A DNA stretch of 64,000 nucleotides from Agelas oroides (lineage: Eukaryota > Porifera > Demospongiae > Agelasida > Agelasidae), in NCBI GenBank assembly GCA_949130485.1, contig OX422183.1, positions 30,556,316-30,620,315 on the forward strand, read 5' to 3'. Positions within the stretch are counted from its first letter, which is position 1. Every line of letters begins with the position of its first letter. Position numbers and translations under genes: made by a program. Below, piece after piece: positions 1 to 64,000 of this stretch. Below the pieces are notes generated by a model. The model saw only the letters and a program-made list of their open reading frames with translations, was not told where the DNA came from and did no database searches.

Positions 1-460
1 GAGATCTTTGAGCAGTGCCATAAAGTCATCTTTACCAAGGTTCTGAAAGTCGAGCCACCTGGCTTCAACCAGAGTTTGAACATGCTGAAAAGAACTATCT
101 TGTCGTGCCATTAGGTTTCTACTAGATTTAGACCCCATGGAAGCACATCTTGATCTAGCCAAGAGGGTGGCAGACATGGGAAGTAAACCAGAACAGCCTA
201 TAGAATGGCCTTGCCCAACCGACATCTTCACAAATGCTTTAGTAACTGGAATCCACTGTCCACCTGCAGATCGCAAGCTCCACGAAGTTGTTTGTGTTGA
301 CAGTGATACAACTCCGCGGTCTTGCTTCCCTGATCCCAAGAGAGCTGACTCCTTTGCAGAATACTATAAGAACAGATACAACCATAGTTTCAGGCATCTA
401 GATCAGCCAGCACTCCAGTGTAAACCTGACTATCCTGTAACCCTAAATGTTAGTTCTTAA
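1..460 (+). pseudogene. Dicer PAZ-region fragment, copy A
   Basis: Conceptual translation resembles the platform/PAZ region of metazoan Dicer: a C-H-K-V-I-F-like stretch near the window start, then from 137 an open frame of 107 residues containing S-F-A-E-Y-Y-K, followed by N-x-D-Q-P-like L-D-Q-P-A-L, the hallmark end of the Dicer PAZ domain. Dicer is the RNase III enzyme that cuts dsRNA into small RNAs; PAZ binds the RNA 3' end. No helicase or RNase III domain is present. The part upstream of 137 is in another frame, and copy A lacks one base (near 48) that copy B has, so this copy carries at least two frame breaks. Recognition is by eye; a profile search would settle it. Confidence 0.7.
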
Positions 461-754
461 ATAGTTACACCTTCTCTCTCTGCAAAGGCTGATACACTAT
501 CTATACCTATATCACCAGATCATATGAATGTATACATGTACACATGCCACAATACCATTAATGTAGTAGAAAATGCACATACTTGAACTATTACTTACAC
601 ATGCAAGGATCATGCTTGTGCTGCATACTTCATCAAGTGACATTTTTCCAAAATACCTGCTGCAATATATGCAAAACCTTGTCTACTTTATGCAAGAATC
701 TTTCACCGTTTTGTGCAAGAATCTTGCACTAACCAATATCTGAAGTCTATATAT

Positions 755-866
755 AGGTTAGAAACCGCAGTGAGGTATCTACGTGTATTGGAAGACCGAG
801 GGCGTAGCCCGAGGGCTTCCATACAAGTAGATACCGAAACTAAGGTTTCTAACCTATTTAGACATA
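755..866. repeat. 5' terminal hairpin of Crypton-like copy 1
   Basis: Left arm begins GGTTAGAAACC and right arm ends GGTTTCTAACC. Inside these is a second paired arm around GGTATCTACGTGTAT and its complement, with a central GGGCGTAGCCC stem. Copy 1 has one unpaired base in the right arm (A for C near 827) that copy 2 keeps paired. The length and nesting suggest a structural recombination or replication signal of the element rather than a chance palindrome. Confidence 0.85.
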
Positions 867-967
867 CTATTCATGCTTTTGACCAATCAGATTTCTTGTA
901 ATACGTCATGTGACTTGGTTGTGGCGCGTGTTGGTTCAGTTCTTGGCTTCATTCAGTTCGATCGAGG

Positions 968-1822
968 ATGATGGCGTCTGGGCTATGGGTCGGAGATGTA
1001 CCCCCAGAGTTGGCGGAGGTGTCTGTGGGCGAACTCGCTTCCTTAGATGACGAGTCGTTTTGGAAGTTAGCAGCGTCGCAATACGACGACCACGAGTTCG
1101 ATTCGTTCGACGTCGACAATGGGTTTTGGCACGAAGCATCGCAGCAGACCGCAAATATCATGGATGATGGCGAAGAAAAGAGCGCCTCAAAGGGATCATC
1201 TCGTTTTGCTAAACCCGAGACAATGGAGAATTTGCAACGAATTGTTGACGGTGCCGAACCGGCAAAGACAAGAAACCAGACCGACTTGGCCGTACGCACG
1301 TGGATGAGTTGGAGACTAGCCAGGATCCAAGCAGCACAACCAAACGATGAAATGCCACCAAGGTTGACGCAAATGTTGAAGTCCGAACTGTGCAAATGGT
1401 TGTTCTTTGTGGTGGAGGTGCGCAGGCAGGATAGTAAGCGCTATCCAGGAACCACGTTGCACGGGATACTCTGTGGCATTCAGCGCCATGTGCGAAAGCA
1501 GAAGCCTAGTCAAGCTAGTGAGACTATTGACTTTTTCAGCGATCCGGAGTTCAAGTTTCTGAGGGATGTTCTTGATGCACAAATGAAGGATCTGCATTCG
1601 CATGGTGTCGGAAGTAGTAAGAAGCAAGCTGAACACTGTTGGTATAACTGCAAACCAGTGGGTCATAACCCTTTAGGAAATACTGTGTGCCGCTTGTGTA
1701 GAAAAGCTGAGATACCTGGTTATAAAACCAATCATTCTTTAAGGGTTTCTGCAGCGACCAGACTTTTTCAAAAAGATGTGGACGAACAATTGACCCCAAA
1801 GTTCTCCAGTTCAGCAACCTAA
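968..1822 (+). CDS. Defective Crypton-type tyrosine recombinase (DUF3504), copy 1
   Basis: 284 residues. An acidic N-terminal part (1-75) is followed by a DUF3504-like region (about 95-215) with L-x-W-L-F-F-V-V-E-V-R, Y-P-x-T-T-L-x-x-I-L-C-G-I-Q-R-H, F-x-D-P-E-F and L-D-A-Q-M-K-D-L, as in ZMYM2/QRICH1/KIAA1958-type proteins. It then jumps directly to the end of the recombinase fold: N-P-L-G-N, G-Y-K-T-N-H-S-L-R (the H-x-x-R catalytic motif) and A-A-T-R-L-F. The region that should hold the first catalytic Arg and Lys is missing, as is the C-terminal Tyr, so the protein cannot be a working recombinase. The start is the second ATG-rich context after the GC-rich leader; Met1/Met2 are equally possible. 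It may still act in trans as a DNA-binding repressor, which is inference. Confidence 0.8.
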   Translation: MMASGLWVGDVPPELAEVSVGELASLDDESFWKLAASQYDDHEFDSFDVDNGFWHEASQQTANIMDDGEEKSASKGSSRFAKPETMENLQRIVDGAEPAKTRNQTDLAVRTWMSWRLARIQAAQPNDEMPPRLTQMLKSELCKWLFFVVEVRRQDSKRYPGTTLHGILCGIQRHVRKQKPSQASETIDFFSDPEFKFLRDVLDAQMKDLHSHGVGSSKKQAEHCWYNCKPVGHNPLGNTVCRLCRKAEIPGYKTNHSLRVSAATRLFQKDVDEQLTPKFSSSAT

Positions 1823-2085
1823 TATCGTTTCATAGCATCCAGTCCTTCCACAGCATCCAGTCCTGAATATTCAAGGATGTTCCTCAGTAGTTATTAACTA
1901 TCGGTGAATTTGAAATTACCTGTGGGTGGTCTTGAACTTACTTGCTAGTAATGTGGTCATTTGAACTTGCTGCATTCCACTTACCTGCTGGTGATGTTGT
2001 AATTACTGCATTTGAGAAGTTGTGATGCTGTAATTTGATACTGGCTGCTCATTACATTGTTTCCTCAAGTACCAATTTCCTGAGT

Positions 2086-2167
2086 TTAGATACCTGGTAT
2101 GTGCTGTTAGATACCTGACACGTGCTGTTAGATACCTGACACGTGCTGTTAGATACCTGATGTGTTC
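2086..2167. repeat. 21-bp tandem repeat x4 inside Crypton-like copy 1
   Basis: The unit TTAGATACCTGACACGTGCTG recurs at 2086, 2107, 2128 and 2149 with small variants. It lies about 65 bp from the element's 3' end and is identical in copy 2 (5836-5917). Subterminal iterated motifs are typical recombinase or transposase binding sites; that role is inferred. Confidence 0.85.
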
Positions 2168-2812
2168 TTGTGGCAGGTTTCTCATGGGTTTGGGTACTTC
2201 ATTACTTCAAAGGGAATTATTCATAAGTATGTCTAATTTTATTTTTTAGCCTATGGGTACACTTTCAATGTACTGTATTTCGACTTATGCTGGAAGCTAG
2301 CATGGGAAACTTAAGCTGCCAATGATACTTCCCATCTGATGTTTTACCATAGTGACAGTTAGTGTGCCCTGATAATGTTTCTGGATACAAGCTAAAGGAG
2401 CAATTTGATGGACTAAGTTACAAGTAGGTGTGTAGGGTTTTCAACTAAGCTGAAGCTATCTGTGTAGTCAAAATGTTTTTTAAGCATGACTCACATCGCA
2501 GGCCGTACTTGTATCCACAATTATAGTCATTGTATAATTTGAAGCCTACCTGTTTGTGCAATGGAAGAGAAATACGCCAGCTAGTGCAGCCAGAGCTTTT
2601 CTATACAGTGAGCCAAAGCAGCCACAGCATCTATATGTTATGGGATCACCACATGCCAGATAGCTACAGCCAACCGGGCCACTTTACATGCAAAGTCCTC
2701 AAAAATGTCACATGCAGATCTTAAAAAATACAATGCTTGTATGTTGGGAGGTTAGGGAATCAGGACTAAAATACATCATCAGCACCGGTGAATCTCAAAC
2801 TGCTGTGCTCAC

Positions 2813-3071
2813 CTGTGATGTGATATACAGAGTTGAATCCAATGCCAAACTTTCCTACTTTGAATGGATTGTCTCTCTTCTCACTCTGCTTGAAGTTCTG
2901 TATCCCTCTCCAGTCCCCAGGTTTGAACACAGCATCGTTGTAGGCCAGGAGAGCTGGCCCCTGGAATCTCCACAGTTTTTTGTGCACCAGTGACTGTGTT
3001 CTGTGCTGCCGGCTATCAAGATAGAAACGCACCATCCTTGCACCAGCATCGTCAGCATTCTGAATAATTTC
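2813..3071 (-). pseudogene. Isolated sacsin-like exon 2 (HSP90-like ATPase start), copy A
   Basis: A duplicate of exon 2 of the sacsin-like gene at 45807-46065, 259 bp, with splice acceptor and donor intact and the frame open. It encodes N-A-D-D-A-G-A, Q-G-P-A-L-x-x-Y-N-D-A and K-V-G-K-F-G-I-G-F-N-S-V-Y-H, the ATP-binding motifs of the sacsin/HSP90-like repeat. Neither exon 1 nor exon 3 is found nearby, so it is an orphan exon left by the duplication. Confidence 0.88.
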
Positions 3072-3589
3072 CTATATGAGCAATCGGTATACAACAAAGA
3101 GATTATTGTGCATGTCTACATAATTTAACTAGATATGTCCACAATAATCTCTTGCACCAGCATGATCTGCATTCTGAATGATTTTTCTATGTATTGACAT
3201 CCGAGATTACAAAGTGGTACGCACAGTGTGCATCAGGCAAGGTATCAAAAATGTTGGACTGCATTTGAGGAGACAATTATTATGATTCAAAAGCAGCAAC
3301 TGGCATGTGAACAGAAAATCGTAGCCATCATATTGATTAGTAGAGGCACAAGAACTGACTGAAGTATGTAGTGGCAAACACAGCACATGCAGCCATCAAC
3401 ACTGCCTGGGATAGCAGCTACACTGCATGGAAGTAGGTGCACATCAGTCAACTGTACCACTTATGACAGCTCCTCCTTATCCAACTAACCACTGAATTCT
3501 ATTTTCCTGAAGTCTCAGGCTACAGATACCTTCATCAAATTACCTGTATTTTGACTACTGCTGTATTGCAAAGTTGAGCGTAACTATGT

Positions 3590-3910
3590 ATATAGTGGCA
3601 CGAGACAAAACCTAGAAGAGTTCACCAAATGAGTGACATCAGGCAAATGATTGTAAAGTGATGGGTAGAAGATTTCACCATATGAGTGACGTCAGGCAAA
3701 AGAGATGGGATGCATGACATCAGGCAAATGAGTGTAAAGTGATGGGACAAAACCTAGAAGATTTCACCATATGAGTGACATCAGGCAAATGAGTGCGAAA
3801 GTGATGGGACAAAACCTAGTATGAGTGACGTCAGGCAAATGAGTGTAAAGTGATGGGACAAAACCTAAAAGATTTCACCAAATGAGTGCATGACGTCAGG
3901 CAAAAGAGTT
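3590..3910. repeat. Minisatellite (about 60-bp unit), copy A
   Basis: Imperfect tandem units built from 'tgacatcaggcaaatgagtg', 'taaagtgatgggacaaaacc' and 'agatttcaccatatgag'. About five partial units are present here, against about twelve in the duplicate at 46650-47310, so the array has changed length since duplication. Confidence 0.85.
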
Positions 3911-3916
3911 TCCAGA

Positions 3917-4085
3917 AAACGATTAGGTAGAGGATTGGTCTCGAAGTAGAAGAGTGTCCATGAAAGGATTAGGTAGAGGAGTGGTCTCGAAAGTAGAAGT
4001 GTGTCCATGAAAGGATTGGGTAGAGGAGTGGTCTCGAAAGTAGAAGTGTCCATGAAAGGATTAGGTAGAGGAGTGGTCAAGAAAG
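3917..4085. repeat. Minisatellite (about 48-bp unit), copy A
   Basis: Three to four units built from 'aaggattaggtagaggagtg', 'gtctcgaaagtagaag' and 'tgtccatg'. The duplicate at 47325-47405 has only about two units. Confidence 0.85.
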
Positions 4086-4504
4086 GGTGGTAAAAACATG
4101 CAAAAAGCTGGCAACCAGTGAGATGCAAACCCCTGAGTGTCCTTAGCTTCCTCTATTTAACCTCACACATCAAACATGCATTTGTTTAGCTATTTCCATT
4201 TGAACCGCTAAAACATTTAGCATGATTTTTCGCGTAACATCATTAAATTGTCAACCTGGAAGAGTGTCTGAGAAACCCAACACTTATCAATCAGCATCTC
4301 ACCACCCTAACAACACTGATGCTGCAGACAGCTTACAACTCCATCCCACTTAAAAAGTACTCCCCTCACAAAAAGCAGGGTTGGGATGACAAACTTCGCC
4401 AGGCACAGCAAGCTGCCCAACAGGCTTATAAAGTGTGGAGGGCTGCTGGCAAACCCAAGAACTCAGACCATCCTGTGTGCAATCATTACAAATCCTCTAA
4501 ATAT

Positions 4505-4616
4505 AGGTTAGAAACCGCAGTGAGGTATCTACGTGTATTGGAAGACCGAGGGCGTAGCCCGAGGGCTTCCATACACGTAGATACCGAAACTAAGGTTTCT
4601 AACCTATTTAGACATA
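4505..4616. repeat. 5' terminal hairpin of Crypton-like copy 2
   Basis: Same nested hairpin as in copy 1, here with the inner GGTATCTACGTGTAT arm fully paired to its partner. A small internal stem closes around GGGCGTAGCCC. Confidence 0.85.
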
Positions 4617-4717
4617 CTATTCATGCTTTTGACCAATCAGATTTCTTGTAATACGTCATGTGACTTGGTTGTGGCGCGTGTTGGTTCAGTTCTTGGCTTC
4701 ATTCAGTTCGATCGAGG

Positions 4718-5572
4718 ATGATGGCGTCTGGGCTATGGGTCGGAGATGTACCCCCAGAGTTGGCGGAGGTGTCTGTGGGCGAACTCGCTTCCTTAGATGA
4801 CGAGTCGTTTTGGAAGTTAGCAGCGTCGCAATACGACGACCACGAGTTCGATTCGTTCGACGTCGACAATGGGTTTTGGCACGAAGCATCGCAGCAGACC
4901 GCAAATATCATGGATGATGGCGAAGAAAAGAGCGCCTCAAAGGGATCATCTCGTTTTGCTAAACCCGAGACAATGGAGAATTTGCAACGAATTGTTGACG
5001 GTGCCGAACCGGCAAAGACAAGAAACCAGACCGACTTGGCCGTACGCACGTGGATGAGTTGGAGACTAGCCAGGATCCAAGCAGCACAACCAAACGATGA
5101 AATGCCACCAAGGTTGACGCAAATGTTGAAGTCCGAACTGTGCAAATGGTTGTTCTTTGTGGTGGAGGTGCGCAGGCAGGATAGTAAGCGCTATCCAGGA
5201 ACCACGTTGCACGGGATACTCTGTGGCATTCAGCGCCATGTGCGAAAGCAGAAGCCTAGTCAAGCTAGTGAGACTATTGACTTTTTCAGCGATCCGGAGT
5301 TCAAGTTTCTGAGGGATGTTCTTGATGCACAAATGAAGGATCTGCATTCGCATGGTGTCGGAAGTAGTAAGAAGCAAGCTGAACACTGTTGGTATGACTG
5401 CAAACCAGTGGGTCATAACCCTTTAGGAAATACTGTGTGCCGCTTGTGTAGAAAAGCTGAGATACCTGGTTATAAAACCAATCATTCTTTAAGGGTTTCT
5501 GCAGCGACCAGACTTTTTCAAAAAGATGTGGACGAACAATTGACCCCAAAGTTCTCCAGTTCAGCAACCTAA
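4718..5572 (+). CDS. Defective Crypton-type tyrosine recombinase (DUF3504), copy 2
   Basis: 284 residues, identical to copy 1 except for Asp in place of Asn in the W-Y-x-C motif at the deletion joint. It shows the same internal deletion of the catalytic Arg/Lys segment and the same lack of the C-terminal Tyr. Preservation of the whole frame in both copies while the host retrotransposon has decayed suggests recent movement, presumably driven by a full-length relative elsewhere in the genome. Confidence 0.8.
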   Translation: MMASGLWVGDVPPELAEVSVGELASLDDESFWKLAASQYDDHEFDSFDVDNGFWHEASQQTANIMDDGEEKSASKGSSRFAKPETMENLQRIVDGAEPAKTRNQTDLAVRTWMSWRLARIQAAQPNDEMPPRLTQMLKSELCKWLFFVVEVRRQDSKRYPGTTLHGILCGIQRHVRKQKPSQASETIDFFSDPEFKFLRDVLDAQMKDLHSHGVGSSKKQAEHCWYDCKPVGHNPLGNTVCRLCRKAEIPGYKTNHSLRVSAATRLFQKDVDEQLTPKFSSSAT

Positions 5573-8360
5573 TATCGTTTCATAGCATCCAGTCCTTCCA
5601 CAGCATCCAGTCCTGAATATTCAAGGATGTTCCTCAGTAGTTATTAACTATCGGTGAATTTGAAATTACCTGTGGGTGGTCTTGAACTTACTTGCTAGTA
5701 ATGTGGTCATTTGAACTTGCTGCATTCCACTTACCTGCTGGTGATGTTGTAATTACTGCATTTGAGAAGTTGTGATGCTGTAATTTGATACTGGCTGCTC
5801 ATTACATTGTTTCCTCAAGTACCAATTTCCTGAGTTTAGATACCTGGTATGTGCTGTTAGATACCTGACACGTGCTGTTAGATACCTGACACGTGCTGTT
5901 AGATACCTGATGTGTTCTTGTGGCAGGTTTCTCATGGGTTTGGGTACTTCATTACTTCAAAGGGAATTATTCATAAGTATGTCTAAGGTAAGATTCCGCT
6001 CTCTTCTAAGACAACGCAAAAGGGAAGAACGTGAGAACTTCTTTGCTTCTCTAGACCTTCACAACACTGACCCCCGGAAACTTTTTCGTACCATCCGACA
6101 GAAGAATGGCCACCAAACGGTCCCCACCACTCAACTAGTCTCTAGAGGAAAGACCTATGAAGACCCCGAGGTCATGGACGGCTGGAAAACTCACTTCCAA
6201 GATCTTGCTTCCCCAACTCCATCCTCCTCCTTTGATGACACCTTCCACCCCACCATCTCTGCAGAATTTCAACACCTACTCACCATCCCACCTGGTGAAG
6301 ACATCACAGTATCTCCAGGTGAAGTAGCCAGGGCCGTAGAATCACTTGGCTCCAACAAAGCACCTGGCCCAGATGAGGTCGAGGCTGAGCACCTGCATTT
6401 CGGAGGGCCCTCCCTCATTATACATCTGACCAACACCTTCAATGCCATACTTGCCACTGGACACATCCCTGCATCCTTCTTGCATGGCCACGTAATTCCC
6501 ATCCCCAAAGGCCATGACAGGAACCTATGTGATCCATCCAACTACAGAGGCATATCTCTGTTGTCATCCATCAGTAAGGTCCTTGAGAAGCTGCTCATCA
6601 ATATCATGTCACCAGATATATCACTAAATCCATTGCAAGGTGGCTTCAGGTCTGGATACAGCTGTCTTCACACCGCCTACATTTTACAAGAGGCCATTCA
6701 ACACACAAGAGAACGAAATAAGAAAGCATATGTTGCCTTTCTAGACGCCAGGAAAGCCTTTGATACCGTGTGGCATGAAGGGCTCTTTGTTAAGCTTCAC
6801 AACAAGGGACTCCCCATGTGCATATGGGAACTCTTCCTGCTCCGTTGCCTGGAACAACGCCACCTCTGCCAGCTTCCCCATCCGCCAAGGTGTCAGACAG
6901 GGTGCCATCCTCTCACCTACACCTCTTCTATACTCCATTTTCGTTGACGAGCTCCTCGACCTCCTCTCCACCTCTGGACTTGGAGTGAGAGTGAATTCCA
7001 TTTACATCGGAGCACCTATGTACGCTGACGACCTTGCCTTAATTGCAGAATCTCCTCAAGAACTCCAAGCCATGCTAAACATCGTGCACTCCTATGCAGG
7101 GAAATGGAGATACAACCTTAACGCGAGCAAGTCATTCATCATGGTATTTGGAGAGTCTCCCCGTTCAAGAACTCGAGCAAGATCCTTATGGGAATGGCAT
7201 CTAGGGAGTGAGAAAGTGCAAGAAGCAGATGAGGTGCACCATCTTGGGATCCTCCGATCAACCTCCTTCTCCACCTTGTCACGTACCACAGAGTGGAGCA
7301 CTGCAGGGAGAAGTGCATTCTTCGCACTTAACGGTGTAGGATCTAGGTTTGGATGTCTACACCCTATCACGTCATACAAGCTATACTCAACTTTATCCAT
7401 CCCCATCATGCTCTATGGCTCAGAATTGTGGTCACTGACCAGTACCGAACTGAACATTCTTGAGCACACCCACCGTAAGATCCTTCGTACCATCCAAGGC
7501 CTCCCAATCAGATGTCCAGCGGCAGCTCTCCAGAGCCTGATTGGTTCCCGTTCCATTTCATCCTACATCTCCCAATGACAGCTGGCTTTCATAAATTTCA
7601 TCATCAACATGCAAGCCAGTGACCTCCCCAAGCAGCTGCTCGAAGCCAGAGTTGTAAACCCCAGAGCTAAAGGAATCACTGTCACCTGGGGAAACCTCCT
7701 TGACGAGCTCTGCCTCCCCTCCATCAAACAGCTCCTTAACACGCCCCGCAACAAAGAGACCTGGAAACGATCAATCAAGCGGCTCCTGAACATCCAAGCA
7801 TACATCACCAGGCTAGATCAATGTGAGAAATATCCGCTGGGTGACTGTGATTTACCGATTGGAAGACCCGCCCCACACTGGACCGTCACCCTCCAGGACA
7901 CCCATGCAACCCGCAGGAACAACTTTCGGATCCGCCTTCTAGTAGGGTGCGACGGGTTAGAAACAGATGCCAGTTGCTTCCGATGGAGGAAAGATCACAA
8001 TCAACCTAATAACTCCACCTGCAAACTCTGCCATTCCGAGCCCAAAGATCCCTTCCACTTCATAGCCAAGTGCCCGGCCCTCTCACCTATCCGATCTCGC
8101 CTTCTAAGTGCCACCCCCGAAACGGTAAAACCGCACCTCCCAGACCTGGAAGCAGACCCATTGCGATTCACCGAGGTTGTACTAGGCCTGGAATGGATTA
8201 AAGACACACCTACCCAAACGTTTATCTGACCCAACTAAAGAGCGCACGCAGCTCCCTGATTCTCCATTCAGACTAGGCTCCCCACAACTGGCTGCAGAAA
8301 TTTGCCCAAACAGGGATACTCTCCTTAAGTGGAGGCTATAAAGAAGAAGAAGGCACTGTG

Positions 8361-9299
8361 ATGCCCATGAACTCGAAACGTTTGACGAAAACTTTACCTT
8401 TCTCGAATCGCTGAGAAGCTAGAACTACCTACGAAAGCATCCGCCGAGGAGACAAGGCAGATTATCGAAGGGAAGTTGTTAGAGATGGGCAGAGAGCCGC
8501 GTAGATCGAACTTGAATTAACGCGGTGACCATATATATATGGTCACATTAAGCTGCAAGGGAGTCTTGTTTACGAAGTAGGCGCGCGCCGCGGTCAAGGG
8601 AACTTCCCATGGGCAGCGGCGGATGAGGTTGTTAAGGTTGCCCTGACCTTGTCACGCTCAACATTTACAAGGTCGACTACATGACTGAAACGCTGGCTGA
8701 CCGGTATGGTAGCGAACAGCACACGCGCCCCCCCACACTCTGCGAAGGGTGTGGCTTGCGAGACAAGGTACAAATATGGCCTGCAATTTTCATAGTCTCG
8801 CGTAGCTAGACCCTACCCGGGTAGGGTCTAGCCACGCGAGACTACAATTTAGATACATTACCATCACAAGTCAGCAGAAGTGATGTTTGTTGATCAATAA
8901 GTGTGTCCCACATTGCCACCATCTCAGCTGCAAACCACACAAATGACGTTTCTTAACAACATGCATTCATCCATTTTCTTATTGCTGTCTGCTTCATATA
9001 ATTTGCTTGGGGCCTGATATCAGGAGAAAAAATATGAAACTCATTCCCATGCAAATATCTGGAGAAATGTCTAGACTCTAAAGCATGCATGATGCACTTG
9101 GGGTAAAGCCACATTGCCTGAAACAACTTTGTTGAGCCATACTCCTACAGTCCATAATTATGTAGATGTCTTCAGAGAATGGCACAATAAACTCTAGCAA
9201 AAGCCCCTGTCTTCTGTGAACATGCTTTGGTTACGTAGTGCCCATCATATTAACAGCACAATGCCATAATGACATCATATATTAATAAATGATCGTGAA
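8361..9299. other. Gene-free interval with small palindromes
   Basis: No credible coding frame. It holds an AT-rich palindrome around GGTGACCATATATATATGG at 8524-8549 and the 52-bp hairpin element described at 8793-8844. The 3' untranslated region of the glycosyltransferase presumably lies in the last few hundred bases; no clear polyadenylation signal was seen on that strand. Confidence 0.6.
8793..8844. mobile_element. Miniature hairpin element, TAGTCTCG family
   Basis: Near-perfect palindrome with ends TAGTCTCGCG and CGCGAGACTA meeting at ACCCGGGT. It is flanked by CAATTTTCA (8784-8792) and CAATTTAGA (8845-8853), a 9-bp target duplication with two changes. Same end sequence and duplication length as the elements at 19813 and 55493. 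Confidence 0.75.
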
Positions 9300-10526
9300 C
9301 TAACATCTTCCATTTGGAGGGCCACGAAACTGTCTAACATGTGCTACATAGGCAATGTCTCTAGGCACAGCCACAGCTTCGTACCCACTCATCTTCTCTC
9401 TTGTATCATGAATACCAACTTCCACTATAGTAGACAACCTGTGAAGACACTTTCTGAATGGAAGCCTTTTGTGAACACTGGAGATCAATAGACTAGTGAT
9501 GTTCCCATCTGGTCTACTTTCATGTTTCATTCCACAGTCAGGATAGAACTCGATCCATTCAAATACACATGAGCCCTTGTAACACCAATTGTCAATGTAA
9601 TAGTGTAGGGTCTTTTGCCCTGAGACCAGAGGCATGAAGAAGTCATCCTGGTCCGCAAAGAGCATATATTCATAGTTAGTGCCTAGGAATCGATAAATAC
9701 AGTCATGATATGCTAGCATCTGTGAATGATAGGGAATGTCAACATTACTTCTTAACCGTTGCTGCCAAACATCAATAGATAAGAACCCGTCTTCTTGTGC
9801 TTTCTTTATGAAGGATTGTTGAAGATCCTTAAATGAATCATCAGCAATCATATGTACATGACCAACACCAATTGTCCTCTGGTAGTTCAGCCAGTCTTTT
9901 AGATAGTGTGGAAAGCCATAAACTACACCGATGCATGCAGCAACTTTGTACTGTGACTTTCCGTTGTCTTTAGTCCTCTGCTGTAAGGGAACAGAAATCA
10001 TAACAGGTCGCTTAGACTCGGCAGGGATTACAATACCATTTTCACTTGTCTTGTACAACAGAGCCGCTTGGCTGCCGTTCTGTGCTGGCAGGTCAAAGCA
10101 GTCAACCATTGCCAGAGTGTGAGAATAAGATGGCTTCTCGTCAATATATTTTCCAACCCAGCCATTCACATTCAGTGTGTGAACCAACAATTGAGTGGTA
10201 TATAACCTTCCTATCTGACATCCAACTACCAGTTTGTCATATAGTATGGTTTTTCTCATTTCTACCATGAACACAGACGCATTCTTATGTCCATGTCGTG
10301 GCCTGCTGTCAAAATACACCGATCTGACAATAACATCAGGGCTTGATGGGGTGTTCCCCTTGTAGAGTGGTTCTCTGACATGATACATCAGTTTGCTCAG
10401 CGAGTAGCTGGCTGAGTTCAGTACAGACTGCAGGGAAATGTAGCCATAATAGGGCATGGCGACCAGCACACACGACACAACCACAACCACCACAAGGAAA
10501 GCTATCTTTAGACGTACAACTGGCAT
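9300..10526 (-). CDS. Glycosyltransferase family 92 (DUF23) protein
   Basis: 408 residues in one exon. Residues about 7-24 form a hydrophobic signal anchor (K-I-A-F-L-V-V-V-V-V-V), giving the type II membrane topology expected of a Golgi glycosyltransferase. The catalytic region includes C-I-G-V-V-Y-G-F-P-H-Y-L-K-D-W-L-N-Y-Q, the substrate-proximal H-D-C-I-Y-R-F and the metal-binding D-x-D-like A-D-Q-D-D-F-F. GT92 enzymes include galactosyltransferases that act on N-glycan core fucose or on pigeon-type glycans; the actual substrate here cannot be read from sequence. The start Met precedes the anchor directly. It is transcribed divergently from PSMC4, with about 375 bp between the proposed starts. 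Confidence 0.88.
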   Translation of the reverse strand: MPVVRLKIAFLVVVVVVSCVLVAMPYYGYISLQSVLNSASYSLSKLMYHVREPLYKGNTPSSPDVIVRSVYFDSRPRHGHKNASVFMVEMRKTILYDKLVVGCQIGRLYTTQLLVHTLNVNGWVGKYIDEKPSYSHTLAMVDCFDLPAQNGSQAALLYKTSENGIVIPAESKRPVMISVPLQQRTKDNGKSQYKVAACIGVVYGFPHYLKDWLNYQRTIGVGHVHMIADDSFKDLQQSFIKKAQEDGFLSIDVWQQRLRSNVDIPYHSQMLAYHDCIYRFLGTNYEYMLFADQDDFFMPLVSGQKTLHYYIDNWCYKGSCVFEWIEFYPDCGMKHESRPDGNITSLLISSVHKRLPFRKCLHRLSTIVEVGIHDTREKMSGYEAVAVPRDIAYVAHVRQFRGPPNGRC

Positions 10527-10568
10527 ACCAGACTGCTCAGACGATCTTGGCCTTCAGAGGCTAGCCAG

Positions 10569-10656
10569 TAGCCTCGTTCCCAGGCCGTTCCCGCCTCCAG
10601 TTTATGAAGCTAGCTGTTCATTGACCTCGGGCCCGTTCCAGACTGGGAACGAGACT
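10569..10656. repeat. Hairpin repeat, AGCCTCGTTCCCAGG family
   Basis: Starts TAGCCTCGTTCCCAGGC and ends CTGGGAACGAGACT, the two ends being inverted copies. Related ends recur at 26107, 32586, 34237, 36975, 38243, 48043 and 49358. It lies in the interval between GT92 and PSMC4. Confidence 0.7.
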
Positions 10657-10750
10657 CTAGCTGTACACTGTGCATACGGTCACACGAAGTATTTAGTTAG
10701 GGAGAAAAGAATGTGGAAGAAATCGGAATCACTACTCCCCAAATAATAGT

Positions 10751-10889
10751 TAGACACTGAGACCAAAGGATCTACGCGATTTAGAAACCCGAGGGCCCCC
10801 GGGCTGTAGCGTCCCGAGCGCAGCGAGGGCGCTACTAGGGGGCCCGAGGGTTTATAAATCGCGTAGATCCCGTAGGTCTCAGTGTCTCA
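10751..10889. repeat. 139-bp hairpin in the GT92/PSMC4 promoter interval
   Basis: Arms TAGACACTGAGACC ... GGTCTCAGTGTCTC and GGATCTACGCGATT ... AATCGCGTAGATCC surround a GC-rich centre with GAGGGCCCCC paired to GGGGGCCC. It sits directly upstream of the proposed PSMC4 start. Its layered architecture resembles the 5' hairpin of the Crypton-like elements, so it may be a solo terminus of a related family. Confidence 0.8.
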
Positions 10890-10901
10890 CTTTTTTAGAT
10901 C

Positions 10902-20060
<9,159 letters not shown>

Positions 20061-20491
20061 TCAATCAACAATTGCTTGTATACCATGCTCCTTTGTTCCT
20101 CAAGTTGTATACCTGATACTGAACCAAAGTATAGGAGAGATGTTTTGATAGTCAGCAACTGGTCGGGGAACCCAAGTGTAAATAAGACATTGAAGTTTAG
20201 TGAAGCCAGGTCTTTTTGGTGGAAGGTATACATGCATGCAGAGATGCCATGGCATCAACAAGAACACCATGTAGAAGCACAGTATACTAGATACCTGAAC
20301 ATAGGAATGAAAATTTGCCTATGACGTACTTTGTGCAATACTGTTGCATCAGTATGTAAGCATGCATGCAGTCATAGGGTATTGGAATAACTCTTTGACA
20401 GTAACATGAAGAGCAAAAGGATGGTAGTGCTTATATAATGGTGATACAAAGCTAGTCAGCAGCTATGGTGCATGCAGTCATGCAACAGTAC

Positions 20492-20510
20492 AATAAAGAT
20501 AATGAATAAA
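20492..20510 (+). terminator. PSMC4 polyadenylation signals
   Basis: Two AATAAA hexamers at 20492-20497 and 20505-20510, about 435 bp after the PSMC4 stop codon. Cleavage would fall close to or inside the 3' end of the convergent ubiquitin-repeat gene (stop at 20541), so the two transcripts may overlap. Confidence 0.7.
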
Positions 20511-20540
20511 GATATAATTATAGCACTTTTGTGAGAAATA

Positions 20541-23500
20541 TTATGATACACATTTATCAGCCTCAATTTCATTAGCAAGGGTGGAGAGTTTAATGTCATA
20601 CAAGACCTGGACAAGGGTTGCCCAGGTCACTGGCTGCTTGCCACTTCCTATCAGCCACTCCTGGAGAATTTCTGTGTTGATTTGTTCAGCGTCATTCAAG
20701 TGTTTGTGTGCAATGACCTTGACCCTTGATCCATTTCTGTCGTCTAGGAGGAAAGTACCAAACTGGACATACTTGGTTCCTATCTCCACAGGAATACTGA
20801 TCACTCTTCCATCAGTACATGTGAACTTCAGCAGTTCTTGTAGACTGGGTTTGGTGTCTCGACTGCATGCAAACTTTGCAAAGAGTTGGTCTGGTGCGAT
20901 TCCCACCTTTGCCTGAATTTTTGCCTGAATGTTTTCGATTGTGTCGCTAGCCTCCATCTGAACACCAGTAAATCTACCAGTGCATGTCTTCCAAGAAATG
21001 CGCAGACCACAATGCTGATACAACATAAGTTCAAGTGTTGACTCCTTTTGAATGTTGTAGTCAGAGAGGGTGTGGCTATCTTCTAACTGCTTGCCTGCAA
21101 AGGTGAGGCATTGCTGCTCTGGTGGGATTCCCTCCTTGTCCTGGACCTTGGCTTTTACGTTTTCAATTGTGTCACTGGCCTCTACCTCGAGGGTGATGGT
21201 TTTTCCAGCATGAGTCTTCACAAAGATTTGCATACCACCAAGCAAGCGCAACACAAGATGAAGCGTTGACTCTCTTTTGATGTTGTAGTCAGAGAGGGTG
21301 CAGTCATCTTTCAGCTGCTGGCCAGCAAAAAAAAGGCGCTGCTGATCAGGTGGGATTCCCTCCTTGTCCTGGATTTTGGTCTTTACAGTTTCAATAGTGT
21401 CAGTAGCTTCCACATCAAGAGAAATTGTTTTGCCTGTGAGTGTCTTCACAGTGATTTCCATACCACCAGGTGGGTGCAGCACAAGGTGAAGTGTTGACTC
21501 CTTTTGGATGTTGTAGTCAGAGAGGGTGTGGCTATCTTCCAACTGCTTGCCTGCAAAGGTGAGGCATTGCTGCTCTGGTGGGATTCCCTCCTTGTCCTGG
21601 ATTTTGGTCTTTACAGTTTCAATAGTGTCAGTAGCTTCCACATCAAGAGAAATTGTTTTGCCTGTGAGTGTCTTCACAGTGATTTCCATACCACCAGGTG
21701 GGTGCAGCACAAGGTGAAGTGTTGACTCCTTTTGGATGTTGTAGTCAGAGAGGGTGTGGCTATCTTCCAACTGCTTGCCTGCAAAGGTGAGGCATTGCTG
21801 CTCTGGTGGGATTCCCTCCTTGTCCTGGATTTTGGTCTTTACAGTTTCAATAGTGTCAGTAGCTTCCACATCAAGAGAAATTGTTTTGCCTGTGAGTGTC
21901 TTCACAGTGATTTCCATACCACCAGGACCTGGTGGGTGCAGCACAAGGTGAAGTGTTGACTCCTTTTGGATGTTGTAGTCAGAGAGGGTGTGGCTATCTT
22001 CCAACTGCTTGCCTGCAAAGGTGAGGCATTGCTGCTCTGGTGGGATTCCCTCCTTGTCCTGGACCTTGTCTTTTACATTTTCAATTGTCTCACTCGCCTC
22101 TACCTCGAGGGTGATGGTTTTTCCAGCATGAGTCTTCACAAAGATTTGCATACCACCAAGCAAGCGCAACACAAGATGAAGCGTTGACTCTCTTTTGATG
22201 TTGTAGTCAGAGAGAGTGCAGTCATCTTTCAGCTGCTGGCCAGCAAAAAAAAGGCGCTGCTGATCAGGTGGGATTCCCTCCTTGTCCTGGATTTTGGTAT
22301 TTACAGTTTCAATAGTGTCAGTAGCTTCCACATCAAGAGAAATTGTTTTGCCTGTGAGTGTCTTCACAGTGATTTCCATACCACCAGGTGGGTGCAGCAC
22401 AAGGTGAAGTGTTGACTCCTTTTGGATGTTGTAGTCAGAGAGGGTGTGGCTATCTTCCAACTGCTTGCCTGCAAAGGTGAGGCATTGCTGCTCTGGTGGG
22501 ATTCCCTCCTTGTCCTGGACCTTGGCTTTTACATTTTCAATTGTGTCACTGGCCTCTACCTCGAGGGTGATGGTTTTTCCAGCATGAGTCTTCACAAAGA
22601 TTTGCATACCACCAAGCAAGCGCAACACAAGATGAAGCGTTGACTCTCTTTTGATGTTGTAGTCAGAGAGGGTGCAGTCATCTTTCAGCTGCTGGCCAGC
22701 AAAAAAAAGGCGCTGCTGATCAGGTGGGATTCCCTCCTTGTCCTGGATTTTGGTCTTTACAGTTTCAATAGTGTCAGTAGCTTCCACATCAAGAGAAATT
22801 GTTTTGCCTGTGAGTGTCTTCACAGTGATTTCCATACCACCAGGACCTGGTGGGTGCAGCACAAGGTGAAGTGTTGACTCCTTTTGGATGTTGTAGTCAG
22901 AGAGGGTGTGGCTATCTTCTAACTGCTTGCCTGCAAAGGTGAGGCATTGCTGCTCTGGTGGGATTCCCTCCTTGTCCTGGACCTTGGCTTTTACATTTTC
23001 AATTGTCTCACTCGCCTCCACCTCAAGGGTGATGGTTTTGCTGGCAAGAGTTTTCACAAAGATTTGCATACCACCAAGCAAGCGCAACACAAGATGAAGC
23101 GTTGACTCTCTTTTGATATTGTAGTCAGAGAGGGTGCAGTCATCTTTCAGCTGCTGGCCAGCAAAAATTAGGCGCTGCTGATTTGGTGGGATTCCCTCCT
23201 TGTCCTGGATTTTGGCCTTTACAGTTTCAATAGTGTCAGTAGCTTCCACATCAAGAGAAATTGTTTTGCCTGTGAGTGTCTTCACAGTGATTTCCATACC
23301 ACCAGGTGGGTGCAGCACAAGGTGAAGTGTTGACTCCTTTTGAATGTTGTAGTCAGAGAGGGTGTGGCTATCTTCTAACTGCTTGCCTGCAAAGGTGAGG
23401 CATTGCTGCTCTGGTGGGATTCCCTCCTTGTCCTGGACCTTGGCTTTTACATTTTCAATTGTCTCACTCGCCTCCACCTGAAGGGTGATGGTTTTGCTGG

Positions 23501-25895
23501 CAAGAGTTTTCACAAAGATTTGCATACCACCACGCAAGCGCAACACAAGATGAAGCGTTGACTCTCTTTTGATATTGTAGTCAGAGAGGGTGCAGTCATC
23601 TTTCAGCTGCTGGCCAGCAAAAATTAGGCGCTGCTGATTTGGTGGGACTCCCTCCTTGTCCTGGATTTTGGTCTTTACAGTTTCAATAGTGTCAGTAGCT
23701 TCCACATCAAGATAAATTGTTTTGCCTGTGAGTGTCTTCACAGTGATTTCCATACCACCAGGTGGGTGCAGCACAAGGTGAAGTGTTGACTCCTTTTGGA
23801 TGTTGTAGTCAGAGAGGGTGTGGCTATCTTCCAAATGCTTGCCTGCAAAGGTGAGGCATTGCTGCTCTGGTGGGATTCCCTCCTTGTCCTGGATTTTGGT
23901 CTTTACAGTTTCAATAGTGTCAGTAGCTTCCACATCAAGAGAAATTGTTTTGCCTGTGAGTGTCTTCACAGTGATTTCCATACCACCAGGACCTGGTGGG
24001 TGCAGCACAAGGTGAAGTGTTGACTCCTTTTGGATGTTGTAGTCAGAGAGGGTGTGGCTATCTTCTAACTGCTTGCCTGCAAAGGTGAGGCATTGCTGCT
24101 CTGGTGGGATTCCCTCCTTGTCCTGGACCTTGGCTTTTACATTTTCAATTGTCTCACTCGCCTCCACCTCAAGGGTGATGGTTTTGCTGGCAAGAGTTTT
24201 CACAAAGATTTGCATACCACCAAGCAAGTGCAACACAAGATGAAGCGTTGACTCTCTTTTGATATTGTAGTCAGAGAGGGTGCAGTCATCTTTCAGCTGC
24301 TGGCCAGCAAAAATTAGGCGCTGCTGATTTGGTGGGATTCCCTCCTTGTCCTGGATTTTGGCCTTTACAGTTTCAATAGTGTCAGTAGCTTCCACATCAA
24401 GAGAAATTGTTTTGCCTGTGAGTGTCTTCACAGTGATTTCCATACCACCAGGACCTGGTGGGTGCAGCACAAGGTGAAGTGTTGACTCCTTTTGGATGTT
24501 GTAGTCAGAGAGGGTGTGGCTATCTTCTAACTGCTTGCCTGCAAAGGTGAGGCATTGCTGCTCTGGTGGGATTCCCTCCTTGTCCTGGACCTTGGCTTTT
24601 ACATTTTCAATTGTCTCACTCGCCTCCACCTCAAGGGTGATGGTTTTGCTGGCAAGAGTTTTCACAAAGATTTGCATACCACCAAGCAAGTGCAACACAA
24701 GATGAAGCGTTGACTCTCTTTTGATATTGTAGTCAGAGAGGGTGCAGTCATCTTTCAGCTGCTGGCCAGCAAAAATTAGGCGCTGCTGATTTGGTGGGAT
24801 TCCCTCCTTGTCCTGGATTTTGGCCTTTACAGTTTCAATAGTGTCAGTAGCTTCCACATCAAGAGAAATTGTTTTGCCTGTGAGTGTCTTCACAGTGATT
24901 TCCATACCACCAGGTGGGTGCAGCACAAGGTGAAGTGTTGACTCCTTTTGGATGTTGTAGTCAGAGAGGGTGTGGCTATCTTCTAACTGCTTGCCTGCAA
25001 AGGTGAGGCATTGCTGCTCTGGTGGGATTCCCTCCTTGTCCTGGAACTTGGCTTTTACATTTTCAATTGTCTCACTCGCCTCCACCTGAAGGGTGATGGT
25101 TTTGCTGGCAAGAGTTTTCACAAAGATTTGCATACCACCACGCAAGCGCAACACAAGATGAAGCGTTGACTCTCTTTTGATATTGTAGTCAGAGAGGGTG
25201 CAGTCATCTTTCAGCTGCTGGCCAGCAAAAATTAGGCGCTGCTGATTTGGTGGGACTCCCTCCTTGTCCTGGATTTTGGTCTTTACAGTTTCAATAGTGT
25301 CAGTAGCTTCCACATCAAGATAAATTGTTTTGCCTGTGAGTGTCTTCACAGTGATTTCCATACCACCAGGTGGGTGCAGCACAAGGTGAAGTGTTGACTC
25401 CTTTTGGATGTTGTAGTCAGAGAGGGTGTGGCTATCTTCTAACTGCTTGCCTGCAAAGGTGAGGCATTGCTGCTCTGGTGGGATTCCCTCCTTGTCCTGG
25501 ACCTTGGCTTTTACATTTTCAATTGTCTCACTCGCCTCTACCTCGAGGGTGATGGTTTTTCCAGCATGAGTCTTCACAAAGATTTGCATACCACCAAGCA
25601 AGCGCAACACAAGATGAAGCGTTGACTCTCTTTTGATATTGTAGTCAGAGAGGGTGCAGTCATCTTTCAGCTGCTGGCAAGCAAAAATTAGGCGCTGCTG
25701 ATTTGGTGGGATTCCTTCCTTGTCCTGGATTTTGGCTTTCACATTTTCAATTGTGTCACTGGCCTCCACCTCAAGAGTGATGGTTTTCCCAGTAATAAAA
25801 GTCTTCACAAAAATTTCCATCTTTGCTTTCTCGGGAATTGTTGGTTCAGAAACGCAGTGCTGGACGCGATCTTGGACAGAGTTACGTTGTCCCAT
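20541..25895 (-). CDS. Divergent polyubiquitin-like array with C-terminal Death-like domain
   Basis: 1,784 residues, one exon. Residues 1-25 are unique and begin M-G-Q-R-N-S, fitting an N-myristoylation pattern. Residues 26-1630 are 21 ubiquitin-like repeats of 76-78 residues. Type A (M-Q-I-F-V-K) has Cys42 and Thr44 in place of Arg42/Ile44, keeps Lys48 and Lys63 and ends H-P-P-G-G. Type B (M-E-I-T-V-K) keeps Ile or Phe44 but has Gln48 and Arg63 and usually ends R-L-L-G-G. Three hybrids (repeats 9, 18, 19) join a B start to an A end. Only repeats 3 and 10 end R-L-R-G-G, so deubiquitinases probably cannot cut most joints. A degenerate 22nd repeat follows. Residues about 1710-1784 look like a Death domain ([29 protein letters not shown]). 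The likely role is a fused ubiquitin-mimic signalling scaffold; ordinary polyubiquitin precursors lack such a tail. Confidence 0.93.
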
Positions 25896-26130
25896 GACTG
25901 GTTCATCCTTTGAATTGAAGCAGGGAACGAACTTCGAGCCAACGCAAAGCGTTAGCTAGTAGACGTACAGACACTACTGCCTCCCGGATCCCCCGTCGCG
26001 TTATAATTGCATTCCATAAACATCATTTGAGATAATTAGATTTTAATCAACAGGAAGTGCCGTGAGGCTTCGATCGTGTAATTAGCACGCCACTTACTTC
26101 CTATCCTAGCCTCGTCCCCAGGCCACAGCC
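25896..26130. promoter_or_regulatory. Upstream region of the ubiquitin-repeat/Death gene
   Basis: About 235 bp between the start codon and a Mutator-like MITE. No TATA box or heat-shock element array was recognised with confidence. The MITE at 26131 limits the intact proximal promoter. Confidence 0.4.
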
Positions 26131-26581
26131 GGGATGGCATAAGTTCACACCGTTTGAAACGGTTACGTCATAATTGCATCATATTGAATGCCTCCTGCCA
26201 CACCCTCTGTGTACTTAGACGAATGGCCATGATGACAGCATTTTAATACCAGGATGCTGAAATATAACAAGTGCACCCTATCACTGTTACTGGCAGTTAA
26301 TACTTCTAGTGGAGACAACAGAACGATGGCTGAAATGATTTACTGATTTCTTGTTCAATTCAGCGGCAGTGCCTTCATGCCTAGCAAGATAGGTTGAAGT
26401 TCTTTGTTGTTAACAATCACCGGGAGTCTCTTTCAATCTGGAGTCTTGCTGGCGTCGTTCTGTTTTATCAAAACTGTCATCATGGCCATTCGTCTAAGTA
26501 CACAGAGGGTGTGGCAGGCACGCATTCAAAATGATGCAATTATGACGTAACCGTTTCAAACGGTGGAACTTATGCCATCCC
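26131..26581. mobile_element. 451-bp Mutator-like MITE with 10-bp target duplication
   Basis: Terminal inverted repeats of about 115 bp start GGGATGGCATAAGTTC and end with its complement GAACTTATGCCATCCC (small differences inside). It is flanked by GGCCACAGCC at 26121-26130 and 26582-26591. Long TIRs with 9-10 bp duplications are diagnostic of Mutator-like elements. No coding capacity. Confidence 0.9.
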
Positions 26582-26601
26582 GGCCACAGCCCAAATCGGG
26601 A

Positions 26602-26662
26602 ATTTGGACGCGGTTTTTACGGAAATACGTATACTTCCGTGTTATCAGGCTTGACTTTAACC
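26602..26662. repeat. Dispersed repeat, inverted relative to 39453-39514
   Basis: Contains GACGCGGTTTTTACGGAAAT, TACGTATACTTCCG and GACTTTAACCCC. The reverse complement reappears at 39453-39514 with about 90 percent identity. Origin unknown. Confidence 0.8.
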
Positions 26663-26819
26663 CCTGGGCCAATACAGATCTTTTGTAACTGGAAAAGGTA
26701 GGCGAGCCTGGGAACGAAGCTGACTTACGTACAGCAACTGTTGCAAATAAGTTGAGGTATATGAAAAAGGTCCTGTGTGGCTAGGATGGCTCATGATTGT
26801 AATTTTTTTGATTACTCTA

Positions 26820-26987
26820 TGTAAGGGAAGGAAACTCAGACCAACTGGCATCATTTGGCACCCGGAAACAAGAACACAAGAGCCATACAAACACGTGGCA
26901 TTACATCATAATTACATCACCCAAGTAGTACACTAACTACAGTCCAAAGAGTTCAGAGTTCATGTTGTGTTCAGTGGGTTTCCTACA
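26820..26987 (-). repeat. 3' LTR of the gypsy element
   Basis: 168 bp. On the plus strand it begins TGTAAGGGAAGG and ends GGGTTTCCTACA. It differs from the 5' LTR by one substitution (CCCGG / CCCAG) and a 3-bp TAA indel in the compared parts. Confidence 0.93.
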
Positions 26988-27418
26988 TCTCCCCCCCCCC
27001 CCACTGGAGCTTCCTGGTCGTCTTCGACATGGAAGCTAGATGCCAATTTCTTCGATCAATCGGTTTGGTTTGTTTCGAACACGAGTTGACCTACGGGGTC
27101 TTTCCAAATTAGATGTGAGTGATATGTCGGTAGTAAGTGTGGGAATTGATAGTGGGATGCGACAACGCAAGAATCTTCTATTACGGACCAGGACCCTGCC
27201 ACTCTGCGTCCTGATGAAGTAGCGCCTGTGTGGGCCGATGTCTGTGACTGTTCCGTAGATGTCCCACCGTTTTGTTTCATGGTTCTGTAGAGCTACTCTT
27301 GATCCAATATTGATTGAGGTCTCGCCTTACTGTTGTACGACGTCACAACATTCTCCATGGTGGTTTGGGCTTGCTCCTCAGCTATAGATGTGCTGCGTTG
27401 CCATTCTGGTGAAAATGC

Positions 27419-28417
27419 TCATCTATGGGCTGGCAGGGTGTCTTGTATTGGTCGTCCATACAATTTTTGGGCTGGAGAGAGTCCGTCTTTGCGTGATGGT
27501 GTGTTTCGGTATTGCAGTAGTGCTCGGGCCAACTTGTTCTCATCTAGGGACCGTCCACGCCATGCTGATCGGATGATCTTTTTCATGGACTTTACCGTAG
27601 CTTCGGCCTTTCCATTACTTTGAGGATACCTTGGTGATGAGGTAACGTGTTCGAAGCCCCATTGTTTAGCAAACTTCTGGAAGACCTGGGATGTGAATTG
27701 TGGGCCTTGGTCAGTCCATACTTTGTCTGGGGCACCAGTGCGACAAAATGACGATTTGAGGGATGACACAAGTTTTTCTGTCGTGGTGTTGGTCATCATT
27801 GGCGTTATTTCCGGCCAGTCAGAGAAGCAGTCCACTGTTATGAGGTATTGCTGTCCAGCATATGAGCAGAAGTCTGCTGGGATTTCTTGAAATGGCCTCT
27901 GGGGCGTGGGTTTGAGGGTAATGGGCTCCTTTTGTTGCGATGGCAGAGAATCTCGACATAGCTTGCATGAGAGGATTGTGTTATCTATGTCATTATCCAT
28001 ACCTGGCCAATAGACGGTGAGTCTCGCCCTGTCTTTAGTTCTGACTGTGCCTTGGTGGGAGTCATGGAGCTGTGCTAGTGCCTCTCGTCTCATCTGTACA
28101 GGTATCAGGAGACGGCAACCATAGAGGATGAGATCGTCCTCCAACGAGAGCTGTGTGCGGGCATTCCAATATCGTCGACAATCGGGGGGTAGCCGTTGTC
28201 GGTGTCGGGGGAATCCTGATGTGATGTAGGATTTGAGCTTCTGGTACTCTGGATCGTTGTCGGCGACTTTGCGAAGTTCAGTTATGCGGAGTGGTTCCTC
28301 TGTGCTTGTAACAGCTCTGATATCAGCTGCGGACATGGCTGTTATTTTGTCGATCTCACTCTCCGCTAGCGCCTCCTCTGGTTGTGGGTCTGCCGTTGAG
28401 TTACGAGATAAAGCGTC
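27419..28417 (-). pseudogene. Gypsy integrase remnant
   Basis: Zinc-binding H-x-x-H...C-x-x-C (H-D-S-H-Q-G-T and C-K-L-C) is followed by the D-D-E core: T-V-D-C-F-S-D-W, W-T-D-Q-G-P-Q-F, and P-Q-S-N-G-K-A-E. An in-frame TGA follows the core near 27417, and the C-terminal tail (27056-27300) continues in shifted frames. The upstream end carries D-A-L-S-R from the end of RNase H, showing where the nested LINE fragment joined. Confidence 0.9.
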
Positions 28418-29330
28418 AGGATAGATAGATAGATATAGATAAAATTTTCATTTGAACAGGAAGTGCCTCATCGGCACTTGTGCCGGTCTACCTGAGGGTC
28501 CTGCACATAGCTGATAGCTAGTTTACAGAACACAAGTTCAAGACATAAAACAAAACAGGGTGGGTTACAAAACATAAAACAAGACAATAGATATAGCTAT
28601 AATAGTTTATGCAGATTAAAGCAGGTGCTCCCGAAGAGCCTGCCTAAATGTTTCTTTAGCCTGGATTGACTTGAGAGCCCTGGGAAGCTTGTTCCATAGG
28701 TAAGCCCCATTGAACTCAAAAGACTTTCTGTAGAAGTTCGTGTGAGGGCATTGTAGTTGGATATTATTAGCACCCTTAGTTTCCCTATACTCAGCGTTCA
28801 AGTTCCTACTAAACTTGGAGCATAGATATGCAGGAGCTCTCCCATGCAGACAGCTATGGACTTTCAATACAACTTGCATTTCTCTCCGGTCCTGCAGGGA
28901 CATCCAAGAGAGCTCAGATCGGAGTTGTGCACTAGGTGTCCTAGGTTTTGCAGAAGTTATTAACCTCATTGCATAATTTTGAATTCTCTCTAGTTTCATT
29001 TGCAAGTTCACTCCACATATACCCCAGACACTACTGCAAAGACCAGCGTATTGTACAATAATACGTACCTTGTTCTTCTAGGGACTGCTGGGAATATTCG
29101 TCTTAACTGTGCCATGCTGGCCAAGCATTTCCTCCTTATGCTGGTGACATGTTCACTCCAATTCAGGTCCTTGTCTACTATAACACCAAGGAACTTGACC
29201 TTGGGTTCAGCAGTTAAGGTCACCCCTTGGTGAACCAGCAAGGCATGTTCCACTTCCTTCCTTCTACTCCTTCTGCCTAAAAACATGACTTGGGTCTTTG
29301 TAACGTTCATCTTCAATCTGTTGTTGTTGT
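28418..29330 (-). mobile_element. 5'-truncated non-LTR fragment nested in the gypsy RNase H
   Basis: Same orientation as its host. Encodes the C-terminal end of a LINE reverse transcriptase (K-T-Q-V-M-F-L-G, K-F-L-G-V-I-V-D-K-D-L-N-W, L-E-R-I-Q-N-Y-A) in two frames broken near 29008, and ends in ATCTATCTATCTATC, a microsatellite tail as in CR1/L2-like elements. It separates RNase H residues W-L-K-G from D-A-L-S-R. Confidence 0.88.
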
Positions 29331-29788
29331 TGTTCAGAGTTCCCTTCAGCCAGCTTGCTGTGAATGTGTACCCCATGATCTTAGTCTTCAAGCGCTGTAG
29401 CCGTGGGTTCTGGATCTCGTCCAATCTGTGGTTGTTCAATATTGGGACAGTGAGCGGATGGTGGTCCGTTACAGCGGTGAAGTGAGGCATGCCTGCCAGG
29501 AAGACGTCACATTTAGTGATGGCCCATGCTACTGCTAGGAGTTCCAGTTCGATAATAGCGTATCGGCTCTCTGGGTCAGTTAGGAAGCGAGATCCCGCTT
29601 GGATGAGGGACCATGTGTTGCCAGTCTTTTGTTAAAGAACGAAGCCGAGGCCTTGGCGGCTGGCGTCTGTGCAAAGGCGAGTTTATCTGGGTCGAAGTAT
29701 GACAAAATGGGTGCGGACGTCAGTGACTTTTTGGCGTTTGCGAAGGCAGCTTCAAACTCTTCGGTCCAGGTGTACTCGTTTTTGGTGC
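29331..29788 (-). pseudogene. Gypsy RNase H remnant
   Basis: Shows W-T-E-E-F-E-A-A-F near the MITE junction and T-D-H-H-P-L with L-D-E-I-Q-N-P-R-L-Q-R-L near 29400-29490, typical of gypsy RNase H. Several stops and frame changes lie between. It is truncated at both ends by nested insertions. Confidence 0.85.
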
Positions 29789-30250
29789 TACCGTAAACGC
29801 TTTAATTAACGCGCCGTTAAAAAATAATTACAATCCGCAAAGGCGCCTTGTTCGGAGCGAAAAAAATTACTTCGGACCCATGGGGGCGCCTTATTTAGGG
29901 AGGCGCCTTCGAATTAGAGCGCAACTGGCACCTTTCCGTGAAGTTGAAAGAGCTGAGTATGGCTACACTGACAACGATCGAATTTGAGTACGTTATTCGA
30001 GGCTACCATGAAATTGGCATGAATACAAGCGCGTTTGGAGTCCAAAGATTGAAAGTAGAAGTAGAAATCAGTCGAAGAACTAGATATCTCGAAAGTCACA
30101 CGAGTCGGGTGCGAAATCTCTCTTAATAGAAAGCGCCCTTAAAAAATATTTATGTCGTCGACGGGCGCCCGCGTTAGAGCGAGAAAAATTAGTTTCCTGT
30201 CAAAAGGGCGCTTTCATTAGAGAGGCGCGTTAATAAAAGCGTTTACGGTA
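29789..30250. mobile_element. TA-flanked MITE with CCGTAAACGC ends, nested in gypsy
   Basis: Ends TACCGTAAACGCTTTAATTA and the complement of TAATAAAAGCGTTTACGGTA. The outer TA on each side fits a Tc1/mariner-type TA duplication. Removing the element with one TA rejoins gypsy reverse transcriptase and RNase H in frame (residues L-L then S-T-K-N-E-Y-T-W). Internal GGCGCC-rich subterminal repeats are present. No coding function is assigned. Confidence 0.9.
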
Positions 30251-31224
30251 AGGAGTGGTCGTAATGGTGCTAGCAAAGTTGCTATGGTGGGTGTGCTTGC
30301 TGACAGCTGATTCACTAGGCCGATGAAGGATCGAAGGTCAGTACGGTTTGCTGGTGTAGGGAATTCTGTGATTGCCTGGGTGATAGATGGGTCGATTTGG
30401 TAACCTTTTGGCGATAGGATAAATCCAGCGAAGTCGACTGTAGTTTGAACAAATTTCCATTTCGACCGGTTGAGGGTGATATTTTTCTCGGCGCATCGTT
30501 GTAGGAATTTCCTGATGTGTGAGACGCGCTCTGCTCTGTTTTGGTCGTATATCACGATGTCGTCAACGATGCGTCGGAAGCCTGGAAGCCCAATGAATGC
30601 CTCGTCCATCCTACGGTTATAGTGCTCAGATATGCCGTAGGGTGCGCGGAGGAACTTGAACCGTCCAAAGGGGGTGATGAACGTGGTGAGGTCTTGGCTG
30701 TCTCTATCTAGTGGGCACTGATGGTAGCCTTTCTTTGCGTCAATTTTGGTGAATATCTGTACGTTTTCTGCTGTGATGTCGGCTACCGTCTGGGCTGGTG
30801 TGGCTGATTGGTATCGTTCACGTTTGACGTACCGGTTGAGGTGTGACAGATCGACGCACATACGGATGTCGTCAGTTCCTTTCTTGGGTGCTACTACGAT
30901 GGGAGCGCACCACTCGATGGGGTATGATACGGGTGTGATTATGCCTTGCTCTTCCAAGCTCTGGAGCTCTGCTTTCAGTTTCTCTCTGTACGCGTATGGT
31001 ATAGTCCTGGGGGTCTTGACACAGAATGGCTTTGCGTCGTCTACGAGAGCTATGTGAAACTGCTCTCCTTTCATGGGTTTCACCTTGTTATCGAATACGC
31101 TTGGGAACTCGTTGATTAGGCTCTGTGAGGTTACTTGGTGGGTTATTTCGGATGATGTGATTGGACTTTGATGGGTTGTGGATAAGACGGTGGCAGGATA
31201 CTCAGTGCCATGGATGCTTCCCAT
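30251..31224 (-). pseudogene. Gypsy reverse transcriptase remnant
   Basis: The polymerase domain is largely intact: I-R-M-C-V-D-L-S-H-L-N, F-T-K-I-D-A-K-K-G-Y-H, A-P-Y-G-I and the catalytic I-V-D-D-I-V-I-Y, where V-D-D replaces the more usual Y-x-D-D spelling as in other gypsy elements. It overlaps the protease frame at its 5' end in another frame and is cut at its 3' end by the TA MITE. Confidence 0.92.
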
Positions 31225-31646
31225 GACATTAGGGCCCCTTTTACGTTTGGGTATATGTGCAACTCATCCTTGTGTGTACGATTCCCGATCTTGATCTGCA
31301 CTGGGAGTTTGCCGGTGGGGGTCATCTTTTGACCATTAACGGTACGAGGTGTAACTTGGGATGGTAGTAAGTTGTCTGGGTGATCTCTGAGGCTTCGTAT
31401 CATGCTTGGTCCAGCCACAGATATGTCTGCTCCTGAGTCTGGAAGTACTTGCACGATTGCGGATCCATTAGGGGTTGAGATTTCTGCCTGGATGGTCGGT
31501 GCAGGTTGGATTCCTGTTTGTGATGTGTTGATCGATGGTGTGACGTAGATAGCTTTAGTGGCCGGTTCTTGTGGGCGGGGTTGGGCAAGTTTGCGGGACT
31601 TACAAGCTTTGGCGATATGGCCGGTCCGGTTGCACAGGTGGCACAC
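31143..31646 (-). pseudogene. Gypsy zinc knuckle and aspartic protease region
   Basis: Begins with C-H-L-C-N-R-T-G-H-I-A-K-A-C, a CCHC knuckle, and continues to the retroviral-type protease motif L-P-D-S-G-A-D-I-S-V. It is in a different frame from gag, with a C-P-G-C motif just upstream in the same frame, so either a programmed frameshift or a mutation separates them. Confidence 0.88.
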
Positions 31647-32347
31647 TAGATGGTAGGCGGGGCATTGTCTGCGTCCCCCAGGGTGGAGACCCGAACTGCA
31701 TCCTGGGCATCTCGGGCCTCCATGGGTACTGTTAGGGTTTGCTGTTTTTGGCGTACAGCTTGTATGGACGTTTCGGGTGTAGCTCCAGCTAATTCTGCTC
31801 TCTGGCGCTTGGCGGCCTCATGCGCGCGGCATTTAGAGAGAGCTGTGTCGAGGGTGAGGTTCTTCTCTTTAAGTAAGTCCTCCACGGCCTCCCCGTCGGC
31901 TAGTCCTGCGATGATTTGGTCGCGGATGTTCTTTTGGGTGCATTCATCGTTACAAAACTTGTAAGTTTTTGCGAGTTCCCTCAGGGAGACTACGAAGTCG
32001 TCGAACATCTCGCCTTCTTGTTGTACACGAGATCTAAAGGCACGTCGTTCCACGGACTCGTTGATTTGCCCGTTGACGTACGCTTCAATGGCGGTGATAA
32101 TCTCCTTGGCGCTTTTGCGCTGTGCGTCAGTTAGTCCCAAGTTCTCTACGATGGTTAGCGTTTCTCGGGAGAAGCTTAGGGTCAGGGCTTGAACCTGCTT
32201 TTCAGCTGCTTGATCGTCCAGGCCAGATAGGCTGAAGTAAGCCTCCCACTGTATCTTCCATGCTTTGAAATCGGAACCTCTGTCGACCTGGAGGTCCAGT
32301 TTTGGTAGGTCTCCTTGTCTGAATACGTACGCCATCGTTTTATTCAC
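31646..32347 (-). pseudogene. Gypsy gag region
   Basis: 233 codons with a gag-like helical region (F-K-A-W-K-I-Q-W-E-A-Y-F, F-D-D-F-V-V-S-L-R-E-L-A, I-R-D-Q-I-I-A-G-L). It ends at a TAG at 31646 directly before the zinc knuckle in another frame. The start lies 22 bp inside the 5' LTR edge. Confidence 0.85.
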
Positions 32348-32461
32348 AGTTCAGCTGCTCGCAGCGCCATGTAAGGGAAGGAAACTCAGACCAACTGGCA
32401 TCATTTGGCACCCAGAAACAAGAACACAAGAGCCATACAAACACGTGGCATTACATCATAA

Positions 32462-33992
32462 CTAGGGGGATGCAGTGCATTGTGGGGTGAGCGTGAGGGA
32501 GTTGTATGGTACATTAGTGTTCCGTTACCAAAAGGTAGTGCTATAGAATCCATAGCACTACCTTTTCCCACCTCTCACATAATAGTCTCATTCCCAGGTC
32601 TTCCCCACCTCCAACTGTAGCCTGTAAAACTAATGGCGAAGAACGCCTGGGGAAGAGGCTATGTAGGACATCCAATGTATGCCAGCGTTTGTGGAGCAAT
32701 ATACCGTGGGTATATGTGTGCTAATCTTGGGTTCATTGTACACACTCTGTGTCATTACCGTGAAATAGTAGCTTTAGCTGCAGGGGTTTATTCCCGAGTG
32801 GACTCGAACAGCCCCTTAGGAGGACTTCCTTCTAGTGGACACTGGGAAAAATGATCAAAACCGCCTTGTTCCCTTTGCAACAGTTGGCAATTAGAGAAGT
32901 TCGAATTCTGCGAAGCTGAAACCATCTATATAGATAGAACTTTCAAGGCCAGTTGTTCTATCAGCTCTTCACGGTGCATGCTGTGTATAATAGTCAGCAC
33001 ATCCGTCACACAGTCAACCACATCCCAACATCTAGTTCATATAGACAGCATCATTTTATATACTTTATCAATTCCCACTTTGTCAACTTCCCACTTCGTC
33101 AATTCCCACTTTGTCAATTCCCACTTTGTCAACATTGACCAAATGGGAATTGACCAAATGGGAATTGACGAAGTGGGAAGTTGACCAAATGGGAATTGAC
33201 GAAGTGGGAATTGACAAAGTGGGAATTGACGAAGTGGGAAGATACCGCTGCAGGCAACAAGGGCTCAAAGCATTATATTTGGAGGCGGCTTGAACAGTTG
33301 CAAGTTGAGGATGAGGGTTCAACATCTTTGTACGAACAAATATATTTTGTTGGTTTCTAGTGTCTCCAACTTATTCACATCTTGGCACTGTCTCCTCAGT
33401 CACGGTCTATAGTGCATTGATAGTTGCTGAGCACACACAGCTGTGGAATCAGGATTTTCTCAGCTCAGAGGTATGGAGTCAGGGTGGTGCAGACTACACT
33501 GTCAGCCCTTTTCCAGAGCACAATTATTGGAGTTGTGGTATGGGGTTTTAGAAGCTCTTCTGTAGCTGTTGCTCACGACGGTTACGTATTTCGTCGAGTC
33601 ACGCAGACCTCTCTGGTTCGGGTCCTCACAAGCTAATCGCTCTGTCGTTAATACATGCACATGGAGCACTCCCCGTTGGCGGCAGTGTCACGCATCACGT
33701 TAGTAATCAGTCTCCGTCTTGCTAGTCGCGCCTCCCTTTCCTAACCATTTTCAAGTCCCTGTTACGTTGGTTCCCACTGTTCAGCCTTTCTGTCTTCATT
33801 GTGTCTTGCTGGTCTTGTCTCTTGAGCAACAGTGGTCAACATACAATGTAGAAATATTGCATCGCGCACAAATGGGGCAGGATGTATATATACGGAATAC
33901 GCACGTACCAAACATACCTACATATATACATGTATATATATATATATATAGACAATTTTCCGTTTTCACCACAAGTGTGGGGCTCGCCCCAA
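32462..33992 (-). mobile_element. Helitron-like element, copy 1 (inside gypsy LTR)
   Basis: 1,531 bp. On the minus strand it starts TTGGGGCGAGCC and ends CCCCCTAG, between host A and T with no target duplication. A palindrome (ATGCAGTGCAT) lies just before the CTAG end, and GCTC(A/G)CCCC near the 3' end is inverted relative to the 5' terminus. These fit a non-autonomous Helitron (CTRR end, A/T target), although the 5' end is TT rather than the usual TC. It contains a palindromic minisatellite (33064-33241), an AT microsatellite and a hairpin of the AGCCTCG family at about 32586. No helicase gene. Confidence 0.75.
33064..33241. repeat. Palindromic minisatellite inside Helitron-like copy 1
   Basis: About four units of (T)CAATTCCCACTTTGT meet eight inverted units of TTGAC(G/C)AA(G/A)TGGGAA head to head near 33130. 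It can form one long imperfect hairpin. It is absent from copy 2. Confidence 0.92.
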
Positions 33993-34092
33993 TTACATCA
34001 CCCAAGTAGTACACTAATAACTACAGTCCAAAGAGTTCAGAGTTCATGTTGTGTTCAGTGGGTTTCCTACACTCTAGCCAATGAAACATTTA

Positions 34093-35269
34093 CTAGGGGA
34101 ATGCAGTGCATTGTGGGGCGAGCGTGAGGGAGTTGCATGGTGCATTAGCGTTTCATAGCACTACCTTTTCCCACTTGCATACATCTCACCATAGGTAATA
34201 GAGATGTCTCTATTATCTATGGTCTCACATAACAATAGTCTCATTCCCAGGTCTTCCCCACCAACTGTAGCCTGTAAAACTGGAGGCAGAAAATGCCTGG
34301 GGAAGAGGCTAGGGTATCAAATGTATGTCAGTGTTCAAAGGAACAATAATTATAACTTGGGTATGGGCTCATCTTGGGTTCATTGTACACACTCTGTGTC
34401 ATTACTGTTGCTCAATGCTCATTTGCTCGAGACGGGCCTCTCTCTGATCCGGAGTCTCATGGGTCAGTCTCATCTGTTGCGCAAAGCTCATTTGCTGGAG
34501 ATGACTCGTTCTCTGGTCTGGTGTACACACTCTGTGTCGTTACAGTGGGGTAGTAGCTACAGCTGTAGGCAACAAATTTAGTCTCCAAGCAATTGGCCTG
34601 AAGAGTTGCAAGTCAAGGGTGAGGGTTCAACAGCTTAGTACGAACAAGTATATTCCATTGGTTTCCTGTGACTCCACATTTCGGCACTGTCTCCTCAAGT
34701 GCATGTCTATATAGTGGATATTTGCTGAGCCCATAGAGCTGTGGAATCAGGATTCTCTCAGCTATGGAGTATGGAGCCAGGTCTTTTTTGATGTAGTCTA
34801 TATTGTCAGCTCATTTCCTGAGCACAATTACTGGAGTTGTCGTATGGAGTTCCACAAGCTCTTCTCTAGCTGTTGCTCGTATTTGATCGAGTCACGCAGG
34901 CCTCTGTGATTCGAATTCTCACAAGCTGATCGCTCTGTACACTGAGCACTCCCCGCTTGTGGCAGAGTCACGAAGCACGCTGTCAATAATCAGTCTCGGT
35001 TTCGCTAGTAGTGCCGCCCTTTCCTCACTGTTTTCAAATCCCTGTTGCGTTGACTCCCACTGTTCAGCCTTTCTAGTCCTGTCTCTTGAGCAAGCAGCAT
35101 TACATGAACCCAATGTGCAATGCGGAAATATTGCATCGCGCACAAATAGGGCAGAATGCATATACGGAATACGCACGTACCAAACATACCTACATATATA
35201 TATACATATATATATATAGACAATTTTCCGTTTTCACCACAAGTGTGGGGCTCGCTGCGCTCGCCCCAA
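34093..35269 (-). mobile_element. Helitron-like element, copy 2
   Basis: 1,177 bp with the same termini as copy 1 (minus strand TTGGGGCGAGC ... CCCCTAG), also lying between host A and T. It shares the hairpin near 34237, repeated CATTGTACACACTCTGTGTC stretches and the terminal (TA)n plus GACAATTTTCCG stretch. It starts only 17 bp from the gypsy target duplication. No coding capacity. Confidence 0.75.
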
Positions 35270-36962
35270 TTAGCTAATACTATTTTTGATGATGGTAACT
35301 GCATAGTTACCAAAAAATTTGTAAAATAAACGTTTCAGTGGCTGAAGTAATCAAGAAATTTACAGTCAAGTATAAGTATAATAGGATGAAAAATCTTAAA
35401 CACTTTGAGTGTATATATCTAGAAAGTTGCAGCATTCATGCTGGCTTGGACGTTCTGACTGGAGATCAATGGACTCACACAGAGCTGCATTTCCAGTCAT
35501 GTTTGCAGAAGATCTAACTCCCTGATAGACATAATATAGAAGCTCTTAGCAGGCACAGCTCAAGTGGCAACATATCCACCCCATCACCATTTTGCTGTAT
35601 GGCTGTCTCTCTTCTCACTCAACATTGCAGCAAGTCTCTTACAGAAGATGTGGCAGCTCTTCCCATACCCCAGTTGATAGGGCTGGTGGTGTAAAAAGTG
35701 AATGCCTTACTTCTCTGATTCTCTGGTCATATGGAAATATCTTCTTTTGCTCATGCAAGATATAGGTACACTTACACTATATATGCACTACACACACAAG
35801 AACACACACACAAGCTACTATGACTCGGACAGAAAGGAAGGGTACCTCTGCGTGCTTTGAACAGTATCAGATGGTATCTGGTAGGGTGAACAACTGTTGC
35901 ATGCTCCCTGCTGGATCTGTTAACACAGGAGCACTGTCCTTCAGTGCCTGTTAATTAATCACTCTTCCTCGTCTCAATCAACAGTTTTCCACTCATGACA
36001 ACAATGTAGTCTTGGCAACTGCAAATTCATTAGAGAACACTACTGCAAGACTTACTATAAGTTGCAAAATTTCATGATTATTATGCTAGTAAATTCTGCA
36101 GTGTTGTTCATACTCAGAGCACTGTAGAAGGGGCACAGTACGTACTCCATCACTGGCAACGAACTTTAAATGATACTACTTTTAGTAGATACAAGTACAA
36201 ATGTTTTGCGCATTCAATTCTTACTAGACATCTCACCAGCACTGAAGCGAGAAGTAGTTTGATGTTACCTTTCTCTATTTTCAAGTTTGCTGAGATAGGC
36301 TAATACACAGTAAGCTATAGCTCTGTCCAGGTGTGTAGCACCAATTCAGAAGAGAATAAGGTAAGCAAGCTGCTAAGGGCTGCATTCATTTTAAATATCA
36401 GGTACAATGGCCTGTATTCAATGTTGGGAAATATTACTTGTGAGCATTGGTGAGCTGACTGTTGAGCTGCATGTTGGGGTAAGTGGGATCTATAATATCC
36501 ACAGCTCAGTTTTATCTTATCAGTTTTACATAATTGCCTACACTTTAGATAATATTTTTAGATTAATTTTCATATCGATCTGCATGCTACTATGGCAGCG
36601 TGACACAGCTTTTCCAAACCATTCATTAGTACTATGTCCATATTCCATGCATCTACCTTTAGGAAATTACCAATGAGTCAACCAAGTTAAAGACTCATGC
36701 ACTTATATATAGGTATGTACCATAACAAAATTTGTGAAGGAAGGCAAAGTAATCTGGCAAGTAGTAACGTTGACAGTTTGCTGTCATGAAACCCCAGGAT
36801 GTATCAATGTTAACATCAAGATTGTTGTTTGGGGATCACCTGTTGATAGCAATAAATAGACTATGTTCTAGTTATCCATTGTTACAGTAACGTTGATTGC
36901 TTGAAAATATTATTGCAATGTTAATATTTCCTAGAAATTTTATCGCCAAGTGTAACTATTTT
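35270..36962. other. Gene-free AT-rich interval
   Basis: No frame with recognisable protein features, no tRNA and no strong tandem repeat. Short CA-rich run near 35790. Confidence 0.5.
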
Positions 36963-37070
36963 AGTCTCTTTCCCAGGTCTCCCCTGTTTTTGGTTCTTCA
37001 GTTTGCATTCAGTTAATACACCAAAGAACAAAAAACAGGAGAGGCCTGGGAACGAGGCAAACTTTTTTGT
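36963..37070. repeat. Hairpin repeat, AGCCTCGTTCCCAGG family
   Basis: Starts AGTCTCTTTCCCAGGTCTCC and ends GAGGCCTGGGAACGAGGC. The inner arms CCTGTTTTTGGTTCTT and AAGAACAAAAAACAGG also pair. The loop is about 30 bp. Confidence 0.8.
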
Positions 37071-38069
37071 AGAAAATGTCATTGCCACCAGAAAATTTGA
37101 TTGCTCAGTTTAAAGGAGTGCGTGACTCCCCTTGTCAGTGACCCCCCAGTCACTCCTAGGAACACTGATTCCCCTAGATCAGTGGCTCCATGTGAGTGAC
37201 ATTTACCTACTGTAGGAAAATGTATAGATACAGGCAGATGGAAAGAATTGGTATGAACATTTAACTTTGCTCACACTGAATATTCCACTTACTACAAGGG
37301 TAAATCACTATCTCAATACTAGGCTATCAAATGGGAAAGAGTTGGGGAATGAATACATAGCCACAGAAGCAGAAGCTCTCAATGAAGAATCTGTGGCTTC
37401 TGTAGCAGAAAGTATTTCAAGGTTGATGTGCTGAAACGTGGCCCTTCTGCAGCAAGGGGGTAAAATTTTGAAGAAATGACTAAATCATTGAATATGTGGA
37501 AGTACTTACTAGAATGTTTACAATTCCATGAGCGATAAAAGTTCCTGGCCGCAATGATATTTGATAACATTTCTCAAGAAAATTTTATCACAGCAATATT
37601 ATTTCTGAGCAATCAAATTTATCGTAAATATACCAAGTTACCCAAACAAAAATTCTATTTCCACAATTGGGAAGACTATTAGCATGAACCACTTCTGTTT
37701 GTTATACTGTACAGACAACAGGAGGGTTGAAAGAGTGTCTAATGGTATTTCACTGGTAACACCATTGTACCAGTGAACGCAACTCTCAGTAGCTTGTTTA
37801 ACACCTTACTCTTCTGCTCTTTTTCATAGCTATTCTCTTCTCAATATAGCTGTTGCACACCAGACCTTGACAGAGCTACATCAGCAGCTTGCTCATCAAA
37901 CCCAATAGCTGTTGCACACCGAACCTTGACAGAGCTACAGCTTACTGTGCATCAGCCTTGCTCATCAAACTCAAAACCAATGCAAGATGGAACTCATGAG
38001 CATCAAACTGTCCTTCTTGCTTCAAAGCTGGCAGGATGTCGTAACAGTCAAATGTGCAAAACTTTATTA

Positions 38070-38430
38070 GGCCATACCAAATTGATTTTATGTTTCACGG
38101 ATTGCTTAGGTCAGAAACATGACCCGGTAGGCAGGCAAAAAAATAAAAATAAAAATGACGAAACTTCTCATGAATTTAATTAGATACGCTCAGCCACACA
38201 AAACTGCTTGCCATCCTCCATCCTTGCCACGTTGTGAGTACTTAGCCTCGTTTCCAGGCCTTCGCGCGTTCGTCGCGTTCAGCGACGAACGCGCGAAGGC
38301 CTGAGAACGAGGCTAGTGAGTACTGGATTACGTGTACATATTAATTGCATTTTTACATTTTTTTTTCAATTTTCAAAAAAAAGACCCGGCCGGATCCGTG
38401 AAACATGAAATCAATTTGGTATGGCCTTAC
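38070..38430. mobile_element. MITE with about 32-bp inverted ends
   Basis: Left end GGCCATACCAAATTGATTTT and its continuation ATGTTTCACGGA reappear inverted at 38398-38430 (TCCGTGAAACATGAAATCAA ...), with one mismatch. It contains the younger hairpin at 38243-38315. Confidence 0.8.
38243..38315. mobile_element. 73-bp hairpin element with perfect 9-bp target duplication
   Basis: A near-perfect hairpin: TAGCCTCGTTTCCAGGCC ... GGCCTGAGAACGAGGCTA with a 5-base loop near the middle. It is flanked by GTGAGTACT on both sides (38234-38242 and 38316-38324). This fixes the ends and duplication length of the AGCCTCG family. Confidence 0.9.
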
Positions 38431-40793
38431 AGACCGTGTGCCTACGTAGGCGTTGTCTGTATATTATACTCGAAAGTATACGATTTTCTGCATACTCACC
38501 ACCATTTTGTAGGGCAGTAGAATACGTAGACCCTTTGTTGGCTCACTACCAGCAATACTGACAGCTGGGTCGCTTATTGGCTCACGTATGTTATAAGGCT
38601 AATAGCAATGTATGTCATACTGCAGTGATTTTAGATGCAGCTCCTGGTAACGTTCAGCAGCCAGCTCACAACCTCGTCACTGTATAAACTTGCCGTTCAC
38701 AGAGCCATTTTTTGCCCTACATTACGTCATCAGAATACTGATGCCACAACCCATGACGTCACTGCCACTTGTAACCACGCCTATTTAGGCACATGGTCTA
38801 TACCTTTCAAGACCAGTAGTACTAGTGAGAGTTCAGGGGCGTAGACAACTTTTGAGAAGTGGGGGGGGGGGGGGCTTAGCCTCTAGAATCGAGTCTTATT
38901 GCACGTAAGGCCAGACCTAATTAATGTTTTGTTGCTCGAGCCTGGCGGGTCAAAATTTTTCCATTTTCGAAAAAATATATATTTGATCATGTGATTGAAT
39001 TAAGACTTAATGCACACGTGCACGTGGCTTCGTCACAGATGGCTCGTTTGTGGCTCAGCGTGGGAAGTCGTTTCAGGCTGCACTGTGCTTTTCGGGTCCA
39101 GAATCATTAACTGTTCCCAGGAGGAAACTTTTGGCAACTTTTTGTCAAGGTTAGAGGACAAGTTCTCAGATTACAGTAGAGATCACCAACGTGAGAATTC
39201 TAGTACAGTTGTCAAGACTACAGAGCTGGGAATGACTGGAAAACACATTGATCACTGAGATAAGATTCAAGGAGGGCACTTGAGGACAGCACTGCTATGT
39301 TGAAGATCCAGTAGTTAGTAACTTTTCATACCCAGTTGTTCATCTCTCTGCGAGGCGCGGTCTGCTACGATTCAAAGCGTGTGTAGGTTAGGTAGCTACC
39401 ATAGTAGGGCTAGAGCCATATAATAATCATGCAGTGGGCAAACGTACAGTAGGGGTTAAAGTCAACGTTGATAACACGGAAATATACGTATTTCCGTAAA
39501 AACCGCGTCCAAATTCGAAAATCGCTGGGGGCGAGCTATTTACTTCCTGCCCTGCAGTTCGATGAGGTTGCAAGTCAGAGTTGCTAGTATCAGGACCGGA
39601 GCCAGCTATTTTAGACTGGTACGGCCATTGCGTGCGTTTAAGGTGTGAATAAGCTATATAGGGGAGTCTGGGGGCATGCTCCCCCAGGAAATTTTTTTTT
39701 TTCAATTAGGGACTCTGAGATCGCTTCTGAGGCCATGTTTGGGCCAAAATGCTACTAGAATCTCCCCACCTGTAGTTTCTGTAGCTAGAGAAGCGATTGA
39801 ACCGAGCTGCCAGAAATGACCGCTACGCACGACGCCCATGTTAGCCCCTCCCCAATTTGCGCGCTCGCCTCGCGCTCAAGTATCGCCATAGAAAATTGAG
39901 AAGCCTCAATTCTCTCGTCGATACTTTGGATGCTTGAAGACTTGAAAAAGTCCGAAGAAGACCTCTTAGACGTCCCAAGCTACGGCGAACCGCTCGGAGA
40001 GTCCATTCTATAACGCACGCGCGTAAGTTAAAATCCAAGCGACGCCATTTTTCTCCCTCAAAAACCGGTACGACCATGGCCGTACCGGGCGTACCATTGC
40101 CGCCGGCCCTGAGTATGTCATACAAAAGTGGCTTTCACACATTGCGCAAATGGAGCTCCATCGCAGAAGTACTATGTCCACCTTTGGTAGCAGAACTTCA
40201 TTCAGAGCTCAGTCAAAAAGTTTTAGTGAAGAGAACAAGGACAACAAGGTAATGGTTGCTACTCTTCGAAACTCAACAATAAATAAATAGGATTGGATAT
40301 AATTTAAAGCATACCATACAGTAAAATACTACATGCATCCAGTGTCATTCAGGCCAGTGTCTGCAAAAACTAAATAATGCTGTCATTTCAGATACATTCT
40401 TATGTTGCATTACTAAGTCCATAACAATATTAAAATAAGCAATCTTCATAAATTGATCCACACTCCCAGCCTAACAGCAGCAACACGGGAAACTTTTCTG
40501 GAAACACAAGGCTGTTGAATTCAGCAACACACCTCTTGCCCTTGGAGAGACAAGAATAATGCACTGTCAATTTGGCGATCACTATTTCAAAAAGAAAGAA
40601 CAGAAAGCTCAAGGGTCTGCATACAGGGAACAAGAAAAATTGGATGCCAAGCTCATGTTGAATACTCTGAATACTCTGTCAATGTTACAAAGACACTCTT
40701 CTTAGAAAACAAAAACAATGCATGAGTCTAAACTCAAGTGACATTTGTGGGATGCAATTATAACGCAACATTCTCATCCATGGGGAGGCAGTA
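38431..40793. other. Gene-free interval
   Basis: Short frames only, none with recognisable features. It contains a G-rich run at about 38861-38875, the dispersed repeat at 39453-39514, and a GGGGGCATGCTCCCCC palindrome near 39670 that is related to one near 55670. Confidence 0.5.
39453..39514. repeat. Dispersed repeat, inverted copy of 26602-26662
   Basis: GGGTTAAAGTCAA then GATAACACGGAAATATACG and TTTCCGTAAAAACCGCGTCC. Same family as 26602-26662 in opposite orientation. Confidence 0.8.
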
Positions 40794-41712
40794 CTATAAC
40801 ATCACTGCAGAATCACGTGAAAGCCTTGTAACATTGAACCCCTCCTGTTCAGCTCCTTTGGAGATAGGAACCACCAGATGGCCAGCAAAGTTACGAAGGT
40901 TGTGATTGTATCTTCTCACCCACTCCCAAAAGGTCCGAAACGACTCCAGTGGGTAACAACTAGGTGAAGGTGTGACAACTTGCTTGTTTCTCCAATCTTC
41001 TGGCATGCATGATGCAAGTTGCTGAGCTACCATAGACATAGTAAGTCGTTGAAGGTTAGTCAAGTTTGAAGCAGCAACACATTGCAGAGCTTCTTGTAGC
41101 CTTGGATTCTGCTGAGTCAGAAGGTGCTCCAAGCTAGGAAGCAGCTTGCAAGGAATATCTGGGCTACAGATACAGGTTGGTGCATGTGCCACCAAAAGTA
41201 AGCAAATTTTCCATTGGACATAGGAAGCAAAGCAATACCTTCTAGTTCCGAGTATAGCTGTTATCAGAAAGGCAGTAGGTAAGGAGTTGGTGAGGTGAGG
41301 TCTTTGTAGCTGTTGAAGTTGCTATGGATAGTCTGTCGAGTGTAGGCAGGAGAGACCATTGTAACAGCATGATCCAAGTGCTGCAATGCAGCCCAGATCA
41401 CATGTGAAATCCTGACTAGTTTAACGCAACAATTGGCCAGGATGTTTTCTACAACCTGGGGAAATTTTGGGTCACATTCTGGTATGAAGATAGCTTGGTT
41501 GGATGTAATCCACTGCTGCAATGATGGGCCTACCCACAGGTTGTTTCCCTGAAAGAGAGACTGCAGTAGTGGACACAAGAGCTTATTCCAGGGTGTGTGT
41601 TTGATGGTGGCCACATCTGGCCAAGTTTGGTAGAACTGGTCAACTATAAGGTACTGTTTAGCTAGGGAAAGCAGTTTCTTATAACAAACGGGAATAAGAT
41701 GTCTGGAGCTGC
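40794..41712 (-). pseudogene. Decayed 3' part of the sacsin-like gene
   Basis: Sacsin-like segments are spread over at least three frames: Y-K-K-L-L-S-L-A-K-Q-Y-L through Q-F-Y-Q-T-W-P-D-V (41712-41264), then a short stretch with E-L-E-G-I-A-L-L-P-M-S-N-G-K-F in another frame, then L-L-P-S-L-E-H-L-L with W-x-W-V-x-x-Y (41195-40794). The shifts occur within a few tens of bases, too close for introns, so frameshifting mutations are the simplest explanation. Assembly error cannot be excluded. Confidence 0.7.
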
Positions 41713-42013
41713 GAGCAGTCTTATGTTGGACACATGCACATAATTGTTGGATTGTACCCCCCTTTGTTCATTTGTATGATTGATGTCAAATCATTGTACT
41801 TACAGCAGACTTGTGTCTCTTCATTATCTATTGTCCCTATCATGTGCTCTTGTAATTTGTCTATGGAACTTTGCAGAACATTCCTTCTCTCCTATTTAAG
41901 TTTCTGTGATTGTCACTTGTTTTTGTCAGTTCTTTGATTGCCATTTGCCATGAGGTGAATATATTTCCTACCCTGCTATGCGCATCACGTCTAACTACTG
42001 TCCGAGAGATAGC

Positions 42014-45000
42014 TCAACAATGTCTGATCAGTAATTCATTCCACTGTGCTGCTGGGTCATTCTGTGCCTCAGTCCCTGACCATTTGAGTGTCTGTCGATT
42101 ACTGCTTATACCAAAAGTACCATTGAGGTGGACTGGAAGATGTGCAGAGGCATCTGTAGGCAAAGGAAGAAAGCAGAATACACGACCATTCTCTTGGCTT
42201 GGGTGCTCTGTGAGCTCCATGGCCACACCTACCCATGGGAATATGTGTAGCTCACATGCTGCAGCATGTACATCCTCTATGGTGCAACCAATCAGGTTGG
42301 TCACTAACCAGTGGCTATAGCTTGTGACACTTTGAGGGCCAGTTGTAACTTGCACATGGAAGTCTAGCTCTAGTATCTCTTGCTGACTAACCTTGTAGGG
42401 CTGCCTCTTGTGTGCAAGCTTCAGTTTAGTAGTAAGGTCCTGTCGTTGCTGATGTACCCTTTCACTGTCTGACTCATGTATGCCTACACAAAACACTTGC
42501 TCATGACTACCATTCTGTTGTATTTCATGGACTTCAATCCTATCAACTGACTGAAGGAACAGCAGAAGAAACTTTGCATCGCTCTTGAGAGCACTAGTCA
42601 ATCCTCTCAACTTCTCAATGGTGTACTGCTTATCTGATAGCTTTGAGGGCGTATTGCGGAGTGGAAACCGGAAGAGAGTGCCAGAAAAAGAGACCATACC
42701 TGTACAGAAGCCACAGATGCCATCATATGCAGCTAGGCTATCTTGGTGTTGACTATGGCATTCTAAGAGTGTGAGCTTTTGTCCTGACTTCCAAGGCCAC
42801 ACCTCTTCGTGGGGTTCCAGGAAGGCTAGTATGTTGCCACTCAGGATGAAAGGAAGATCTGTATGCATGTAGGTAGGTAAAAATGTGATCACATAAAGTT
42901 AAATTGAGAGAATTTGCTATCAGTTAGCTAACTTTGAAATCGGAAATCCAAGTAGAATTCCTGTCAAACACCTGCCACAGATGTTTATAGATGGATGGCA
43001 AGTTTAAGAAGGTATAATCATGGAAATGAAAGTTTCAGTTATGATTTTAGGAGTATGTCAACCTTCACTAACACTAAAGAGTGCCCATGGGTGAAGCACC
43101 TTGCAAGTCTGCCAAAGAAGGGGGTGGGCACTCTTTTAAGTGTTTCCACACTATGATTTAATCACAAAAGAGCACCCATGTCAGCTACTCGACACCCTCA
43201 AAGCAAATAATTGGACAAACACAATGGAGCCACCAGCCTTTAAATTCAAGTCCTGAAGGCACACAACACTTTGAATGGCAGCCTGTCACATGCACTGTGA
43301 GCATGATGTAGCTAGCAGAGTGCAATGAAATTAGCAACATCCACCTACACAAAACAACCTTGTAATAACTTTTGGTGAAGTGTAACACAAAGTTTCTCAG
43401 ACTGCATAGCGCTTGAAGCTGTGCTTCTCAAACTCAAAACGCAAACTCACTTCAGAGTGGGCGCTTATTTGAGTAAACTTTGACCCTCCAAATGTAGGGT
43501 GTGGGCACTCTTTCACAAGACTATGGTAAAATCTCGCATACATGTAATGTTCACTTGGAATTTGGGTACTATATACTTTTCCAAATTTTATGGTTTTCTG
43601 CCTGAAGACTGGCATAGGTGTACAAAATTGAACACCCAACCACAAGTGTACAAATTTGTACAGCCTTGACTATGAGGAAGGAGAACAAATTTGTACACTC
43701 ACACCAGTAGTGCACCTGTGAATTTGAAAAAATTGGTACATTTGGTTGATCATGTCTGACTTTTGGAATGCTAGAAGGTGACCTTCACAAGAGCATGTGG
43801 TCGCATTACCACTAAGGAAGCTCCCCATTGAGGGAACAGGTAACAACAAAGACATACAAAATTAAGTGTAACCTATCAAGCGAGACCATCTTTCACCCAC
43901 ATCTAGCTGGTGGTCTGGCTTGATAGACCAAATTAAGTGATAGACTAAAGAGGTTACATGATATTCAAGTGACATAATGTCCACACATGCCATACGCTGA
44001 AGTTTGAATTCGTTATTAGTGCTAGTTATTGTTACCTAAAATAAAATCATGAAGGTTGATTTGGAACTGGTAAAGAGCATCAAACTAATAGCGCGACAGT
44101 GCTGCGTGAAGGGTGACACGAAAAGGTGTAACTTCCATTGGAATGTTATGTTGCATTACATCACGGAAGGTTGGGTAAGACCGTTTTTTTTGCCATTTAT
44201 CGGCTACTTTTTCAACTACCACTTACGGTAGCGGTGAAAAACTTTGTGTTACTCTAGAGCTTATTAATGTACATCTCCAGCAGCAAGATTGAGTTGCATA
44301 ACTTAATGAATACAAAGCAGAGAGGGTAGTTGACAATGCAGCAAAAGCAGATCACTTTTGAACTGGGTGTTATGGCAAACTATTCACTTCAGTATGTTGT
44401 GCTGGGTTGAATTCTGTGCGAGATATCTGATGTTGATTGTATTCATAAAATACACCCACCAGTCAGTAACACGGAACTTGAGATCTTTGAGCAGTGCCAT
44501 AAAGTCATCTTTACCAAGGTTCTGAAAGTACGAGCCACCTGGCTTCAACCAGAGTTTGAACATGCTGAAAAGAACTATCTTGTCGTGCCATTAGGTTTCT
44601 ACCAGATTTAGACCCCATGGAAGCACATCTTGATCTAGCCAAGAGGGTGGCAGACATGGGAAGTAAACCAGAACAGCCTATAGAATGGCCTTGCCCAACC
44701 GACATCTTCACAAATGCTTTAGTAACTGGAATACACTGTCCACCTGCAGATCGCAAGCTCCACGAAGTTGTTTGTGTTGACAGTGATACAACTCCGCGGT
44801 CTTGCTTCCCTGATCCCAAGAGAGCTGACTCCTTTGCAGAATACTATAAGAACAGATACAACCATAGTTTCAGGCATCTAGATCAGCCAGCACTCCAGTG
44901 TAAACCTGACTATCCTGTAACCCTAAATGTTAGTTCTTAAATAGTTACACCTTCTCTCTCTGCAAAGGCTGATACACTATCTATACCTATATCACCAGAT

Positions 45001-47701
45001 CATATGAATGTATACATGTACACATGCCACAATACCATTAATGTAGTAGAAAATGCACATACTTGAACTATTACTTACACATGCAAGGATCATGCTTGTG
45101 CTGCATACTTCATCAAGTGACATTTTTCCAAAATACCTGCTGCAATATATGCAAAACCTTGTCTACTTTATGCAAGAATCTTTCACCGTTTTGTGCAAGA
45201 ATCTTGCACTAACCAATATCTGGAGTCTATTTTTATTTTTTAGCCTATGGGTACACTTTCAATGTACTGTATTTCGACTTATGCTGGAAGCTAGCATGGG
45301 AAACTTAAGCTGCCAATGATACTTCCCATCTGATGTTTTACCATAGTGACAGTTAGTGTGCCCTGATAATGTTTCTGGATACAAGCTAAAGGAGCAATTT
45401 GATGGACTAAGTTACAAGTAGGTGTGTAGGGTTTTCAACTAAGCTGAAGCTATCTGTGTAGTCAAAATGTTTTTTAAGCATGACTCACATCGCAGGCCGT
45501 ACTTGTATCCACAATTATAGTCATTGTATAATTTGAAGCCTACCTGTTTGTGCAATGGAAGAGAAATACGCCAGCTAGTGCAGCCAGAGCTTTTCTATAC
45601 AGTGAGCCAAAGCAGCCACAGCATCTATATGTTATGGGATCACCACATGCCAGATAGCTACAGCCAACCGGGCCACTTTACATGCAAAGTCCTCAAAAAT
45701 GTCACATGCAGATCTTAAAAAATACAATGCTTGTATGTTGGGAGGTTAGGAAATCAGGACTAAAATACATCATCAGCACCGGTGAATCTCAAACTGCTGT
45801 GCTCACCTGTGATGTGATATACAGAGTTGAATCCAATGCCAAACTTTCCTACTTTGAATGGATTGTCTCTCTTCTCACTCTGCTTGAAGTTCTGTATCCC
45901 TCTCCAGTCCTCAGGTTTGAACTCAGCATCATTATAGACCAGGAGAGCTGGCCCCTGGAATCTCCCCAGTTTTTTGTGCACCAGTGACTGTGTTCTGTGC
46001 TGCCGGCTATCAAGATAGAAACGCACCATCCTTGCACCAGCATCGTCAGCATTCTGAATAATTTCCTATATGAGCAATCGGCATACAACAGAGAGATTAT
46101 TGTGCATGTCTACATAATTTAACTAGATATGTCCACAATAATCCCTTGCACCAGCATCATCTACATTCTGAACGATTTTTCTGTGTATTGACATCAGAGA
46201 TTACAAAGTGGTACGCACAGTGTGCATCAGGCGAGGTATCAAAAATGTTGGACTGCATTTGAGGAGACATAATTATTATGATTCAAAAGCAGCATGTGAA
46301 CAGAAAATCGTAGCCATCATATTGATTAGTAGAGGCACAAGAACTGACTGAAGTATGTAGTGACAAACACAGCACATGCAGCCATCAACACTGCCTGTGA
46401 TAGCAGCTACACTGGAAGTAGGTGTACATCAGTCAACTGTACTACTTATGACAGCTCCTCCTTATCCAACTAACCACTGAATTCTATTTTCCTGAAGTCT
46501 CAGGCTACAGATACCTTCATCAAATTACCTGTATTTTGACTACTGCTGTATTGCAAAGTTGAGCGTAACTATGTATAGTGGCACGATGTAGGTCTGCTAG
46601 TGTTACTTTACCTCCAGTCCCTCCTACCCTCTAGATTATAAAATAATGGGACAAAACCTAGAAGAGTTCACCAAATGAGTGACATCAGGCAAATGAGTGT
46701 AAAGTGATGGGTAGAAGATTTCACCATATGAGTGACATCAGGCAAATGAGTGTAAAGTGATGGGTAGAAGATTTCACCATATGAGTGACATCAGGCAAAT
46801 GAGATGAGTGACATCAGGCAAATGAGATGAGTGATGTCAGGCAAATGAGATGGGATGCATGACATCAGGCAAATGAGTGTAAAGTGATGGGTAGAAGATT
46901 TCACCATATGAGTGACATCAGGCAAATGAGATGAGTGACATCAGGCAAATGAGATGAGTGATGTCAGGCAAATGAGATGGGATGCATGACATCAGGCAAA
47001 TGAGTGTAAAGTGATGGGACAAAACCTAGAAGATTTCACCATATGAGTGATGTCAGGCAAATGAGTGTAAAGTGATGGGACAAAACCTAGAAGATTTCAC
47101 CATACGAGTGACATTAGGCAAATGAATGTAAAGTGATGGGACAAAACCTAAATTTCACCATACGAGTGACATATAGGCAAATGAATGTAAAGTGATGCCA
47201 TTGGGAGAAAACCTAGAAGATTTCACCATATGAATGACATCAGGCAAATGAGTGTAAAGCGATGGGACAAAACCTAAAAGATTTCACCAAATGAGTGCAT
47301 GACGTCAGGCAAATCAGTTTCCAGAAAAGGATTAGGTAGAGGAGTGGTCTCGAAAGTAGAAGAGTGTCCATGAAAGGATTAGGTAGAGGAGTGGTCGAGA
47401 AAGGGTGGTAAAAACATGCAAAAAGCTGGCAAACAGCGAGATGCAAACCCCCGAGTGTCCTTAGCTTCCTCTATTTAACCTCACACATCAAACATGCATT
47501 TGTTTATTTCCATTTGAACCGCTAAAACATTTAGCATGATTTGTTTTGCATAACATCATTAAATTGTCAAACTAGATAATTATCGTTATAATAATTTACC
47601 TTAAATATTTGCCCGTCTGGGTACTCCTGCAGAACTTCTTTGATATCGACATAGAGTGGAGGAACCTTCTGCCCAAAAGAGTGGCTGTCTTCCCACTCCA
47701 T
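42014..47701 (-). CDS. Sacsin-like protein, HSP90-like ATPase exons 1-3
   Basis: Three exons join cleanly in phase. 47600-47701 encodes F-G-Q-K-V-P-P-L...L-Q-E-Y-P-D-G-Q-I-F-K. 45807-46065 encodes N-A-D-D-A-G-A, Q-G-P-A-L-L-V-Y-N-D-A and G-K-F-G-I-G-F-N-S-V-Y-H-I-T. 42858 down to 42014 encodes D-L-P-F-I-L-S-G-N...G-T-L-F-R-F-P-L-R and L-L-L-F-L-Q-S-V. This is the order of the ATP-binding repeat of sacsin, a very large co-chaperone; known animal sacsins carry several repeats plus DnaJ and HEPN domains, none of which follow here. A TGA at 42014 ends exon 3 where sacsins continue; an unrecognised donor before it is possible. With the broken 3' part, the locus is probably a recent pseudogene or a short sacsin-like gene. 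A Dicer fragment lies antisense in intron 2. Confidence 0.85.
42893..44463. other. Intron 2 sequence of the sacsin-like gene
   Basis: No coding frame of note. Several short inverted motifs occur (GAGTGCCCA / TGGGCACTC near 43080-43135 and 43495; ACAAATTTGTACA near 43655-43695), probably old MITE remnants. Confidence 0.4.
44464..44940 (+). pseudogene. Dicer PAZ-region fragment, copy B
   Basis: The first part (44464-44590) reads E-L-E-I-F-E-Q-C-H-K-V-I-F-T-K-V-L-K-V then V-V-P-L, matching the Dicer platform strand order. A one-base shift at about 44592 leads into the 107-residue frame with S-F-A-E-Y-Y-K and L-D-Q-P-A-L. The shift is shared with copy A, so it predates the duplication. About 155 Dicer residues are covered without an intron and nothing else of Dicer follows. 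It is antisense to, and inside intron 2 of, the sacsin-like gene. Confidence 0.72.
44480..47570. repeat. Segmental duplication, copy B
   Basis: Partner of 1-4256. It lacks the Crypton-like insertion at 45229 (single TCTA) and has longer 60-bp minisatellite arrays. Homology ends about 30 bp before sacsin-like exon 1. Confidence 0.93.
46650..47310. repeat. Minisatellite (about 60-bp unit), copy B
   Basis: About twelve imperfect units with the core GACATCAGGCAAATGAG, including a higher-order block (GATGAGTGACATCAGGCAAAT) that is absent from copy A. It lies in intron 1 of the sacsin-like gene. A shorter 48-bp repeat follows at 47325-47405. Confidence 0.9.
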
Positions 47702-48810
47702 TTTTTGGTCTACTCACCCAGAAAATGAATCACTCTACCGCTGAAGTTCAGGTCGGACTCGACTTAATTCCACCGTCAACGAACAAGGACTTTCTTCATG
47801 CTAAATAGCTATAGCTATAGCTACTAGTTACTTCAAAATTAAACTTCTAGCTGGCTACTTTTAAACTGTGCATTGCAAATAGACTCCTGTGACTGTCTTC
47901 CACCCCACAGTTACGGCGCAATATGAATATTGCTAGCTTTTCCCGCCACCCGGTTATGTCCGTTTTCGATTACGAGCATCGCCATTCAGCAACAGAGGAG
48001 GGAGGACAAGACGTATACGCGCGCAGTATGGGCGGAGCTTGGGAACGAGGCTAGGAGACGATAGCCTCATTCCTCTTTTTCGGCTTGCGTTCAGTATGCT
48101 CTTACCGGGCGGGATAGGTAACGGATCACGTGCGCCCATACATTGCAATACATAAGCACCTTACCCACTCCGCGTTGTGCGAAATGTGTGGAATTTCGCA
48201 GCTCTGCATGCGTCCTTACCTTCGGAAGGTAGCCAGATATTGCAAGGAAACAGCAAAAGAGAAGCAGAAGACAGACCTCTGCCTCGGAGAAAATATACCA
48301 AGTTGAACATCTCAAATTAACTGCACAACGTTTGGTCTATTATTGCATGTATGTCACTTGAAAAAGGCTAATATTGATACAACTACAACAATCACAGTGC
48401 ATGTAAGTACAACAATAATACAGGGTCAGTCAGTGGTAGAACTAGAGTCCTGTACATTCCTACGTAAAGCCTTTGATCTCTGGATTGTTTTCTTGGAGGC
48501 TTGTTTATATAATTCAATCCAGGAGCTGGCAAATGCAAAACCACGGATTGTTACCCATAGTTCAATCACCATTTTCAATAGGGTCTGGGCATCCTCTTCA
48601 TCTGCATCTGCCGACAACATACTCCAATAGAAAAGAACATCTTCATTTGCTGGTAGGCAAGTAGCGCAGCGCAGACATCAGAAGCTGTCACAGCTATAGT
48701 TCCAAATGTATAGCACACAGGAAGTAAATTATTCCAGTTCCGGGCCAACGCGGAGTGGGGTGCGAAAATCACGCCGTCACCCATCCCGGTAAGAGCTATA
48801 TGGTATAATG
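47702..48810. other. Upstream region of the sacsin-like gene
   Basis: No convincing gene. It includes a solitary GGGAACGAGGCTA end at about 48043 of the AGCCTCG hairpin family. The promoter of the sacsin-like gene should be in the first few hundred bases. Confidence 0.4.
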
Positions 48811-50965
48811 GGGCGCACTAAGTTCACAACATCTGGTGCCCATGACGTAATTTCAATTACATCACCACAGGAGAATGACCTTTGTACCGAAGAGCTACGA
48901 GATGGAGCATAACATAACTTGCCAAGTCACTGGACGAGGTCAGTCTACCACTAAAAGCTAGATTCGGTTGTTTATTTTTTAGTTAGAGAAAGGGGACTCT
49001 GGAGCTGACTCTGGCATAAAATTTCACCTTGGGATGCTGTTCTAGTCTTGGATGAAAGTCCATGCTGACATCAGCCTGGTATGCTTTTATGAATGCACCA
49101 TCTGGAGCTATCTGCAAGTGAGCTATATACTGCTGAGGGAGGCATACATAGCTAACACTATATAGAAGTGATACAAGTGGAACCTCAGGTGATTCTGACA
49201 AGTGCATGCAACAGCTTCATTCAAGTTCACATACAAGGCAATGCGTGATGTGGCAGACCTCCCCCCCCCCCCCCACACACACACACACACACGCACACAC
49301 GAGCACCTATGTTGATGAGACTTTTTTCCTAAGATCATATGATACACAAAACTGTAGCCTCGTTACCAGGCCCCTGTTCAGCTTTCCATCACTTTCAGTA
49401 CATACTGCAAGAAACAAAATGCAGTCTGAGAGCAGGACTACACCAACTCTTCATATAATTAAAGGGAGCATAATCAACAGAACTATTCTGATGTTTTATT
49501 GCTAAGCTGCACAAATTAAGAATTGTGATCTTGAACTGTCAGATGTAGCCTGTAGACTCTCCATACAAAGCAGCTGCAGAAAGAATGAACACCAAACATT
49601 ATCCTAACGGTGATCCTCATTACCAGCCCTTCTCCCACACATTAACTATACAGAATAAAAACAAAGGGAGTGGAAACAAATTCCATGCCTAAGGCCTTCA
49701 TAATTGGATAGATCCGGATCAAAGAACTATTTTACATCACATTTGGCATACTAAGCTATAGTTACTGGATGTGTGGGCCTGCATACAGTGAAAACAACCT
49801 AAACTTCAGACTTGTAGGTGTTCTACAAAAACGTGACACTGTCAGAGAAGGTATTTTGTTACAACTGGTTTTGAACATTTATGTATGCCACTTGGGCCAC
49901 CTAGAGGCGAACATTTATTCTCGGACTGATACATTCTCGGATCCCAGACTTCAAAGATCTAGGCGCGGTAACAACAGTAACAGATCATCAGAGCAACAAG
50001 ATATGCAGGCACTGGGATAGTTTTCGATACCCGAGACTATTGTAGTACGTGGGGATAGAAAATCACGTCCGAAAATACATTGTAAAACAACGAATAACTT
50101 CTTTCCGCCTCCTCCGAAAAGGAAAGACAATAGTTCTTGCCCTTCCATTGGCTTTGCATACGAGCCCATACCGTGCTGCAGCAGTTACAAAATTTGGCTA
50201 GCGACGATATAAAACATGGTTATCAGACTTGTCCGCTAGTAGAATCTTTTTTCCAAGAATAGGTGCTTGAATGGATGTAATGTTTTGTTTGCTGAATCCC
50301 GGGTAGAAGACTGTTTGGAGTTGAATTTCAGGTATGTTGATTATTAACCATTAGCGCACCTATCCTACAGTTCTTATGTCTGCTGGATATCTGTACGCGC
50401 AACAAGAGCGAAACATTTCTTAAGTGTCCGAGTATCAATTAACGCCTCTATACCTAAAGATTTCAGATCAACTGTGGCATTGACCTTTGCTACATCAAAA
50501 GTGCTGTATCTGAGACATTGCCCTTGTACTCATAATTATGAAAACTATGTGACATTCAAGGACATCACAAATTACTTCAACAAGCAACAAAGTTGGAGGT
50601 GGAGGCATGGATGTGAGGCTTTTAAATGCTTAGTAACCCTCAAGTGTCCAATGCAGATCCCACTTCTGTTGGTTGAGACAGTTTCCAAGGGTATTTAGAA
50701 ATTATACATGTCAGCATGGACTTCCATCCAAGACTAGAACAGCCTCCCACGGTGAAATTTTATGCCAGAGTCCCCTTTCTCTAACTAAAAAATAAACAAC
50801 CGAATCTAGCTTTTCAAAGTGGTAGACTGACCTCGTCCAGTGCCTTGGCATCTTAGCCATCTATCTCGTAGCTCTTCGGTACAAAGGTCATTCTTCTGTG
50901 GTGATGTAATTGAAATTACGTCATGGGCACCAGATGTTGTGAACTTAGTGCGCCCCATAGTATAA
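48811..50965. mobile_element. Possible 2.15-kb element with about 250-bp inverted ends
   Basis: 48811-49075 and 50712-50965 are inverted copies at about 90 percent identity. Both begin at the outer side with ATGGGGCGCACTAAGTTC and each could encode M-G-R-T-K-F-T-T-S-G-A-H-D-V; only the right-hand arm keeps the 50-codon frame. Inside, 49100-50700 has small unassigned frames, a (CA)n run near 49275 and a solitary AGCCTCGTTACCAGGC end at 49358. It may be a transposon or an inverted duplication. Confidence 0.5.
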
Positions 50966-50966
50966 A

Positions 50967-51643
50967 AGTCACAAAAAAGTTTGCCAAACGCAAACAAGCA
51001 CATGTAGGGATGAAATCCTCAAAAACCAACCAAACAAGACGGGAACGACACCACAATACTTTTACACCATCCCTACATCTTGTGCCATTTTGCCAAAACT
51101 GTGTGTTTGTATTTGTTTTTTAGTTGTGTGTAGAAGAGGGTTGTCTTGTAGATGGAAGGGTGTGGCGTGGGTGTGTTGTGCATAGTGAGTATGTTGTGTT
51201 GTTGGTGGTTGCTACTGAGTGTAGCAGGTATGGTCCAAGTTGTGTGTAGAAGGTGTGGAGTGAGTGAGGAGTGGTGAGTGTGTGTGTTATGTTGGAATGT
51301 GCATTATGTTGTTAAGTTTTATGCCTGTTTAGCATGATAGATATGGGTTGTCTTGTATACAGGTGGCTGTGAAGTGAGTAGTGGTAATTTTGTAATGCTT
51401 TGTGAAGGATGGGTTATTTTGTGAGATAGTTGAATGGAGTGAAGTACTATGTTTGTTTGTGGTTGGTGTGGGCTAATAAGTACAAATGTAGAGGGTTTTG
51501 TGTTGTGTACAGGTGGCAAAATGGCACAAGATGTAGGGATGGTGTAAAAGTATTGTGGTGTCGTTCCCGTCTTGTTTGGTTGGTTTTTGAGGATTTCATC
51601 CCTACATGTGCTTGTTTGCGTTTGGCAAACTTTTTTGTGACTT
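50967..51643. mobile_element. Foldback element with about 130-bp arms
   Basis: 50970-51105 and 51508-51641 are inverted copies (outer AAGTCACAAAAAAGTTTGCC, inner CATCCCTACATCTTGTGCCA). The 400-bp interior is T/G-rich with TGTGTG-like repeats. A diverged single arm occurs at about 54990-55090. It abuts the inverted-end element at 48811-50965. Confidence 0.85.
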
Positions 51644-51991
51644 GTTTCTGTTGTTTTTTTTTGTTGTTGTGTAACCACACCCCAAGTGAAATGACTTGTT
51701 ATGTAGTTTATTGTTGATGTTGATGGATTTCTGGAGGATGTTAGCTGTTTGCACTTATCCACTTGACAATGGAATCATGGGTGTAACTGTTGTCCAATTG
51801 GGTATGTGCATGTGTGTGTGAGTGGTTGTTCTAAGGCACTGTGGTATATACATGACTGTCTACCTGTTCTGTTGTATGACAGGGTTGTAACACTGTATGT
51901 TGTGTGTTGTCCAAGGAACAGTTTCTATAGCTGGTTATACATTGTGGGCAGGTGTGTGTAGGTTGTGTATGGTGGGTGGCAGGTACATAGG

Positions 51992-52153
51992 TCATAAAGA
52001 GGTAAGGCATAACTGTGGTAAAGGAACCCTTGGAGAGTAAGAGTGTTTTTCCGGGTTCTTCCAGTACTTGTTACGGGACGCTTGCCTTTTGCTTTCTTTG
52101 TTTCGCAGATAGTTCTGCTTATCCCGCGCCCGTTTCTTGTGGACGTTACGCAT
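51992..52153 (-). CDS. Small basic ORF, K-N-P-E-K motif
   Basis: 53 codons, very rich in Arg/Lys/Asn (M-R-N-V-H-K-K-R-A-R..., K-R-Q-A-S-R-N-K-Y, K-N-P-E-K-H). Such N-P-E-K repeats occur in basic regions of some sponge and cnidarian transposon-encoded proteins, but that is recollection rather than evidence. The frame stays open upstream of the Met, so this could be part of a larger broken gene. Confidence 0.25.
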   Translation of the reverse strand: MRNVHKKRARDKQNYLRNKESKRQASRNKYWKNPEKHSYSPRVPLPQLCLTSL

Positions 52154-53163
52154 ACTGCGTTCCTTGTCAAATCCAGCACAAGTACGTCAACTGCTGTATG
52201 AAAGTAGCAACATATGCAATCGTTTGGGAATCAATCGATCGTCAAGTTCTCTACGGAAGTAGAATAACCGCAGCTGCATGCCAACTTCACGTGCTGTAGC
52301 TGTTGAACTTCTGTTGACGTAATCGCTATGAATATTCTATTCTAACAAAATGGCGTATAGCAGCAAGCATAAGCGTGGGGTTACCTGAGAATCGCCGATT
52401 AATTCGACTTCTTTCTTTGAGAACGATGAGTGGTGGGTACAATACCCAGTAATTTATGCTGATCTTTCGCGTTTGAATCGTTGTAATAGCTTCAGCCGTT
52501 GTCGTGCTATCGTGGTGAGCAAAAGAAGAAGAAGAAGAAGAAGTCAGAAGATAGACGATTTGCCTTTTTTAGCGACTTGACTGTCAGGTACTTAGCGATG
52601 CTTTCCAGCAAATTTAACGATCCTGTTGCCCATGGAAGCACTCGATAATGTCTGATATGGCTCATGGAGGCCGTTGACTTATCTAACGCGGACATTTCGA
52701 GCGTGTCATTTGTGCACTTTGAATGTGGCCGCCATTTTTTTTCGGGGTCATCCCTACATATGGCGTACTACCGTACGCCATGATACACGGAAGCGGAATA
52801 GCGGCGAAAAACGGACATCTACATTCTTTAGTTGAATCACTTCGTGTGAAATGCTGCTCTCTGCTTGGTTAAACTGTTCAAGGTGGGCAGAGGTGCAATT
52901 GTCCATACCGCAAAGGTTAATCTGCACGTGCACGAGTAGCTATGTCTGGTCTTGTCTTCTGTATTATTTACACTAAAGACCTAGCTAGCTACTTGCTGCT
53001 TTGTTTGAAATATTTGGAATCAATGAGAGAGTCATCACTAGCAATCATAAGCAAAAACGCTTTTTAAACTCCTAGTTTAAGTATAGCAAAAAAAGAACTA
53101 CAACACATAACAATTAACACTGGCAGCAGTTGTAGCAGCCATGCAGTAGCATACTTTAGTTAG
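52154..53163. other. Gene-free interval
   Basis: Contains an AAG microsatellite near 52522-52543 and a TGGCGTAC ... GTACGCCA palindrome near 52760-52780. No credible coding frame. Confidence 0.5.
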
Positions 53164-54170
53164 TTATGTAAGAGCATGCTGGTGGTAGCAATGCTTGCAA
53201 ATGACCTCAGTTTGCCTAACGTAGGGCAGATCAGTGTAGTTTCCATTGCATTTGGTACACTTAAACTCCATCTGGAACATATGCTGACTACCTTCATCTT
53301 CAGTCATACTTTCCAACTCCTCCCATGTGTCTAGGAATGTAGCAGCCACTCTTTTGCTGGCATCTCTCTGAAGAAGACTGAGGTCAGTCTTTGACTCTGC
53401 TTTGTCCACTATCTTCTGAAGAAGACTTGCTCTAAATCTACCCCATGATCCGACAATTGCTTGAAGAACAACCAAAAGTGAACTGCATTCTTTTAAGAAG
53501 TACAATAGCTTCCCTGTACTTTCCAACTTCTTCATGGTACTTCGGTTGCTGCTGTTCCATGTGTGTCAACTGAGATGACAAACCTGATCTGTGACTGGAT
53601 GTATGATATTTGCTGCTAGAAAGCTGTGAAAGCAGACTTATGCATTGATCAACCTCTCCCAGCATGGGCTCTGTTTTCATCTTCATTCAATTTATCGAGT
53701 AGTTACACAGATACAGCACCCGCTGCAGCACCTACAATTAGCCTTCCTATCCCTCAAGTAAATATTCCAATAAGGGCCCCTTCAACTGCAGAAACGGTGC
53801 AATTGTGGTCTGCTACTTTTTCTTTTTCCTTTCGCTTGCTTCAGCATTACTGAGATCATTTTGAGCTCACCTGAGTATGGAATGTTTACCTTCAAGGATA
53901 CTACGCTGGCTGGCCAAGCTACCCTGAATGCTTTGCATCTGGCTCTTTAGGTCTTGCTCTCTGTGCCCATACTCTCCAATCTTCGGCCGGGTTCCTCTTC
54001 TTATTGTAAGTTGTTTTCCTGCACTTTTTTCAAGTTGCTTGGCTAGGTCTTCAGTTTGTTATGCTAATTTAGTTCCCTGTACCTTGAGACCAGCAAGTTG
54101 GGTATAACCATCTTTCACATTCCCTGAATTATTATTGTTAAGAGCTTTTCTTGCATGCTATTGCCACATG
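53164..54170 (-). pseudogene. Decayed paralogue of the coil/glycine-zipper protein
   Basis: Matches the intact gene at 60693-61742 along its length but in at least four frame fragments. The C-terminal 123 residues (53164-53535) are well preserved, including L-L-Q-K-I-V-D-K-A-E-S-K-T-D, F-L-D-T-W-E-E-L and C-T-K-C...C-K-H-C. The central glycine-zipper region is broken by stops near 53700. Same strand as the intact gene, 7.5 kb away, so it is a tandem duplicate that died. Confidence 0.88.
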
Positions 54171-56890
54171 AAGCCTGATGCAATTGTGAGGGGGATGATG
54201 GATGGTGATTTTACAGTGTGTAAATTCTCTTCATAGTAAATAGTCACCAGTTCAATGAAACCTGAAACTATAGAGTAACCATTGAGTGAGGTTAATTTAA
54301 ACAAGTAGCTAGTTGTAGTTTTTGCAGTGAATGCATGAGATGAAATGTTTTGCCTTAAATATATTATTTTGACAGTGATGCAACACTTGCAATGGAGGAT
54401 AGGGACTGTCAAAATCAAACAGCAGAGCCAGTCGTTTGTTCGCTAATGCACATGTATACCACTTCTTCATGGTCCATCTGCTGGGTATCTAGTATCCATC
54501 ACTCCGTCACAATTCCACAAGGCTTTATTACGAAACAAAGAGCTACCACAAACAAGTGCTCTTTGCTTCTTAATGAAGCCTGATGGAATTGTGAGTATCT
54601 TGTCATAGTACTCACCAGTTCAGTGACTCTGAGTAGCCACTCAGACGTTATTTTAGTTTCACAGCTGTAGTGTGGGTTCATTCAGGCAGTGGACCATTGC
54701 TTGCTCACCAATAAAACATGAATTAGGTTGCAATTCAAATTCATTTTGTAATTGGATGTTTTTGTCAGACAAGGGGTGGAACCTGTCTATATTCATGTGC
54801 ATGTTATTGGATAAACTGCATGGGGATATTCATGTACTATAGGGTTGAACTCTGGTTAGTATTCATGCAGTGTAACATAATTACTGAACTTGAGTACACA
54901 AAGGATGTGGTTTTATACTCTGGCAAAGAGTTAGAGGAGGTATGGGCCAAGGCCCTGGAACTGAGGTGACCCGTAATATGTAAATATAAAGCCACCAAAG
55001 TTTTCTGAACAAAAGCAAGCATATGTATAGGGACAGAACCCTCAAAAACCACAATACTTTCACACCATCCCTGTACATCTTGTGCTATTTTGCTATATAA
55101 CTATGCACACTACAAAACTTGCTACATGCACATTAGCCTACTCACACCCACTAAATGAATGGATACTGAACTACACATCAACAAGGCACTCAGCACTGCT
55201 CATTTAATAGCCTTCCACATATACATATATATTTACTGTACTGCTACTGAAAACTAATGGCAAGAAAATCTGTAAACAGGGCGGTCCAATTAGTCCGGTT
55301 TCAACTGGAGCACCCCCCACCCGTGGCTTGCTTGGCGTCGCCAATTAGCGCCATTGCTCGGCGGACGCCCACGCAAGGCCCCCAAGCACACAGGTGACAT
55401 GTTGAAACTTGCGAGATGACTGTGAACAGTGCGAAAAAAAAAATCTTCCAAGTCTTCCTTCCAGCAACTTTCTGTTCTTCCAAGCGAACAATTATAGTCT
55501 CGCAAAGCCTCATCTGTGAAGGGTGTACCTTGCGAGACTAGCGAACGATCGGAAATCCGAAACCAGTGCATGATGAAACTCTGTCGTCTGGCCTCCGAGA
55601 AGCATCGTATTGGTCCAAAAATGGTCTCAGAATCAATCTCATAGCCTGTAAATTTCAAATATTTTCTGGGGAGCATGCCCCCAGACCCCCTAGCTGTAGC
55701 GGGTTATGCACGCGGTTCGAATCTGACCACTCCAACGGCCCTGAGTAAGATGTTGTAACAAATCATAGCTGAGACTAACTGGTACCAAAACAAGTCCATA
55801 GATATATGTTCCGTGTCATATATCTATGACAAGTCCTAGCAAACTGTCTGCACCCTTCTGTTTTGGCATGCTTTGGCAGCCGTGCTTCCCACAGCTGACA
55901 GCTGCACTGGTGGGTGTGTCATAAAGGATAACGTCTGATTTTGTTCATTTGTTAGGACCTATAGTCTGATCCCCGGACCGTCATTGTGATCCCTCAGCAA
56001 CGACTCCTATATAGAAGGCGGCTGCGGACACCGCACTGAGGATCTGGGGACCAAACTAGAGTGTAGGCCCAACCTAAGCTCTATTCTACAAAGAAAGATC
56101 CTAGTGTGCGAACCTGTAAGATAGTTATGGCGCTCAAGTTCGACCTGCTTTATATATGGCGGCACGAACCTAACGCTTATGGGTTTTGTGTCGGTTTGTC
56201 CAATGAATTACTGTATTTGCCTCATGAATAGAGTTACGGTGTAAGGTGAGGCCGGTGTTCGCGCGCGCAGAGTAGCAATTAACTTTAGTGGTCCGCATGG
56301 ATAATATACTATTTACGTGGATTGGAAACATTTCCGTAATCTATAAATTTCCTGGCGGCGATGATATTTCCTAGGAAAAAGTTAAGCTTGACGATGAAAT
56401 TTCCTACGAAATATGAACGCCGCGATAATATTTCCGAGCGATCAAATTAAAAACACCAGCAGCTATGGCCCTGCTTCCTATATATTATCCTTGGCACCTG
56501 ATGGGGATTTCCCTTCAGATTTGATTGTGAAGTTCTCCACCTGATCTCTTGCTATGGGTTGTTCTAGCTGAAGAAAGTGGATACCTCATATATACCTGCT
56601 ATAATATAGTAAGAACTCAAGTTGACAGATTGATGAAAGAGTTCTCTGGACCAAAAGTAGTTTAGAGTCTAGCTACATAGCAAAGTTTATCTGGTCATGT
56701 TGCCCCAAGATTACTATGAATAAATAGAATGAATGTGGATTATAGTGGCACACACCAGTAGCAGCAGGAGGGTGAGCATTCCATGGTTGAAAGTTGCCTT
56801 GTGAATTAGCTATTGTTTAAACATTGTTTTAGATCCAATAGTCTACCTGCATTCTGCATAATGATGTTTATGTGCAGAGCATGTTATAGT
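54171..56890. other. Gene-free interval with short repeats
   Basis: AAGCCTGATG(C/G)AATTGTGAG occurs at 54172 and 54574 in a rough 400-bp direct duplication. A diverged arm of the 50967 foldback element is at 54990-55090. A 128-codon minus-strand frame at 55290-55676 has no recognisable features and overlaps repeat sequence. Confidence 0.5.
55493..55540. mobile_element. Hairpin element, TAGTCTCG family
   Basis: Ends TATAGTCTCGCAA and TTGCGAGACTA. Flanked by GCGAACAAT (55484-55492) and GCGAACGAT (55541-55549), a 9-bp duplication with one change. The interior matches the stretch near 8740-8755 (GAAGGGTGT(A/G)(C/G)CTTGCGAGAC). Confidence 0.75.
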
Positions 56891-56896
56891 TGAATC

Positions 56897-59190
56897 ATGC
56901 ACATATGTAAATATTTCAATCAGAGTGGGAATCATTCTATTATTGATCTAGCTTTTGTTTCATCACCTTTTTTACTCAATTTTTGTAATACCGTCACCCC
57001 ACTTTCTACCTCTGATCACCATGGCTTCATTCTCTCCTTCCGTTCTAATGCTGTATCCAGGAGACCTTCCACCAGCACACGCAGAACTGTATGGTGCTAT
57101 GCTCAAGCTGACTTTGATCTGGCCTGTGAACTTTTAGCCCGTACTGACTGGAATTCTCTATGCACCGAGGCACAGGATGTCAACCAACTCTGGTCAGCGT
57201 GGCAGTCCAGGTTCTGCAGTGTTATGGAGCAATGTATACCTCAGAAAGTCCTCCCTACTCAAAAGCATCTTCCTTGGCTTAGCCCAGATCTGCTACAAGC
57301 AATTCGCAGAAGAAATACTCTCTTCAGAGCTTATAAGCGAACAGGATCTTTCAGTAAACTAGTTGAGTACAGGAGACTCCGGAATATTCTGGTATCATCT
57401 ATTAGATATTCCAAGAAAGCATTCCTCAACCGTCTTCATCATGTGGACCCCAAAATATTTTGGAAAATGATAAAATCGCTATCTAAGCTGAGCACTAGTG
57501 TTCCAACACTCACCTGTGATGATGTTGAATTCACTACCGATTTTGATAAAGCTGACCTGCTGAACAAGCAGTTCTTCAGTAACTTCAACCATTTACACCC
57601 ATCATTAGTCTGCACTGACCCACCCCTTATTTTCACTGACCGTTCTGAGTGTCCTGACTATCTCCTGTGTACCGAGGACCAAGTTTACAACCTCATTGCA
57701 TCTCTAGACTGTAGCAAGGCTACTGGTGCTGATAACATCTCTGCAAGAATACTAAAAGGTACTGTGTCTTGCATAACACCGACCGTGACTAAGATATTCA
57801 ATTTGTCTATCAAAACTGGTTTGTTTCCCCAAAGTTGCATGGAAATGTGCAAGAGTGGTACCAATTCCTAAAGGTGGGGACCTTTCCAACCCAACAAACT
57901 ATAGACCAATCTCAATTCTCCCAATTCTTAGTAAAGTTCTTGAAAAACATGTTCATAGCATTATTTCTGATCACCTGATGTTACACTCACCCATTTCGGA
58001 CCAACAATGGGGCTTTACTGCACGGAAATCTACTACTGCCGCTGTACTGTCCATGACTCATGACTGTACCCAGGCTCTTGACAGAGGCAAGGAAGTTTCT
58101 ACAGTTTTTTTTTGATATTAGCAAAGCCTTTGACAGTGTTCCCCACCTTCCACTTCTCATGAAATTAGCTGTCATCAATGTTGATCCATATATCAGAAAG
58201 TGGGTTCATAGCTATCTATCGTGCAGAGAACAACATGTTGTTGTCAATGGAGCTAAATCACCAGTCTTGCCAGTTGTCTCCGGGGTTCCTCAAGGCTCAG
58301 TGCTTGGCCCACTGTTGTTTCTAATTTATATCAATGATGTAACCTGTGTAGTGTCAAATGGAAAGATGGTTGTGTATGCAGATGACATTGCTCTGTACCA
58401 AATTATTCAGTCTCCTGAGGACTACCTCCTGGTACAACATGATATTAATGCTGTCTCTGAGTGGATTACTGCCAACTATCTGGCCTTGAACTATCGAAAA
58501 TGTTGCCATCTACTCTTCTCACGTAAAAGATCTCCTACCCTTCCAGTTGCTCCACTAGAGGTCAAAGGGAATTTTGTAAAACAAGTTAATGAATACAAAT
58601 ATCTTGGAGTCATCCTAACCTCAGACATGTCGTGGTCATCTCACATCTCTGCCATCAGCTCCAAAACTAGAAAACTTATTGGGGTCCTTTATCGAAAGTT
58701 CTATCTCTATTCAGAACCACATACCCTCCTACGTTTGTACCAGTCATTGATTCGTCCACACCTTGAATATGCTTGTAGTGTTTGGGATCCTCACCTGAAG
58801 AAAGACATTGAGAGGCTTGAGGGTATTCAGAAGTTTGGGTTGAAAGTTTGTCTAAAGCGATGGCGATGTGGATATGAGGAACTCTTGCAACTCGCCAACC
58901 TTCCAACATTAGCCACAAGAAGAAAATGTTTAAAACTCTGCCTATTCTACAACATGGTTAACAGGCTTGCTACTTTTCCAAACCTTCCCACTGTTTTTAG
59001 ATCCACTCCCTATGGCAATTCTATTCGGTCTATTAACTCCAGCTCCATGGTACAGCCACGTGCGCATTCAAACTTTTATTCAAACTCATTTTTCCCCTCT
59101 TGTACTAGTTTGTGGAATAGTTTACCTTCAGATGTTAGTGCTATTTGTACCTTACCTGTTTTTAAACGTGCTATTGTAAATTTGTTTTAG
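56897..59190 (+). mobile_element. CR1-like non-LTR retrotransposon, 5'-truncated
   Basis: Begins inside the endonuclease C-terminus (I-I-D-L-A-F-V, S-D-H-H-G-F) and continues through reverse transcriptase: N-Y-R-P-I-S-I-L, F-D-I-S-K-A-F-D-S-V, G-V-P-Q-G-S-V-L-G-P and catalytic Y-A-D-D-I-A-L-Y (about 58375-58400), ending with the usual S-L-W-N-S-L-P. Frame breaks lie near 57850 and in a T9 run at 58107-58115. Otherwise open, so it is a young but dead copy. An A-rich (AAC)n stretch follows at 59280-59325. It lies between the pseudogene at 53164 and the intact gene at 60693. Confidence 0.92.
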
Positions 59191-60016
59191 TTTTGTCTTT
59201 TGTCTTTGTAGGTTATCAGTTTATATTAGCTTACTAGCTACTTCTGATGACCTGATATAACAAATTTGTTCAGTAAAAACAAAAAAAAAAAAAACAACAA
59301 CAACAACAACAAAAAAAAACAACTGCATCTGAGCAGCAAATTTGTAGTCATCAATCAAGACTAAATTGCAGTGCGTAACAGGACTACTGAAATCATGACT
59401 AATCAACATATGTGTGTACAAATTGAGGTGTACCTACTTATCTACCCATCTACTTGCAACAGTGATTCTCTTAGTAGTTATACCTCACTACAATAAACTT
59501 GAAAAGATTGTTAGTTGAGAACTGTAGAATGGTTACTTCAGTTTCATCGAGCTCCCGCTGCCATGAATGTTTTTAAGGATATAATTATACAACTTGACAA
59601 TGGTCCAATTAATGTACTGAATTAGTAAGCAGACAACTGTGCTCCTGTGCTTTAGCAAAAACCATCCTTACTCAACAGAATTCCAGATGTGATTACCGTT
59701 ACATTACTTGGCCAACTTGATAATCTTCTCAAGTACTATAGTATCAATCTTATACACTTATCTATTCAGATGGTAATAAGTAGCAACGGCTAACATTTGT
59801 TGTGATGCAACAGTTGCCACACACTTTAATATCATATTGATTCAGTATTTACAATTTTTCAACACAAGAACAAGTAAACAACTGTAGCTACAAACTTGGC
59901 ATTATGCAATCATTCTCTTTTGATTTTTTGTTCACAGTATGTTGCTTTTGCTTTTGTATTACTCTTGTACAAAACGGTGCTTCCATAGCATTGCCATGGT
60001 GTAATAACACCAAATG
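59191..60016. other. Gene-free interval
   Basis: A-rich run at 59280-59325; otherwise no gene or repeat recognised. Confidence 0.5.
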
Positions 60017-60505
60017 TGCCGTAAAACAGCAAATCTGGGGTTAAACAGCAAATCTGGGGTAAAACAGCAAATCTGGGCTAAAACAGCAAATCTGGGCTAA
60101 AACAGCAAATCTGGGATAAAACAGCAAATCTGGGGTAAAACAGCAAATCTGGGGTAAAACAGCAAATTTGGGATAAAACAGCAAATCTGGGATAAAACAG
60201 CAAATGTGCTGTAAAAACAGCAAATCTGGGATAAAACAGCAAATCTGGGGTAAAACAGCAAATCTGGGGTAAAACAGCAAATCTGGGATAAAACAGCAAA
60301 TGTGCTGTAAAAACAGCAAATCTGAGATAAAACAGCAAATGTGCTGTAAAAACAGCAAATCTGGGGTAAAACAGCAAATCTGGGGTAAAACAGCAAATCT
60401 GGGGTAAAACAGCAAATCTGGGGTAAAACAGCAAATCTGGGATAAAACAGCAAATGTGCTGTAAAAACAGCAAATCTGGGGTAAAACAGCAAATGTGGTA
60501 TAAAC
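60017..60505. repeat. 19-bp minisatellite, about 25 copies
   Basis: Unit CAGCAAATCTGGGGTAAAA with variants CAGCAAATCTGGGATAAAA and the 20-bp CAGCAAATGTGCTGTAAAAA, the latter recurring at intervals as a higher-order marker. Because 19 is not a multiple of three, all three minus-strand frames are open; these frames are not genes. Confidence 0.97.
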
Positions 60506-60692
60506 AATAACATTGTGATGCCTTTGCTCTAAGAAATACTTGCTGCCTTGTTTATGTAATGGAAGGTGTAAAATTAGTGAAACGAAGTAATTGTCACCAG
60601 CTAAAATGAGCCAAAAAAATTCTTAAATTTCTAGTATGAATATAACAAATACAGCAAACAATTAACACTGCTTAAAAACAGTTGCAGTATTC

Positions 60693-61742
60693 TTAAGTAA
60701 GAGCATGCTGGTGGTAACAATGCTTGCAAATAACTTCAGTTTGGCTAAGGTAAGGCAGATCAGTGTAGTTTCCATTGCATTTGGTACACTTAAACTCAAT
60801 CTGAATCATGTGCTGACTCCCTTCATCTTCGGTCATACTTTCCAACTCCTCCCATGTGTCCAGGAATGTAGTAGCCACTCTTTTGCTGGCATCTTTCTGA
60901 AGAAGGCTGAGATCAGTCTTTGACTCAGCTTTGTCCACTATCTTCTGAAGAAGACTAGCTCGATCTACCCCATGATCGGACAACTGTTTGAAGAGCAACC
61001 AAAAGTGAACCGCATCCTGAAGAAATACAATAGCTTCCCTGTACTTTCCTGCTTCTTCATGGTACTTGAGTCGCTGCTGCTTCATGTGTGTCAACTGAGA
61101 TGACAGACTGCTGATCTGTGACTGGATGCTTGATATTTGCTGCTCACTTGCTCTGATACTAGACTCAGCATTTGAACACTCACTTCTGCATCGATCCACC
61201 TCTCTTTGAGCTCTTTCTTCATCTCGTTTCAATTCATTGATCATCTGCCCCACTCCAGCACCCATTGCTCCACCTACTATTGCTCCTCCTATTCCTCCAG
61301 TAAAGATTCCAATAAGAACCCCTCCAACTGTAGCAACAGTGCGAGTGCGGTCTGCTTCTTCCTCTTTTTGTCTTCGCTTGCATTCAGCATTACTGAGTGC
61401 ATTCTGCGCTCGGCTGAGATCAGAACGTTTATCTTCAACGATTCTACGCTGGCCATCCAAGTTAGCCTGAATGCCGTTCATTTGGTTCTGTAGGTCCTGC
61501 TCTCTACGCCCATATTCTCCAATCTTTCGCTGGGTTTCCTCTTCCTGGTTTTGGTTGTATTCCTGAACTTTTTCAAGCCTCTTGGCGAGGTCCTCAGCTT
61601 GTTCTGCTAATTCTGTTCCGTGTGTCTTGAGACCATCAAGTTTGACAGAAGCATCTTTTGCCTTCCCTTGGTTGATTTCCTTGACAGTTTTTCTTGCCAC
61701 TGCCACACAATCTTTTCCCTTCCTTGCAAGTGATAGTGCCAT
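60693..61742 (-). CDS. Coiled-coil protein with central glycine-zipper hydrophobic segment and zinc-ribbon-like tail
   Basis: 349 residues, intronless. Residues 40-134 are charged heptad coiled coil. Residues 136-168 form a hydrophobic glycine-rich stretch (V-G-G-V-L-I-G-I-F-T-G-G-I-G-G-A-I-V-G-G), long enough for a membrane hairpin. Residues 170-235 are coiled coil again. The C-terminal third has A-V-H-F-W (244-248), F-L-D-T-W (293-297) and a C-x2-C-x16-C-x2-C motif (Cys 319, 322, 339, 342). I do not recognise a named family. Coil/hydrophobic-hairpin/coil layout recalls alpha-helical membrane-inserting proteins in general, but that is only analogy. It is head to head with the gene at 62370 and has a dead tandem copy at 53164-54170. 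Confidence 0.85.
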   Translation of the reverse strand: MALSLARKGKDCVAVARKTVKEINQGKAKDASVKLDGLKTHGTELAEQAEDLAKRLEKVQEYNQNQEEETQRKIGEYGRREQDLQNQMNGIQANLDGQRRIVEDKRSDLSRAQNALSNAECKRRQKEEEADRTRTVATVGGVLIGIFTGGIGGAIVGGAMGAGVGQMINELKRDEERAQREVDRCRSECSNAESSIRASEQQISSIQSQISSLSSQLTHMKQQRLKYHEEAGKYREAIVFLQDAVHFWLLFKQLSDHGVDRASLLQKIVDKAESKTDLSLLQKDASKRVATTFLDTWEELESMTEDEGSQHMIQIEFKCTKCNGNYTDLPYLSQTEVICKHCYHQHALT

Positions 61743-62369
61743 TATTATGTTTCCCCAATGAACTGAATGTGTTTCAGTGACACATTGCTTTTATCTGACT
61801 GGATGAAGTACTAGGGATAGTACCTGGGACTCGCCCCTTTGTGTGCACATTCTATTGTGTATATTCCAAGAACCATTAAACTAGTTGTGATGCATTTGCA
61901 CTCTGACCTTTTAGTAAAGGTCCCTGGGGAAATCCTTTGTACAATATATACACTCATAGTACACCAGAGGTCAATCATATTTATCAAGTCACAAACTGTG
62001 GTTCTAGGAATGCACAAGAGTGACTACCATATATAATATTGTTGCTTTGAATGATGTTTAGAGGTTGATTTTATCTGATCCAGAAGATAAGCCAGCAGAT
62101 CACTGCTTGGGGCTAGTACCTGGGATTCTCCCATTTTGTGGACATTTGTAGATTCTATAATCATGATCTCAGTTGAGGGCATTTTGATCATTTTGCTGTT
62201 GCACCATGAGGGTAAGTCCCTGGGGGAATCCCGTGTACAGTATATCGAATAGCTCATGCAGTTACTATAAAGAGAATTGTTCGTTGTACTTTAAGATCAA
62301 AATTAGGGAGTCACAAAAGAGGAGTTGCGTTTTTCGCTAGACTATCCTTGGCTATCCAATTGGAGCAAC
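61743..62369. promoter_or_regulatory. Shared promoter interval with two direct repeats
   Basis: 627 bp between the two divergent start codons. 61817-61952 and 62112-62245 are direct repeats, each opening with TAGTACCTGGGA(C/T)TC and closing with GTCCCTGGGG(G)AA(A)TCC followed by GTACA(A/G)TATAT. No other gene lies between, so the repeats are candidates for a duplicated control module. Confidence 0.6.
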
Positions 62370-63737
62370 ATGGCTGCTAAGCCAGAACTTGACATTGTGA
62401 TAGAAGGAGAGAACTACAGACTGGACACTGTGCCAGCAGATACCTCTTCTGTTGTTCTGGCTGAGAAGGAGAAACTGCTCGGTGCTGTGGATCTCAAAAC
62501 TCTGGTGAATGACCTAGGTAGGGTTGGGGCTTTCATTCGAATTGCTTACAACGGTGTAGGAGCAGCGGGTCCAAAGTTTACTGAACAACAGATTGAGATA
62601 CAACGCTTAGGTTATGATGTCACAAGGCTCTGTGACAAATCTGCACTGACTGTTGCAAAGTTCAAGAAAGCCTCAAGCACTGTTCTGACTGATCTACAGG
62701 CAACATATGAACACCTTCTTGACAACCTAGAAGAAATGGCTGTTGAAACACTATCTGCAGTTTCAAAGCTTGCAGGTGAAATGGAAAAAGCTGCACTTGA
62801 ACTGCATCATGATTTTGAGCAACAGGCGGGAAAAGTTGAACATGCACTTGAGGGGACTCAGAAGGTACAGAGTAAAGAAGCACTGCGAATCAAAGAACTT
62901 CAGAAACAACGCCAACAGTTTGAAGATGCAAAGCAGGAACAAGTGAAGCTAATGGAAGATGCACACCGCTTAGAACGTGAGGCTGAAGCAGGCCGTCGTC
63001 AGATTGAGCAGAAAGAAGACGAAGCAATTAGTGGTATTGGGTCCAACAACCCTCTTAAGTTGATTGTCAATGCTTGCACATCCATGATGGGTATCGGGAA
63101 AGTGTTTGATGAGAACGAAGCTGAAAAGAAAGCAGCACATTGGAAAGAAAGACGCATTGAAGCATTGCAAGTGGAAAACAAGTTTCGCCAACAACGCTAT
63201 GAGCATTTGGGAAAGATGACTGAATTTGCAATGAAAATCAAAGAATGCACTACTGAAGAGAACATGGCTGAGGTAGCAGTAGAAGCGCTTCACTATAGCA
63301 TCGGAGCACTGAAAGAGCTTTCAGCAGTGATGATGCAAGCTGCCCAATTCTGGAAGCAGATGCAAGACCATTGCCAATCACTTGCAGACAGTGAAATGCA
63401 GCAACAAGTGGAAATGGCCATGAAATTATACTCAGAAGAGAAGCGACAAAAGGTTTGGACCTCTAAAGGATTCAAAAGAAAGGCTATTACTTTCTATGCT
63501 GGATGGGTTGCTCTTCATAGTGTGTGCTCTGTGTACATTGAGCAGATCAAGAAAACGCAGAGGGACCTCTATGATTACCTCAAAGAGAATCCAACGTGGG
63601 AGGAGTCACGCAAAAATGTCAAGTCTCTTGCTGAGACCTTTCTGAGTGATTTGAAACAAGATCAGAAAGCTATAGCCGATAAGGAGTTTCAAGCTCAGAA
63701 AGAAATCAAGGCCCTGACTGATAACCCCAAACCTTAG
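62370..63737 (+). CDS. Long coiled-coil protein, divergent partner of the 60693 gene
   Basis: 455 residues, intronless. The start at 62370 (CAACATGG) is the first ATG of the frame and has a good context. Residues 70-215 are mainly coiled coil; 219-246 (I-S-G-I-G-S-N-N-P-L-K-L-I-V-N-A) is a short, glycine-containing, less charged interruption; 250-300 is coiled coil again. Then come A-A-Q-F-W (324-328) and F-Y-A-G-W (375-379), and a charged helical tail ending K-P. The F-W...F-x3-W spacing (51 residues) closely matches the 60693 protein (49), suggesting distant homology. No signal peptide is seen. The family is not recognised. Confidence 0.85.
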   Translation: MAAKPELDIVIEGENYRLDTVPADTSSVVLAEKEKLLGAVDLKTLVNDLGRVGAFIRIAYNGVGAAGPKFTEQQIEIQRLGYDVTRLCDKSALTVAKFKKASSTVLTDLQATYEHLLDNLEEMAVETLSAVSKLAGEMEKAALELHHDFEQQAGKVEHALEGTQKVQSKEALRIKELQKQRQQFEDAKQEQVKLMEDAHRLEREAEAGRRQIEQKEDEAISGIGSNNPLKLIVNACTSMMGIGKVFDENEAEKKAAHWKERRIEALQVENKFRQQRYEHLGKMTEFAMKIKECTTEENMAEVAVEALHYSIGALKELSAVMMQAAQFWKQMQDHCQSLADSEMQQQVEMAMKLYSEEKRQKVWTSKGFKRKAITFYAGWVALHSVCSVYIEQIKKTQRDLYDYLKENPTWEESRKNVKSLAETFLSDLKQDQKAIADKEFQAQKEIKALTDNPKP

Positions 63738-64000
63738 CATTTTGTATTGCTATAGTAACCTCTTATGATAATTAGCTACAAATAATTTTTTTTGTTCAGT
63801 CTATCTTTTATAGACAGTTAAATTTGTTCAAATACCGGGGTAGCTATAATATGGAAAGTTTTCTGCAAGTGAGTTAGTTATATTGACTTCCTGTTGGAGT
63901 TGTTCATGGTATTCATCTGATGCTTAATTTAATTGACTTTCAAAGCATACTTTCAGGGACACATATGGGTCACAAGGGGCCCTGATCACAGGGCAATTTG
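63738..64000 (+). other. 3' flank of the 62370 gene
   Basis: Presumed 3' untranslated sequence. No canonical AATAAA was found before the window ends. Confidence 0.4.

Follow-up and report, generated by a model that had tools for sequence, protein, structure and literature searches.

Can a linear ubiquitin chain be written into a gene, and what would such a chain do if it ended in a Death domain? The question is raised by a stretch of 64,000 nucleotides from the genome of the sponge Agelas oroides (the window), whose minus strand carries one long frame in which an array of ubiquitin-like units runs directly into a domain of Death-domain character. Animal NF-kB and cell-death signalling brings together linear ubiquitin chains and Death-domain assemblies. 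The chains are the work of LUBAC and are recognised by UBAN domains, which grip a two-sided surface; normally the chain is built by an enzyme on demand and erased by another enzyme.

Layout of the gene

The frame of 1784 codons encodes a leader, 21 ubiquitin-like units, a truncated 22nd unit and a C-terminal Death-fold domain (Table 1), with neither a stop nor an intron between the array and the domain. The preliminary description of 21 repeats, a degenerate 22nd and a Death-like domain is borne out in this single frame; its "one 5.4-kb exon" holds as one open frame in genomic DNA, which is all that the term means here. The canonical polyubiquitin genes of this genome, L043 (7 units) and L063 (4 matches), likewise encode head-to-tail ubiquitin folds in one frame. 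However, all seven units of L043 end in LRLRGG and the frame stops one residue later, whereas the window gene has diverged unit types, 18 of 20 tails changed, and a truncated unit and Death-fold domain after the last full unit.

Table 1. Features of the ubiquitin-array gene (positions in the window)
Feature	Position	Strand	Basis or remark
Whole open reading frame, 1784 aa	20541..25895	-	One frame without stops
25-residue leader, MGQRNSVQ...PEKAK	25821..25895	-	Leader comparison with L063 and L039
21 ubiquitin-like units	21006..25820	-	Unit table; PF00240 matches 22 stretches including the truncated unit
Canonical RLRGG tail of unit 3, ahead of unit 4 (E16Q)	25134..25148	-	Unit table, alignment
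Canonical RLRGG tail of unit 10, ahead of unit 11 (E16Q)	23526..23540	-	Unit table, alignment
Truncated 22nd unit, about ubiquitin residues 1-46, directly joined to Death-fold domain	20868..21005	-	
Death-fold domain, 105 aa, common to NACHT-LRR and ROC-GTPase proteins	20544..20858	-	

The last ~34 nt of the leader resemble the 5' leader of the four-unit gene L063, in a match of 82% over 109 nt made up of these ~34 nt and 75 nt within unit 1. The match to the paralogue L039 is 86% over 161 nt, of which ~90 nt lie before unit 1. Unit 1 of L039 has Thr in place of Met, so its start must lie upstream if that unit is translated, and MGQRNS is the candidate start. As a pattern match, the leader of the window gene fits PS00008, which we take to be the N-myristoylation pattern.

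A family of ubiquitin-Death fusions

The same genome has three more such genes, of which one (the C11 member) contains a TGA in frame. The architecture recurs in 17 database proteins, with 4 to 31 unit matches each, and a unique gene is ruled out. The existence of a family also argues against a one-off assembly accident. The junction between truncated ubiquitin and Death domain is alike in 14 of the 17 database proteins and recurs in L039 and L042; together with the shared frame, this confirms the fusion as one gene and rules out a separate gene for the C-terminal part. A linker replaces this junction in P0007, P0008, P0010 and L040, and P0024 and P0026 have just the first ~66 residues of the Death-fold domain. 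In the kinase fusion P0005 the Death domain found no match. P0007 is the L040 gene in another assembly, differing at the start residue and one other, and the two are therefore not independent.

The third homologue search, made from P0002 and reaching 4051 aa, returned P0002 and P0003 only; because it missed P0004, which was in range, the homologue searches are not exhaustive. Nothing nearly identical to the window protein appeared in these non-exhaustive searches, which reached 308-3122 aa or, from P0002, 4051 aa.

Units and joints

Each of the 21 full units is identical to ubiquitin at 60-65 of 76 residues. The joints after units 1-20 read HPPGG (7), HPPGPGG (4), RLLGG (5), HLLGG (2) and RLRGG (2). 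The list first given for this array (HPPGG, RLLGG and HLLGG) omitted HPPGPGG and the two canonical RLRGG joints, which follow units 3 and 10. The 18 non-canonical joints are changed at positions 72-74, and 11 of the 20 carry L73P, a change in use for making ubiquitin uncleavable. Read directly, all 20 joints keep the terminal GG and are followed by M, so that the linkage is of the Gly76-to-Met1 type. Counting by alignment, which can miss shifted tails, finds GG in 16 of the 21 units, because the HPPGPGG insertion shifts four of them and unit 21 ends in YQHCG.

The units fall into two alternating types: A (units 2, 4, 6, 8, 11, 13, 15, 17 and 21) and B (units 1, 3, 5, 7, 10, 12, 14, 16 and 20), with units 9, 18 and 19 as B/A chimeras. 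Their losses are complementary. The A units carry I44T and keep the Phe4 patch; in the B units it is the Ile44 side that is kept and the Phe4 patch that is lost, except in unit 1, which retains Phe4, Thr14 and Glu16. A linear-diubiquitin site could therefore form only where a B unit is followed by an A unit. Both sides are loosely kept in 9 of 20 neighbouring pairs; among these nine, I44F occurs in three and E16Q in two, leaving 4 of 20 pairs with native I44 and E16, one of them with L8I. L8, I44 and V70 are all native in just 5 of the 21 units. Complementarity gave p 0.0003 by permutation and p 0.017 by label shuffle, in a test devised post hoc, after the pattern had been seen. The A units keep all seven lysines; the B units lack K48 and K63.

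Conservation and selection

Conservation was measured over 20 other family rows (the 17 database proteins, L039 and two frames of L042; L040 was left out as the duplicate of P0007), using the 127 of 144 units that remained after 17 with fewer than 30 residues identical to ubiquitin were dropped. The fold core scores 0.85, against a mean of 0.70 for positions 1-71, 0.56 for the Phe4 patch, 0.49 for the Ile44 patch, 0.45 for Glu16 and 0.34 for the tail. Ile44 is poorly conserved in the family, so ordinary ubiquitin is not mimicked throughout it; with the split surfaces of the A and B units, this leaves the idea of a polyubiquitin mimic only partly right. By alignment, GG is found in 21 of the 127 homologue units and RLRGG in 3, and P0002 keeps GG in none of its 30. 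Since 18 of 20 window joints are non-canonical and GG is mostly lost in homologues, the sequences make it likely that the product is a largely permanent chain. Its description as non-hydrolysable goes too far at the two RLRGG joints and at the RLLGG and HLLGG joints (7 of 20).

The dN/dS ratio is below 1 in both array and domain, at about 0.2-0.4 (point values without a significance test), with 0.58 for one domain pair, L042 and L031. The pN/pS ratio of the units is also below 1. Unit 1 and the three chimeras were left out of the unit dN/dS comparisons. Within types, the units differ in DNA by a mean of 3.5% (A) and 2.1% (B). In a simulation that did not include gene conversion, 5% neutral change would leave ~9 stops in the array, where none is observed. 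Together with the paralogues and homologues and the dN/dS values, this argues that the frame is not there by chance.

The Death-fold domain

The last ~105 residues form a Death-fold domain, as judged from sequence profiles and a predicted structure. The profile check against Pfam PF00531 gave E 9.3e-4 for the domain alone (19.7 bits, below the cut-off of 22.6) and E 0.058 within the whole protein; 16 of 21 family members have a PF00531 match with E no higher than 1, the best at 1.3e-4. The family profile finds Fas in the PDB at E 3.8e-4, and the AlphaFold2 model (pLDDT 92.4, pTM 0.86) has Death domains as all 16 of its best structural matches. These results agree with the Death-domain character first proposed. 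The prediction from unit 21 to the Death domain is poor (pLDDT 60.3).

Matches to the domain occur at 150 places in the genome, and NACHT-LRR and ROC-GTPase proteins end in it as well. It is shared by Death-domain NACHT-LRR proteins and by ROC proteins of the DAPK type at 55-75% identity to the window (alignment A1, which took in the domains of 20 of 37 database proteins), but these have sensor or GTPase parts where the window protein has its ubiquitin array. The earlier guess at a role in innate immunity fits the sharing of the domain with these proteins; the immune role itself is something we infer.

Known systems and candidate partners

The Met1-linked polyubiquitin of the LUBAC/UBAN system has the same backbone linkage as the window chain, in which B-to-A pairs retain both the Ile44 and the Phe4 side. 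Unlike a LUBAC-made chain, it is encoded in a gene and not assembled on demand, and 11 of its 20 pairs lack both surfaces. The genome has, at C3:12501854-12501970, a UBAN-like exon scoring 30.1 bits against a Pfam cut-off of 35.3; control genomes matched neither PF16516 nor PF18091. A search of the genome with PF16218, which we take to be OTULIN, gave no match, and neither did the control genomes.

Synthetic Ub6-Stop-K0 chains in Drosophila are encoded, unconjugated and linear, and escape normal handling (PMC7348737). They are lysine-less and have no Death domain, whereas the A units here have all seven lysines and the B units are without K48 and K63. In algae, one or a few ubiquitins are fused to unusual partners, for example integral membrane proteins that bear as many as three; the fusions described in the accessible part of that source (PMC6332867) are short and lack a Death domain, unlike the window gene. 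Similar in kind is a polyubiquitin fused to TRADD-N, listed for a DEDD2-like clade in the accessible part of PMC8195603: it too joins polyubiquitin to a death-pathway adaptor domain, but TRADD-N has an RRM-like and not a Death fold, and that part offers no analysis of joints or units. The window protein has no Pfam match to TRADD-N at E up to 1. No description of a ubiquitin array joined to a Death domain was found in the literature searched, which mostly excluded subscription papers. The claim that the architecture is undescribed stands to that extent, with the TRADD-N fusion as an already listed case involving a different death-pathway domain.

A proposed scaffold for linear-chain readers

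We give a probability of roughly 0.45 to the reading that this is a functional gene of a lineage-expanded family, encoding a largely permanent linear ubiquitin-like scaffold that recruits linear-chain readers at Death-domain immune assemblies. The gene would have derived from polyubiquitin and become joined to a Death domain, and its product would be a single long polypeptide in which ubiquitin folds follow one another head to tail and are seldom if ever cut apart. The Death domain may assemble together with the very similar Death domains that NACHT-LRR and ROC-GTPase proteins carry in the same cells, which would put an inbuilt chain of the Met1 type at the point where LUBAC makes one in other animals. 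Only the B-to-A neighbours could present a two-sided surface to UBAN-type readers; the other 11 joints have an HPP linker and neither surface. The protein would thus recruit linear-chain readers multivalently to Death-domain complexes, perhaps in immunity.

Alternative explanations

The ubiquitin folds might instead be rigid spacers that determine length and valency for the Death domain and meet no ubiquitin reader. This is the best of the alternatives, though we hold it to be somewhat unlikely. It would account for a family in which the fold core is held while the Ile44 patch, Glu16 and the tail decay, and for the variable number of units, but not readily for the complementary retention of the two surfaces in the window, the pN/pS values of the units, or the paralogous units that keep both surfaces (in L039, the Phe4 patch is kept in 8 of 9 units and the Ile44 patch in 4 of 9).

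It is improbable that the protein is a partly processed precursor, cut by deubiquitinases at both RLRGG joints, and possibly at RLLGG and HLLGG as well, into fixed multi-unit blocks and a tail bearing the Death domain. The intact RLRGG motifs, the GG at every joint and the leader end resembling that of canonical polyubiquitin are in its favour; the changed joints, with L73P in 11, and the loss of GG in homologues are against it. Moreover, E16Q follows both RLRGG joints, and this change lowered the kcat of OTULIN 35-fold, although USP21 still cleaved the mutants tested (PMC3690481).

More doubtful still is a decoy or brake, a chain that sequesters the readers of linear chains or takes up Death-domain sites in competition, and so damps signalling. 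The anatomy would be the same as for a recruiter, and the 11 pairs with neither surface suit it. In flies, linear chains that cannot be modified are toxic by way of Ile44 (PMC7348737), which would make an inhibitory role easier to tolerate.

Finally, an assembly artefact, pseudogene or neutrally expanding repeat is very improbable: near-identical units could leave the array mis-sized, the C11 member has its TGA and no near-identical copy was found in the non-exhaustive homologue searches, but the array is free of stops, dN/dS is below 1, and the contigs that carry P0002 and P0007 measure 999 kb and 3.0 Mb.

Implications

The recruiting scaffold has a bolder form, which we consider unlikely: a natural, gene-encoded substitute for LUBAC, in which a Death-tethered chain of two unit types splits the linear-diubiquitin recognition surface, so that about every second joint would be a reader site and the rest uncuttable silent spacers, giving a ruler-like array on which UBAN domains could dock at as many as nine sites. 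A gene family in which the chain is encoded, its joints are altered and the whole is welded to the Death domain of the animal's own NLR-like proteins would be an enzyme-free wiring of the signal. The family would also supply natural variants in which the two halves of the surface gripped by linear-chain readers occur apart, along with natural L73P-type joints, and these would make reader specificity and deubiquitinase resistance directly testable.

The ubiquitin-array/Death family

As the likeliest reading, the window gene encodes a linear ubiquitin-like platform for Death-domain assemblies that is, for the most part, permanent. Pfam recognizes 22 ubiquitin stretches in the protein; when it is split at the unit starts, 21 full units, each with 60-65 residues identical to ubiquitin, are followed by a degenerate 22nd. 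This unit table and the open frame bear out the preliminary description of 21 repeats plus a degenerate 22nd in one frame. The C-terminal Death-fold domain of ~105 residues lies in the same uninterrupted frame.

Searches for homologues of the C-terminal region found 4 proteins in the length range 981-3122 aa and 33 in the range 308-980 aa. A ubiquitin array is joined to the same domain in 17 proteins (P0002, P0006-P0017, P0019, P0021, P0024 and P0026); the other matches in the 308-980 aa search are one LRR protein (P0018), 14 proteins labelled GTPase/ROC and two unlabelled. Within the Agelas oroides genome itself (259 Mb, 141 contigs), the domain was matched at E < 2e-12 in 150 of 150 scored places, the window included, from 255 candidates, with identity down to 35% and some places partial or stop-containing. 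In 14 of the 17 database proteins, the paralogues L039 and L042, and the window, ubiquitin is cut off at ~residue 46 and the domain follows; P0007, P0008, P0010 and the paralogue L040 have a linker instead. Because most members share the truncated-ubiquitin junction and the others have the linker, the sequences suggest that the fusion arose once, with a variant.

Other ubiquitin-like frames are also present. One of 208 codons (L041 2049-2672), ~2 kb past the window's end, encodes a short array without the Death-domain start motif, and many further diverged frames occur in the genome (L044-L062). Five of these (L050, L051, L054, L057, L058) have a C-terminal region in common, with the word SYHGT, and two (L052, L055) look RING/RBR-like by eye. 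In database protein P0005, ~11 ubiquitin-like units are combined with a protein kinase domain, which makes it another kind of ubiquitin-array fusion.

Features of the window and paralogous genes (C1 and C11 are contigs; other positions are those of the window)
Feature	Position	Strand	Remarks
Window gene	C1:30.577 Mb		near paralogues L039 and L040
Open frame of window gene	25895-20541	minus	1784 codons without stop
L039	C1:30.500 Mb (locus C1:30496500-30504500)		884-codon frame; domain 89% identical to window
L040	C1:30.456 Mb		443 codons; domain 87% identical to window
L042	C11		fourth gene; 623-codon frame with one in-frame TGA; domain 76% identical
AAA ATPase exons	13733-16939	plus	PF00004
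Duplicated 302-codon frames	914-1822 and 4664-5572	plus	near-identical
Retroelement reverse transcriptase and integrase frames	27419-31817; 5784-8229, 56894-59190	minus; plus, plus	three by profile match, others by reading
Sacsin-type domain frame	42014-42898	minus	PF25794
Glycosyltransferase family 92 frame	9300-10553	minus	PF01697
Short tandem repeat	60041-60622	minus	three open frames; repeats words such as YPRFAVLPQICCF

The AAA ATPase exons presumably resemble proteasome subunit Rpt3; if so, the closeness of this gene to the array, at a few kb, may be chance. The first of the duplicated frames matches QRICH1 weakly, at 29.6 bits against a cut-off of 30.8.

Leader and selection

The window leader (MGQRNSVQ...PEKAK) matches the L039 leader at 86% over 161 nt, ~90 nt of them ahead of unit 1. 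A further alignment, 82% over 109 nt (E 1e-25), pairs the last ~34 nt of the window leader with the leader of L063, a canonical polyubiquitin gene; the remaining 75 nt are ubiquitin coding. The L063 leader looks untranslated, because it has no in-frame Met. L039 has Thr at the place of the first ubiquitin Met, and so its start would lie upstream if unit 1 is translated, with MGQRNS as a candidate. The window leader, L039 and L042 fit PS00008, the N-myristoylation pattern. An MG or MMG start occurs in four of the 17 database arrays, of which P0016, P0017 and P0021 conform to the pattern and P0015 does not; the other arrays start otherwise. Myristoylation of the leader is no more than hinted at.

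Nei-Gojobori dN/dS for the window domain is 0.25 against L039, 0.34 against L040, 0.31 against L042 and 0.36 against the NACHT-LRR gene L031; domain pairs without the window give 0.30-0.34, and L042 against L031 gives 0.58. Pooled pN/pS among window units, leaving out unit 1 and chimeras, is 0.22 (A-A), 0.44 (B-B) and 0.30 (A-B), all these ratios being point estimates. No stops occur in the array, versus ~9 expected after 5% neutral change in a model without gene conversion among units.

Two unit types and possible readers

B units carry Q2E, F4T, T14S or Y, E16D, K48Q and K63R and keep R42 and I44, except for F at position 44 in units 14, 16 and 20; of the first four changes, unit 1 shares only Q2E, with F4, T14 and E16 intact. 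A units keep Q2, F4 and T14 and carry R42C and I44T, with Q at position 16 in units 4 and 11 and an HPP tail in all except unit 21. Units 9, 18 and 19 are B/A chimeras. According to PMC4286102 and PMC9294000, the UBAN reader holds linear diubiquitin on both units: on the distal one by the Ile44 patch together with the tail, on the proximal one by the face centred on Phe4. Gln2, Phe4, Thr14 and Glu16 are named in PMC3690481. Both recognition sides are kept in the 9 of 20 neighbouring pairs that run from B to A; the other 11 have I44T distally and Q2E/F4T/E16D proximally, and a strict count of native I44 with native E16 gives 4 of 20. This complementarity has p 0.0003 by permutation and p 0.017 by label shuffle, for a hypothesis drawn from the same data.

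Family-wide identity to ubiquitin is 0.85 for the core, 0.70 for positions 1-71, 0.56 for the Phe4 patch, 0.49 for the Ile44 patch, 0.45 for Glu16 and 0.34 for the tail. Since many readers require Ile44 (PMC7348737, section 3.5), many family arrays would not resemble ubiquitin to them, possibly because an encoded, unmodifiable linear Ub6 is, in the same paper, highly toxic in flies via Ile44 and NF-kB. The polyubiquitin mimic proposed earlier may thus apply to the B-A pairs of the window but is not general, the Ile44 patch being less conserved than positions 1-71. That the ubiquitin folds are instead an inert spacer is rather unlikely. As to readers, one exon in the genome matches the NEMO CC2-LZ profile PF16516 at 30.1 and 29.5 bits, under the 35.3 cut-off, with ABIN1 as its sole PDB sequence match (E 0.099), and two exons exceed the cut-off for the RBR C-terminal domain PF18091, presumably of HOIP type; because the control genomes matched neither family, both searches are without a positive control. 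PF16218, presumably OTULIN, was matched neither in this genome nor in the control genomes, so that its blank does not count as an absence.

Loss of the processing signal

The joint tails of units 1-20 are HPPGG (7), RLLGG (5), HPPGPGG (4), HLLGG (2) and RLRGG (2, after units 3 and 10). The three forms first described, HPPGG, RLLGG and HLLGG, are therefore present, but so are HPPGPGG and the canonical RLRGG. The two HPP forms place L73P, R72H and R74P together in 11 of 20 joints, and L73P ubiquitin is termed, and employed as, non-cleavable in PMC10667490. Both units directly after the canonical joints (4 and 11) carry E16Q, which lowered the kcat of OTULIN 35-fold in PMC3690481; the mutants tested there were still cut by USP21. 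In 20 rows of the family besides the window (the 17 database arrays plus L039 and two frames of L042), alignment shows GG kept in 21 of 127 units and RLRGG in 3, and in P0002 (2315 residues) GG is kept in 0 of 30. In contrast, the canonical polyubiquitin gene L043 of the same genome has LRLRGG in 7 of 7 units. On these sequence counts, losing the signal for processing is a family trait, and the non-hydrolysable chain first proposed is for every member a prediction. A processed precursor, cut at joints such as the two canonical ones, is quite improbable as the identity of the window product, and a chain acting as a decoy is more doubtful still.

The domain in NACHT-LRR and ROC proteins

The same C-terminal domain occurs in the NACHT-LRR proteins P0003 and P0004, directly after a hydrophobic stretch (Kyte-Doolittle 2.59 over 19 residues). 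Towards the N-terminus, both proteins have another Death-like domain, weaker than the first (identities 37 and 41%), which in P0003 matches PF00531 at E 0.007. Their N-termini look signal-peptide-like by eye. The LRR proteins P0018 and L031 also end in the Death-fold domain, NACHT being seen in P0003 and P0004, and a hydrophobic stretch precedes the domain in P0018 too. ROC is found in P0020 and P0030, the latter also with ankyrin repeats.

In the literature searched, as far as its text was available, no ubiquitin array with a Death domain is described. The parts are already known. Polyubiquitin is listed as a TRADD-N fusion partner, and large Death/TRADD-N expansions are reported in a sponge (PMC8195603); the legend of a figure about sponge NLRs mentions a UBQ domain (PMC12909245); and there are algal ubiquitin fusions (PMC6332867). 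What appears new, within that literature, is a family of welded, joint-altered arrays with a Death domain common to NLR-like proteins. In the platform model, the Death domain would bring the array to NACHT-LRR/ROC Death-domain assemblies, where its B-A pairs may recruit linear-chain readers.
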